A DNA stretch of 64,000 nt. Origin: Craspedostauros australis. Its lineage: Eukaryota; Bacillariophyta; Bacillariophyceae; Mastogloiales; Achnanthaceae. The notes beneath the pieces are model-generated. The model was not told where the DNA came from. It did no database searches and saw only the letters and a list, made by a program, of their open reading frames with translations. The translations under genes and the position numbers were made by a program. Of the stretch, positions 1 to 64,000 are shown piece after piece (the stretch's first letter is position 1; the number at the start of each line of letters is the position of its first letter). The DNA lies in the NCBI GenBank assembly GCA_026770025.1, contig JAMXDE010000078.1, positions 1-64,000 of the forward strand. Reading direction: 5' to 3'.

Positions 1-315
1 AACCCTAACCCTTAACCCTAACCCTAACCCTAACCCTAACCCTAACCCTAACCCTAACCCTAACCCTAACCCTAACCCTAACCCTAACCCTAACCCTAAC
101 CCTAACCCTAACCCTAACCCTAACCCTAACCCTAACCCTAACCCTAACCCTAACCCTAACCCTAACCCTAACCCTAACCCTAACCCTAACCCTAACCCTA
201 ACCCTAACCCTAACCCTAACCCTAACCCTAACCCTAACCCTAACCCTAACCCTAACCCTAACCCTAACCCTAACCCTAACCCTAACCCTAACCCTAACCC
301 TAACCCTAACCCTAG
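1..315. repeat. Telomere, (CCCTAA)n
   Basis: About 52 nearly perfect CCCTAA units with one early extra T, so the G-rich strand is TTAGGG and the chromosome end is to the left. The array ends in CCCTAGCTGTAGCC, where the X-like subtelomeric repeat begins. Uniformity this high is expected of telomerase-made sequence. Confidence 0.98.
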
Positions 316-1045
316 CTGTAGCCGCAATAGTGTCCGCAGGTGCAACCAATCAAACCCTAATGTACGAGGATTTAACACGGTGACGTATGACGGCCAGACC
401 GAAGTTTGGGTCGATTGACGGACGACGTACAGACGTTTGTATGGGCACGCAATACACACGGTCGAAGGACGGACGTTTTTGTATGGAAAATGTTCATGTT
501 CCGCAACTCCACGTACGACGGTCAGACCGATGTTTGGGTCCGTCGACGGTCGACGTACAGACGTTTGTATGGGCACACATACACGTACGGTCGACGTACA
601 GACATAAATGTATGGCAAATGTCGATGATCCGCAACTCCCCAAAAGTGCGGACGAATGTTCATCATTCGCATCTCCCAAACAACACGAGGTTGTACGAGC
701 CATGCGATACACCGTGTTAAAAATGAACAGCACGCTACACCATGATGATCACATGTTCACGTACATCTATGTGTACTCACACACGCAGCGTGTCCGTACC
801 TACACGTCAACACCTCTACCATCTTCAACGGACGTCTACAAGGTGAGATATTGATGATCAAAGTACTCAACATCAACCAGTACTCGCAATACATAGTGTC
901 ATGTACATGTAAGCACACACACACGTTCGCCATGACCATATGCACGTGTGACAACAAGAACCACACTCTGAATCGACTTGGTGATGGAGATAGTGATGCA
1001 TGAGTACAACACAAACAACAAGTGATAACACGTGCAACCACGGTA
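316..1045. repeat. X-like subtelomeric repeat, copy 1
   Basis: Telomere-adjacent repeat. The distal half carries several copies of a motif around CGACGTACAGACGTTTGTAT. The proximal half contains GTGAGATATTGATGATCAAAG and a stretch ending near GTGATGCATGAGTACAACAC. The same order recurs at 1904 and 15851. Short open frames here are satellite translation and no gene is supported. Confidence 0.9.
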
Positions 1046-1185
1046 ATGTGAGATGAACATCGTCAATGGCAGATGAACATCGTCAATGGCAGATGAACAT
1101 CGTCAATGGCGGATGAACATCGTCAATGTGAGATGAACATGGTCAATGGCGGATGAACATGGTCAACATCAAATGAACTATTGTT
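1046..1185. repeat. Short GATGAACATCGTCAATG repeats
   Basis: Seven or so imperfect copies of an ~18 bp unit (GATGAACATCGTCAATG plus GC or TGA) link the X-like repeat to the 72-74 bp satellite. Equivalent linkers occur at 2520-2600, 16465-16590 and 18125-18210. Confidence 0.8.
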
Positions 1186-1350
1186 AATAACATTCCAACT
1201 ACAGGAGGATGGCACAAGTCCCATGAAATGGCTGACTTGTGGGGGAGGAGGGGGAAGAACACCATTCCAACTACTGGAGGATGGCACAAGTCCCATGAAA
1301 TGGCTGACTTGTGGGGGAGGAGGGGGAAGTCAACACCATCAACTGTGATA
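1186..1350. repeat. 72-74 bp hairpin/G-rich satellite, cluster 1
   Basis: Two units. Each has CACAAGTC and, 13 bases later, its exact reverse complement GACTTGTG, followed by a GGGGGAGGAGGGGG tract. Both strands stay open over short distances, which explains the recurring translated pattern; this is not coding sequence. Confidence 0.9.
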
Positions 1351-1379
1351 CTCACACATCCACGTGCTCACACACACAC

Positions 1380-1760
1380 TCCCAAACAACACAAGATACT
1401 ACGAGCCACGCGATACACCGTGTTAAACATGTACACCATGATACACCATGATGAACACATGTTCACGTACATCTATGTGTTCACAGACATGCACCACGTC
1501 CATACCTACACGTCAATACTTCTACCACCTTCAACGGACTTCTACAACGTGAGATATTGATGATCAAAGTACTCAACATCAACCAGTACTTGCAATACAC
1601 AGTGTCATGTACATGTAAGCACACACACATGTTCACCGTGATCATACACACGTGTGACATCAAGAACCACACTCTGAATCAACTTGGTGATGGAGATAGT
1701 GATGCATGACTACAACACAAACAACGAGTGATAACACGTTCAACCATGTTAAATCGAGAT
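1380..1760. repeat. X-like repeat, proximal half only
   Basis: Repeats the proximal half of the X-like element, from the CGATACACCGTGTTAAACATG region to the GTGATGCATGA region, without the distal half. It follows the satellite cluster directly. The same half-copy arrangement recurs at 17755-18130. Confidence 0.85.
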
Positions 1761-1903
1761 GATTATCGTTAATGTTAGATGAACCAACAACTGGAAGACA
1801 CACAATGGAGTGCAATAATCATGCTTCAACACGGTTTCCACACAGATCAGTCTAAGGTGATTAAATCTAGATGTACTGAAACCATGCATAACTTCCAGTT
1901 TTG
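1761..1903. other. Spacer with no recognised feature
   Basis: Short unique stretch between the X half-copy and the next telomeric junction. Nothing recognised. Confidence 0.6.
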
Positions 1904-2520
1904 TTAAACCCTAACCCTAGCTGTAGCCCTAATATGGTCCGCAGGTGCAACCAATCAAACCCCAATGTACGAGGATTTAACACGGTGACGTACGACGGCC
2001 AGACCGAAGTTTGGGTCGATTGACGGACGACGTACAGACGTTTGTATGGGCACGTAATACACACGGTCGAAGGACGGACGTTTTTGTATGGAAAATGTCG
2101 ATGTTCCGCAACTCCCCGAAAGTGCGGACGAATGTTCATCATCCGCAACTCCCAAACAACACGAGATACTACGAGCCACGTGATACACCGTGTTAAACAT
2201 GTACAGCACGCTACACCATGATGAGCACATGTTCACGTACATCTATGTGTACACACACACGCAACACGTCCATACGTACATGTCAACACATCGACCTTGT
2301 TCAACGGACCTCTACAACGTGAGATATTGATGATCAAAGTACTCCACATCAACTAGTACTTGCAATACACAGTGTCATGTGCATGTGAGCACACACACAT
2401 GTTCACCGTGACCATACGCACATGTGACAACAAGAACCACACTCTGAATCGACTTGGTGATGGAGATAGTGATGCATGAGTACAACACAAACAACATGTG
2501 ATAACACGTGCAACCACGTT
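1904..2520. repeat. Interstitial telomere junction plus X-like repeat, copy 2
   Basis: Starts with two telomeric units running into CCCTAGCTGTAGCC, the same junction as at the true chromosome end, then a full X-like repeat. This reads as a former telomere/subtelomere boundary kept inside the chromosome. Confidence 0.85.
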
Positions 2521-2605
2521 AATGTGAGATGAACATCGTTAATGTGAGATGAACATTGTCAATGGCAAATGAACTATCTGTCAACATCAAATGAACTATT
2601 GTGAA

Positions 2606-2857
2606 CACATTCCAACTACAGGAGGATGGCACAAGTCCCATGAAATGGCTGACTTGTGGGGGAGGAGGGGGAAGTCAACACCATTCCAACTACTGGAGGA
2701 TGGCACAAGTCCCATGAAATGGCTGACTTGAGGGGGAGGAGGGGGAACAACACCATTCCAACTACAGGAGGATGGCACAAGTCCCATGAAATGGCCGACT
2801 TGTGGGGGAGGAGGGGGAAGTCAACACCATCAACTGTGATACTCACACATCCACGTG

Positions 2858-2909
<52 letters not shown>

Positions 2910-3475
2910 CACACACCGTACAACCAGCCACAACACACAACAACACGTGAGACCGTGATGCAACAGTCAACACCAAATGAACTATCTGTCAACACCATTC
3001 CAACTACAGGAGGATGGCACAAGTCCCATGAAATGGCTGACTTGTGGGGGAGGAGGGGGAAGTCAACACCATCAACTGTGATACTCACACATCCATGTGC
3101 TCACACACACACACACACACACACTGCCACACCGTACAACCAGCCACAACACACAACAACACGTGAGACCGTGACGCAACAGTCAACACACAATGAACTA
3201 TCTGTCAACACCAAATGAACTATCTGTCAACACCATTCCAACTACTGGAGGATGGCACAAGTCCCATGAAATGGCTGACTTGTGGGGGAGGAGGGGGAAG
3301 TCAACACCATTCCAACTACTGGAGGATGGCACAAGTCCCATGAAATGGCTGACTTGTGGGGGAGGAGGGGGAACAACACCATTCCAACTACTGGAGGATG
3401 GCACAAGTCCCATGAAATGGCTGACTTGTGGGGGAGGAGGGGGAAGTCAACACCATCAACTGTGATACTCACACA
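2606..3475. repeat. 72-74 bp satellite, cluster 2, with CA arrays
   Basis: Seven units in three groups (about 2608-2826, 2994-3066, 3231-3452). They are separated by CA dinucleotide arrays (2858-2906 and about 3101-3124) and a linker with AAATGAACTATCTGTCAACA. Unit spacing measured between CACCAT starts is 74 and 72 bp. Confidence 0.9.
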
Positions 3476-3495
3476 TCCACATGCTCACACATACA

Positions 3496-3738
3496 CACAC
3501 ACTGCCACTATGCACACGATAACACAGTATGCCACATGTGACTATGACACTGCACACCATGACACACAATATCACACAAGAATATGGGATACAACACGCT
3601 CAACAGTGTCAACATGACAGTGCATGGATGCAGATGAGCTGCTGTGATCGACAGTCATCGATTGAGTTGAATTGTCACTTTCTGAAATAACATGGTCGTT
3701 ACGCTAAGGTTACAGGTTACTGTAAACCCTAACCCTAA
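3496..3738. repeat. Telomere-ended repeat, copy 1
   Basis: A ~240 bp repeat that ends GGTTACAGGTTACTGTAAA followed by CCCTAACCCTAAC. Related copies lie at 19202-19416 and 43728-43888. Each ends at the telomeric units and is followed by unrelated sequence. It closes the first telomere-bounded cassette. Confidence 0.8.
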
Positions 3739-4510
3739 CACACATTGGTTGATATCTATTCCTATACCCCACCCCCAACCACCCAACTAACTGCTGCAGG
3801 TATTGCCCAAACTAACCCTTGATACAAATTCATCACCCATTAACCCTTGATACATATTCATCACATACTAACCCTTGATACAAGTTCATCACAAATTAAC
3901 CCTTGCCACAAGTTCATAAAGCACCAATCCCTTTCATCACTCACCAAACAACACACATTGGCCGATATCCATTCCTATACCCCACCCCCAACCACCCAAC
4001 TAACTGCTGCAGGTATTGCCCAAACTAACCCTTGATACAGGTTCATCACACATTAACCCTTGATACAAGTTCATCACACATTACCCCTTGATACAAGTTC
4101 ATCACACATTAACTCTTGCCATCACTCACCATACAACACACATTGGCCAATATCTATTCCTATACCCCACCCCCAACCACGCAACTAACTGCCGCAAGTA
4201 TTGCCCGCCCTAACCCTTGATACCAATTCATCACGCATTAACCCTTGATACAAATTCATCACACATCAACACCCTAGCCCTTGATACAAAATGATTGCAC
4301 ATGAACACCCTAACCCTTTTCATCACTCACCAAACAAAACATGTTGGCTGATTTCTATTCCTATACCCCACCCCCAACCACCCATACCCTAACTAACTGC
4401 TGCAGGTATTGCCCAAACTAACCCTTGATACAAATCCATCACAAATTAACACCCTAACCATCGATACAAATTCGTAGCACCCTAGCACCCTAGCACCCTA
4501 GCACCCTAAC
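3739..4510. repeat. CCCCACCCCC-core satellite, block 1
   Basis: Four units, about 180-210 bp each, with core TATTCCTATACCCCACCCCC followed by CAACTAACTGCTGCA. Between cores are runs of a ~28 bp subunit beginning TAACCCTTGATACAAATTC, which looks like a decayed telomeric hexamer within a longer repeat. The same family is at 10440-11460. Confidence 0.85.
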
Positions 4511-4569
4511 ATGCAGTGAACAGCTGTTACCATCAGTCACCACACAAAAACACTGTCCGATATCCATCT

Positions 4570-4675
4570 CAGACACTCGCACACACTCGCACACACTCGC
4601 ACACACTCGCACACACTCACACACACTCACACACTCACACACACTCGCACACACTCACACACACTCACACACACG
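4570..4675. repeat. ACACTCGC/ACACTCAC minisatellite
   Basis: Simple 8-12 bp array of ACACTC variants. Related arrays are at 11460-11530 and 15228-15500. Confidence 0.9.
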
Positions 4676-5165
4676 GTTGGAACACACTGTGGAACGGCTG
4701 ACACACTCTCATTACGATTCCATTAGCCATACACAACTCGTACGCTCAATGGAATGCACAGCAACGGCCATCAATCACCACACAACACACATCACACAAA
4801 AGCAAACACTGGCCAATATCCACCCACAGCCCATGGACACACCCCACATTCCAAAAACACTGTCAGCGCAGTTCACACACACTTATGCAAGCCACACACA
4901 CACATCTCACACACCCAAAATACAATGTACAGAAATTGCCCTCACTTGCCACACAACACACACTCTCAGCCACTTCCAGTCCCTCTCTCTCTCTCTCTCT
5001 CTCTCAACACCTCTGATTGCTGTAGTCACACATCCAACAACTTCAGGAGACGCCCCACACCACGCATGACATGGCAGGAGCGTGGCACATATGGCTGTCA
5101 ACTCCATGATGCTCGTTGCTACCGCCACACTCAAAGACTGATCATGATATGCCTTCCTTCCTGCC
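4676..5165. repeat. Mixed subtelomeric repeat with (CT)n
   Basis: The segment from TTGGAACACACTGTGGAAC onward is duplicated at 11553-11800. A (CT)n tract runs at about 4981-5006. From about 5010 there is one unit of the ~200-225 bp satellite found in block form at 11690-14530. Confidence 0.8.
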
Positions 5166-5174
5166 CATCCTGCT

Positions 5175-8100
5175 GTGGTGAATCCATACCGCAGTGGCGC
5201 TGACAACAGTGGCATTGTCATCAACGATGATAGCCGCAGCAACAGTGCCAACAATGCCAACATTGCCAACCACACAGGCAATTGTGGTGCCACCAACCAG
5301 ACCACTGATGTTGATACTGCTGCCCCACCCCAGCAGCTCACGCCCCCTCCTCCACCCGTCCCTGAGGCAGCTGCGGCGCCAACAGCCGCTCCTGTTCCCA
5401 CTGACTATGTGGAGGTCCCTCCTGCACCTGAGGGATCCGATCCTGCTCGACCCAAGACTGCCACCACTGCCAGAGCCCTCCGTTGCCGTGACAGGCCTGT
5501 GCTCGCTCCTGACAATGTTGTGACTCCTGGCGAGGGCACAGATCTCCCTGGCTATGCCGCACCTCCTGCAGATGTCGAGCTGGATCAGGTGTACGGCGAC
5601 CATGCCCACAACAATGACAACAATGACGGCTCCCACCTCCATGGTGGTGTTGGCAGAGATGCTGTGTGGCAGCAGCGCTGGGATCGCATTGTCACATTCT
5701 CCCCATGACGATACTTGGCCCCATATGTGTTGGAAATCCGGGGTGGTGTGATAGTAGAAAGCTAATCGTTTGTTAGAATCTACTTCTCTGAACTGTGAGC
5801 TCTTCATTGCTCTCAATTGCAAAGTCCAATCTCCTCCTGAGATTGCCATGGGTCCCTCTGTTGGTCTAGCAGGCATCCATCTTGCATTCATCGCAAATTC
5901 ACCATGGACATGCATGCACCACCGAGTACCCCATGTTCGTGCACATTAGCACGTTGTCCTCCGCTGATAGTCTCGATGCCTTAGACATCGCCGAGTCGTA
6001 GGCATGACACAGATCGGCTCGTTCGATTGGATCACGGTCTCCCATGCGTTGCGGGAACGCCTTGGTTGGGAGCTCGTCCAGCTCCTTGATCATCAGACAT
6101 CTCCGATCATCTCCGATCAACTCCGGTCGACTCCGATCGTTTCTGATTGTTTCTTCGCCGATCACTTCACCGGCTTCCTGGATGTTCCTCATACCAGGTT
6201 CGTTCACAGGCCGTCTCACACTTCGTGATGTTGGCCTTCCTCCAGTACTCTTTTCTCATTGGTTGCAACATGGGGGCTGTAGTCGCTCGTATCGTGATGT
6301 TGGTCACGATTCCAACATCCCCGCCCCCTGCGACATACACGTGTGATTCGCATTCCTGCATTGGAGTCATGAACGTCAGGGCATGGTTCGCATTCGGCAC
6401 GTGTCGTTCTCCACCGCATGAAACGTGCAGCTCACATTTTTCTGTGTCACAATGATCAAACGCGGGAGTTGCGGTAATGTAGAATATCCCGACGTTCGGT
6501 TCCTTACTCTTGGGAGGTGCGGCAATATGGTGTTTCAGAACACCCGATTCCTGACACATATGGTCGTGTTGGCCACAGATTCCTTCACCTCCTCTCTCTC
6601 TGGAGCTCAGAGGGGTTCGCGACCGGCTGTGGAACTCGGAGCAACCGCTGTTGCCTGCGACAGTGGCTCTCCAGACCACCCCTGGTGTGCATGGCCGCAG
6701 CAATGTCCGGAAGCGGCTGTCCTCTCGCATGGATTTGTGGGAGGCCAGAAAGTTTGCTGCGCTGGTCGAGGCCACCAAGCCAGAGCTGCACCAGCATGCC
6801 ATTCCATCTGGTGGCACGTGCAACGATGCGCCACATGCCCGCGCCTTCAACACAAAGGTTCTCTCCGGTCGTCTGCATATGCTGCGGTTCGCACCCTCAC
6901 ACACATCTCATGAAAGGTGGTGATCTCCTCTCGCCAACAGAAATCGACACCAAGTCTGCTCTTCCCATGGAGGAGACACTGAGACTCGGGTATCCTGTCA
7001 TGTCATACGTGATCCTGACATCAGTGGCGACAGAGCAGGAGCATTCAAGCCGTATGACAGTCCTGATCCCACCCCTGTCCCTGTCAAGATCACTGAAGAG
7101 GTGGTTAGATCAGTTGCTTCCAGACTCGCTGGGGAGGCTGGTCCAGTCCGGGCGGTCTTGATGCTGTCCATCTGGAGAACTGATTCCTGCAGTTTTGGCA
7201 GCAAGTCCAAGCATCTCCACAAGGAGATTGCTGCTTGGACCAACTGGCTCTCCAACTCCCATCCTCCATGGGCTGCCTACCGCGCCATGATGGCGTGCCG
7301 CCTCATTGCTCTGGACAGGCGAAAGAGACGCGTCAAAGATGTTCAAGACTCCGAACCTGGACGGAGGACATCTTTTGCATCGATTTCTACTGGAGCATCG
7401 GTGGTTTTCCAGCATGCCGAAATATGTGGTGTGGCAGGTGCTATTGCTATACTTCGGACAACCACCTTGGTTTTCATCGCTTCCATCTTCAAGACGGCAA
7501 CACAAAACGCAAGCGATCCGGACGAGAGAATGACGATCAGCTGGGGTGCCAGAAGCGTTGATCCTGCAGCATACAGCCAAGCACGCGATGGTGACCACCT
7601 ACTGATTCCTTTCGAGTGCGATTATTGCATATTTGTCAAGCTGAAGCACAGACAACCCATCACACTCAACGCTGTTGACAAATGGGTTATGGGTGCCATC
7701 CGGAGAGTCAATCTGGATGCTTTCTGGAGTCGAGCCTCCACCACCGTCAAGGCAAACACCAGCAGAGCCAACCAGATGATTAAGGCAGCACAAGAACTCG
7801 GTCTGGAGGGACCATTCGAAGCCAAAGGTCCGCTACCCGCATACAACCATTGCAGTTATCAAGTGGCCATTCTAATGGTACTCGCGTTGCTGAAACCGGG
7901 ATGATACTCCAAAACTCACATCCAGTACGAAACTATCCGCAAATTGCGTACCACCTACTCCAACCAAGTTCGCGCGTCAGCTGCCTCCACACAACAATCA
8001 TTGAGCATGGGCGATCAGAAAGGCAAGTACCAACGGATCGCTCATGACCCATGCGGATCCTTCTGGTTCTCCAGGTTCAATGAGGGCTGTCGACACCAAA

Positions 8101-8850
8101 TGGTACAGGATTGGAGACCCAACAAAGGCTTCTCCACAGCACTCGTATTGGCAATCTTGGACATGGCACAACAACAATTCGACGAATGTGAACACAACAA
8201 CCCCAGAACAACATCGATGGGCTGCTTTCATGACCTGTGCTATGTTATCCTACATCATATCTCTTAGGGGTTCTGAGGCACAGATGTTTGACCCCAGGGC
8301 CACCATCAAGGAACAATCATGCCAAAATCCGGACGACCATATCACCATTGTACTACAAGGAAAATTCAAAGGCGAACATCAGTCATACAAGCATATCATC
8401 CCTCTATCCAAGCCAACCAAATCAGGTATCAACGTCCAAGGCATCATCAACACACCCCTGAGTGTGAAGCAGAAGTCGCAACACTATCACGGTCCCGCAA
8501 TTTCATCAAAACAAGGTACCCTCTACACTCTGAAAGATCTCAACGATGCACTCCATGACGTCTTGGAGGGTATGTATATGGGAGACCAACCAAGGGTTGT
8601 TTCCTCCTGACATCACCGATACATCCAAGCTACGCGAAAGCTACCACTGTTTCCAATCTTTCAGGCAAGCCTCGGACACACGCGCTCTGGAGCAAAAGGT
8701 GAGCAAAAAGTGACACCAAACTGGTCAATTGTTGGGAAAAACCAGGACCAGGAGGAGGATGGAGAAACGAAACCGACATGCAATTCCACTATGCCCAATT
8801 CGATCTGCTTGTCCAACCGTTTCTATGCTACACCACCTCCATGTGATGGG
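5175..8850 (+). mobile_element. Tyrosine-recombinase-type element, broken (DIRS/Crypton-like)
   Basis: Fossil of a mobile element, split by a solo LTR at 5728-6556. The left part encodes a Pro/Ala-rich N-terminal region (5175-5708). Blocks to the right include RMDLWEARKF (about 6730), HPPWAAYRAMMACRLIALD (about 7260), GDHLLIPFECDYCIF (about 7590), IRRVNLDAFWSRAST (about 7700), YETIRKLRTTYSNQVRAS (about 7930) and ISLRGSEAQMFD (about 8260). The last block resembles the LRxxE box around the first catalytic Arg of tyrosine recombinases. I recall this block order from repeated diatom proteins. It is broken in several places and shortened inside, and I see no convincing reverse-transcriptase core, so DIRS versus Crypton is open. 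Old, judging by decay. Confidence 0.5.
5728..6556 (-). mobile_element. Solo LTR, Copia-C family
   Basis: 829 bp. Read on the minus strand it starts TGTCAGGAATCGGGTGTT and ends ACCCCGGATTTCCAACA. It is flanked by a perfect 6-bp duplication CATATG (5722-5727 and 6557-6562). A close, right-truncated copy is at 35294-36084. No internal Copia sequence adjoins it, so it is a solo LTR. Confidence 0.85.
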
Positions 8851-9835
8851 TGGTACTATTGGGGGAATCAAGAAGTGCCCAAAAACAGTTTGGAATGGGT
8901 CATCGATATCCAGTGCAAACTGGTGGACTGATTTGATGTTGGAAGGCAGAAGCCACACTTGTGATAGCATTCGCTACATGAGGGCCAACACCCATACACC
9001 AAATCATAGTCTGTGCATGACATCAAACCAATACTTAACGAGCATGGATTGACATGGTTGTACATGCAAGCATGCTCAACAACCATCCCAATAGCACTCA
9101 TTTGACAATGTGATGAACACTACTACTCAAACCTGCATTCCTCATTGTACCCCTCTCTTCTTACGGACAATGACAGACAGCGTTCAACTCAAAGGCCATG
9201 ATTGCTGCACCTCCCAAGATTATTCATCACATGTCTGGAGACTATTCATCACACTTTTGGACATTATTCATCACATGATTGTCCACTATCCATCACACAT
9301 TCGAGTCCTACTCGTCACACTCGTGAACCAGGACAAACAGCCCGTCCTCATGAATCAAGAACAACCATGACGACGCTCAACAGGATGTCCTGACGCTAAC
9401 CCAAACAAGACAATGACGCAAACAACGGCGTCAGCAGGGCAGTGGACAAGAGCTTCGTCCCATCTGGGAGGACAGCATGCGCCCCTCCTACGGACAAAAA
9501 CAACTGCAGGTTTGGAACTTCAGAAAGGGTCAAAACGACCACAGGTTTGGGACATCACCGAAGGTGACACCAATTGTAAACAAGTGGAAACGAGATGTCA
9601 CGAGGTAAAGAGCTGAAATATATGACAAGATAGCATGCATGGCTGCAGACCCCTACCACACATATGCAGAAGGGTACAAGTGTGCAGATGCGGACGATGA
9701 AGCATCAGGATGAGGGCATGATAGAAGGTGCAGGAGGATGCATGAGCAAGACACATCGAATATGTTCAGGAATACAATGATGCCTCGCTATGGCACCGCA
9801 GAGAATGCCAACAATGAAATTGAAATTGAAAGAGA
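8851..9835. other. Intergenic, no recognised gene
   Basis: No supported gene. A short tandem motif near ATTCATCACA (CTGGAGACTATTCATCACA and variants) repeats at about 9220-9320. The rest looks unique and decayed. Confidence 0.5.
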
Positions 9836-9839
9836 GAGT

Positions 9840-9944
9840 GAGAAAGAGAGTGAGAGTGAGGATGTGCTCACAGTTCTAAAACGGTATGATCTAAAAACAG
9901 CTTAGATTCATCCTAACCCTAATAACCCTTGATTTCCAACAACT
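9840..9944 (+). mobile_element. Copia-C LTR 3' end fragment
   Basis: TGTGCTCACAGTTCTAAAACGGTA followed by an end at GATTTCCAACA matches the last ~100 bp of the LTRs ending at 32884 and 46387. The 5' limit of this LTR could not be placed. Confidence 0.6.
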
Positions 9945-10439
9945 GTCAAGTAGGTAACCCATTGGTCGTACCAAGCTCACACACTACTCACACATGACTC
10001 ACACATGACTCACACACTGCTCACACACTGCTCACATACGGCTCACACATAATGGTTCATGCTGTGGACAACCCAAAATGCAAGGCACAGCCATTTCCAT
10101 CACCCACCACATAATTCACACTGAACCGTGTGCAGTCACAGCCCATGCACACACTCCAGCCACCTTGCACACTGACGACATGGTTGACAATGGTTGACAC
10201 ACAGTTCTGCAAGCCATATACGACTCACTCTACCAAAATGCATTGTACAGGAATGGCCATCACTCAACCCACAACAACAACTGGCCAATCTCGACCCCCA
10301 GCACCTGCACACACTCCAAACACCGCACACACTGTCCACATGGTTGACACATGGTTGGAACATAGCTCACTCATGATGTTGCAAGCCAAACACAACTCAT
10401 ACACCAAAAATGCAATAAACATCAATTGCCATCACTAAC
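9945..10439. repeat. CACTGCTCACACA-rich repeat
   Basis: Variants of CACACACTGCTCA at 9970-10050 are followed by two related ~190 bp segments carrying CACACTCCA and ACATGGTTGACA. Similar material is at 14540-14710. No gene. Confidence 0.7.
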
Positions 10440-11460
10440 GGCACAACACACATTGGCCAATATCTATTCCTATACCCCACCCCCAACCACGCACACCCTA
10501 GCTAACTGCTGCAAGTATTGCCCAAACTAACCCTTGATACATATTCATCACCCATTAACCCTTGATACAAATTCAGAACACCCTGACCCTTACCATCACT
10601 CACAGCACAACGAAAATTAGCAGATATCTATTCCTATACCCCACCCCCAACCACGCAACTAACTGCTGCAAGTATTGCCCCAACTAACCCTTGATACCAA
10701 TTCATCACCCATTAACCCTTGATACAAAATTCATCAGCCATTCACCCTTGCCACAAGTTCATAAAGCCCTGACCCTTGCCATCACTCACCATACAACACA
10801 CATTGGCTGATATCTATTCCTATACCCCACCCCCAACCACGCAACTAACTGCTGCAAGTATTGCCCAACCTAACCCTTGATACCAATTCATTGCACATTA
10901 ACACCCTAGCCCTTGATACAAATTCATCAGCCATTCACCCTTGCCACAAGTTCATAACACCCTGACCCTTGCCGTCACTCACAGCACAACACATATAGGC
11001 CAATATCTATTCCTATACCCCACCCCCGACCGTGCAATTAACTCCTAAAAGTATTGCCCCAACTAACCCTTGATACAAATTCATCGCACAGTAACACCCT
11101 AACAAATTCATCAGCCATTCACCCTTGCCACAAATTCAGAACACCCTGACCCTTTTCATCACTCACGGCACAACACACATTGGCCGATATCTATTCCTAA
11201 ACCCCATACCCCACCCCCAACCACGCAACTAACTGCTGCAAGTATTGCCCAACCTAACCCTTGATACCAATACATCGCACATTAACACTCTAACAAATTC
11301 ATCAGCCATTCACCCTTGCCACAAGTTCAAAATGCTGAAACCCTTTTTATCACTCACAGCACAATGAAAATTAGCAGATATCTATTCCTAAACCCCACCC
11401 CCAACCGTGCAACTAACTCCTAAAAGTATCACCCAACCTAACCCTTGATACAAATTCATC
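10440..11460. repeat. CCCCACCCCC-core satellite, block 2
   Basis: Six units with the core described at 3739-4510, spaced about 160-195 bp, again with TAACCCTTGATACAAATTC subunits. The order satellite, ACACTC array, TTGGAACACACTG segment matches 3739-5000, so the two stretches are a segmental duplication. Confidence 0.85.
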
Positions 11461-11530
11461 ACACACACACTCACACACACTCACACACACTCACACTCAC
11501 TCACACTCACTCACACTCACACACATTCGA
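11461..11530. repeat. ACACTC minisatellite
   Basis: Short array of CACACACTCA and CTCACACTCA units, matching the position of the 4570-4675 array in the duplicated order. Confidence 0.85.
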
Positions 11531-11552
11531 AGCACCTATCACACTCTCCACA

Positions 11553-11800
11553 CACAGTTGGAACACACTGTAGAGCAGCTGACACACTATCAATACAATT
11601 CCATTAGCCATACACAACTCATACGCTCAAATGGAATGCACAGCAACTGCCATCACTCTCCACACAGCACCCACTTGCAGTCACTTCCGGCTTCTCTCTT
11701 AACACCTCTGATTGCAGTAGTCACACATCCAACAACACATCCAACAACACATCCAACAACGCCAGGAGGCGTCCCACACCACGAATGACCGGATGCAAGC
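11553..11800. repeat. Duplicate of the 4676-5050 repeat
   Basis: Shares TTGGAACACACTGT, CCATTAGCCATACACAACTC and GGAATGCACAGCAAC with 4676-4790, then CACATCCAACAACA repeated three times. It leads into the ~200-225 bp satellite. Confidence 0.8.
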
Positions 11801-14530
11801 ATGGAACATGTGGCCAGCCACTTGATGATGCTCGTTGTTACCATCACACTCAAAGATGGGCCATGGTGGATGGTGGATGGTGGATGGTGGATGGTGGATG
11901 GTGGATCACATTATCTCACACTTGCAGTTGCTTCCGGCTTCTCTCTTCAAATCTCTGATTGTGGTAGTCACACATCCAACAATGCCAGGAGGCGTCCCAC
12001 ACCACACATGACACGATACAAGCGTGGCACATGTGACCAGCAACTCCATGATGCTCATTGTTACCATCACACTCAAAGATGGATCATGATGGACCATGAT
12101 GGATCACAATATCTCACACATGCAGACACTTCCGGCTTACCCTAACTCTCACAAGACGATCAACTACAATATATCACATATCCAACATCGCATACACACG
12201 CCCCATGGCACGCACAATACACCACATCTGTATCACATCTGGCCAGCAACGACATGATGCTCATTGTCACTCTCAAAGATGGACCATGGTGGATGATGGA
12301 TCACAAAATCACATACTTGCAGATACTTCCGGCCACTCTCACAGCACGTGCAACTTTGATAATCGCACATACAACATTGCTCGCTCATGTTCAGTGGCAC
12401 GCACAATGCACTACATCCATATCACATGCGCTTGGCAACTCCATGATACTCGTTGTCACAATCAAAGATGAATCATGATGGATGATGGATGATGGATGAT
12501 GGATGATGGATGATGGATCACACTATCTCACAAAAGCAGACACTAACCCTAACGGCTAACTCTAACTCTCACAACACCTCCAACCTTGATACTCGCGCAT
12601 CTCACAATGCCCACACACGCCCTGTGGCATGCACAATACACAATACACCACATCCATATCACATGTGGCTGGCAACTCCATGATGCTCGTTGTTACCTTC
12701 ACACTCAAAGATGAACCAAAGATGGATCACAAAATCACATGCTTGCAGACACAATACTAACCCTAACCCTAACGGCTAACCCTAACTCTCACTACACGAT
12801 CAACTGCACTAATCGCACATCCAACATCGCTCACACATGTTCAGTGGCACGCACAGTACACTACATCCGTATCACATGCAGTTGGCAGCTCCATGATCCT
12901 TGTTGTTACCTTCACACTCAAAAGGTGGATCATGGTGGAGCACAATTTCTCACACATGCTGTCATTTCTGGTCCCTCTGCAAACACCATCTAATGCAATG
13001 TATCACACATCCAACATTGTATGCGCACGCTCCATAGCTATAGCACGTACAGCGTACAGCGTACTATACACCATGTCCGTATCACATGTGGCTGGCAACT
13101 CAAAGATGCTCGTTGATACCTTCACACTCAAAAGATGGACCATGATGGATCACACAATCTCAAATTATGCAGATGCTTCCGGCTTACCCTAACTCTCACA
13201 ACACCATCAACTGCAATCCTTGCACATCCATTGTCGCGTACACACGCCCCATGGCACGTACAATACACCATACACAATACATCACATCTGTATCACGTGT
13301 GGCTGGCAACTCCAGGATCTTCAGTTTTGCACACAAACCTGGACCAATATGGATCAAAATGTATATCTCACACTTGCACACATTTCTGGCTAACCCTAAC
13401 TCTCACCATCACCACCAATTGCGGTAATGGCACAACCATCAACGTTTGCACACGCCCCATAACACTCGAGACACGATACAAGTGTGGCACATGCAGCTGG
13501 CTACTCCATGATGCTTGTTGTCACTGTCACAATCAAAGATGGACCATGGTGGATCACAATAATATCTCCACAATTGCAGTAACTTCCAGCCCATATCTCA
13601 ACACCACCAACCACAATATTTCACACATCTCACCACGCTCACACATGCCCCATATCACACATGACATGATACAAGCGTGGCACATGCGGCCAATCACTCC
13701 ATCACCATCATTGTCTCACTCGAAGGTGGATCATGTTGGATCAAAGTAATATCTCACACTTGCACACATTTTTGGATCCTCTCTCACCACTACCAATTGC
13801 AGTAACGACACAACCATCAACGCTCACACATGCTCCATAACACTATTGGCACGATACAAGCGCGGCACATGCGGCCAGCAACTCCAAGATGCTCGTTATT
13901 GTTGTCACACTTAAAGATGGACCATGGTGGATGATGGATCACAATAATATCTCACAATTGCAGTAACTTCCAGCCCATATCTCAACACCATCAAAAGCAA
14001 TATTTCACACATCCAACAATGGCCACACTTGTCCATACCACGCATGACATAGCCCAAGTGTATCACATGTGGCCAGCAACTCCAAGATGCTTGTTATTAT
14101 TGTCACACTCAAAGATGGATCATGATGGACCATGATGGATCAAAAAATCACATACTTGCACTCATTTCCGGCCCATATCTCAACACCTCCAACTGCAGTA
14201 ATCACACATCCAACAACGCTCATACACACTTCAAAGCTACCTTGACGTGGCACCAAGCGTGGCACATACAGCTGGCCACTCAATCATATTCATTGTCATG
14301 CTCAAGGATGGACCATAATGCATGTTGGATCAAAATAATGTCTCACACTTGCACACATTTACGGATACTCTCTCACCACTGCCAATTGCGGTAATCACAC
14401 ATCTCACAACGCATACACACACTTTGGACCTACCTTGACATGATTCGACTGTGGCACATGCAGCTGGCAACTTCATGATGTTCATTATCACACTCAAAGA
14501 TGGATAATGTTGGATCACACTTGCAGTCAC
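11801..14530. repeat. ~200-225 bp satellite block
   Basis: About 14 diverged tandem units, recognised by CTCCATGATGCTCGTTGTTA, then CACACTCAAAGATGGA, then TCTCACACTTGCAG and CTTCCGGC. Anchors fall near 11826, 12046, 12254, 12450, 12678, 12892, 13103, 13308, 13509, 13700, 13887, 14085, 14284 and 14473. Several units contain short telomere-like runs, the clearest at 12756-12790. GGATGATGGATGATGG microsatellites expand some units. Confidence 0.85.
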
Positions 14531-15227
14531 TTCCAGCCCCTCACTCACTGGCCAACACGCACACACAGACGGCGCACACAGTGCACACACACTGATCACA
14601 TGGTTACCTACAAGCTTGAATGGCCAAATCACAACACACTGCCCTACAGTGCCCATACACTGCTCACACACTGCCCATACACTGCTCACACACTGCTCAC
14701 ACACTGCTCACAACGAGGAAATGCACGAAAACCCAAGATACAGCATCACTCATAACCCCTAACCCTCAATATACAAGTAGCAAAGGCACACAAGGCACAC
14801 AAGGCACGCAAGGCATGCACAGAGACAAGGCCATGACACAACATGACACCAACTGCTCACTAAATGCAAATGCATGATAACCAACCACACAAAAGAACAG
14901 GGCAATTTCCAGGACCCATCATACACTAAGACACTGCTCACTACAGGCCAAAGCACGACAATCTAGGACACAAAAGCATCACCCTAACAATTGACAGCAC
15001 CAATCATACATCAAGACACAGCTCACTACACCCCAATGCACAATAACCCCAAAAGAATGTTGCTAATAGCCCCCAACACACTGGCAGCAAAAACACGCAC
15101 ACACAAGTGCCCGAACAATGCCCACAAAGCCAAACTCGATCACACAACATGCCATTGCACAATAACCCACAATACAAGGACGTTACTACACCCAAGACAC
15201 ATGAGCAGCAATGGCACAGCACACTAA
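14531..15227. repeat. CACTGCTCACACA-type repeat and decayed spacer
   Basis: CACTGCTCACACACTGCCCA variants at 14640-14712, then an ~140-190 bp loosely repeated segment with CAATAACCC and GGCACACAAGGCA. No gene seen. Confidence 0.6.
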
Positions 15228-15500
15228 CACTAACACTCACTCAAACACTCACTCAAACACACACTCAAACACTCACTCAAACACACACTCAAACACTCAC
15301 TCAAACACACACTCGCACACACTCAAACACACACTCGCACACACTCTCACACACTCTCACACACTCTCACACACTCTCACACACACTCACCCTCGCACAC
15401 ACACACTCACCCTCGCACACTCACCCTCGCACACTCACCCTCGCACACTCACACACACACTCACACACACACTCACACACACACTCACACACTCGCACAA
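15228..15500. repeat. ACACTCAA/ACACTCTC/ACCCTCGC minisatellite
   Basis: Longest ACACTC-type array of the window, with the unit changing along it from CACTCAAACA to CACACTCTCA to CACCCTCGCA. Open in several frames but low-complexity throughout. Confidence 0.9.
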
Positions 15501-15850
15501 CACACAACGAACGACGTACAGACCAATCACTGTACACACATCCAAACAGACGAAGGACAGACCAATTATCCACAATCCAGTACACTACGGACGACGTACA
15601 GACGTTAATTGACACCAATTCACCATTTCCCGCAACTCCCAAATGTACCACCAAATGTCCATGTCCCACACCTCCCAAAATACCCCTAATCAACCCAAAA
15701 TAATCACAAACTTCAACACCACACAGCTCGCTCAATATCCACCCGTTGACAAAAGCGAGCGTCAATAAACATGCCCAAGAGCCCGCTCCAAACCACCAAC
15801 CACCAAAAAGCCAAAAATAAAAACGAATTATTGTTCAGGTTCCGGCTTTT
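15501..15850. other. Spacer with X-repeat motif copies
   Basis: CGACGTACAGACC and CGACGTACAGACGTT occur near 15512 and 15592, echoing the X-like repeat. The rest is unrecognised. Confidence 0.5.
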
Positions 15851-16465
15851 ATAAACCCTAACCCTAGCTATAGCCATGATAGTGTCCGCAGGTGCAATTA
15901 ATCAAACCCTAATGTACGAGGATTTAACACGGTGACGTACGACGGCCAGACCGAACTTTGGGTCGATTGACGGACGACGTACAGACGTTTGTATGGGCAC
16001 GCAATACACACGGTCGACGTACGGACGTTTTTGTATGGAAAATGTCGATGATCCGCAACTCCCCGAAAGTGCGGACGAATGTTCAACATCCGCAACTCCC
16101 AAACAACACGAGATACTACGAGCCACGCGATACACCGTGTTAAACATGTACAGCACACTACACCATGATGTACACATGTTCATGTTCATCTATGTGTACA
16201 GACACACGCAGCGTGTACATACCTACACGTCAACTTGTCTAGCATCTTCAACGGACCTCTACAAGGTGAGATATTGATGATCAAAGTACTCAACATCAAC
16301 CAGTACTTGCAATACACAGTGTCATGTACATGTAAGCACACACACATGTTCACCATGACCATACACATGTGTGACATTAAGAACCACACTCTGAATCAAC
16401 TTGGTGATGGAGATAGTGATGCCTGAGTACAACACAAACAACATGGGATAACACGTGCAACCATG
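15851..16465. repeat. Interstitial telomere junction plus X-like repeat, copy 3
   Basis: AAACCCTAACCCTAGCTATAGCC, then the X-like repeat in the same order as at 316 and 1904. It opens the second telomere-bounded cassette. Confidence 0.88.
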
Positions 16466-16588
16466 TTAATGTGAGATGAACATTGTCAATGTGAGATGAA
16501 CATCGTTAATGTGAGATGAACATCGTCAATGGCAGATGAACATCGTCAATGGCAAATGAACTATCTGTCAACATCAAATGAACTATTG

Positions 16589-17735
16589 TTAATATCATTC
16601 CAACTACAGGAGGATGGCACAAGTCCCATGAAATGGCTGACTTGTGGGGGAGGAGGGGGAACAACACCATCAACTGTGATACTCACACATCCACGTGCTC
16701 ACACACACACACACACTGCCACACGGTACAACCAGCCACAACACACAACAACATGTGAGACCGTGATGCAACAGTCAACACACAATGAACTATCTGTCAA
16801 CATCAAATGAACTATTGTTAATATCATTCCAACTACAGGAGGATGGCACAAGTCCCATGAAATGGCTGACTTGTGGGGGAGGAGGGGGAAGTCAACACCA
16901 TCAACTGTGATACTCACACATCCACGTGCTCACACACACACACACTGCCACACGGTACAACCAGCAACAACACACAACAACAGGTGAGACCACGATGCAA
17001 CAGTCAACATCGAATGAACTATCTGTCAACATCAAATGAACTATCTGTTAACACATTCCAACTACAGGAGGATGGCACAAGTCCCATGAAATGGCTGACT
17101 TGTGGGGGAGGAGGGGGAAGTCAACACCATTCCAACTACTGGAGGATGGCACAAGTCCCATGAAATGGCTGACTTGTGGGGGAGGAAGGGGAAGTCAACA
17201 CCATCAACTGTGATACTCACACATCCATGTGCTCACACACACACACACTGCCACACGGTACAACCGGCCACAACACACAACAACACGTGAGACCACGATG
17301 CAACAGTCAACACACAATGAACTATCTGTCAACATCAAATGAACTATCTGTCAACACCATTCCAACTACAGGAGGATGGCACAAGTCCCATGAAATGGCT
17401 GACTTGTGGGGGAGGAGGGGGAAGTCAACACCATCAACTGTGATACTCACACATCCATGTGCTCACACACACACACTGCCACACGGTACAACCAGCCACA
17501 ACACACAACAACACGTGAGACCGTGATGCAACAGTCAACACCAAATGAACTATCTGTCAACACCATTCCAACTACAGGAGGATGGCACAAGTCCCATGAA
17601 ATGGCTGACTTGTGGGGGAGGAGGGGGAACAACACCATTCCAACTACTGGAGGATGGCACAAGTCCCATGAAATGGCGGACTTGTGGGGGAGGAGGGGGA
17701 AGTCAACACCATCAACTGTGATACTCACACATCCA
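16589..17735. repeat. 72-74 bp satellite, cluster 3
   Basis: Seven units in five groups, separated by short CA arrays and a linker containing GCCACACGGTACAACC. Changes between units often fall in the two bases between the hairpin arms (CT, CG or CC) and leave the arms intact. Confidence 0.9.
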
Positions 17736-17754
17736 CGTGCTCACACACACACTC

Positions 17755-18130
17755 CCAAACAACACGAGATACTACGTGCCACGCGATACACCGTGTTAAA
17801 CATGTACACCGCGCTACACCATGATGTACACATGTTCACGTTTATCTATGTGTACACAGACACGCAGCGTGTCCATACGTACACGTCAACACTTCTACCA
17901 TCTTCAACAGACCTGTACAAGGTGAGATATTGATGATCAAAGTACACAACATCAACCAGTACTTGCAATACACAGTGTCATGTACATGCAAGCACACACA
18001 CGTGTTCACCATGATCATACGCACATGTGACAACAAGAACCACACTCTGAATCAGCTTGGTGATGGAGATAGTGATGCATGAGTACAACACAAACAACAT
18101 GTGACAACACGTGATAACACGTTAATGTGA
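17755..18130. repeat. X-like repeat, proximal half
   Basis: Same half-copy as at 1380-1760, again directly after the satellite, which supports one ancestral cassette order. Confidence 0.85.
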
Positions 18131-18207
18131 GATGAACATCGTCAATGGCAGATGAACATTGTCAATGGCAAATGAACTATCTGTCAACACCAAATGAACT
18201 GTCTGTC

Positions 18208-18310
18208 AACACCATTCCAACTACAGGAGGATGGCACAAGTCCCATGAAATGGCTGACTTGTGGGGGAGGAGGGGGAAGTCAACACCATCAACTGTGATA
18301 CTCACACGTC
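18208..18310. repeat. 72-74 bp satellite, single unit
   Basis: One further hairpin/G-rich unit before the long CA array. Confidence 0.85.
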
Positions 18311-18316
18311 CACGTG

Positions 18317-19080
<764 letters not shown>

Positions 19081-19134
19081 GGCACACACATCACCACACG
19101 GCACACACGACACACCCACATCACACACGACACA

Positions 19135-19150
19135 CACACATAACACACAC

Positions 19151-19205
<55 letters not shown>
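19135..19205. repeat. (CA)n microsatellite
   Basis: CA run of about 60 bp leading into the telomere-ended repeat, the same arrangement as before 3496. Confidence 0.9.
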
Positions 19206-19208
<3 letters not shown>

Positions 19209-19416
19209 CACATGTGACTATGACACTGCACACCATGACACATTGTATCACACAAGAATATGGGATACAACACACTCAACAGTGTCGACATGACACTGCA
19301 TAGATACAGGTCAGTAGCTGTGATCACCAGTCTTCGATTGTGTTGAAATGTCACTTTCTGAAATAACACGGTTGTTACCCTAAGGTTACAGGTTTATGTA
19401 AACCCTAACCCTAACC
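19206..19416. repeat. Telomere-ended repeat, copy 2
   Basis: Shares ATGGGATACAACAC, AATGTCACTTTCTGAAATAA and GGTTACAGGTT with copies 1 and 3 and ends in CCCTAACCCTAACC. The next base begins a cut Copia-B RNase H region. Confidence 0.85.
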
Positions 19417-19653
19417 GGCACAGAAGGCCGTCACACTCAGCTCATCCGAAACAGAATACGTTGCCCTTTCCGAAGCGGCAAAGGAGATCTTCTTCGTCGT
19501 GCAGCTACTCGAAAGTGTGGGCGTCCCAGTGAAGACGCCGATCAAAGTCCGTGTGGACAACATCGGAGCGATCTTCATCGCCAAGAACCCATCGACATCC
19601 CAACGATCGCGGCACATCGACGTGCGCCATCACTACGTGAGGAACATGGTAAT
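19417..19653 (+). mobile_element. Copia-B fragment, RNase H region (left part)
   Basis: Near-identical to 55767-55993 of the whole-looking Copia-B. It holds the RNase H stretch around LSSSETEYVALSEAAKEI and VDNIGAIFIAKNPSTSQ. It is truncated on the left exactly at telomeric repeats and interrupted on the right by Copia-A. It resumes at 28902. Everything 5' of the RNase H region is absent. Confidence 0.9.
19649..19653. other. Target-site duplication of Copia-A (left)
   Basis: GTAAT here and at 28902-28906, directly outside the two Copia-A LTRs. Confidence 0.9.
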
Positions 19654-20406
19654 AGTTGGATTTTCGTGTGCTGTTGTGACACGATCCGGAAGGGATGGCC
19701 TAGTTGACTGCCAGATTCAGGGAATCTGATGATGAAGTCAACGTGTGGCGACCGTCTGGAGATTAGTAGTTAGTGACAATGAAGTAGATAAGTGTTATAG
19801 TGCTGATCTTGAGTTGTGCTATTTGTTATTTGAATAGTCTGCATTGTGAGTTGATCAATTTGAGATGTAGGATGAAGAAACGATAGTCGGTCTGAATGGT
19901 GCGGCTCTGCACTGACCTTCAGAGGTTCAGTGCTGAGGGCGGATGGGTCCTCTCTTTCTCTCTTTCTCCAGTATCTCATCGTAGTCGTTCTACGTTCGAG
20001 TACTAAGCCTTGACACCTTGATTGAGGTTTGGGATCGAGAACACAGGTTGTCAGGCCGCAGGAATTGATGTAAGATTCCCTGTGTGTGTTGAAGCAGGGA
20101 GGATCTCTTGGCTGTTGTCATGCAAGGTTGTCAGGTTGTTTAGCTGACAACGGAATTCAGGTTGGTTGTATTACAATAGTTCAGGAGAGCACATAGTTCT
20201 CAGGGTATCTTGATCTCATTGACTTCGGATAGTGTTTGAGTCAGTGGTGATTCATGAATGAGTGTGGGAGAAGGAGGGAAAAGAGTGATTGTTCCGTATT
20301 TGTTGGTGGGAGGTTTCGCGCCAAAATTTCGCGCCAAAATAATTTCAAGGTGCGACAAGGAACACACTGAGTGAAAAGTAGTCCGTTCTTTAGATGAACT
20401 TCAACT
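19654..20406 (-). repeat. Copia-A 3' LTR
   Basis: 753 bp. Bounded by GTAAT on the left and by the polypurine tract (read on the minus strand) on the right. Includes two GTTTCGCGCCAAAA-like words about 20300-20340. Confidence 0.92.
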
Positions 20407-20415
20407 CTCCCTCTC
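20407..20415 (-). other. Copia-A polypurine tract
   Basis: On the minus strand GAGAGGGAG sits directly before the 3' LTR, the expected plus-strand primer site. Confidence 0.8.
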
Positions 20416-20485
20416 AGTGTTGAGTCGCAGTGAGATCATGACATCGGTGAAAACTTCATCCGTGGTTGATGTATGAATGCCTCTC

Positions 20486-23400
20486 TTACCATCCCATGAT
20501 TTGGAATCGCAAGTACTGGAAGGTCTGGACGATTGATCCCTTGGTGAAGACATCGGCCAGCTGCTCGCCTGTCGGGATGTGTTGTACACAGATGAACCCA
20601 GCCTTGACCCAATACCAGAAGAAGTGCCACTTGGTGAGGAAGTGTTTGGTTCGAGCAGTGGGTTGGTGATTGGTGGCGAGTGAGATACATGCTTCATTGT
20701 CTTCGAAGACAGTGCACTGAAGGTTTGTGTGCAGAGGCATGTCTGTGCCTGCGTTGTCGATGACCTGGCGGATTAGCTGTTGAATCGGAATGAGGGTGCG
20801 CATTGCGAGGGAAAGCGCAGCATACTCAGCCTCCATTGTTGAGAGCGCGATCTCCGTTTGAAGCTTGGACTTCCAGATGAGCGGACATCCTCCTAGTTTG
20901 ATGAGGTATCCGGTACGCGACTTGACCGCTGTGCGATCCTGGTCGGGCTCTTGTCTGTAGAGTCCTGCGAAGTCGGAGTCAACGAAGCACGTGAGGTCCA
21001 GTTGTCCAGTGGGGCGTATGATGGTGCCCTTGTCCTGCGTAGCCTTCAAGTATCGCATAATTCGCTTAATCGCTTTTGCGTGCGAGCGACGAGGGTCGCT
21101 TCCGAAGCGAGCGACTTGGGAGACAGCGAATGCGAGGTCTGGACGCGTGTTGGTAGTGAGGTAGAGTAGCATGCCCACCACAGAGCGGTAGTTCCAATTT
21201 TCGTCCATGGGTGGCTCATGCTCGTTCCTGCCGAGTGCGGTTTGAGCCGCAGGTGTGGCAGCTCCGCCGCATTCCGTCATGCCTGTCGCCGCGAGCACCT
21301 TTTGAATGAGCCCTGGCTGCCGCAAGTGGATGTAGTCGGCTTGTGGGTCACGGTTGACTTCGATACCGAGGAACTCGTTGAAGCTTCCTTCCTGGGTGAG
21401 TTCGAATCCTCGGTTTCGCATGGAGCGGATGAAGTCGTCTGCAAATTTCTTGGTCTTGGATGCGATGCCAGCGTCATCGACGTAGAGCACTATCATGATG
21501 CCTTCGCGGATGAAGAGGCACTGCTCCTGGTCACAGGCCGTGAATCCTTCAGCAAGGAGAGCTCGAATGAGGTGTTCGTACCACAGGCGAGGGGCGATGG
21601 TGAGGCCGTATAGACTCTTTCTGAGGACAAGACAGGTGTTCGACCCCTTGCTTGACTTGAATCCTCGTGGTAGATGGAGGAACACCGGTTTGTGAATTTC
21701 GGCTTGGACGAAGGCGTTGGTGAAGTCGATTGATGTCGTGACCCATCCCAGGACGATGGATGTGATCAGGAAGATGCGGACGGAGGACCATGCCACGACT
21801 GGCGCATAAGTCGAAGCATCTTCGAGGATGAGATCGCCGCGGCAGCACCATCGACCCTTGTACTTCTTGATTGTACCGTCGGGGAGGCGTTTGCGGCGGA
21901 AGACCCACGTACCTGGGTAGATTCTTTCTCCATAGGGCACGGTGTTCTTGTCGACTTCCTCCCATGTACCCTTTTCGGTGAGATCTTGGATTTCCTTGTT
22001 CGCTGCTTGCATCCATGCGTCCCTATTATCATCACGGATGGCCTCGTCGAAGGAGAGTGTGTCTGGGTCGGAGGTGGAAGCCTTGTACGCTGCCGTTCGC
22101 TCAGAGATGTCGAGGTCGGCGCCTGTGGCGAAGTAGCTCATGAGTTGCCAGTCAACATAAGCTGGGAAGTTGGTAGCATCTGGCTGTGGCTCGATGATGT
22201 TCACGGAGTATGCGTGTTGCTCGATGTTGGCCCAATCCTTCTGTGGGATGCAGTTGTTGGTGTCAAGAATGTAGCTCGGGTCAACTGTCAGGGTGCTTTG
22301 GAGGATGGCTTGAAAGTCAGTCTCGCGCGTGTTGGGTACGTGATGGACCGGCTCGGTGCCTCCTTCTTGCACTCCAAGGTTGAATTGCTGAACTTCGAAC
22401 TTGCTGGGTTGCTGCCATGGTCCTGGGCGAATGGTGCTGGTGTGCTGTCGCAAGGATTCGAATGCCAGCCGGTAGTTGTGGCTCTGTCCGATTGCATTCC
22501 AGATGGAGAGGAACTTTGCTTTGAACATTGTCGCTCCGAGTCCGCATTCTGGAGGAGTGTGCCCTTCGTTCATCAGTGTTTCGAGGTCGTCGGATTCGGC
22601 TGGATCACGAAGAGAGCTTGCTGCGAAGTCGAGTGCATCGAAGTGTGGAGTCATGATTCCTGTGAGCATGTATTTGCTCATGATCCCGAGGAACTTGCGC
22701 ACAGCGTAGACTGTCACTTCGTTCTGTTGTTCCTCGAAGAGGAATTCGCACTCGCGATCCTCCATGATGTGGAGCTCCATGTCCAGGAAGAAGTCTTCGT
22801 ATAGATCTGTTACGTTGAATGGGGCGTCCTCCGTCATGTCCGTTGGTTCCGGTTGCCACCAATCGACCATGTTCGCTTGAAACTCCTCAGGCTCCATTCT
22901 TGGCAAATCGTTGACTGAAGCTTGTGGATTGAGAGTTCGGTAGCGTTGGCGGAGTTGGCGCAGTAGGTATAGTGAGTTGACCTTGAAATCGTGGAGGTAG
23001 ATAGAGAGAGGATCACTGCCGTTTCGTTGTAGAAATTCAATTGTGTTGAGGCAATCGATGACAGCTCGTGAGAATACGTGAATTGGATACGAATCTGGAT
23101 GTATGTCAGATGTGGCGTCGTCTGATTCAATTTCTTCTTCAGCAGCCGTCGCAACACAAAGGTGGTACTCATCGCAATCGTCGTCTTCAAGCCACGCTGC
23201 CTTGCCTCCAAGGCGTCCATAGGTGAATCGCTGTGGTTCTTTGCGAATTCTGGTGCTCCGTTCTCGCTTGGGCGTAATCGTGGATGTTGGTGGAATTGGT
23301 GATGAGGTCGTGGTCTCTGGTACATTTGATGTTGGCATAGAGGACACGGGTTGAAGTGGTGGTTGAGCTGACTGATCTTTCTTCAGCGGATCAGGGAGCT

Positions 23401-26400
23401 GGTCAGAAGGTTCCCATTGCGGTTCTTGTGAAGCGGGGCCCTCTTGGAGTTCCTCGCCTTCACTAGCTGCAGGAGGATAGCTGAAGTCTCCCTCTGTCGA
23501 AGACAGTGGTTGATTCACTCCCTCTGAAGCTGACATTGGAGGGGCGAGGTCATCATTGATGAAACCTGCGTCCGTTTGCATCATTGGTTTCTGCTTTGGA
23601 GCAGGTAGCGATGGTACCTCTGCGCCTTGATTGTCAGCGGATGGAAAGGGGATGTGAGGCGAAGCTGGGATGTTTGGTTCGATCGCATCGTTTCGCTTCA
23701 ATCGACTATGGTCTTTGAGGTCGGAGTTGAGGGTTTCTTCCTGTTCCATTGCCTCTACGTCGTCGTCATCAAATGGATACTGAAAGGTTGTATCACCAAA
23801 CATACGTGTCCACTCTTCTGATTGGTAGTTCGGCAGGTGTTTGGGGTCAGTTGCTGTAGTAGCGAACCAATCGTCGAACACCACATGGAATTGAGGTGTG
23901 ATGGATCCAGTACGTGGTGAGAGTACCAAAGGCACTGTCGAAGCGTGCTTCGTAGAAAGACCCACGTTGACGTATCGCTCTCCTCTTGGTTCCCATCGAG
24001 GTATCTTGCGTCCATCTGCGAGTGCTTTGTTGAGCACATACACAGGGCTGCCCCATACATGTAGATTGTGGAGCTGTTTGAGTGGAAGTCGGACACGAGA
24101 GAGAACATCGTATGGTGTTAGTCCTGTTGCTGGATTGGGCACACGGTTGTAAATGTAAGCTGCGTGTACCACTGCCATTGGCCATAGCTGTGCATCAAAC
24201 ATGTCAGGCCAATGAATACTTTGGTGCATCATCATTGTTCGAGCCATTGACACGATGGTGCGGATGCTTCGCTCTGCTATGCCATTGTGATGGTGGGCTC
24301 CGACTCCGGCGAATCGATGGACTTGATGGAAGGCTTCGAGGTGTCGAGTGTACTCTGGTGAAGTGAAGGTAGTTGCGTTGTCTGATAGGTAGGAGCGTAC
24401 GGGCACGCCGACGTCGCGACACATTAGTTCAAATCGTTCCTTGGCTTCTAGAGTAGCGTGTGTAGTCAGTGCTGCTACTGGTTCCACGTGAATGTAACTC
24501 GATGCGTGGTCAACGAAGATAGCTCCGCCCCTATACATGTCAATTGGGTCTCCTTTTCCTCTTCCTGTAAAGAGGCGGCCTGGTGTTCGTCCGACGAAGT
24601 GGTCTACTGACACTTGTTGGCCTGGGAACAGGTGGTCGGTTCGCAACACACCTTGTTTGTCACGCACGACATGTTGGGTTATACCTGGCGAAGGGCGCCG
24701 GTGTAACTTTCCAAACTGACATGCGGCACAAAGAGGGAGGTCGATGACTTTGGCGGCTGCGGTGTGCATTTTTCGGGATGCTTCGGATCCAGTGAGAACA
24801 CCTGAACGTAGAAGGAATTTCACTCTGTTGAAGGATAAGTGCCCGAGGCGGTAGTGCCAGCGGAGAAGCTCTTTTTGCGGTTGAGTGAGGTTGACGTTGT
24901 GGTCTGACACGGTTGACACAATTGACGAGAGCGCTTTGGGTAGGTCGTGGATGTTGTCCGAGTTGTAACCAACTGAAGTTGGTAGTTTCGTTGACTTCTT
25001 GTAGTTGGCAACAACAGCGCTGCGACCCTCGTGCCCGTCCAATCCGCTCAACTTGCATGAAGAATTGTCAAAGACGATTGTTTCTCCAGGGTATTCTTCG
25101 AGGAGACTCGAAGTGCTGATGAGCTTCACTTTGGACAAGGGTACATAGAAGGCGGGCAATCGTAGTTTGCGTGGGCTTCCACGCACGTCGAGCACATGCC
25201 ATTCTACCGTTCCCAACGCATTCACTTGGATTTTCTTGAGGAATCCACTCAGAAAGGTTGGTTTTGGTGGAAGACTTGGGGTGGTGCAGAAGTCATCGAG
25301 GTCGTTGGTGACAGAAATAGAAGCTCCACTGTCCCATACCAATTCGAATGGAGCGTTGGGAGAGAGACAGTTTTCTGCCTTCTGTGGAGATGCAAAAGCG
25401 TGACGATTAGTGAAGAAGGAGGCAAGGCCTTGCAGAGAAAGAAGTGCAGGAGCGTCAGTATCACAGGGTTGAGTCTGACTTTTGCCGCAAGCCAAGTCAA
25501 TGCCGAGCTTGGGGTAAATGTTCCAGAGATTTCGTGAGAGGGTTGATGTGCGACTTCGTGTACGTGTGATTGGATTTTGCGAATTGTTTTGTTTCGCGCC
25601 ATATTTGGAGTACTCCAACGGTGTTTTGGGCTTATTCCAATGGTGACGTTTTTGGTTGCGCTTGCGAGTTTTGGTCCGAGCAGGGCGAGGTTCTGATTTC
25701 GCGTTCCGTGGCGGACTAGTATTGAGAGCTCGCATTGGCACAGGGTCAGTTGCCTTACTGTTCTCTGTCATCGCGTCGTAGAGAGTGCGCTTCACTGGTT
25801 CATTGAAGTGGATGGGGCGGCGAATGTTGCTCTTAGACTTGGTTCGAGACATTGTTTGGAAAGTGTCGGCAGCTTTGATGGGGCTGTGTCTTCGTGGAAC
25901 ATTTGAGTGAAGGAGGAGCAGCGTGGTAGCGATTATCATCCAGGCGTTAGTTGCCGTGACGTACCACCCGTGCTCGACTCCGAGAGTGTAGACTTGAATG
26001 CTCACGAAAGAAAGGATTGATCCGATTGCACAGCTGAGGTAGTTGAAGGAGGTGAAGAGGTTCCACACAAACGACCACCATTCTTTCTCGTCTTGGCTGG
26101 TAGCAGCTGTTAAGCAGGTCCAAGCAGCCATGTCGACGACGAGATGGTCAGGCTTTGCGTTGTTGTTGCCTTTACCTTTCGGCTTGAAGTTGTCTTGATG
26201 ACTTTCGGTGTTATGCAAAAGGCGCCAACGACGACACTTCGCGCACCACATGAACGTCTTGTCATAGACGAGCTTGCGCTGTGGTTCACCCGCTTTGGGT
26301 GGCGTGGATGCCCAACCTTGGTTCGGTTTTCGATTGCCGTTGTTGTTGTTGGGCTTCTTTGGTTGATTCTTCTTCTTCGCGTTGTTCCTTCCAAAACCCT

Positions 26401-27670
26401 TGTGTTGCTCAAGGATGTTGGCCTTTGGATGCTTGGCTACATTGTTGAAGTACGATTGCCTGGGGACGTTGCGGTCCTTGACGCGTCTAATGGCGTGCCA
26501 GCGATCTCCTCGTACTTCGTTGTCGTACGAAGCCTGCGCTTTGTTGCAGATTGCCATCCAGGTGAGCTCCTTGGCTGCGAGCTTTGGAAGAGCTTCTTGG
26601 TACGTGAATATGGGGAGACGCTTGAGGATTATCTCAAGATCATCCTTCATCACATAGAGGGGACGTCGGTATTGTTCACCGGAAAGGAACTTGCCGCCTG
26701 CCTGAAGGAAGGCGTCAAGGATGTTGCGGAGCAGATGGAGGTCGAAGCGACCAGCGTCATCGAGGCTCTTGCAGAGGGCGCGAAGCTTGACAGCCATGTC
26801 TCCGACGTTCTCACCAGCGAACTGAGAGCAGTCGACTTGACGGATGTCCTTGGCGATCTTGTCTTGCTCGTCCAACGAGTTGGCGGTGATGCTATTCATG
26901 AATTCGATGAAGAGGGTTAGGAAGTGGTTGTGATACTTCCTTTCGATTCGGTTCATGAGCTGATCTTCGAGAACTGGGTCAAGGCTATCGAGGAAGAACG
27001 AGGCGGCTGCCCAGTTGTTTTGGACGTCGTAGTTGTCCCACTTCTCGTGGTATGCTTCGAAATGCCTCATTGAATCTTCAAGGGTGAAGGAGGCAGGTGA
27101 GTCGAGGACACATACCATTGTTGGGGTTGCAGCGTCATCGGCAATGTATGCCATGGTTAAGAGTCCCGTCTTGCTCATGTGGTTGTGTACCAGCCGAATG
27201 AATTGCTGGATGTTGCCACCTTTCTTGAACTTGTCGGTCAATCCAGTTTCGCGCTTGGCTTGGTTCGCAGAGTCGGCTCCGTTGTGGAGGATTCTCTGCT
27301 GCTGGGCGTGGGTCCATCTAGTTTGGGACCCTTCCTTGAGGCCAGTCCATTCCACGTTTGGTTCGCCTGCTGTCCAGGGTACCCAGTTGCGGCCTTGCTG
27401 GTTCATTCCACCCATGATGGGGACGATTGGCTTGGTGGTGAGGTCTTCGTCGTCATCGTCGCTGTCGTCGTCCGGACGCTTGCCTCCTTTCGGCTTGGGG
27501 TCCGTGATGGCGTCAGCTGCGGCTTGAGAGACGGCTGCTGCCATGTTCGCTGCTTCAGCGTTGGCTTCGGCTGTCAACGTTGCCTCTTGGAGACGGAGGT
27601 TTTCAGTCCAAATGGTCTCGAGCTGTGCTTGCAGCTCTTCCAACGTTGGGTTGGGTTCCCCTTCCGCCAT
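20486..27670 (-). CDS. Copia-A gag-pol polyprotein (2394 aa)
   Basis: Single open frame. In order: a gag-like N-terminal region; a Cys/His pair motif CAKCRRW...H...H at about residue 473; two hydrophobic, membrane-like segments at about 526-588 (unusual for Copia); an aspartic protease motif WDSGAS at about 778; the integrase zinc region (H..H, C..C in CAACQFGK); the integrase core with VDHF, LSDNATTF and HHNGIAERS; a reverse transcriptase with YVDDAG near 2063; and an RNase H ending with KHFLTKWHFFW. Order PR-IN-RT-RH is diagnostic for Copia. The start is the ATG at 27668-27670. Looks whole. Confidence 0.93.
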   Translation of the reverse strand: MAEGEPNPTLEELQAQLETIWTENLRLQEATLTAEANAEAANMAAAVSQAAADAITDPKPKGGKRPDDDSDDDDEDLTTKPIVPIMGGMNQQGRNWVPWTAGEPNVEWTGLKEGSQTRWTHAQQQRILHNGADSANQAKRETGLTDKFKKGGNIQQFIRLVHNHMSKTGLLTMAYIADDAATPTMVCVLDSPASFTLEDSMRHFEAYHEKWDNYDVQNNWAAASFFLDSLDPVLEDQLMNRIERKYHNHFLTLFIEFMNSITANSLDEQDKIAKDIRQVDCSQFAGENVGDMAVKLRALCKSLDDAGRFDLHLLRNILDAFLQAGGKFLSGEQYRRPLYVMKDDLEIILKRLPIFTYQEALPKLAAKELTWMAICNKAQASYDNEVRGDRWHAIRRVKDRNVPRQSYFNNVAKHPKANILEQHKGFGRNNAKKKNQPKKPNNNNGNRKPNQGWASTPPKAGEPQRKLVYDKTFMWCAKCRRWRLLHNTESHQDNFKPKGKGNNNAKPDHLVVDMAAWTCLTAATSQDEKEWWSFVWNLFTSFNYLSCAIGSILSFVSIQVYTLGVEHGWYVTATNAWMIIATTLLLLHSNVPRRHSPIKAADTFQTMSRTKSKSNIRRPIHFNEPVKRTLYDAMTENSKATDPVPMRALNTSPPRNAKSEPRPARTKTRKRNQKRHHWNKPKTPLEYSKYGAKQNNSQNPITRTRSRTSTLSRNLWNIYPKLGIDLACGKSQTQPCDTDAPALLSLQGLASFFTNRHAFASPQKAENCLSPNAPFELVWDSGASISVTNDLDDFCTTPSLPPKPTFLSGFLKKIQVNALGTVEWHVLDVRGSPRKLRLPAFYVPLSKVKLISTSSLLEEYPGETIVFDNSSCKLSGLDGHEGRSAVVANYKKSTKLPTSVGYNSDNIHDLPKALSSIVSTVSDHNVNLTQPQKELLRWHYRLGHLSFNRVKFLLRSGVLTGSEASRKMHTAAAKVIDLPLCAACQFGKLHRRPSPGITQHVVRDKQGVLRTDHLFPGQQVSVDHFVGRTPGRLFTGRGKGDPIDMYRGGAIFVDHASSYIHVEPVAALTTHATLEAKERFELMCRDVGVPVRSYLSDNATTFTSPEYTRHLEAFHQVHRFAGVGAHHHNGIAERSIRTIVSMARTMMMHQSIHWPDMFDAQLWPMAVVHAAYIYNRVPNPATGLTPYDVLSRVRLPLKQLHNLHVWGSPVYVLNKALADGRKIPRWEPRGERYVNVGLSTKHASTVPLVLSPRTGSITPQFHVVFDDWFATTATDPKHLPNYQSEEWTRMFGDTTFQYPFDDDDVEAMEQEETLNSDLKDHSRLKRNDAIEPNIPASPHIPFPSADNQGAEVPSLPAPKQKPMMQTDAGFINDDLAPPMSASEGVNQPLSSTEGDFSYPPAASEGEELQEGPASQEPQWEPSDQLPDPLKKDQSAQPPLQPVSSMPTSNVPETTTSSPIPPTSTITPKRERSTRIRKEPQRFTYGRLGGKAAWLEDDDCDEYHLCVATAAEEEIESDDATSDIHPDSYPIHVFSRAVIDCLNTIEFLQRNGSDPLSIYLHDFKVNSLYLLRQLRQRYRTLNPQASVNDLPRMEPEEFQANMVDWWQPEPTDMTEDAPFNVTDLYEDFFLDMELHIMEDRECEFLFEEQQNEVTVYAVRKFLGIMSKYMLTGIMTPHFDALDFAASSLRDPAESDDLETLMNEGHTPPECGLGATMFKAKFLSIWNAIGQSHNYRLAFESLRQHTSTIRPGPWQQPSKFEVQQFNLGVQEGGTEPVHHVPNTRETDFQAILQSTLTVDPSYILDTNNCIPQKDWANIEQHAYSVNIIEPQPDATNFPAYVDWQLMSYFATGADLDISERTAAYKASTSDPDTLSFDEAIRDDNRDAWMQAANKEIQDLTEKGTWEEVDKNTVPYGERIYPGTWVFRRKRLPDGTIKKYKGRWCCRGDLILEDASTYAPVVAWSSVRIFLITSIVLGWVTTSIDFTNAFVQAEIHKPVFLHLPRGFKSSKGSNTCLVLRKSLYGLTIAPRLWYEHLIRALLAEGFTACDQEQCLFIREGIMIVLYVDDAGIASKTKKFADDFIRSMRNRGFELTQEGSFNEFLGIEVNRDPQADYIHLRQPGLIQKVLAATGMTECGGAATPAAQTALGRNEHEPPMDENWNYRSVVGMLLYLTTNTRPDLAFAVSQVARFGSDPRRSHAKAIKRIMRYLKATQDKGTIIRPTGQLDLTCFVDSDFAGLYRQEPDQDRTAVKSRTGYLIKLGGCPLIWKSKLQTEIALSTMEAEYAALSLAMRTLIPIQQLIRQVIDNAGTDMPLHTNLQCTVFEDNEACISLATNHQPTARTKHFLTKWHFFWYWVKAGFICVQHIPTGEQLADVFTKGSIVQTFQYLRFQIMGW

Positions 27671-28130
27671 GATGGGCGGTGTCGGGTCCTTGAGGGGTCT
27701 TCTGACTTCGAAGGGATCGATCTGTTCTGCGTTCTACTGCTCTTGCTTCGACTTCACTTCGTTTTGAAGTTGTGCACTGAAGTACGATGCTGGCTTTAGA
27801 GAGGGCAGGCGCCTGGTCTGCAGGCGCGGTTGAGCTTGCTTGAGCAGAGGCTACTGCGGTCCGATGTTATGATCGGGTATCGTCAGTTTGGACTTTGTAG
27901 TCCTCTCGAGATGCTCGGTTTTCGAGCTGTGGAGCTTAGTGTCCACTTTGGACCTGAGGGTCCGCTTGGTATTGCTCGGTTTGCGAGCCGTGGAGCTTGG
28001 TGTCCACTCTGGACCTGAGGGTCCTTGCAGTTTGCTCGGTTTGCGAGCGTAGCCTTGGGGCTTGGTCTCTAAGAGACCTTGCGAGCGGTTGGCAGAGGAA
28101 GATGCTCAGTAGAGTTGGTGAACGTTGGTG

Positions 28131-28148
28131 TAACCACTCGCAGCTACC
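28131..28148 (-). other. Copia-A primer binding site
   Basis: Next to the 5' LTR the minus strand reads GGTAGCTGCGAGTGG; with the last LTR base it becomes TGGTAGC. It is complementary to a tRNA end ...GCTACCA, as in eukaryotic initiator tRNA-Met. The tRNA identity is inferred. Confidence 0.6.
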
Positions 28149-28901
28149 AGTTGGATTTTCGTGTGCTGTTGTGACACGATCCGGAAGGGATGGCCTAGTT
28201 GACTGCCAGATTCAGGGAATCTGATGATGAAGTCAACGTGTGGCGACCGTCTGGAGATTAGTAGTTAGTGACAATGAAGTAGATAAGTGTTATAGTGCTG
28301 ATCTTGAGTTGTGCTATTTGTTATTTGAATAGTCTGCATTGTGAGTTGATCAATTTGAGATGTAGGATGAAGAAACGATAGTTGGTCTGAATGGTGTGGC
28401 TCTGCACTGACCTTCAGAGGTTCAGTGCTGAGGGCGGACGGGTCCTCTCTTTCTCTCTTTCTCCAGTATCTCATCGTAGTAGTTCTACGTTCGAGTACTA
28501 AGCCTTGACACCTTGATTGAGGTTTGGGATCGAGAACACAGGTTGTCAGGCCGCAGGAATTGATGTAAGATTCCCTGTGTGTGTTGAAGCAGGGAGGATC
28601 TCTTGGCTGTTGTCATGCAAGGTTGTCAGGTTGTTTGGCTGACAACGGAATTCAGGTTGGTTGCATTACAATAGTTCAGGAGAGCACATAGTTCCCAGGG
28701 TATCTTGATCTCATTGACTTCGGATAGTGTTTGAGTCAGTGGTGATTCATGAATGAGTGTGGGAGAAGGAGGGGAAAGAGCAATTGTTCCGTATTTGTTG
28801 GTGGGAGGTTTCGCGCCAAAATTTCGCGCCAAAATAATTTCAAGGTGCGACAAGGAACACACTGAGTGAAAAGTAGTCCGTTCTTTAGATGAACTTCAAC
28901 T
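28149..28901 (-). repeat. Copia-A 5' LTR
   Basis: 753 bp, the same length as the 3' LTR. It would carry the element's promoter. No core promoter element could be assigned with confidence. Confidence 0.92.
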
Positions 28902-29059
28902 GTAATCAACAAAACCATCGAGATCATTTTCGTCAAATCCGAGCAAAACACAAGCGACGGATTCACCAAGAACATCAAGGCCGACTTACAACGTGAACAC
29001 GAGAAGTCGTACCTTGACACATCGAGAACATTCGAATGACCGAATGCACACAGGAAGGG
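28902..29059 (+). mobile_element. Copia-B fragment, right part up to its 3' LTR
   Basis: Continues the Copia-B sequence interrupted at 19653, ending with the polypurine-like ACACAGGAAGGG just before the 3' LTR. It matches 55989-56152. Confidence 0.9.
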
Positions 29060-29855
29060 TGTCGAGATGTACATGTGAGTATATGTCGAGATGTACGAGT
29101 ATATGTGCATCGTTCACCCGCTATTCTCTCATACGCACTTGGACGGTATAACTACATTCGTGTCGATAGTATACTGTGATTCGTCAGAATTACAGGGGAA
29201 ACGGAACACACGAAAAGGGGCAAGATTTCTGGAGGAAATTTGCAAATGACGATTTCTGAGAGAATTAGAAGATCGTCCGTCCATCCATCAATGGTACCAA
29301 GAGAATCTCGAGGTACTTCCCAACTAAACCTCAGATGACGATATCATCTGACAGACCACTGCATCACCAATGGAACGTGACATCTGGAGAGCAGAAGGAC
29401 GCCTACTGACGTCGACAGGATGTCATCATGTCACCACGTCGACATCTGTCTCCAAGTCAGAGCAGGAGGCGAAGATCCGATGACCGAAGGGCATCAGCAT
29501 CATGGATACAGAAGGTGAACTTCAAATGGCGAGTACTCATGGAGTAGGAGCCAGTACTGAATGAACGGAGTGTCGAATACGGAGTACGTATCGAACACGG
29601 AGTATCGTGCGCGACGAGCACACGATGTTGAGAGAGAGAGAGAATACAGAAGAGGAGCGAGAGAGCATCTCGCGTACCGACTCATAGTCGGAGACTGAAT
29701 CTACGAAACAGATTGAAGCACCAAGAGCATCGGGCAAGAGAACGGGCGTACACCGAGAGCATCGGAGTAGCCAAGTAATGAAATAGCAAACGAACGACTA
29801 TCAACCAACACCATCTTCCACGATCGTAGGTTACCGTGAGCGGAACTTGCCAACA
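29060..29855 (+). repeat. Copia-B 3' LTR of the truncated copy
   Basis: 796 bp, TGTCGAGATG to CTTGCCAACA. Same family as 49102-49894 and 56153-56940. Its right half is closer to the LTR at 49102 than that LTR is to its own partner at 56153. Confidence 0.9.
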
Positions 29856-32107
29856 CAGAGAGAGGAGTGACTTGGCTTCGTCAATCGGACAGTATGAGCA
29901 ATGTGGAGACCGATGACGATGAACAGCGCAGCAGAACCGGAGAACAAGGAAATTCAGAAGATGCTGCGCTAGAGCAGGACGACCTGCTACCCGTCCAGGA
30001 GGATCAGGAACCAGACGATGACGTCGGCGATGAATCCGGAAGGGACGAGGATGGAAGGAGTGAGGAAAGAACGGTAGAAAAAGAACCACCCTCGACTCCA
30101 GTCGCAACACCTGTTGCGTACGTACCGAGAATGGTCAGAGATCTCGCAGGGTATAACAACTCGCCCGTTCCTAAAGAGGACAGAGACTACGGATCCAGCG
30201 AGGCCTCGGAATCTGACGATGAGAAGCAAGAGACTGCCCAAGAGACAGAAGCCGAAACAGCGGCGACAGAGGGGCCGAGCTTCCATACAGACGGGTCGAT
30301 GTTCAACAGAGACGTCGCAGGGATGATGATAGACACCACTCACGGAAAGATGAGATTGGATGACTTCATCGCTGCGAGCCAAGTAACGAATGATCGAGTC
30401 AGACCCGAGCAAGCAAGCGTAGCTATGATGCTAGACCCCACCACCTTCGAAGAATGCTGGGACCATGCAGATCCCAAGAAGAGAAAGAAGTGGAGAGAGG
30501 CTATCAATAAAGAGTTCAACGATATGACCAGAAGAGGAGTATGGGAGAAGATCAAGAGGAACCGAATGCCAAGGGATCGGCGATGCGTGAAGACCAAGTG
30601 GGTATTCAAGGAGAAGAGGAACGGAGTCTTCCGGGCCAGACTCGTTGCCTGCGGCTACTCACAGATCGCAGGAGTGGACTTCTCAGCACACCACGCACCA
30701 GTGATTCATGATGCAACCTACTGCATCATGCTCACTATGAAGATGCTGCTGCACATGGATAGTATGATCATCGACTTCGAGACAGCATTCTTGCATGGAG
30801 AACTTGACAAAGAGATCTACATGCAATGCCCAAAGGGGATGAGGCATGAGGCTGACGAATGCTTGCTGCTCAAGAAGACCATCTACGGATTAGTGCAGAG
30901 CGCCAGACAATGGAACAAAAAGCTGGTCGACATTCTACTCAAACTGGGATTTCGACAGAGCAAAGTGGATCCATGCCTTCTGATTCGAAATCAGGAAGGG
31001 AGACTACTGCTAATAGGCACCTACGTCGACGACTGCCTATGCATCGGAGAAAAGGAGGAGTTGAAGCAACTGACCATCGACATCAAAGCTGAGCAATTCG
31101 GAATCAAGGTGGAGAACGACCTCGAAGATTACCTCAGCTGCAAGATCATCTTCAACAACGACCAGTCGAACTGCTGGGTGAACCAGCCACACATCATCAA
31201 GAACATCATTGATACATTCAAGGATGACGTACTGACTCTACAACGATACGGAACTCCAGGAACGCCAGGACAGGGTATCCAGAGAAACAGCGACCTACCC
31301 AAAGTGGACAGTGACCGACACAGCAGATACCGAAGCGGAGTAGGTATGCTGCTCTACTTGGTGAAGCACTTGCGACCAGACATTGCGAATGCGGTGCGCG
31401 AACTTACCAAGGTGCTGGACGGACCATCGGCTGCAGCATACAAGGAGATGCTGCGAGTAATGAAGTTCGTATCGGACACGAGGGACTACGGACTACGAAT
31501 GCAACCAACCCCGCTGGAGAACGACGCATGGAAGATCGAGATCTACGCGGACAGCGAGTTTGCGGGAGACAAGGATAACCGGATCAGTGTCGGGGGACAT
31601 CTCGTCCTACTGCAAGGGGTGCCCATCGTATGGAAGTCGAAGGCACAACGAAGTGTAACTCTCAGCTCAACAGAGGCGGAATACGTCACTCTGTCAGAAG
31701 CAGGAAAGGAGATTCGCTTCCTCACACAACTAATGGAGGACATCGGCTTGACGATGACCAAACCAGTGGATGTGTATGTGGACAATGTGGGGGCTATCTT
31801 CATTGCCTCCAATCCGTCGACATCAGCACGAACGAGACACATCGATATACGACACCATTTCACTCGGGAGCTGATAGACAACGGAGAAGCACGAATTCAA
31901 TTTGTGCGCTCAGAGGACAACATCGCAGACGGCTTCACCAAGAACACAAAGAAGGAGATTTACGATAGACACAAAGGGAGCATCATTCAATTGAGATCGA
32001 CCATGGATTAATGGGACAGAAGAGATGAGTGCAAGAGCGAGACAAGGGAGTGAGACGAGAGACGATTTGTGTGTGTGAGTGAGTATGGTGGTGCGACAAT
32101 GGAAGGG
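29856..32107 (+). mobile_element. Copia-C pol fragment (RT and RNase H)
   Basis: The open frame to 32011 holds an acidic linker, then a Copia reverse transcriptase (RCVKTKWVFKEK, DFETAFLHGELDKEIYM, GTYVDDCLCIG) and RNase H (YADSEFAGDKDNRISVGG, LSSTEAEYVTLSEAGKEI, NPSTSARTRHIDIRHHF). Gag, protease and integrase are absent: the fragment begins directly after the Copia-B 3' LTR, as expected if Copia-B inserted here and the far flank was later lost. The first nominal codon is GTG; the frame simply runs in from the left. Incomplete element, older than Copia-B. Confidence 0.85.
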
Positions 32108-32884
32108 TGTCAGGAATCGGGGGTACGACTTTGCAAAGATACCGTATTCTGCCGCAGCTCCCATGAGGACTGACTGGAACCGGAATGGTATTAAGTGCAA
32201 AGATACCCATGATTGCCGCAACCCCCAATAGCATCTTCCAGACAAACCGCAACCTAGCAATCGACCAGTTGCACTCGGACAGCCCAATGGCCTTACCTGT
32301 CTTATGCGACATCCAAGCACCCTCATCCAGTGGCCTACTCGGCCATGTCCCGATAACGGTCGGGAACCGAGAGATCTATGACGATGGCAACACACCAGCC
32401 CTGAGTGAATCGAATGAGCGCGACAACCAATATATCTGAACAAGTCGACGCGTCCCTGAGAACCTAATGTGAGAAAGTGAAACAGAGGCGATCCCTATTC
32501 ACCCAAGACCACGATCCAGATGACAATAAGTTCCAAAGATCCAAAGGCAACCATCGAGATGACCGGAAGGAGGAACTGAAATGAAGTGGGACCAGTGAGG
32601 TGACAGGAGACCGAAGGAGAGGTACCTACAGGTCTACGAGTATGAACTTGACGAATGTAGGTGCTCTCCAATCCTCAGCTAAGCAAGCGATGAACCACGA
32701 TGAAAGCAAGATGAAGATGCAGACGAAAGGAGCCAAGCTAAAGGGTGTAACCTCAGGTGGCTACTGCGGATCATGCTTGTTGTGAATTGGAATCGAAAAG
32801 AGATGAGCATGTTGTGCTCACAGTTCTAAAACGGTACAGACTGATAACAGATTAGTCTACTACTATAACCCCGGATTTCCAACA
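32108..32884 (+). repeat. Copia-C 3' LTR
   Basis: 777 bp, TGTCAGGAATCGGGGGTAC to CCCCGGATTTCCAACA, preceded by purine-rich GACAATGGAAGGG. Same family as the solo LTRs at 5728 and 45632. Its right border cuts a host ankyrin gene. Confidence 0.88.
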
Positions 32885-33569
32885 GATGTTTTTGCTGGAA
32901 ATGTCCTGGTCTTCCAGGAGCATCTTATGGATGCTGGAAATCCTGATGTCAACGAACTCCCTGACCACAAGGGACGGTCGTAGTTGTTCCACGCATGCTG
33001 TGCGAACTCGCATGACATCGTGCGATTCGTGGTGGAGCAGTGTGGCGCCAATGTGGATGCGCTGGGCGAAGCTGGGTATTGCGCGCTATACGCCACTTGC
33101 TGCTTCGATCACCTTGACATCGCTCGATACTCGCTGTGCCTTGCTGGCACTAGCCTACTCCTGCCCTCTCGTGGTGACTGTTTACCCATCCATGGCGCAT
33201 GCATGCGCAACTCGATCAAGGTTGCCTTGTACCTTGCCAAGAACCACAACTGCGGAGGGAACGTTCCAGATGAAAATGGTATGACTGCGTTCATCCATGT
33301 ATGCAAGTTGAGTAGCGCAGCTCTAGTCAAAGGACTACTGCAAGCCATGAGTGTTGATCTATCTGGTCAAGACCGATTGGGGCGTTCTGCTCTGCATTAT
33401 GCATGCATGGCCACGTTGCTACAGTCAAGCATCTTGTCCTCAAGCATGGTGCTGACATCACAGCTCTAGACCACAACAAGGACACTCCCATCGAGTTGGA
33501 AAATGGAATGGGAAGCTGGACATCATACAATTCTTTTCTAAACACGCTGTTACCATTGCTTCACGTTGA
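32885..33569 (+). pseudogene. Ankyrin-repeat gene remnant, 5' part missing
   Basis: Ankyrin-type reading: LFHACCANSHDIVRFVVEQ, then DENGMTAFIHVCKLSSAALVKGL and LGRSALHYACM, typical of the xGxTxLHxA helix-turn-helix repeats used for protein binding. The upstream part is gone because the Copia-C LTR ends at 32884. There is an in-frame TAG near 32986 and at least two frame changes, near 33410 and 33510. After the last repeat the frame can end with KLDIIQFFSKHAVTIAS and a stop near 33569. It probably belonged with the BTB region just downstream. Host gene, no longer functional. Confidence 0.7.
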
Positions 33570-33572
33570 AAG

Positions 33573-34045
33573 TTGACTATGCCATTCACTGTCACCCATG
33601 TGACGACGTGTCCTCCACTTCCATTCGACGAGAGCAAGCACACTTGGGTGAGGTTCGACCAAGAACGCACCACCCCAAACAATGGACCTGACAACAACGA
33701 TGTGACCTTTGTCTGCGGAAGTGGTGGTGATGATGATTGCCTCCGCGCCAACTCCGCAATTCTGCCCCACGTCGTCCCCAGAATTGGGCGACTGCTGAGC
33801 ACGGTGTTGGCTCCAGAAGAAGGCCTTTTTCTCAGTCTCTCCTTCATGCACCAGACGTGAGTCATGTCAACGATGATGGTGCCGTCACCATTCCTCTGCC
33901 ACTATTCAGTGCAAAGCATGTTGCCATTGTCCTCAGCTGCATCTACACTGGCAGTATTGTATTCGATCGTCACAATTCCGACCTGGACAACCTCCACAAC
34001 CTCAAGCACGAATTATTCTGGCTTGCTTGCGTGCTCAGGATGTGA
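33573..34045 (+). pseudogene. BTB/POZ-domain gene remnant
   Basis: NNDVTFVCGSGGDDDCLRANSAILP and, after one frame change near 33840, AVTIPLPLFSAKHVAIVLSCIYTGSIVFD resemble the two halves of a BTB/POZ domain (DVTF...HRAIL and IPLPxFSxxxxxxVLxYIYTG). BTB domains dimerise and often recruit ubiquitin ligase cullins. It starts only a few bases after the ankyrin part, so one ankyrin-BTB gene is the simplest view. The C-terminal region continues after a likely intron. Confidence 0.65.
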
Positions 34046-34299
34046 AGTGAAGCACTCTCAGGCACACAGATGACAGTCTTCTATTGATTATCTGTTGTTG
34101 GTGTATTGCTGATACACTCCTTGTTGTGAACCAGATTATGACCACATACCATAAATCCAACAAAGACACATGCTCTGTTCGTTTTTTCCCCTGTGTTGTT
34201 TCAGCCACAAACACTCCGCCTCAGTTGCTTGTGACTGTACGGTCACAGAATCTTTGACCAATACGAGCTACGCGACTCGTTTGACCCCAAAACTCACTC

Positions 34300-35027
34300 T
34301 AGCAGCTCATCCTGCTCTGCAACAAGTTCGAATTCTGGAGAATGAAGCTCGCAGCAGAGATGCACATCATCCACTCCAGCCTGAACAAGCCGTTCGTAAT
34401 GGAGTTGGTGGGCTTCGTTGACGACAACGCATGCCATGTCCTGTTCGATGCATGCATCCACATGCTCATGAACAACAAGACTGTCCTCCTGGAACTCCCA
34501 GAGGCACGTTCATTCATGGACAATGGATTCTTCAGAGCTGTCCTGTTGTTGATACAACAGTCCTGCATTGGTTCCCTACCCAGATATGAGCTGAAGGGTG
34601 GAACCAGAGCTGGTGCTGTGTGATGTCAATGTTGTTGGTTCGATCAGATATTGTTAGTTTGATTTATGAATCTGTTTTGTTGTTTTGTGCTGTTGCTTTG
34701 TGCCCGTGCTGTTTGCATGTGTGTGGTTGTTTTCATCTTCGTTGCGTCTCTTCGCCTTGGCGCGGTCATTCGGGTCATTGTGAGCATGGTGTGTTCCATG
34801 CAGCTGGCGGAGGCCACAACATGTACCAACACCTGCTCGACCTCATGGCAGCCCTAAACAGCACTGATTTGGCCACCAATCACTCCAAGGAGACCATTGA
34901 CCAGCTGTATAAGCGCTGCAAGGAGGAGCTTGGTGTGTCTCTCACCTCTTACCTCCACAGGGATGCGTTGATTGGATGGATGGAATCCATGAAAGATAGC
35001 TCCAACAAGCGCCAAAGCACCAAATGA
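34300..35027 (+). pseudogene. BTB gene 3' exons
   Basis: The open stretch at 34342-34623 includes AEMHIIHSSLNKPFVMELVGF and has the helical character of a BTB C-terminal (BACK-like) region. A likely GT-AG intron runs from about 34613 to 34802: donor after AGAGCTG, acceptor ...CCATGCAG, and the joined codons stay in frame. The last exon (34803-35027) encodes HNMYQHLLDLMAALNSTDLA and ends SSNKRQSTK before a stop. An earlier intron ends near 34202 (TTTCAG). Confidence 0.5.
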
Positions 35028-35293
35028 TCAACATAGAACGACGATTGCACAGCATTCATGACAACACCCACTAGCAACAGAAACAGCAGACTGCACTATG
35101 ATAGCCGTTTACGTAGTGAATAAATCTACAAGTCTACGAAGTTTGAAAGTACAGAAGCTTATATTCGAGTAGATATGAATCGATTCGTGTAGGCCATGAT
35201 ACTCGCAGATGAGCAGAAATCTGTGTGATTCCTCTTCCCGTTCTGCGTGGTGCTGTGGAAACGCGAGGGTTTGTGTGGCGGGATGATGACGAA
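35028..35293. other. Spacer, nothing recognised
   Basis: Between the BTB gene end and a Copia-C LTR. No feature seen. Confidence 0.5.
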
Positions 35294-36084
35294 TGTTGGA
35301 AATCCGGGGTGGTGTGATAGTAGAAAGCTAATCGTTTGTTAGAATCTACTTCTCTGAACTGTGAGCTCTTCATTGCTCTCAATTGCAAAGTCCAATCTCC
35401 TCCTGAGATCACCATGGGTCCCTCTGTTGGTCTAGCAGGCATCCATCTTGCATTCATCGCAAATTCACCATGGACATGCATGCACCACCGAGTACCCCAT
35501 GTTCGTGCACACAAGCACGTTGTCCTCCGCTGATAGTTTCGATGCCTTAGACATCGCCGAGTCGTAGGCATCACACAGATCGGTTCAATCGATCAGATCA
35601 CAGTCTCTCATGCATCGCGGGAACGCGTTGGTTGGGAGCTCATTCAGCTCCTCGACCATCTCACATCTCCGATCATTTCACATCTCCGATCATCTCCGAT
35701 CGACTCCGATCGTTTCTGATTGTTTCTTCGCCGATCACTTCACCGGCTTCCTGGAAGTTCCTCATACCAGGTTCGTTCACAGGCCATCTCACACTTCGTG
35801 ACATCGGCCCTCCTCCAGTACTCTTTTTCATTGGTTGCGACATGGGGGCCGTAGTCGCTCGTATCGTGATGTTGGTCACGATTCCAACATCCCCGCCCCC
35901 TGCGACATACACGTGTGATTCGCATTCCTGCATTGGAGTCATGAACGTCAAGGCATGGTTCGCATTCGGCACGTGACGTTCTCCACCGCGAGTTACGTGC
36001 AGCTCACATTTTTCTGTGTCACAATGATCAAACGTGGGAGTTGCGGTAATGTAGAATATCCCGACGTTCGGCTCCTTACTCCTG
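35294..36084 (-). mobile_element. Truncated Copia-C LTR
   Basis: Starts (plus strand) TGTTGGAAATCCGGGG and runs parallel to 5728-6510 with few differences, then stops before the last ~45 bp. Together these two form a sub-family distinct from the LTRs at 32108 and 45632. Confidence 0.85.
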
Positions 36085-37480
36085 CACCGTCCGGTACTTT
36101 TGTTAGTCGTGGATAAAATAGACGGTTTGCAATTCGACTCATTAGACTAATTTAGCACCAGCTTCGTGGGTTCACGTTTCAATTCTGTGGAGACGCATTT
36201 GCATATTGGATATAACGGTCAAATCAAACCTATAACGTTCAGAGAGCAGGACAGGCCAGCCAACACGGAACGCTTGAGTGTCTTCCTGTCACCGTTCTGA
36301 ATCAAACCCCCCGTTCTGAATCAGACAGCTCATTCTGGATTCAGAATCAGAACTTCTGAAGTTCTGAATCCGTTCTGACTCGATTATGTTGTCTGAATGC
36401 TCTTGCGGACGAGGGCCGGGTGGTTTGTAAACCACCCGGCCAATAGCGGTGCGGTCCAGGCAGGATTCTTTGATTTTGGTCCTTCGATTTCGATGAGACT
36501 TGGTGCACATACACTTTAGCATACTTATATTAATAATCCGAGACTGTAGCTTCAGAGAGGCCTTATCTTTATAGTTATGAGGTGATGAAGTTGGGCAGGC
36601 TACCTCTAATGGAGCCCACGATCTGTCGTGTTGTTTTTCTCGAGTTTGGGACTATCTCATGACATTTTGGTTTGTTCACGAGTTCGAGAATCTGTTTTTC
36701 CTTGGTCGGAGGCAAAACTTGATGCCGATTTCCGCATAGACGGGCAGACGGTAAAATATTGGGTGCTCACAACATGGTCAACTCGCGGTGTCAACGTGTG
36801 CAGCTGCCCCAGCTGCTCTTCCCCTCCTCATTCTCGTTTCACTGCGTACAGGATTCTGATGGTGAAGGCGGTACTTCCAATGGACAGGGGGTAATCGAGT
36901 ATAATAGCTTCTGAAAGAGCGAGGCGACAATGGAGAATTGGGTTGACATCCTCAGTCTCGTGCATCGCCGTGTTGTACTGTGGCGAATGTCCTTGTTCAC
37001 ATGTGTTCGATCTCAGTCGTCCAATTCAACCCTTGTCGAAGAAATCGTCCCAAGTCTTTGAAGGAAATAACTTATGAAGTATTGAAGTACATGTAGTCTT
37101 CTGGGTGGCAGTGAGTAAGCTGGAGAAGAAGCAATGGTGGAACCCCTTTAGTCACCATAAATTCAAAGCGGGAGAGGCCATTTTAAATATTGGCTCGCTT
37201 AACCCTCATTAATGTAATCATGTTGGATGGCAACGATCTACGCAATTTCGTCTACTGAGAAATGTGAACGTTTGAAATTAAAATTTGAAAATATCCGTTG
37301 GTACTCGTATTTTATCATTGACATTCGTCAAACGTCATCATCAGTATTCCTTGTCCAATCACTTCGTCTCATTATCATGACGTATGTATGCGGGTACACG
37401 GACAGACAGTATCTGGTTCTCGCAAAGCATTCGAACTCAACAAATTCACTCGCATCGTTCGGTGAGAGGCGTTGGGTGGA
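36085..37480. other. Intergenic, no recognised gene
   Basis: Unique sequence, richer in A+T than its surroundings. It holds a cluster of TTCTGAATC words in both orientations (36293-36385) and a perfect hairpin at 36414-36441. No gene is supported. Confidence 0.5.
36414..36441. repeat. Perfect 13-bp inverted repeat, 2-nt loop
   Basis: GGCCGGGTGGTTT, GT, AAACCACCCGGCC. All 13 pairs match. Confidence 0.9.
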
Positions 37481-38330
37481 CCAACAGATTCGTCCCACCG
37501 ACACCGTCAACAATAGAAACTGAACAACAACGCAATTGCATCCAGCACAGCAAGTCAACCAGGGCCACAGGTCAACATGATCATCAACAACGACTCCATT
37601 GCGGCCGCCGAAGATATGGTCAGTGTGTGCTTAGCAGAATGACTCTGCGTAGTTCAGTATTGACAGCATCGTCGATGGCCATGAGACACCACCATCTCAT
37701 GAACACACCGGCGGAGACACCTACCAAGCTACTCCACCAACGCCTACCGCAGCATCGTCAACGGATGCAGCAACCATCGTCAACACTTTGTACCAACACA
37801 CAAGGAATACAAGTATGGTTGAAGGGCAATGGTGGATCTGGAGCTGCATCTCCTTGCGCTCCCACTGCAGGCCAAATTCTCATTCTACATGATGTCGCTG
37901 GGCAAAGGGCAGTGAAAAGCAGTTGGCAATGCACAACGAGCTGCAAATGCTGTGAATCAGGACAACAGCAGCCTCAACAACACTGACATCACAGCGGCAA
38001 GGACAATGCTCAGTGAGTTGGTGCATTCAGAGCCTTGTGGATGGCTGAGCATTGAGCCTGTGGAATGAACATCACAGTAGTCTTCAGAAGTTGTATATTC
38101 GGCTGATGGTCAATAGCAGAGCATCTGGCTGGAAGCAACTGATGGGCAGAGAGCACAGCATACAGTACAGATCTCATCAGTGTATGTCGCAACAGATGGA
38201 GAGCACCGCATCCTGTCAAAAGCATGAAAGGCAACATCCGGCAAACACCAACACACATACTATTCACTGGCACCACACAGAATGCAGAGCGCAGACTGCC
38301 TCCTGAAACAACAAACTGATGAGAAGACTG
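37480..38330 (+). pseudogene. Decayed possible gene, unrecognised
   Basis: Short protein-like stretches in shifting frames, such as STMIINNDSIAAAEDMVSV near 37575 and NTDITAARTMLSELVHSEP near 37980, between stops. Not recognised. It could be a relic exon set or chance. Confidence 0.25.
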
Positions 38331-38879
38331 CATTCAGCAAGATCCGGGAATATTGTTATTGATCAACAAGTAGTAGGCAGTTTCCAGAAGAAGCAAAAGG
38401 GCTTCCAACCACAGCCAATGAATTCATACATGACTCAATATCGAGAAGAGTATCTGGCTTCAACCAGGTACTAGTGGGTTAGTAGTGAGCTCCACCACAT
38501 GACATTTGGCAACCAGTAGTGAAGCAATGAAGAACATTCAGAACGAGGAGCATCCAACCACAACCAAATCCACAGAGAAGATCTAACAGGAGGCAACCAG
38601 CAGCAGAAAAGGATCAAGCATCAAATATACTGCAAAGTAATTGGCAACAATCAAGAAACTACAAATCCCCAACACCAGAGTACCCAACAAAGACCATAGT
38701 ACATGCAGCAAAGTATCTCAAAACGAGCAACAGATCACTCTGCATCATTTGGCAGAGAGCAGAGCCCACAGGTCACAGCTGCAGAGCCCGCAGGGTACAT
38801 AACAGAGAACACCCGACTGAGTTCTGTTGGCTGCAACCAACGAATCGGCAGGGTATTTGGCAACAATCACTTGTTCCGG

Positions 38880-40744
38880 TTTGATTTGTCATCACCTACA
38901 TCAATGCCACTCATTGATCATTGTGCTCTAATTGATGTTGCTCCTCTGGCATCCCATGGAATGCTGTCTGATGCGGATGCACGCCTGCACACACTACAGA
39001 TTCTGCGTGGCTCAAATGTCAAACAGCATGAGCATCGTACGATCTACAATTCCATCCACAAAATTCATTCCAAACTGTCGCCGCTCGCCGCTCCCAAACG
39101 CACGAACTAAACAACACAAACGAACGCAAATGAATGGGCAGACAAGTGATCACTCCGCACAACAAACAAAATCCACAATTCAGCAGCGCAAATCAACCAA
39201 CAGACAAACGACCAAATCCACGAATGGCAGAACACACAGAATGGACAAACTGCTGCACCAATAGATGCCAACCAAACATATGATACCGCTCTTCGCATCC
39301 AAAGATCTTTTGCAGCAATGGTCAACTACTGTGCTCATCGGCCAGTCCCCCACAGCTGTCAATGCCGTCAATGCCATCAATGCCATCAACAACCAACCAA
39401 ATCCTCCTGCATGTCCAGCGAGAAATGGTGGAATGCATGGTACCATCAATGCGTCGAAGCCATCATGTCATACCAAAGGATGCCCACTGTGGCTAAATCA
39501 CAAATATCATCTGTGCCTGCATTGTCCTCGAGAGTCCGTACCATTCCTTCCACGCCACTGCCACTGTCGCACACATGAAAGGATTATCTGAGACCATGAT
39601 CGTGGGATGTGTGGAGTGTGCAGGGTACCTCCTCGAGGAGCTCTGCAATGGCCATGCCAACAAGCAGTTCATGAAGAATGTCGCCAAAGACCCAGGCATC
39701 CTTGTCTGCGTCATCAGGTTGATTTGCGCCAACCTGGATGCAGTTCTTGTCTTCTCATCCATCCAATCGTGGAGGTCATGCGCTTCCAGTACATGCGCTG
39801 GCTTGGAGGTAAGTGTTGACGCACAACCGCAGTCGCAGCAACCCATCGCCATCACTGTAGCAATTGCCCATCATGCATTTGTGTGCTGCACTTCAAACAC
39901 TTGCACACCAACACAATCACACCCATTCTCTCCTTCTCCTTTTCTCTTCATCCATACTATTCATCCACTCCACATCATCCTGGTGGGACCAAATGCAATG
40001 CAATACACAATTGCAGGGCTTCCAGACAACCTCCAGTTCCTCGTTGCCACAGTCATGCAGCACACAACACACCACACTCTTCGCGCAGCACACAGTACAC
40101 AGGCCTACTCATAAGAACTACTTCGCCTCAATCAACACCAACTTCTGTCCATATGCTGGCATTGACCCAACTGTTGCTACAATCATGCGCAAGCCAGGCG
40201 TTGATACCACCATGAACCTCATCGATTTCGCCCACTTTGCAGGAGCATCCTTTCAGAACATGGAAGAGCCACCAGATGCAGTGTTCCACATGCTGAGAGC
40301 AGAATGAAGTGAGCCGCTCCCAAGCGCAAAGAGAATCAGCAGAAGAAGATCGCCATCGCTGCCTTCTCCTTCCCATCCTGCAAGATCAACGTCGATACTG
40401 CCACCTCCTTCAACACCTTCAATGTGGCCAAGGCTATCCTGCAACAGCTCAAGAGCAAGGGATGCAATGTCAGTGGTGGCAACAGCATTGACAAAGCCAC
40501 CAAGGAGGATATGCTGAAGGCCATCCTGAAGGATATCGTCAACAACATCATCAACACTCTGGAAGCAATGCTCTCCTTTCCAGAGCTCAATTTTCCCACC
40601 ACAGGGATCCAGGCAAGTACTATTCATGATGATGTTTCGAATACAAGCAAGATCCCAACTGCCTCCTCTTTGCCAATTCCGTCAACACTGCTAGCCTACA
40701 TCACAGACTCATGGCCTACACGTACCCATCACCCAATTCTCTGT
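38880..40744 (+). pseudogene. Host-type gene remnant, possibly armadillo-like
   Basis: Several protein-like blocks in order: MPLIDHCALIDVAPLASHG (about 38904), WWNAWYHQCVEAIMSYQRMP (about 39430), MKGLSETMIVGCVECAGYLL (39575), FASINTNFCPYAGIDPTVA (about 40125) and FNVAKAILQQLKSKGCNVSG (about 40420). At least one intron is likely: donor GAG/GTAAGT near 39808 and acceptor TTGCAG near 40015. There are several stops and frame changes. The helical blocks recall armadillo/HEAT repeats, but this is only an impression. Interrupted downstream by a solo LTR. Confidence 0.4.
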
Positions 40745-40822
40745 TGAAATTCCCTGTTGTCCCAACAGTAACATGCTCCTGTATCGCTCAGGAGTGATCG
40801 ATTCTACACTTGCCATGTTGAA

Positions 40823-41613
40823 AGTGAGGGGGATTTTGTTATTTCTGTCCTCTGTTCTGGTTCAGTCCTGTACGATCAGGAATTTCTGATGTCACACATT
40901 TCGACAAGGGTCGTCAGGTTTTGCAGATAGTTAGGATTCGGGTGTAGACTTCGCGAATCGGTGGAGAATGCCTCGTGAATCTGCCAGCTTTGGGATAGCC
41001 GTGTGATGCAGTTCAAGAGAGGTGTACTGATTGAAGAGTTAAAACTGTAACGATGAGTAGTAGAGTGCTTTGTAGCTAATCCTTGTCTGTTTATTATGAG
41101 TTAGCTTATTGGTGTTAGTAGGGTGAAGAAACGATGCCACACAACTTGGCGAGACCCTGCACTGATGTACTTGATTCAGTGCAACAGGGTAGACAATCAT
41201 TACAGTACTTTGCTCTCCGCACATGTAGTTACACTGCAGTGTAGGTCATGGCAATCAGTGGTGACGGTCATGAAGCAGTGGCTGTGGCTGAAGCTGACCC
41301 TCGGATTCCATTGCTTGAGTTGAAGCAAGTTGGATACGCATGTTGAGACCACGGTGGTAGTGTGGTGGTCATCAGCATGAAGGAATCGAGGTATGTTGTA
41401 GTAAGGAGGATCTGAAGAGCATATAGTTCCCAGGTGGGGTGTGAGTCAGGTCGGTCAGGTTTGAGTCATGATGGATTCGTGAATGGAGGAGAGGAAGGAG
41501 GAGAAAAGATTTGGTGGTCGATCAAGTCGGAAGATTTCGCGCCAAAACAAGAATTTCTCCCATCGGGTTGATACCGTGTTCGGTAATAGTCTGTCCCTCA
41601 TTGAATCTCAACT
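40823..41613 (-). mobile_element. Solo LTR related to Copia-A
   Basis: About 791 bp aligning along its length with the Copia-A LTR: GGATTTTG near the left end, GGTGAAGAAACGATGCC, GCATATAGTTCCCAGG, GATTTCGCGCCAAAA and a CTCAACT right end. Clearly diverged, so much older. No target duplication is visible. Confidence 0.65.
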
Positions 41614-42000
41614 CAGATGAATAACTGCCCTTTGCTGTGCACGGTAATGTGGCACCTGAGTTGCCCTCTCCTGTTTGCACATGTTCAAACCTCTCCTATT
41701 GAGTTGCAAGCACCGAGTCCCAAAGTTCAATGTTTGGATGACTATCTGGGTATGAATACATTGTGAATGACCAAGTTGTTGACTTGATCATTTCTCAGAT
41801 CAACGTCCCAGAACTTGGCACTTGTGAACTATTGTACAGCTTGTCAGCAATGACCTCCATCACCTCTTCCATGACTTGGTCCGCTGTTGTTTATTTGGCG
41901 TTGTTGGCTTTCATGTTTTGGGTTGGTGTGTTGCTGCCATGGGACTGTGCACGGAGACCAGAACCAGACCACCATCATTGCAGTTGGCAAAGCTGACACC
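41614..42000 (+). pseudogene. Possible continuation of the 38.9-40.7 kb gene
   Basis: VVDLIISQINVPELGTCELL (41770) reads like another helical repeat beyond the solo LTR. The join is inferred from position only. Confidence 0.25.
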
Positions 42001-43727
42001 AATGGGAAAGGATGAGGCTGGTGCTAGTGCGACAGGCATCAATGAGATGAATCTGAAGGCAGTAGATGGTTGCTGCAAGGAAAACAAAGGTGGAGCTGAG
42101 GGGGTAGGCCTCAGTATGGGGGCCTTTAATCACCATTGCCATGGGAGGGAGAAGCTTGTTGGCCATGGTAGAGAACATGTGTGAGTTGGGCACATGAGTT
42201 GTCCTGGTCAAGGTGGAGAAAGACAGCCATGGATACAGTTCTGGCTGCCTCTGATATCATCATGGTTTGGATCATCGTCTTGCTGGCTCCTGAATTTGGT
42301 TTTTGGTGTTGACGGGTAGGCTGTCTCTATGATTGATGGGTGGATTCGTGGGTATGGTGGGCATCGTCCTGAAGGGATTGCTGTTGGAGTTGCGATGGAG
42401 CTGCAATGAATTTGTCTCTGCTGAGAGAGAAGGGAATGGCGTTTTCCATCCCCTGGATGCCCGGGTGACCACTGGTAACCCCCAAGTGTAAGTGCTGCTA
42501 GGTGGATGCATGGAGAGGCCACTCAGATATTGGTGAGAGAGCAGAATTATTGGGGACATCACTGTTGCCTTCTGTTGGTTGTCTCTCAGGCCTGCTCACA
42601 CTTGGGCGTTCGGAGTGCCCTCCTGAGCGTGTTTGGGCGTTTGGGTGAATGTGTTGATGTTTGTGCTTGCGAGTGTGTGATGTTGGATGTGATGATGTGT
42701 ACGGTCTGCGTTGTTTGTTGGCATGAATGATCACAACATGACTTAGTCGGAGGGGTCGACAATTGCTTGGACATGCACAAACTACACAGGAACAAGAATA
42801 CACGAAAAATCATACTCGTTCCCATTCAGCAGTGCAGGCGAATGTGTGTGCTACGTTAGTATGACAAGATAACAGTTGGCAAACAATCCAGGTCTTTTAT
42901 ACACAGAAAATCAAAATCATGCGGAGTAGAATAGTAGGGCGCGAGTCGAACATGCAGCACACGCGATGTTGTGACGAATGTAGAAGAGTATGATACAAGA
43001 TCACTCAACAAAAACGTGCGGTGCAAAAAGGAAGAGAAAGCGAGAATCGAACCAGAGCAAAAGAATCCCGCCATTGCGTTTTCACAGTGCCCACAATGCG
43101 ATTTTGTATTTGAGCATACAAACTTCAAATACTGTCGATTGCATTCGCACTCCCACCACCAATGTCGCAAACGCACACTTCGAAATGGATTGGCAAACGC
43201 ATGCTTTCGCAACCAAAACACACGCGAAAATCAGCTCTGATCTGAACCAGGTGGCATGAAGACGTCAATTCGAACGTCTGTCCAACCACACGCAACTTTG
43301 GCGATGTCACACAGCACGGAACATGTGACATCACACGGTACTTAACGAAAACAAGAACGACGTCATCACAGGTTCGACTCCGAATAACGTCCATAACGTT
43401 CAAATGAGCACGAATGATTGTTCTCTACCAAGCTTCCCACCAAGCAAAACACAAAGAAAGCGAAAATCAGATAGAAATGGGTTCCACGTGTCGTGACATG
43501 ATCGCCCACAAAGCCAACGTCTGTCCGCTTGCACCGTATTTTGCCTCTAAAACAGTAGATTGCCACCCTCATAACTTTATAACTAAGGCCTGGACTCACC
43601 ATCTAACGCCTGAATCATGTTACCATAACAATAAAGTATATAAATATAGGTATTGATTTTTATGAGGGGCCGTACAAGCTTGGGCCAAAATGCATTCTGC
43701 CTGGACCGCACCGCTTTTCGCTCACAC
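42001..43727. other. Intergenic, no recognised gene
   Basis: No domain recognised on either strand. Open frames are short and overlap. Confidence 0.5.
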
Positions 43728-43888
43728 GGGTCATATGGGATACACCATGCTCAACAGTGTCAACATGACAGTGCATGGATACAGATGAGCTGCTGTGAGC
43801 ACTAGTCTTGGATTGCGTTGAAATGTCACTTTTTGAAATAACACGGTGGTGCATTTAAGGTTACAGGTTACTGTAAACACTAACCCTG
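43728..43888. repeat. Telomere-ended repeat, copy 3 (internal)
   Basis: Diverged copy ending GGTTACAGGTTACTGTAAAC and ACTAACCCTGAC, far inside the window. It is followed directly by unrelated sequence and a Copia-C LTR end. Confidence 0.8.
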
Positions 43889-43939
43889 ACAACCGGACGC
43901 CCCGTTTCGCCACCGCGACAGTTGCCTACCATGAAAATT

Positions 43940-44037
43940 GAAATCGGAAGAGAACGTGAGATTGTGCTCACAGTTCTAAAACGGTACAGTTCTAACAGCG
44001 GATTAGATTACAGTACTAACTATAACCCCGGATTTCC
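43940..44037 (+). mobile_element. Copia-C LTR 3' end fragment
   Basis: TGTGCTCACAGTTCTAAAACGG to CCCCGGATTTCCAATA matches the last ~85 bp of the 32108 LTR. Confidence 0.7.
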
Positions 44038-44409
44038 AATACAGTCGCAACATCAACATACGGAGCAGAATTAAATGCAATGCGCTCGGCTACCGAGGAA
44101 ATCATTGCACTCCGATACGCACTCCGATCGCTGGGAGTCACAGTCAAAGCGCCAACGATCACGTTCGGCGACAATGCTGCAGTGATATCGAACACGACCA
44201 TTGCAGACAGCTTGCTACAAAAGAAGAATGTGGCAATATCATTCCACAGAGTCCGGGAGGCTGTGGGAGCTGGAATCCTTGTACCAGTCTACGTCCCATC
44301 AACACGGAACTTTGCGGATATGCTCACAAAGGCACTGGCAAAGCCAGAACTCACATCATTTGTCACAACTCTGTTCTATGCAGGTCTACCTCGAGATCAA
44401 GGAGCGTGA
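44038..44409 (+). mobile_element. Copia RNase H fragment, a fourth family
   Basis: STYGAELNAMRSATEEIIAL, then FGDNAAVIS, LLQKKNVAISFHRVREA and NFADMLTKAL, ending in a stop at 44409. It has the Copia RNase H order and residues but differs from A, B and C in the AISFHRVREA block. Only the C-terminal end of pol is present. Confidence 0.75.
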
Positions 44410-45037
44410 CAATTCTCACTGAATTCCTTACTTCTTACTTCTTTACTAATCGTACTAGTCAAATACTGGTCGGGGGTTGTCTTCGGACAACACTCACAAA
44501 TAATCAACAAGAGCTCTGACCAGGGCACACAACAATGGGCCAATACGTCTTCCATAGTTACTTGTGCTTGTTTGACAATATGAATCAGTCAAGGGACGTC
44601 GACGGCACCACTCGGTCACTTGCTACACGCGCTGGAGATGGTTGATACCACACACGACGGACCAATTGTTCTGAGCAAAACATTGCATCGCCACAGCCTG
44701 GATGCAGCTGCAAAATCGTTGCAGGTTTTGCGTCGCAACGGTCCCTTCGATGGCGCCGTGATTAACTTGAGGATGGGAGACTTGGTATGATTGCTTTATG
44801 CCGACGCGTTGTAGTGGCATGCTGGAGATGGCTGCCAACAACATGGTGGTCTGTCACGCAGATGCTGATAATGCTGATGCTGATGATGATGTTGGCTGGT
44901 CGGTCAGGCGGTAAGTCTATTGGCACCCCCTGCTTGGTGGTTGGCGAGTCTTGATGGACGTGCCGGGCAAGCAGATAACTTCGAGCAATCATCTCAGTCG
45001 GCTCAGCTCCAAACCAACACCATCATCGACGTCACCA
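44410..45037. other. Spacer, possible 3' end of the neighbouring minus-strand gene
   Basis: A minus-strand frame at 44623-44844 contains FCSCIQAVAMQCFAQNNWSV and may be a further exon of the gene to the right, but no splice sites can be fixed. Confidence 0.3.
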
Positions 45038-45631
45038 TCACGCTGACGAGGACAAGCACATCTGCCGCGGACTTGACATTTGGCACAGACGGAACATCTT
45101 CTTGAAGATGTTGCCCATACCAGCCACATGCGAGAAGCTGCGGTGCTGCCGGAACAGCTCCACCGTGGAATTTGTGATGGAAATCAACTCCTGCGGGCTG
45201 ACGAAGGGTCCATGACGGATGCTGAGACGATCAAAGCAGCAGCTGCTCGACATGAGATCCGGCACGTCATACATCACGCGCTTGCCACCCAAGTCTACAT
45301 CGTCGTACCTCTCCTTGTGCGCCTCCAAAGTCACTTGCAACACATCCGACGCAATCGAAATGGGTTGGCCACGATGCGGAATGATGACGGACGAAGAGAA
45401 CCGACCAGTAGGTGCTGGCTGCAGCGCATGCCGCAGCAAGTAGTGCACGTCGCGCATGTGCAGTAGCTCGTCGGCCTTGGTGCAGTAGACGAAATCAAAC
45501 TCATCCTGGCTGTACACATTCTGCCGCAGCAGCTCCTTCGCCGTGACCGATGTGCCATACGTCAAGCGATCGAACGACCGCAGATCCTTGATGAACTGCA
45601 CGTCGTACAGATACCGATTGAGACTGCTGCT
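45038..45631 (-). pseudogene. Unrecognised gene, downstream part
   Basis: About 195 residues, beginning at the solo LTR border with LNRYLYDVQFIKDLRSFDRL and including DEFDFVYCTKADELLHMRDV. Composition and the absence of stops suggest real coding sequence. No family recognised. The frame enters from the LTR side, so this is the 3' part of a gene whose other part lies at 46388-47261. Confidence 0.5.
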
Positions 45632-46387
45632 TGTCAGGAATCGGGGGTACGCTTTTACCAAGATACCCATGATTGCCGCACCTCCCAATAATATCTTCAC
45701 AACTCGACGAGGTCAACTTTGTTGACAACACTCGGACCACCTTGTAGCCTGTCCCCCATCAACCCCCTGTCCATGAAAGACATCAACATCAGTCATGTCC
45801 CGCCATGGAGCCTATCCATGTACCACCGCTGTAATGAGGGCGAACCTATGGATCGACCACTAGGGATGTAATCGCACATGAGCCAAGACTATGGGCGAAA
45901 CTGTCGATATGTATCAGACATGTCAACGCGCATCGACGGACAAGGGATCGCTTCTCTGAGAAAGAGAAACAGAGGCGACCCCCCTATCCGCTCAAGAGCA
46001 CGAATGACGACGTGACATGCATTCATCATAACCAGCCTGTATGCAATAATGGATCAGGAGAAATGCTGAGGAACCGAGGGCCATGTGGGATCGATCAGAC
46101 TGAGACCCATGCTGAAGGTACCTGTGCGTCTATGAGAGATGCTGCTCGAATGTAGAGGATGCAAACTACCACGGTAATGCATGATGAATCTGCAGAAGAG
46201 AGCATGAAAGCAAGATGATGAAGCAGATGAAAGCAACCATGAACTTGTGCATGATCATGGTGAACTGCTACGGATTACACTTGCTGCTGAATTGGAATTG
46301 GAGAGTCAAGGAGTGTGTTCTCACAGTTCTAAATTGGTACAGATTGATAACAGATTAGTCTACTACCTTAACCCCGGATTTCCAACA
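45632..46387 (+). mobile_element. Solo LTR, Copia-C family
   Basis: 756 bp, TGTCAGGAATCGGGGGTAC to CCCCGGATTTCCAACA, flanked by the 6-bp duplication GCTGCT (45626-45631 and 46388-46393). Substantially diverged from the 32108 LTR. Confidence 0.9.
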
Positions 46388-47261
46388 GCTGCTTTGCGCG
46401 ACGTAGGCGTAGTCGGATGGATCTCCCACGAATACGACGGCATTTGGGAACACGGCCGCCACCGTCTGTCTTGAACATGATGTTGAGGAACAGCTGGCTG
46501 CGTCACAATGCCGGGCCGTCGAGCTTGGCCGCGTAGTACGCTACGATCGCCAAGGTGTGTCCGTTGCGTTGCTTCGAAGCGTTGTTGTAGAAGTCGTTGT
46601 GCTCGTAGTCATCCTGCATGCCTTCCAACAGCTGGATCGTATCATCCAGCAGCTCCGCACTCCTACCCGTGATCTTCTCGTAGTACGACAGATGATGCAC
46701 GAAGAAATCGAACATGTCGACGGCTTGCAGATTCCAGCTCTTCGCGCTCATTGCGAAGTGACCAAACTCCAAGTTTATGCTCTTGGCTTCGTGAAGATGC
46801 TACAGGCTGATGCAGCCGTTGCTGAGCAAGCGGTCGACGGTGACGAGCCACGCGGCCGAATAGCCATCGCTGGGCTGTTCTCGCGTCATGCCAGCAAACC
46901 GTTGCGTGCTGTCGTCCGCTGTGGATGACGCAGCAGGGAACGTTGTCATGTCGACGGTCCCGTCCTCGTTGTCTTCGAATGACACCCCGCGACCCTGCAG
47001 TAGATCATCCCTGCTGTACCCTGACATTAACCGCTGCGGTCTGTGGCCTGTTGAGAAGTCGTGGATCGCGTCGAACGGTGGCATCTTCAGCACGCCCGAC
47101 AGTCCTGACTGAGTGGCTTCCGGCCATTGGGAGCGTGTGGCTGTGGCTGCATTACCATCCCCCTTGGACGACGTGATGACGACATCAGGGACATCGAAGA
47201 GGTTGGATATCCACAAGGATTTTTCGTCGCACAAAAGTCGAAAAATTGCGTCAGGACGCAA
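46388..47261 (-). pseudogene. Unrecognised gene, upstream part
   Basis: Begins near MRPDAIFRLLCDEKSLWISN (47261), continues past an in-frame TAG near 46799 into FGHFAMSAKSWNLQAVDMF and SYYEKITGRSAELLDDTIQL, then changes frame near 46510 before reaching the LTR with NAVVFVGDPSDYAYVAQ. Coding-like, family unknown. The reading frame on this side of the LTR agrees with that on the other side once one 6-bp duplicate is discounted. Confidence 0.5.
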
Positions 47262-47301
47262 CAGTCCGACACAACCTCCAAAACCTTGCGTCCTGACGCA
47301 A
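47246..47301. repeat. 16-bp inverted repeat TTGCGTCAGGACGCAA
   Basis: Left arm 47246-47261, right arm TTGCGTCCTGACGCAA 47286-47301, 24 bp apart. Each arm is itself nearly palindromic. It overlaps the first codon of the 47261 frame. Confidence 0.85.
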
Positions 47302-47493
47302 CCCCAAAATTAACGCGTAAATTTTACACGAGACTTGTTTCTGATTGACCACATCGAATGGTCGCAATCTAAATCGGTTTATGTAGAGAGTTTTCTGTTC
47401 AGTCTTTTGCTCGCAATGAGCCGTCCATTGTCGATCCTCATGCAGTTTCAAAGGGATGTACTTGTGTTATTCCATCAACAACTGCTAGTATGT

Positions 47494-49101
47494 TTAGAGT
47501 TTACATCTCTGACGTTTCCCTTGGGATTCTTCCTTCTGCTCCACCTCTCGTTTCATCGCCGCTTCAAAAATGCCTTGTTGATTGCGCAGGGAGCGCCGGG
47601 GTGATGCCTTCGCAGCCTCCAGAGTCCTTTCACGCTTCCGAGATGCCGTCTCTTTGGCTGTTGCTCTCGATCTTGTTGTTATGACGTGTGGTATCTTCAT
47701 TGTGCAACGGTTGCTTGCCTTTCGGCCGCTGTCCGGTTCTGCTTCGTCCGATATGCTTGCCACAGCTCGCTTCCTTCTCGAAACTGTGTTCCTCGCCGAA
47801 ACTCTGTTGGTGTTGGGACTTTCCTCCATTGCGCCCTGTTTGTTTGTATTTCGGTTGGAGTCTGGCTCTCCTCCATCTGGCATGCCCTCTACAGCTTTGT
47901 TCCTTCTCGATGGCTTGTTCTTCTTGTTCCGCTTCACAAAGGTTTGTTTTGTCTTGCCAATCCAAGTTCTGTCCCTTCCATGAAGAAGGCGGAAACAGGT
48001 GTTGCTTGCCTCTAGCTCTTTGTTGTTGTGTCGAAGCTGGCACATTGTGACTTTCGTTTCGATGCCGCAGTACTGCATCCACCTTCCGTGGTGCGCCGTG
48101 GGCGCAACACACGCATGGAGGTGGCACTCCATGCACATCCATGGAGTCAATACGCCGCAGACAACACATGAGCCCCTTCTCGACGCCAGATGCACTGGAG
48201 CATGGCTGCCTTCGCAAACACGCCTGTTCATGTCCGAGCCTTTCTCCGTCGTCGCCTCCAAAACCTTCCGACAGCAGTCTCCGTACCGATCGACGGTCCG
48301 TCGCTTCGTTTGCATCCGTCCTTCTCCCTTCAGTGGCGCGATCTGCGCTTTCCACTGGCACCTCCATGGCTGGTACCGCAAAAGCTGCTATACGTTGTAT
48401 GCTGCTTCGATCATCTTGTTCTCTGTCCTTCAGAGATTTGGCCCAGCTGCCAAGCGTGTCTTGGATTTTCCGAATTGATGCAACAAGCCCTTGGCGATGA
48501 TTCATCATGCAGCGGAAGTGATGAATAGTTGGAGTCTTCTCCAGATCTGCATTTGTATAGATATCCTTTGTACAGCAGTACTGCTGGAGCTTGTGCAATG
48601 TGATGATCACGACTTCCATCAATCGCGACACAATCTTGCATTGGAATGTGGAGTGCGGTGGGTGGGCCTGGTTCTGTCGTATCATGCGGGTGACCACGTC
48701 TGATCCACCCTTGAACGCGTTCCAGCGTGAAATGATCGCGGGGACGAACGTATGCACTCTTGGAACCGGAGAAGGCAAGTCTTGACAGGCCCTCCATATC
48801 AACAAGTCATGCAGGACGTCTTCTCTCGTGAGATGAGCCACGCTAGACCCTCCCGAACCCCTCTTGTGAGGATTCCGTTTGGTTTGGAGGTAACTTTCCA
48901 GAAATTTCCAGGACGGAGTTGAGGTTGGTTTCGTACCGGCCTCCGTGTATGCAAATGCCAACATGAGCTTGTGGAGGTCTTGTAGCACAGTACAATAGGA
49001 TTGGATGAGAGACGATTCAAACCTAGTTGCCATAGTTTGGATTACGTTCCCCGTGGCATCACCTTCTCCAAAAGAGGATCCGGGTGTGCCACGAACGTAA
49101 G
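47494..49101 (-). pseudogene. PiggyBac-like transposase, C-terminal remnant
   Basis: RWNAFKGGSDVVTRMIRQ (about 48720) resembles the block around the third catalytic Asp of PiggyBac transposases (N.xKGGVD). Further on, SCVVCGVLTPWMCMECHLHAC and later TCFRLLHGRD resemble their C-terminal Cys-rich zinc domain, followed by a basic tail. These lie in two frames, changing near 48380, so either a frameshift or a small intron separates them. The N-terminal half is absent: the frame is cut at 49101 by the Copia-B LTR. Similarity is recalled, not searched. An alternative is another DDE family with a zinc tail. Confidence 0.45.
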
Positions 49102-49894
49102 TGTCGAGATGTACATGTGAGTATATGTCAAGATGTACGTGTATATGTGCATCGTTCACCCGTTATTCTCTCATACGCACTTGGACGGTATAACTACATT
49201 CGTGTCGATAGTATGCTGTGATTCGTCAGAATTACAGGGGAAATGGAACACACGAAAAGGGGCAAGATTTCTGGAGGAAATTTGCAAATGACGATTTCTG
49301 AGAGAATTGGAAGATCGTCCGTCCATCCATCAATGGTACCAAGAGAATCTCGAGGTACTTCCCAACTAAACCTCAGATGACGATATCATCTGACAGACTC
49401 CTGAATCACCAATGGAACGTGACATCTGGAGAGCAGAAGGACGCCTACTGACGTTGACAGGATGTCATCATGTCACCACGTCGACATCTGTCTCCAAGTC
49501 AGAGCAGGAGGCGAAGATCCGATGACCGAAGGGCATCAGCATCATGGATACAGAAGGTGAACTTCAAATGGCGAGTACTCATGGAGTAGGAGCCAGTACT
49601 GAATGAACGGAGTGTCGAATACGGAGTACGTATCGAACACGGAGTATCGTGCGCGACGAGCACACGATGTTGAGAGAGAGAGAATACAGAAGAGGAGCGA
49701 GAGAGCATCTCGCGTACCGACTCATAGTCGGAGACTGAATCTACGAAACAGATTGAAGCACCAAGAGCATCGGGCAAGAGAACGGCGTACACCGAGAGCA
49801 TCGGAGTAGCCAACTAATGAAATAGCAAACGAACGACTATCAACCAACACCATCTTCCACGATCGTAGGTTACCGTGAGCGGAACTTGCCAACA
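49102..49894 (+). repeat. Copia-B 5' LTR (mosaic)
   Basis: First ~290 bp identical to the 3' LTR at 56153. The remainder shares its variants with the truncated copy's LTR at 29060. Confidence 0.9.
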
Positions 49895-49906
49895 CGTTTA
49901 TAAACG
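49895..49906. other. 12-bp palindrome after the Copia-B 5' LTR
   Basis: CGTTTATAAACG lies where a primer binding site is expected. No TGG-type tRNA match is seen there. Confidence 0.7.
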
Positions 49907-49976
49907 ATAGATCAGGGCGAGCCCGCGGATCGGATCGTGCGAGGAAGACGAACATCATTCAAGAGCAACAAGCTGA

Positions 49977-52900
49977 ATGAGCGAGGAAGAGGAATTGAGA
50001 GAAATCCCTCTGTCCAACCCGACTATCAAGAGAGAAGAAGGTGCGAGTGACACTCCACCACGAGAAGAGAAGGAAGCAGCCGCGGCTACTGTCCTATCAG
50101 GCGCAGACGCAAGCGCGATCGATGAGACCGAAGAAGAACGGTCTGCAAGGCTACATCGCGAGAAGGAGAGGATCCTCAAGGCGATCAAGCGAGAGGAGAC
50201 TGGTGTGACAGAGAGCATTCGCACAGCCAAACGAAGTGGTAAAAGTGAGACACCACCAGGAGGAGAATTTGTGACGAAAACAATCTCCGCGCAACAACAG
50301 GCGAAAACCGAAAAAGTGACAACACAGAAACAAACGGAAATCAAGGGCGCGAGCGCACCAACAACGAAACAACGAATCAACATGGCGACATCAGCCAACG
50401 TAAACAAGCGACGCATCAAGGCGCCGATGTTCAGCGGTGAACAGGAAGACTACAGCGCATGGGAGTCCCAAGCGAAGGCATACGCTCGTGCACAGAAGAC
50501 GAGAGACGTGATGTTGGGCAAAACCAAAGTGCCAACAGTGAGCGAGATCGCGGCAGCCGCTGACGATGCCAAGGAAGCGATGGAAGAGATCTACGAGCTG
50601 GGATGCGATTGCTTCAGCGATCTGATCCTCATGATGGATGCAGAGAAAGGAAAAGGCAAGCAGGCCATCCAGTACATCAACCAATGCATCTCCGACGACT
50701 ATCCCGAAGGAGACGCACACGCAGCGTGGAACGTTCTCGCGGAGAAGTTCCGACCATCCGATGCGGTGACAAAGATCAAACTCAAGCGCCAATTCAACAA
50801 CGAAAAGATGAAGAGAGACACGGACCCCGACATCTACATCACGCAACTCGAGAGTCTACGATCGCGTCTCCACGATGTCAAGTACGAGATCACGGACGAG
50901 GAAATGATCATGCAAATCCTCAGCACGGTGAGCAACGAGTACAGAACTCACATCGTGAACTTCCAACACCAACTCACGTTCAATCCAGAACTGGTCACCA
51001 TCAACACGATCAGAGGAGTACTCCGTACTGCATACGCCACTCACAGAGGAGGCAAGGCATACGTCGACGACTTCCAAGACAGTAACACGAAGAGCAACGA
51101 CACTGGCTTCACAAGCACCAGTAACTTCAAGGGTACTTGTCACAACTGTGGCGTGTATGGCCATAGATCCGCCAATTGCCCAGAACGCAAGAAATCGAAC
51201 AACAAGAAAAACAATAACAACAAAATGAACGGAAAGCGCAACAAAGGCAGCGGCTTCAAGGGCAAGTGTAACTACTGCGGCATCTTCGGACATTGCGAGG
51301 CGGAGTGCCGAAAGAAGAAGTTCAACGAGAGCAAGAAGAACAACGAACAAGCCAACGCGGCTACGGAAGGACACGACAAGAGCGGGCACGAGATGGTACT
51401 CTCGGCGAAGGACATGCCGCTCTGCATGTTGGTGTCCGACGACTACATCGAAGACTCCTTCTTCGATAACTTCGAGTGCGTCGGAAATGACCACGAAGTG
51501 CAGGACGATGAGATCGTCCCGGAGTGGCTCAGCGAGGAGCCAATCATCCACGAGGTGGATCCAAGACGCAAAGTGAGCTACGAATGCTGCTTCAACGCGC
51601 ACGACCTGATCGGTTCATACGGCGACGAAGCTGAGATGGACGACGAGGCCAACGATAGCGACATCGAAGAGGCCATGAGCGATGACGACGACGACGCCAA
51701 CGAGGACGGCGGAGATGAAGACGACGAGACGAACAGCGGCGCGGCGCCGCCTCCTCCAGCGGCGGGGAACAACAGATCGGGTATCTTTGACGAAGATGAC
51801 AGCGACGAAACCGAAGATCATCCAGACGACAGCTTCAATCCAAACGAGCGTGTCGTCTATCCAGCGAATATCGACTTCCCAGATATTGAAGATCCCAACA
51901 GTGTCGACTATCTCCTCCGTCACAGCGTTACTCCAAACGCAACAGCAACAGCATTGATAATCCAAAAACAGCTCATCTTTGACGCAGTAATGGAAGCGGG
52001 GATGCGAGTGTTCCCAGGAACCACACGAGGAGTACTCATGCCAATATGGGTGAACATGATGGGATCCATCCTATCCGAGCACTTCGAATCGATCGAAGAG
52101 ATCCTTACCAATTCGATCGTCATCAATCGCATACTGGAAGCGAACAACTCAGAGACGATCCCAGAGACGGATCTACACTACATCCTTGGAGGATGCATGC
52201 GTGTACTCTTGCGAGAGCGATCACGCGTCCACCCATATGATCCAGCCACAGGATCACATCGAAGCAACACGATTCCATCGGACTACGCACAACTACCCGA
52301 TGACATGGACGATGAGGACCACCGCAATCCATACAACGAAGATGGATTCCACGAAGACGACGACGGCAGCTTCGACGACGAGATAGCTGCGGCAGCCGTG
52401 GAGCAGCTCCACGAGCTGAGCACCAAATACAAGGACAAGGTCAACAAGGACACCTGGCTCGCCGACAGCGGAGCTTTGTGTCACATCGTCAACTCAGACG
52501 CCGCTCTCTTCAATGTGCGGCACATCAAGTCATTCGTCCAAGTGGGAGACAGCACGAAGCTGGACTCTCCCAAAATGGGATCCATTCGCTTGAAGGTCAA
52601 GCAACGAGACAACACTGGCCACATCATCCGGCTCGATGACGTGAAGTACACACCGAAAATGGCGGTGAACCTTTTCTCCACGAACAAGGCTCTGTACAAC
52701 GGTTACCAGCTTGGTAGCAACGGCATTCTGATGGACATCATCAACGGATCCGGAACGAAGATCGTATTCGACCGAGTCTTCCCCACATCCAACGGATTCA
52801 TCACGGGAGTGCAGATGCATCCCATCATGCCAACGAACGACGACAAGGCTTGCACAGCCCTCGTCAAGAACCCATCCAAGGAGATCAGCGCGGTGAACTT

Positions 52901-55900
52901 GCATCGAATGCTCGGCCACGCGCCACTCGAAGCCATGAAGCGAACAGCCGCCCAATACGGATGGAAGATTATCGGCGAGATGCCGGTATGTCGCGACTGC
53001 GCGGTCGCGAATGCGAGAGTGAAGAAGATCCCGAAGGCAACCATTCCGAGAGCAACTCGCCGCGGCGAACGGCTCTTCATTGACATTAGTTACACTAAGC
53101 ACATAAGCTTCGGAGATAAACGCTACTGGACCCTGATCGTGGACGACTGCACGGATCACTGCTGGAGTTTCTTTCTCAAGAACAAAAGTGATCAACCAGG
53201 GTACATCAAACGATTCGTCCAGACGATCAAGTCACAAACTGGTGACCAACAGATCATCTTCCGAGGAGACAACAGCGGAGAGAACAAATCCACGCAGGAT
53301 ACTCTCATCGATGCAGGACTCAACGTGAAATTCGAATTCACGACATCGAACACGCCGCAACAGAACGGCAGAGTGGAACGCAAGTTCGCGTACCTCTACA
53401 CCAAGATCCGCTCCATGCTCAACGGAGCACACCTCGACGAAGAGTATAGGCATGGCCTGTGGGCAGCAGCTGCTAGCACTGCCACTGCCATCGCCAACAT
53501 CACCGTAGCGAAGAATCAAAAGGAATCACCACATCGACAATTCTTCGGCAACGATCCACCATATGCGGATGCACTCCGCACTTTCGGAGAGGTGGGTGTT
53601 GTGAAGACTACCTACGGCGGGATTACCGCCAAGCTCAAGAATAGAGGAGAAGAGATGGTGTTCATCGGATATGCACACCAACATGCATCAGGGGTCTACA
53701 ACATGTACAGACCATCGACCAAGTCACTCATCTGCTCACGCGACATCAAGTGGCTCAACCAATCATACGGACAGTTTCGTGGCTGGGCGCCAGCACCGAA
53801 CGTATCCAACGAAAGAGGAATGACGGACGCAGACGGCTTCACAACCATCGGACGGAAGGGAGCAATGCCAAGGACGGCAACGCGTCAAGCATCGAAAGCA
53901 AAGAGAGTATCTTTTGCTGACAGCAACATGTACTATATCCTATCAGACAGCGACGATGAGGATAATGAGAACGACGGAGTAGTAACTCAATCAGTCCATG
54001 ACGACGAGGAAGATCGGAGCGAATCCAATCATGAGGATGACGAGATCACACCATCCGGCGACGAAGCCGATGATGACACAGGCGTCACTCCTCCGAACAC
54101 ACCAGCGAGGTCTACACATGATACACCATCCGGACCTCCACCGAGCAAGCCAAGTAAACGTGACATAACTAGAAAGGAGAGGATCCGACGTCACGAAGCA
54201 CGAGGCAGGAAGGGAGAATCTAATCCCAAGCCAACTACAGGGAAGAGCATTCCCAGAGCTCTACGCGAACTCGCAGACTTCAACGAACGAGGTCGAAAGG
54301 AAGAAGGCTATGAGAGCAAGTCATCATCCAATGACGATAGTGACGAACTGAGCGATGAGATAACCGACGAGTCCAACAACGAAAGTACAGATGACGAAGA
54401 AATCATAGACGAAGATGAAGAGATCGAGATCACTCATCATAGCACAACAGGACTATATGGGATGAACGCAATTATCAACGACGCACCAGCGATCGATATC
54501 GGACTGTCGATGCAGGACGAGAACAAGGAACCAGAGAAGCACATCGAACCTACAACATTCGATGGAGCCTTCAATCATCCAGATCCCATCCATCGAAAGG
54601 GATATCGAGCAGCCATCAAGAAGGAGTTCGACTCCATGGACACACGCAAAGTGTACAGCAAGATCAAACGAGACGCCATCCCACGCGGCCGCAGATGCTG
54701 CAAATGCAAATGGGTCTTCAAGCTGAAGCGTGACGGCACACATCGAGCACGGCTCGTTGCATGTGGCTATTCACAAGTCGCAGGAGTGGACTTCCAAGAG
54801 CACTACTCACCCGTCATTCACGACGTGACCTATCGGGTCATGATGGTGATCATGCTGATCAAGAAGATGGACTGCGCACTCGTCGATGTCGTAACGGCAT
54901 TCCTACATGAAGACCTCGACGAGGAGATCTACATGAACTGTCCCAACGGGATGGATCATCAAGCAGACGAAGCCCTGACCCTACACAAGCCAATCTACGG
55001 GCTTGTGCAGAGCGCCAGGCAATGGTTCAAGATGTTGGTATCGACCCTCAAGAATATCAACTTCGAACAGAGCGCGGCAGATCCGTGCCTGTTCTACAGG
55101 AAGACGAACGAAGGAAGCATGATCGTGGCCATCTACGTGGACGATTGCTTCTGCTGTGGAGACTCCAAGGCATTGGAGACATTCCTGAAGGACATCCAAA
55201 GCAGCAAATTCAAGGTGACAATCGAGCGCGGACTCGGAGACTACCTCAGCTGCAATATCGAACTGAACCATGACAAGACTAGAGCGACATTGCGTCAACC
55301 ACACCTCATCCGACATCTCATTGAAGAGTTCGGAACCAAGGTTGAGAAGATGCAACGCTATGGGACACCGGGAACCCCGGGTCAAATCATCGTACGACCA
55401 TCCAAAGATAACGGACTGCAGAAGGTCGGATCGGAAGAACATGCCAAATATCGCCGAGGCGTCGGTATGCTACTCTTCCTCATCAAGCACTCGCGACCAG
55501 ATATCGCGAACCCCGTGAGGGAACTCTCCAAGGTATTGATCGGGCCCACCAAGGCCGCAATGAAGGAGATGTATCGGATCATCAAATATGTGATCGATAC
55601 AAAGGACTATGGATTGAAGATCCATCCAGCGCGTCCAGACAACGACGGCTGGGACATGGAGCTCTTTTGCGATAGCGAATATGCAGGAGACAAGAACACG
55701 AGAATCAGCATAGGGGGATTTATCCTATACCTGTGCAAGGTGCCAATCCTTTGGCGATCCAAGGCACAGAAGGCCGTCACACTCAGCTCATCCGAAGCAG
55801 AATACATTGCCCTTTCCGAAGCAGCAAAGGAAATCTTCTTCGTCGTACAACTACTTGAAAGTGTGGGCGTCCCAGTGAAGACACCGATCAAGGTCCGTGT

Positions 55901-56132
55901 GGACAACATCGGAGCGATCTTCATCGCCAAGAACCCATCGACATCCCAACGATCGCGGCACATCGACGTGCGCCATCACTACGTGAGGAACATGGTAATC
56001 AACAAAACCATCGAAATCATTTTCGTCAAATCCGAGCAAAACACAAGCGACGGATTCACCAAGAACATCAAGGCCGACTTGCAACGTGAACATGAGAAGT
56101 CGTACCTTGACACATCGAGAACATTCGAATGA
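49977..56132 (+). CDS. Copia-B gag-pol polyprotein (2051 aa)
   Basis: Single frame. Gag occupies the N-terminal ~450 residues and ends with two CCHC zinc knuckles, CHNCGVYGHRSANC (about 387) and CNYCGIFGHCEAEC (about 431). A long acidic region (about 540-640) follows. Then come protease WLADSGA (about 826), the integrase zinc region HRMLGH...CRDC (from about 975), integrase core residues in LFIDIS, FRGDNSGEN and NGRVERK (about 1032, 1095 and 1129), reverse transcriptase from about 1568 with YVDDC at about 1719, and RNase H from about 1897 (CDSEYAGDKNTRISIGG). The start ATG at 49977 is 82 bp after the LTR. Looks whole. Confidence 0.93.
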   Translation: MSEEEELREIPLSNPTIKREEGASDTPPREEKEAAAATVLSGADASAIDETEEERSARLHREKERILKAIKREETGVTESIRTAKRSGKSETPPGGEFVTKTISAQQQAKTEKVTTQKQTEIKGASAPTTKQRINMATSANVNKRRIKAPMFSGEQEDYSAWESQAKAYARAQKTRDVMLGKTKVPTVSEIAAAADDAKEAMEEIYELGCDCFSDLILMMDAEKGKGKQAIQYINQCISDDYPEGDAHAAWNVLAEKFRPSDAVTKIKLKRQFNNEKMKRDTDPDIYITQLESLRSRLHDVKYEITDEEMIMQILSTVSNEYRTHIVNFQHQLTFNPELVTINTIRGVLRTAYATHRGGKAYVDDFQDSNTKSNDTGFTSTSNFKGTCHNCGVYGHRSANCPERKKSNNKKNNNNKMNGKRNKGSGFKGKCNYCGIFGHCEAECRKKKFNESKKNNEQANAATEGHDKSGHEMVLSAKDMPLCMLVSDDYIEDSFFDNFECVGNDHEVQDDEIVPEWLSEEPIIHEVDPRRKVSYECCFNAHDLIGSYGDEAEMDDEANDSDIEEAMSDDDDDANEDGGDEDDETNSGAAPPPPAAGNNRSGIFDEDDSDETEDHPDDSFNPNERVVYPANIDFPDIEDPNSVDYLLRHSVTPNATATALIIQKQLIFDAVMEAGMRVFPGTTRGVLMPIWVNMMGSILSEHFESIEEILTNSIVINRILEANNSETIPETDLHYILGGCMRVLLRERSRVHPYDPATGSHRSNTIPSDYAQLPDDMDDEDHRNPYNEDGFHEDDDGSFDDEIAAAAVEQLHELSTKYKDKVNKDTWLADSGALCHIVNSDAALFNVRHIKSFVQVGDSTKLDSPKMGSIRLKVKQRDNTGHIIRLDDVKYTPKMAVNLFSTNKALYNGYQLGSNGILMDIINGSGTKIVFDRVFPTSNGFITGVQMHPIMPTNDDKACTALVKNPSKEISAVNLHRMLGHAPLEAMKRTAAQYGWKIIGEMPVCRDCAVANARVKKIPKATIPRATRRGERLFIDISYTKHISFGDKRYWTLIVDDCTDHCWSFFLKNKSDQPGYIKRFVQTIKSQTGDQQIIFRGDNSGENKSTQDTLIDAGLNVKFEFTTSNTPQQNGRVERKFAYLYTKIRSMLNGAHLDEEYRHGLWAAAASTATAIANITVAKNQKESPHRQFFGNDPPYADALRTFGEVGVVKTTYGGITAKLKNRGEEMVFIGYAHQHASGVYNMYRPSTKSLICSRDIKWLNQSYGQFRGWAPAPNVSNERGMTDADGFTTIGRKGAMPRTATRQASKAKRVSFADSNMYYILSDSDDEDNENDGVVTQSVHDDEEDRSESNHEDDEITPSGDEADDDTGVTPPNTPARSTHDTPSGPPPSKPSKRDITRKERIRRHEARGRKGESNPKPTTGKSIPRALRELADFNERGRKEEGYESKSSSNDDSDELSDEITDESNNESTDDEEIIDEDEEIEITHHSTTGLYGMNAIINDAPAIDIGLSMQDENKEPEKHIEPTTFDGAFNHPDPIHRKGYRAAIKKEFDSMDTRKVYSKIKRDAIPRGRRCCKCKWVFKLKRDGTHRARLVACGYSQVAGVDFQEHYSPVIHDVTYRVMMVIMLIKKMDCALVDVVTAFLHEDLDEEIYMNCPNGMDHQADEALTLHKPIYGLVQSARQWFKMLVSTLKNINFEQSAADPCLFYRKTNEGSMIVAIYVDDCFCCGDSKALETFLKDIQSSKFKVTIERGLGDYLSCNIELNHDKTRATLRQPHLIRHLIEEFGTKVEKMQRYGTPGTPGQIIVRPSKDNGLQKVGSEEHAKYRRGVGMLLFLIKHSRPDIANPVRELSKVLIGPTKAAMKEMYRIIKYVIDTKDYGLKIHPARPDNDGWDMELFCDSEYAGDKNTRISIGGFILYLCKVPILWRSKAQKAVTLSSSEAEYIALSEAAKEIFFVVQLLESVGVPVKTPIKVRVDNIGAIFIAKNPSTSQRSRHIDVRHHYVRNMVINKTIEIIFVKSEQNTSDGFTKNIKADLQREHEKSYLDTSRTFE

Positions 56133-56140
56133 CCGAATGC

Positions 56141-56152
56141 ACACAGGAAGGG
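56141..56152 (+). other. Copia-B polypurine tract
   Basis: ACACAGGAAGGG directly before the 3' LTR. The same sequence precedes the LTR at 29060. Confidence 0.7.
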
Positions 56153-56940
56153 TGTCGAGATGTACATGTGAGTATATGTCAAGATGTACGTGTATATGTG
56201 CATCGTTCACCCGTTATTCTCTCATACGCACTTGGACGGTATAACTACATTCGTGTCGATAGTATGCTGTGATTCGTCAGAATTACAGGGGAAATGGAAC
56301 ACACGAAAAGGGGCAAGATTTCTGGAGGAAATTTGCAAATGACGATTTCTGAGAGAATTGGAAGATCGTCCGTCCATCCATCAATGGTACCAAGAGAATC
56401 TCGAGGTACTTCCCAACTAAACCTCAGATGACGATATCATCTGACAGACTGATGCATCACCAATGAAACGTGACATCTGGAGAGCAGAAGGACGTCTACT
56501 GACGTCGACAGGATGTCATCATGTCACCACGTCGACATCTGTCTCCAAGTCAGAGCAGGAGGCGAAGATCCGATGACCCATGAAGATCATGGATACAGAA
56601 GGTGAACTTCAAATGGCGAGTACTCATGGAGTAGAAACCAGTACTGAACGAACGGAGTGTCGAATGCGGAGTACGCATCGAGCACGGAGTATCGTGTGGC
56701 ACGAGCACACGATGTTGAGAGAGAGAGAGAATACAGAGAGGAGCGAGAGAGTATCTCGCGTACCGACTCATAGTCGGAGACCGAATCTACGAAACAGATT
56801 GAAGCGCCGAGAGCATCGGGCAAGAGAACGGCGTACACCGAGAGGATCGGAGTAGCCAACTAATGAAATAGCAAACGAACGACTATCAACCAACACCATC
56901 TTCCACGATCGTAGGTTACCGTGCGCGGAACTTGCCAACA
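56153..56940 (+). repeat. Copia-B 3' LTR
   Basis: 788 bp, TGTCGAGATG to CTTGCCAACA. A short deletion near 56580 relative to the other two Copia-B LTRs replaces the CGAAGGGCATCAG stretch. Confidence 0.9.
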
Positions 56941-57876
56941 ACCGTTCACCATCTGCATCCAACATCCTCCAGCGTGACCACACGCCCGGCATGCCTCACA
57001 CGAGTCACTGCAATGGCAGCTGGCACTGCCACGTGCGTCTCCCGCATGTATGTAATATATGTACAGCCATATGTAATGGCATGCAACCACACAGCAAGGC
57101 AAGACCTGCCAACATGATCCATTCCCACTGAATGGTTCATGTGGAATGAATGCAGCAGTACGAAAACACCGGTGGCACATAGTTTTGGAATACAGTCTAT
57201 ATGGTACAACAATAACAGAAAAATATCTGTACACAGCATGCATGGGGAGGAAGAGAGAAGCAACTTGCATTGTTCGTATGGTAGGCTGGACCACTATTAG
57301 TTGTTACAGGGTGGTGGTAAAGTGTGGATGCAAGTTATGGACGAAGTTGCAAAGGAGGATGGGCTTGTTCTCCCAAACCCAAAGCAAGTCACAATACACG
57401 AGGAAAGCAACAGCAGAACCTGTGAAATGGCTGATTCCAACGAAGACCAAGAAAATATGGAAAATAGCAACAATGGACCCACTTTCTATTCTTTCTGAGT
57501 CGCATTTACAAAAAAAACGCCGTTTTCCCTTCCCCCCCATTGACGGAAGATTGACGGTTCTCGTCAAAAAGTCGGACCGACGGAGCATTGCTACAACACG
57601 GCGCACTGCGAGAGCCTCGGAAGGACGGACCAACTGGCCAAAAAATGTCTCCCCCCGCGACTCGTTGGTTTGTGACTGAATGGGCTCATAAGGAGAGGTA
57701 GGAGAATACGAATATGTACGTTGATTGGATATCTGAGACAAAAGTTCTGGAGTCCCGTAACAAAGTGCAGGTCGACTCACTAAGTGGGGTCTTATTGTAT
57801 CTTCATGTGCTTCCGTACCTGGCGAATATTCGCGCCCACTTTCTGAATTGCCACTGTCGGCATCAAATGGGTAAGA
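56941..57876. other. Intergenic, no recognised gene
   Basis: Overlapping open frames (57146-57679 on plus, 57304-57780 on minus) have no recognised domain. A homopolymer-rich spot (A8, then C8) lies near 57508-57538. The minus-strand gene to the right ends here, so part is its 3' region. Confidence 0.45.
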
Positions 57877-59393
57877 TCAACCATCGAAACAGCCGGGCGG
57901 GGTTGGGCAGACAGATGCATCGGCGCTAAGGATCTTGAACAGGTTGGCTTTGGCGTACTCGATGGCTTTCGTCGCATTGACGACGTCTCCGTCCGTTGCA
58001 GCCAAATTGGCCCCGGCAATTCTGGCACAGATTACCCTTGGGTCTGAAAAAGTGCGTTGGAATTCGAGGTATTCGCAGAAGCTGCTGTGGAATAGCATGC
58101 CCTTGTTGTGGGCGACAAAGTAGCCTTCCAGTAAGTCTTGGTATGCGAGGACCTTGCGATCGCCCAGGTCATTGTCCAGTGGGGTTTGTGCAGCCAGTTC
58201 GGCCGAAGTTGGAATTGTAATTGGATTCACCACTGAGGCCAAAAATGATGTAACACCAGCCACGATCACCAATTCGAGAAAGAATCTGTCGATGCGGCCA
58301 TTGTACTCCAAATAGTCGACCAATCCATCTCCGATGAGGATAGAAGGGGCAGACAGTTGCTGGAATACCGAGCCCCCATCCAAGTTTCTAAACCGCCTCC
58401 AATCGTCCCATCAGTTGTCAATTTCCCGGAGTAGAATAATATTGGGGTAAGAAGAGGATTGGAGAAGTTGCCAGGCAGGAAGTTCGCGATCGCCCCTTGC
58501 ACACCCGCGATAGGCTCGTCAGTGACGCCCGGTAAAGCGCCCAAGACGGCCTTGAGCAGCGCAGTGTCTTGGTAAAGTTGTCCCTTCATTGCTCGGATTT
58601 CAATTTTGCGCAACTGGGCCTGGTCAACGGTGGGATCCAACGACCAGAAGGCCACGGACTTGTCCAGAACGTCGCAGCTCAACTGGGTGTACTCTCCGTT
58701 GCGTCCCACTCCCGGATTGCCTTCGACGCAGGCATTCGATCCACCGAAGGTGGCGATCAGATCCATGGGTGTAGGGGCGCGATCCCCGACAGGAATGACT
58801 GCGAAGCTCGCAAGCTGCTTGGCGACCTGGAGATTCTCGATTTGAGAAAACTGGTCATAGTACCACGCTTTGCTGCTCAACCTCCAGGATTCGGTGTCGG
58901 CTTCCATACCATCGGGTAAGGTGGCCCCCATCTTCGAGTTCTTGGATTCGGGACTATTGTTGGATCCTTTGAGGTCACGCGACTTTTGTAACATGACGTC
59001 TAAGTCTGAAATAATGTAGAGTAGCAAGAGTGAGCGAACGAGCGAGAGTGTTTGTGTGGGCGGATGTGAGAAAAGCGGGTACATGTTGTTGGGATATGTG
59101 TGGTTTTCAGTACATTACATTGTACATGAAGAACTGTTGGTGCTGTTGTTGTTACTCGTGCTGCTGCCACTGCAGTTGCTGCTCGATCATTGGAATGGCG
59201 GCAATATGCACCGATGAGGTCATCGACGAATTGACTTGCTCGAGCGAGAGCAACACAACAACAACAGAGCAGGTGCCAATGAAGAGGGATATAGAACTAT
59301 TTGGCTTGTGTTCTGCGTACCTCCAGCCGAAGCGAACTGAGAGACTGTGCCCATCAGGGATAGCACGAGAGCTGCTTTTCCGAAGGAAACCAT
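57877..59393 (-). CDS. Secreted protein of unknown function, two exons
   Basis: Exon 1 is 59393-59321: a signal peptide starting MVSFGKAALVLSLMGTVSQF with an ASA-type cleavage site. The intron is 59320-59006 (315 bp, GT-AG, acceptor ATTATTTCAG). Exon 2 runs from 59005 to the stop at 57877-57879. The codon split across the intron (G/AC) restores Asp. The mature part has SFAVIPVGDRAPTPMDLIA, Cys in GGSNACVEG and LSCDVLDK, then FCEYLEF, VICARI and CPTPPGC near the end. These regularly placed Cys suggest disulfides in an exported protein. One frame change lies at about 58384-58395 in a T/A run, so the gene is a recent pseudogene or this is a base-call error. Total near 400 residues. Family not recognised. 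Confidence 0.7.
59006..59320 (-). other. Intron of the secreted-protein gene
   Basis: Donor GAG/GTACGC, acceptor TTTCAG/ACTTAG. Its removal joins the signal peptide to exon 2 in frame. Confidence 0.75.
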
Positions 59394-59711
59394 GACTACG
59401 ATTGTGTTGTTGTTGCTGTTGTTAGTGATGGTGGTGTTGGTCAAATGGCACGTGAAGTGGTGTGAATGTTTTCCGTTATTATTTGTATTCGGTTATCTTG
59501 AGCACGTGTACGAGCGGGCAAACAGATCGTTGTCGTTGTGGCTGCTGGTGTGGTTGTCTGAACTGATGATTGATTAATTGATTTTATGACAGGATGGAGC
59601 GAGGATCGATCGTCACCCAATGGCCAGATCAGCTTTTGTTGCTCCGACGTTGAAGAGGTTCGATCAGTGGGCATAGCACTCCAATACAACTGGAACTGAA
59701 TCTTCTCTGCG
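59394..59711. other. Upstream region of the secreted-protein gene
   Basis: Contains AACAACAACA-like runs on the minus strand just upstream of the ATG. No promoter element could be assigned. Confidence 0.4.
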
Positions 59712-60222
59712 GAGCATTTTGGTTCAATTCCTTGGTGATGTTCATGTTGCGACAGTCGCGAAATGCTATTTGGCTTTCACCGATTCGTGGATGAAGCGAT
59801 CCGTGCACGCGCGTGGCATCGCGCATCTCCGTTGACTGGTTGGATTGACTATTAATAGAGCATAGTGTGCGACTGAGTCTTTCCCACTGAGCACTTTGGT
59901 TCAATTCGTGGTGATGTTCATGTTGCGACAGTCGCGAAATGCTTTTTGGCTTTCACCGATTCGTGGATGAAGCGGGCCAGGTACGCGCGTGGCATCGCGC
60001 ATCTCCGTTGACTGGTTGGATTGACTATTAATAGAGTATAGTGTGCGACTGAGTCTTTCCCACTGAGCACTTTGGTTCAATTCTTGGTGATGTTCATGTT
60101 GCGACAGTCGCGAAATGCTTTTTGGCTTTCACCGATTCGTGGATGAAGCGGGCCAGGCACGCGCGTGGCATCGCGCATCTCCGTTGACTGGTTGGATTGT
60201 ACTATTAATAGAGTATCCCTTA
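59712..60222. repeat. ~177-bp tandem repeat, three copies
   Basis: Copies start at 59721, 59898 and 60074 (GGTTCAATTC), spacing 177 and 176 bp. The third is slightly short. Each has GCGACAGTCGC (odd palindrome), a GCGCGTGGCATCGCGC stretch and CTATTAATAGAG near its end. It sits upstream of the minus-strand gene at 59393. Confidence 0.92.
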
Positions 60223-60640
60223 ACGACCCAACGCCCAATAATTGGGCAATAAAAATTTCAGAATCAGTTATTCCAACTTTCGACCCCAACGCCTACGAGT
60301 GGGAACCTCTTTTCTTTACATATTCTGAATCCTCTCGAGCTCCTCTTTCCAACCATGCTATCACATTTATATGTCTGTTACTGTCTTTAGGTTGATATCG
60401 TCGCCCAAAGTACTCGTGAATCAATTTCGAGCTGCGGGACTGTCGCTCAATCCATCAGCGAGAGGGGAATCGCCAAATTGGCGAGGCCGCGTTTTCGTTT
60501 TTTCGCATTTTGACCCTCGCCAACACCCGAGCGTCATACCTTTGCTGTTGCGAATCGGCATGCCTCTTCCTCCCAATGCAATGCTTGCAGGTTGTGGTGC
60601 CTGCTTTTCTTACCATGCAACCAGCATGACAGCATGTGAG
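60223..60640. other. Spacer with a short palindrome
   Basis: GCCCAATAATTGGGC at 60233-60247 has 7-bp arms around one base. A plus-strand frame opens at 60371 and runs into the minisatellite. No domain seen. Confidence 0.5.
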
Positions 60641-61950
60641 CATGGCATCGTGCGAGTATGGCATCGTGTGAGCATGGCATCATGCCAACATCACAGGATG
60701 GCTGCATTGCAACATCGCATAATCACAACATCGCACGATCACAGCATTGCTGCATCACAGCGTCGCGGCATCACAGCGTCGCGGCATCACATCATCACAG
60801 TGTCGCGGCATCACAGCGTTGTGGCATCGCACCATCACATCATCACAGCGTCACGGCATCACATCATCACAGTGTCGCAGCATCACATCATCACAGCGTC
60901 GCGGCATCACATCATCACAGCGTTGCGGCATCACATCATCACAGCGTTGTGGCATCGCGCCATCACATCATCACAGCGTCGCGGCATTGCAGCATCACAG
61001 CATCACAGCATCATGGCATCGCACCATCACAGCGTCGCGGCATCACATCATCACAGCGTCACGGCATCACAGCGTCGCAACATCACATCATCACAGCGTC
61101 GCGGCATTGCAGCATCACAGCATCACAGCGTCGTGGCATTGCAGCATCACAGCATCACAGCGTCGCGGCATCACATCATCACAGCGTTGTGGCATCGCGC
61201 CATCACATCATCACAGCGTTGTGGCATTGCAGCATCACAGCATCACAGCGTCGCGGCATTGCAGCATCACAGCATCACAGCGTCGTGGCATCGCACCATC
61301 ACAGCGTTGCGGCATCACATCATCACAGCGTTGCGGCATCACAGCGTCGCAACATCACAGCATTGCAGCATTGCGACATCTCAGCGTCGCGGCATTGCAG
61401 GATCACACCATCACGTCATCACATCATTACAACATCACAGCGTCACGGCATTGCAGGATCACATCATCATGGCATCACAGCACCGCGGCATCACGCCATT
61501 GCAACATCACAGCGTCGCGGCATTGCAGGATTACACCATCACGGCATCACATCATTGCGACATCACAGCATCGTTGCAGCATCACAGCGTCGCGGAATCG
61601 CAGGATCACAGCGTCGCGGCATCACATCATCACAGCGTCGCGGCATCACATCATCACAGCGTTGTGGCATCGCGCCATCACATCATCACAGCGTCGTGGC
61701 ATCACACCATCACGGCATCGCGCCATCACTTCGTCGCGGTGTCTTGACATCACAGCATTGCAGCATTGCGACATCACAGCGCCGCGGCATTGCAGGATCA
61801 CACCATCACGGCATCACATCATTGCAACATCACAGTGTCACAGAATTGCAGCATCACATCATCACGGCATCACAGCACCGCGGCATCCCAACATTGCAGC
61901 ATCGCGGCAGTGCAACATCACAGCATCAGATCACATCAGTCCAAGTTGCA
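60641..61950. repeat. Minisatellite with CATCACAGCGTCGCGG-type units
   Basis: About 1.3 kb of 9-bp-based words (CATCACATC, ATCACAGCG, TCGCGGCAT) in changing order. All three plus-strand frames lack stops over long distances and give Ser/His/Ala-, Arg/Gly- or Ile/His-rich strings. I treat it as non-coding unless it serves as an N-terminal extension of the transposase at 61953. Confidence 0.85.
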
Positions 61951-61952
61951 TC

Positions 61953-64000
61953 ATGGTTGATCCCCCAAAGAAGCCATCACGAAAGCGTGCACCCCCCACA
62001 GGCACATTGCCATCCTTGCCTGCACACAAGCCCCTTGCATATGACGGGTCACCCTACAGCAGCTCACGGCCACATATCATATTCCTGAATGGTGTGCCTT
62101 CCTCTGCCATCTTCTTTGGAGACAACAACAGCACATCTAATTCCGAGCGAAGTCCAACCTACAGAGACTTCCTCGGAAACAATGAATCCTGCAACACCAC
62201 CAACATCTGGGGCAATCCTAATCTGCCTGGTTTGGATACCACTGCCTCCTCATTGGACATTGATGCCAACCATCAGCCCTGCCATGATGATGCCACAAAT
62301 AGCAGCACAGTCAGCCCCATCCCTTCGCCAACACAAAAATCCTACACCAACAGCAGTACTACACCAGAGTTCTCCACAGACAGCACCACCACGCGAGGAA
62401 GCTTGGAGGGTCGTGCATGCTTCACTGGTGATGAAAGCAACCAGAGAACCATTCCGCAACTGAACTTCCCTCCATTCCCAACACCAACAGATGGGCAATC
62501 CAGGCGCAATACCGTCGTCTGCTCCAAAGAATCCACCAAGCCACCCTGGGATTCCCGCCATGCAGCCTCCCCAGGGGACAACATCGCCAGTCCTCCGGTA
62601 CCTCTTCTTCATCCCATGGCTCCTCCTCCATACACACTCCTACCCATTGGAAATCACAAGCCAAGATTTGCTGGCATTCGGAATTTGAAGACAACAGTGG
62701 AAAGCCTTCTCGAGATCATTTTTCCACATACCTTGATGGAAAGAATCCAATGGCATTCAAACAATCATCTGCGGAAGAGCGGCAGCATGGCCCCTGCCAT
62801 CACAATTTCCAAGCTGTACATATTCGTGGCAATGTACTACTACATGGGAGTATGGAACGCACCGTCAAAAAGGGACTATTGGCGTGGCACCTGTGTATCC
62901 GTCCCTACTAACACACTCATGACCCACCTGAGCAGGAATCGATATGACATCATCTTCCAGCACATCCATTTCACTGCAGAGCTTCCAGATGATGACAACG
63001 GATCATCAGCATCTTCCACCACACCCATCAACTTCGATGTCAATGAAGATGATATGCGGAAGAGTGCAGACAGTACCACCATTGCATCACGAAGTGAGCT
63101 ATCATCCATCAGCACAGTTTCATTGAAGGTGAGCAGTGCAGAGTCCAAGGATACCAGAGCCTCCAATACAAAGCCGCCAGCACAAAAGAAGGCCAAGAAG
63201 GAGGGCAGCAGTGTTCAGTTGAGCCGATCATGGTACAGGAAGGTGCAGCCACTCCTCAACCATACCAATCGAGTGGCAAAACGCATCTGTACAAGACCAG
63301 GCTCCGCATGTGCCATCAACGAAATGATGGTGCGGTTCAAAGGTTGTTCCGCACAGACACACAGGATGAAGATGAAGCCAATCAAAGAGGGCTTCAAATT
63401 CTTTGCACTTTGTTGTTCAAGCACTGGGTTCATGTACCATATCCTACCAGCAGGTCGACTTGACAAGACCACAAGAATCAACAACACTGTGGAGGAGTTG
63501 ATGAATGAACTTGATCAAAGGCATCATCATGTGGTCACCATGGACAACTTCTTCACCACCAAGATGGTTCTCCAGCGGTCAAGACAGATGGGCATTGGCA
63601 TCTTGGGCACAGCACGCAATCGGAACAGATTTCCTCCAAAGGCAGTTAAGGAGGTCAAGGATGACAGGTTCAACAGCCTGTACATCTGGACTGAACCAAA
63701 TGAGCATGTGGTGACTCGGTGGGTGGACAACAACATTGTCCTGATGGTGAGCACGGTTCACTATGGACACGAGACAGTTCTTCGTGATCGTCACAAGCCC
63801 AGAGAGACACGGATCAACAAGAAACATCTGAAGACGGTATGGGGAGATGATTGGAATGCAAGAATCCGCATTCCCAAAATGATCAATGACTACAATCACT
63901 GGATGGGTGGGGTTGACCGATGTGATCAGCTGATCTCATATTATCGTCCAAACATACGCTGCAGGAGGATATGGATGCCACTCATGTTCCATTTCCTGGA
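61953..64000 (+). CDS. PiggyBac-family transposase, partial (runs off the window)
   Basis: One uninterrupted frame of at least 682 codons, continuing beyond 64000. The start ATG at 61953 gives MVDPPKKPSRKRAPP, a likely nuclear localisation signal. The N-terminal ~250 residues are Ser/Thr/Pro-rich. The DDE_Tnp_1_7-type core follows: IFPHTLMERIQWHSN; INEMMVRFKG (456); KPIKEGFKFFALC; VTMDNFFTTK (Asp 531); MGGVDRCDQLISYY (Asp 655). The family uses three Asp to cut and join DNA with TTAA targets. Here the first is Asn (AAC 63318-63320) and the usual Arg after the FxG motif is Cys, so catalysis is doubtful. An upstream start inside the minisatellite is possible because that frame is also open. The Cys-rich C-terminus would lie past the window. 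Confidence 0.88.
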   Translation, partial: MVDPPKKPSRKRAPPTGTLPSLPAHKPLAYDGSPYSSSRPHIIFLNGVPSSAIFFGDNNSTSNSERSPTYRDFLGNNESCNTTNIWGNPNLPGLDTTASSLDIDANHQPCHDDATNSSTVSPIPSPTQKSYTNSSTTPEFSTDSTTTRGSLEGRACFTGDESNQRTIPQLNFPPFPTPTDGQSRRNTVVCSKESTKPPWDSRHAASPGDNIASPPVPLLHPMAPPPYTLLPIGNHKPRFAGIRNLKTTVESLLEIIFPHTLMERIQWHSNNHLRKSGSMAPAITISKLYIFVAMYYYMGVWNAPSKRDYWRGTCVSVPTNTLMTHLSRNRYDIIFQHIHFTAELPDDDNGSSASSTTPINFDVNEDDMRKSADSTTIASRSELSSISTVSLKVSSAESKDTRASNTKPPAQKKAKKEGSSVQLSRSWYRKVQPLLNHTNRVAKRICTRPGSACAINEMMVRFKGCSAQTHRMKMKPIKEGFKFFALCCSSTGFMYHILPAGRLDKTTRINNTVEELMNELDQRHHHVVTMDNFFTTKMVLQRSRQMGIGILGTARNRNRFPPKAVKEVKDDRFNSLYIWTEPNEHVVTRWVDNNIVLMVSTVHYGHETVLRDRHKPRETRINKKHLKTVWGDDWNARIRIPKMINDYNHWMGGVDRCDQLISYYRPNIRCRRIWMPLMFHFL

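Follow-up and report, generated by a model that had tools for sequence, protein, structure and literature searches.

A telomere-bordered Copia-B remnant in the diatom Craspedostauros australis probably marks the margin of an internal segment copied recently

Yeast Y' elements are tandem subtelomeric blocks in one orientation, separated by short telomeric tracts, and they encode a helicase. In Magnaporthe oryzae, 5'-truncated relics of the MoTeR retrotransposons retain the 3' end plus a short piece of telomere and have their 5' ends towards the chromosome end; the available account reports that in 12 of 19 relics an internal duplication starts at the 5' boundary of the truncated relic, and that broken ends are recapped (PMC7367193). 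In Fusarium oxysporum, FoTeR elements are described as having a 3' end followed by TAACCC repeats and tandem repeats upstream, as encoding a reverse transcriptase, and as having more numerous truncated than full copies (PMC12857005). In Caenorhabditis elegans, TALT is an internal block that has been duplicated to an end of its own chromosome in association with telomere-like sequence, and its use as a template for other ends was demonstrated after telomerase loss (PMC4595603). A literature search over the titles and the starts of abstracts of the papers listed found no earlier description of such joins in diatoms.

We analyzed 64,000 nucleotides of a C. australis contig (C76); this whole stretch is called the window. 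Domain searches gave 61 LHC and 88 silicic-acid-transporter matches, which indicate a diatom host. The first-pass annotation had proposed that a chromosome break within the copia element Copia-B at 19417 was capped by telomere repeats and that the distal flank was lost. Copia-B indeed stops at 19417 against a telomeric tract of 16 bases, but the loss of the flank is not supported. A 24.3-kb block on the plus strand, from 19417 to 43732 (block W), is a copy of C76:115484-134835 (R) plus contig C17 from position 1 to about 24538 (S). W and R are 99.8% identical over 19,367 alignment columns, and W and C17 are 99.5% identical over a further 4,905 columns. The donor is intact across both edges, as C17 continues past 24538 and C76 continues to the left of 115484. 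At the R locus Copia-B runs on leftwards (C76:110033-115720 matches 50321-55999 of the window) and has its 5' LTR at C76:91070-91439 plus 103893-104323; it is bounded by CAGAGA on both sides and lies inside Copia-C (C76:81323-128951). The flank that had been called lost, comprising the 5' half of Copia-C and the 5' part of Copia-B, is present at C76:81323-115483.

Differences between R and S are confined to the parts near their two contig ends (S: 19522-24340; R: 33776-38773), whereas W is set apart from both by five substitutions and one 10-bp repeat unit, all between 28695 and 37610. This distribution makes it probable that R and S represent a single locus and that W is another. The possibility that W and C17 are two alleles was rejected, since R, which lies on the same contig as W, agrees with C17 against W. 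Use of the block as a template for other ends was looked for with positions 33000 to 38000 of the window: of the 46 matches obtained (40 of 502 candidates were scored), those at full length were W, R and S alone. In addition, W carries at 38837/38838 a site without the ~290-bp insertion found in C17, with GCAAC on both sides (this site and the CAGAGA, GTAAT and GATGTT duplications were read by eye). Divergence along the block is uneven, with 5 substitutions in ~19.3 kb against 19 in 4.9 kb, the latter for the comparison of W with C17 only. Blending of the consensus or gene conversion may therefore play a part, and the age of the copying is only loosely bounded. The pairing of flanks around block W rests on the assembly. 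Between 19417 and 28695 there are no differences at all between W and R, and for this reason the link from the telomere side to W depends on assembly over 9.3 kb.

The nested elements record what the donor contained. Copia-A, -B and -C are assigned to Ty1/copia by their RVT_2 domains, their LTR pairs and their GTAAT, CAGAGA and GATGTT duplications; the reverse transcriptase of Copia-B was tested on a complete relative in the window only, at 49977-56132 (LTRs at 49101-49894 and 56152-56940 by self-comparison). The outer piece of the Copia-B 3' part (19417-19653, plus strand) is 96.2% identical to 55763-55999 of that relative. Copia-A follows on the minus strand at 19654-28901, with LTRs at 19654-20406 and 28149-28901 that are 98.7% identical and a 2394-aa minus-strand frame containing RVT_2 and gag_pre-integrs. 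It is flanked by GTAAT at 19649-19653, within the outer piece, and at 28902-28906, so its proposed position within Copia-B holds. The rest of the Copia-B 3' part, including the 3' LTR (28902-29855, plus strand), is 95.7% identical to 55995-56940 and adjoins Copia-C at 29855, as had been noted. CAGAGA at 29856-29861 is the right copy of the Copia-B target-site duplication, the left copy of which lies at C76:91064-91069 in the unbroken locus. The 3' half of Copia-C (29856-32884, plus strand; RVT_2 frame at 29867-32011, last LTR at 32108-32884) is 96.7% identical to C76:70621-73661.

LTR pairs differ by 16 substitutions in 778 positions for Copia-C, by 0 in 370 plus 6 in 433 for Copia-B, and for Copia-A by 9 in 753 in R and 10 in 753 in W. 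Use of these values as a clock was rejected: those of Copia-B and Copia-A are too close to order the two elements, and their order therefore rests on nesting. The nested target-site duplications in the unbroken copy confirm the suggested order of insertion, Copia-C, then Copia-B, then Copia-A. The timing of Copia-A, which had been considered unfixed, can now be narrowed: the unbroken copy has Copia-A at the same site, which puts its insertion ahead of the break or copying. The donor sequence itself thus shows all three elements nested before copying.

The outer side of the break is formed by a subtelomeric element (STE). The window begins with a terminal telomere, (CCCTAA)n, at 1-314 of the plus strand (52 units by TRF), followed at 302-3739 on the same strand by one or more distal STE blocks, delimited by self-comparison, which start with CCCTAGCTGTAG and end with GTAAA(CCCTAA)2; an inner STE starts near 1907, and the STE-end pattern is found at 3702. 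A complete STE at 15854-19415 (plus strand) matches the distal block and ends at telomere units, and the tract AACCCTAACCCTAACC occupies 19401-19416 of the plus strand at its inner edge. Since 19143-19415, telomere units included, matches 3467-3739 at 84.7%, the units belong to the repeated element. Thus the proposal that Copia-B was broken and joined to telomere-bearing sequence stands, while the idea of a bare cap does not, because the units are the inner edge of an STE. CCCTAACCCTAA did not occur in 100 shuffles of the window. Beyond the terminal array, C76 has five runs of at least 12 telomeric bases that read CCCTAA; every one lies within the outer 19.4 kb of the contig, and four of the five are at STE borders. 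In the window, no run in the TTAGGG orientation was found.

At the junction 19416/19417 (J1) telomere repeats stand directly on broken sequence, the unbroken form of which is known at C76:115484. They have 0 bases in common with what precedes the corresponding position on the left in the unbroken copy, and no telomeric seed is found at the break, where the G-rich strand reads CTGTGCC and then GGTTAGGG. A short telomeric seed is usual, although not obligatory, at de novo telomere addition. At the other edge of the block, sequence comparison places the junction at 43732/43733 (J2), where W meets an STE relic at 43733-43890 (plus strand), which consists of the last 158 bp of an STE, ends in GTAAACACTAACCCTG and is 84% identical to 19258-19415. 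Block W therefore lies between a complete STE and an STE relic, and the two are of different subtypes. The inner end of W coincides, exactly or nearly so, with that of a repeat family (41614-43736), whose copies elsewhere are mostly 88-89% identical. Homology-driven copying at J2 was rejected, because this repeat does not extend into the STE on the far side; the join looks non-homologous.

Taken together, we favor, as rather probable, the reading that repair added to the chromosome end a second copy of an internal segment, now at 19417-43732. The apparently capped Copia-B then probably forms one margin of a piece of 24,000 bases that was copied recently, with the unbroken original deeper in the same chromosome, and on that ground the site most likely reflects the repair of a chromosome end, not simple loss. 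First, an end closed by STE and telomere would have eroded or broken inside the STE, leaving the 158-bp relic. Secondly, a homology-independent join at C17 ~24538 would have linked the broken end to an internal part of the same chromosome, present on the sister or homologue, and copying would have run from there towards the telomere; the product is seen in W. Finally, the copy would have ended inside Copia-B, owing to a subsequent break or to a halt in copying, and this end would have been closed with telomere repeats and an STE to give the join seen at J1.

As in the described MoTeR loci (PMC7367193), the truncated relic keeps its 3' end with a bit of telomere and points its 5' end to the chromosome end, copied internal sequence begins at the 5' boundary of the relic (J2), and the broken end was apparently recapped. 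The donor of W persists intact. The locus differs from that account in that the block has also kept its outer edge, where another element of the same family sits, and MoTeRs are retrotransposons whereas coding capacity was not found in the STE. Block W resembles TALT (PMC4595603) in being an internal sequence copied in cis to a chromosome end with telomere-like sequence. The two differ in that TALT is a demonstrated template for other ends, whereas W would be a putative one, and in that the donor of W lacks telomeric units at both borders of the part that was copied. Since the donor and both block edges survive in one assembly, the sequence of events is legible and every join is open to checking. 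The locus would extend relic-marked duplication and recapping, known from a fungus and in related form from a worm, to a diatom, and it illustrates that an apparent terminal deletion can be a duplication edge. Three other STE flanks (C32, C19 and C11; 1.5 kb each) were not copied whole elsewhere; their best non-self matches were 96-99% identical, spanned at most ~860 bases and lay in repeats. With repeat-length matches only, these flanks do not support copying to ends as a habit of this genome.

An alternative, which we regard as unlikely, is that the break hit the telomeric units separating two neighbouring STEs of a tandem array, that the proximal STE lost all but 158 bp, and that the gap was closed by joining in a 24.3-kb fragment copied from elsewhere. 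Position 19417 would then never have been a terminus, and no cap would have been made there. Tandem STEs with ~10-20 telomeric bases between them do occur on C47, C40 and C88, similar to the 16 bases at J1, and both J1 and J2 lack the homology needed for recombination; interstitial telomeres in Magnaporthe are also described as breaking and rejoining by end joining (PMC7367193). However, a single inserted piece would have to be end-joined twice and the distal arm would have to survive, the outer STE and the relic, 84% alike, belong to different subtypes, and STEs elsewhere adjoin transposon-derived sequence as if capping it (C32:31750 and C19:1271318).

A wrong pairing of the flanks in the assembly seems improbable. 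The true order would then be telomere, STE, Copia-B remnant and C17 (a simple terminal deletion), with the other flanks forming a 96-kb circle or a tandem unit X-Copia-B-W-relic-X. In favor of this, the first base of C17 lies 89 bp from the break point, the C76 match stops ~59 bp before the site of the private insertion of C17, and both contigs stop near branch points of the shared 19.4-kb stretch. Against this, W bears its own variants throughout the block, no pairing other than that in the assembly leaves a single linear chromosome, and the circle or array is otherwise unseen. With the contig correctly assembled, a simple terminal deletion without copying is very improbable: it would account for normally oriented telomere units against mid-element sequence, but the supposedly deleted flank exists on the same contig and the second copy and the STE relic bounding it at 43733 are left unexplained.

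STEs elsewhere behave as directional end elements. All 38 matches to the STE-end pattern, on 15 contig ends, point the same way with the CCCTAA side inward; they lie within 44 kb of a contig end and adjoin differing sequences (the pattern itself contains CCCTAA, so that its matches test orientation and place only). At three further places, C11:13375, C56:37507 and C56:38603, the strand agrees with the contig end. A fourth, C54:397498, was left outside this comparison. The outer (5') end is variably truncated, as in the relic at 43733, and STE-STE joins on C40, C56, C52 and C53, read by eye, begin at different points of the element. Like Y' elements, STEs are tandem and one-way with short telomeric tracts between them; unlike Y', with its helicase, they have no Pfam domain in the frames scanned. 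The single frame of at least 150 aa in the complete STE (17406-17933) gave none; 8 of the 13 such frames in the outer 19.4 kb were scanned, both STE-block frames among them, and none of the 8 matched a Pfam family.

The fixed inner end, the telomere repeats, the single orientation and the variable 5' truncation are also those of MoTeR- and FoTeR-type elements. The STE further resembles FoTeRs in its upstream tandem repeats and in the excess of truncated over full copies. It is conceivable, though doubtful, that the STE is a non-autonomous, telomere-primed retroelement which attaches through its CCCTAA-bearing 3' end to broken ends, each join of an STE to foreign sequence, that at Copia-B included, recording one end rescue. 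If so, diatom ends would be rebuilt by the cycle of break, copy and recap known from MoTeR-carrying fungi. The reverse transcriptase or autonomous partner typical of such elements was found neither in the STE frames scanned nor among 131 RVT_1 matches; FoTeRs do encode a reverse transcriptase (PMC12857005). Reverse transcriptases on C83 and C89 were rejected as partners, being group II intron maturases. By eye among the 131 matches, the sole RVT_1 match within 45 kb of one of the 15 STE-bearing contig ends is at C19:1265352-1265900, 5.4 kb inward of the STE.

The telomeric stretch at 19401-19416 (16 bases) holds two telomere units, more than chance would give (CCCTAACCCTAA in 0 of 100 shuffles). 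These units are part of a repeated subtelomeric element (STE), because the match between 19143-19415 and 3467-3739 takes them in; the terminal telomere itself lies at 1-314. The genome was searched for the STE end with 3 mismatches allowed, using a pattern that holds CCCTAA and so tests orientation and position only. It was found at 38 places, spread over 15 contig ends, with the CCCTAA side facing the chromosome interior in all 38 and at most 43.9 kb from the contig end. With 197 bases of the STE end as a DNA query, at least 40 matches came up, 4 of them at places beyond the pattern set; three of these agree in orientation, and the fourth is C54:397498. The sequence inward of the units varies: another STE, its start trimmed in some (contigs C40, C56, C52 and C53), subtelomeric arrays (C76:3740, C15, C5) or transposon-like sequence (C32:31750, C19). 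At C47:7100-23405, 15 STE ends stand in a row, 11 of the 14 spacings being exactly 1,143 bp, with about 13-14 telomeric bases at the joins. Neither of the two STE frames of at least 150 aa matched a Pfam family.

Sequence comparison bore out the first-pass annotation, which had described a broken Copia-B, a Copia-A nested in it and a Copia-C starting mid-element. With its 3' end, a complete relative at 49101-56940 matches the Copia-B remnant (19417-19653 and 28902-29855) at 96%; Copia-A (19654-28901) has LTRs 98.7% alike and GTAAT at both borders; and the 3' part of Copia-C runs from 29856, mid-element, to 32884. The complete relative keeps an open frame of 2051 aa, yet its LTRs are just 95.9% alike. 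Elsewhere, at C76:74060-75391, a Copia-A-family LTR comes immediately after a partial LTR of the Copia-B family; it may be the solo LTR that remained when a further Copia-A had inserted into a Copia-B LTR.

The unbroken locus with the missing flank, which was to be looked for in related strains, was found within this assembly, where C76 ends on the right and where C17 begins. Window 33000-38000 gave approximately 100% full-length matches at itself, C76:129067-134058 and C17:13516-18506, while 43 of the 46 matches listed were partial. With 99.8% identity in each case, window 19417-38778 corresponds to C76:115484-134835 and 19506-38837 to C17:10-19343. Left of C76:115484 Copia-B runs on, C76:110033-115720 matching 50321-55999 of the complete relative. 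Its 5' LTR (C76:91070-91439 and 103893-104323) is split by another LTR element (C76:91440-103893, LTRs 99.7%), and a third one lies behind it (C76:104746-110024, LTRs 100%). CAGAGA stands at both Copia-B borders (C76:91064-91069 and 125923-125928), and a second Copia-C copy shows this site uninterrupted at C76:70621-70626. The host Copia-C (C76:81323-128951) has GATGTT at both sides, and Copia-A (C76:115721-124968, GTAAT) occupies the same position in Copia-B as in the window. The nested CAGAGA and GTAAT duplications thus establish the proposed insertion order, Copia-C, Copia-B, Copia-A. The timing of Copia-A had been left unfixed; since the unbroken copy carries Copia-A at the same site, all three insertions predate the copying.

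Agreement of the copied block, W (19417-43732), with C17 extends to 43732, at about C17:24538; beyond, W reads ATATGGGATAC... and C17 reads TTACAAG.... A relic lies at 43733-43890: the final 158 bp of an STE, matching 19258-19415 at 84%, with its end among the 38 pattern matches. Therefore W is flanked by STE sequence at both edges, by a complete copy on the outer side and a truncated one on the inner. At neither join, 19416/19417 or 43732/43733, is there homology to the replaced side; two bases, TA, agree just past the latter. The 1.5-kb flanks of three other STEs, on C32, C19 and C11, gave no W-like copy among the best 40 candidates scored per search.

In a three-way alignment of W with its counterparts, every change private to the C17 copy (5 substitutions, 16 gap columns) lies within 19522-24340, towards the C17 end, and every change private to the right-end C76 copy (13 substitutions, 8 gap columns) within 33776-38773, towards the C76 end. 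We infer that these changes are contig-end errors and that the two copies are one locus common to both contigs. Because they read as one locus, the chromosome would run from the telomere through STEs, W and the relic to a further 71.6 kb, which includes the left part of the nest, and on to the unbroken nest and C17. Private to W are 5 substitutions (28695, 29907, 32568, 35463, 37610) and a single repeat unit of 10 bases (35681-35690). An insertion of about 290 bases, flanked by GCAAC on each side, is present in C17 and absent from W, so it arose later or belongs to another haplotype; the C76 copy stops before that place.

Divergence of W is uneven, 5 substitutions in about 19.3 kb against 19 in the next 4.9 kb, the two counts being unlike in that both counterparts filter errors in the first stretch and only W and C17 are compared in the second. 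Twelve of the 19 fall within one 687-bp repeat (40928-41614), which suggests gene conversion or a consensus problem there; without it, 7 in 4.2 kb is still high (Poisson 1e-4). The unevenness could come from gene conversion involving other copies or from a blended consensus where W and the C76 copy overlap in sequence. Judged by sequence, the copying appears recent relative to the LTR-pair substitutions of Copia-C (16/778), Copia-B (6 in about 800) and Copia-A (9/753).

The simplest chain would be that an STE-capped chromosome end eroded or broke, leaving the relic; that end joining linked it to an internal part of the same chromosome, from which DNA was copied towards the telomere; and that copying terminated inside Copia-B and the end was recapped. 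Copying may have stopped at Copia-B, or may have reached the end, giving a 96-kb terminal duplication that was afterwards shortened to a point within Copia-B. A less probable alternative is that a fragment was captured at a fragile STE-STE join, 19416/19417 never having been a chromosome end. Because 9.3 kb (19417-28695) are free of any difference between W and the C76 copy, the flanks may also have been mis-paired in the assembly, though this is unlikely; the evidence base is one assembly of one strain, with flanks paired as assembled. There are parallels in a fungus and in worms. In Magnaporthe, 12 of 19 MoTeR relics carry 5' flanks that are duplicated from the relic onwards; for nine of them the authors judged the structure to fit end joining between resected telomeric elements and internal sequence (PMC7367193). 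Seeds of 1-4 bases underlie 19 of 24 new telomeres there, whereas the join at 19416/19417 has no seed. In worms, TALT blocks result from duplication of internal regions, in cis, to the ends of chromosomes and have telomere-like sequence on their flanks (PMC4595603). Of the listed papers on diatom telomeres or subtelomeres, none described such joins in its title or at the beginning of its abstract, and the available portion of the Phaeodactylum telomere-to-telomere paper mentions subtelomeric sequence once.

The assembly comprises 74.8 Mb in 90 contigs; C76, whose first 64 kb form the window, measures 134,859 bp. A repeat of about 790 bp at 35294-36084 and 5728-6512 recurs at 21 or more further places among the matches listed (93-97% identity), subtelomeric and interior alike. 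Window 60622-62088 is a long stretch of degenerate tandem repeats, with 16- and 24-base units, that is open in two frames, and its Pfam match to the phage gp5 C-terminal domain is probably a product of the repeat. Group II intron maturases lie at C83:35800-37800 and C89:35-1444 on low-GC stretches (35-37%); these contigs are probably organelle genomes. Genome-wide there are 61 light-harvesting (PF00504) and 88 silicic acid transporter (PF03842) matches, which mark the host as a diatom; the PDB relatives of one light-harvesting protein include fucoxanthin chlorophyll a/c proteins, though LHCI chains of another entry fill the top rows. Diatoms as a rule have a handful of silicic acid transporters, so with 88 matches PF03842 looks strongly expanded here; 32 of the 88 cover at least 480 of the 513 model positions, and 4 of these 32 have internal stops.
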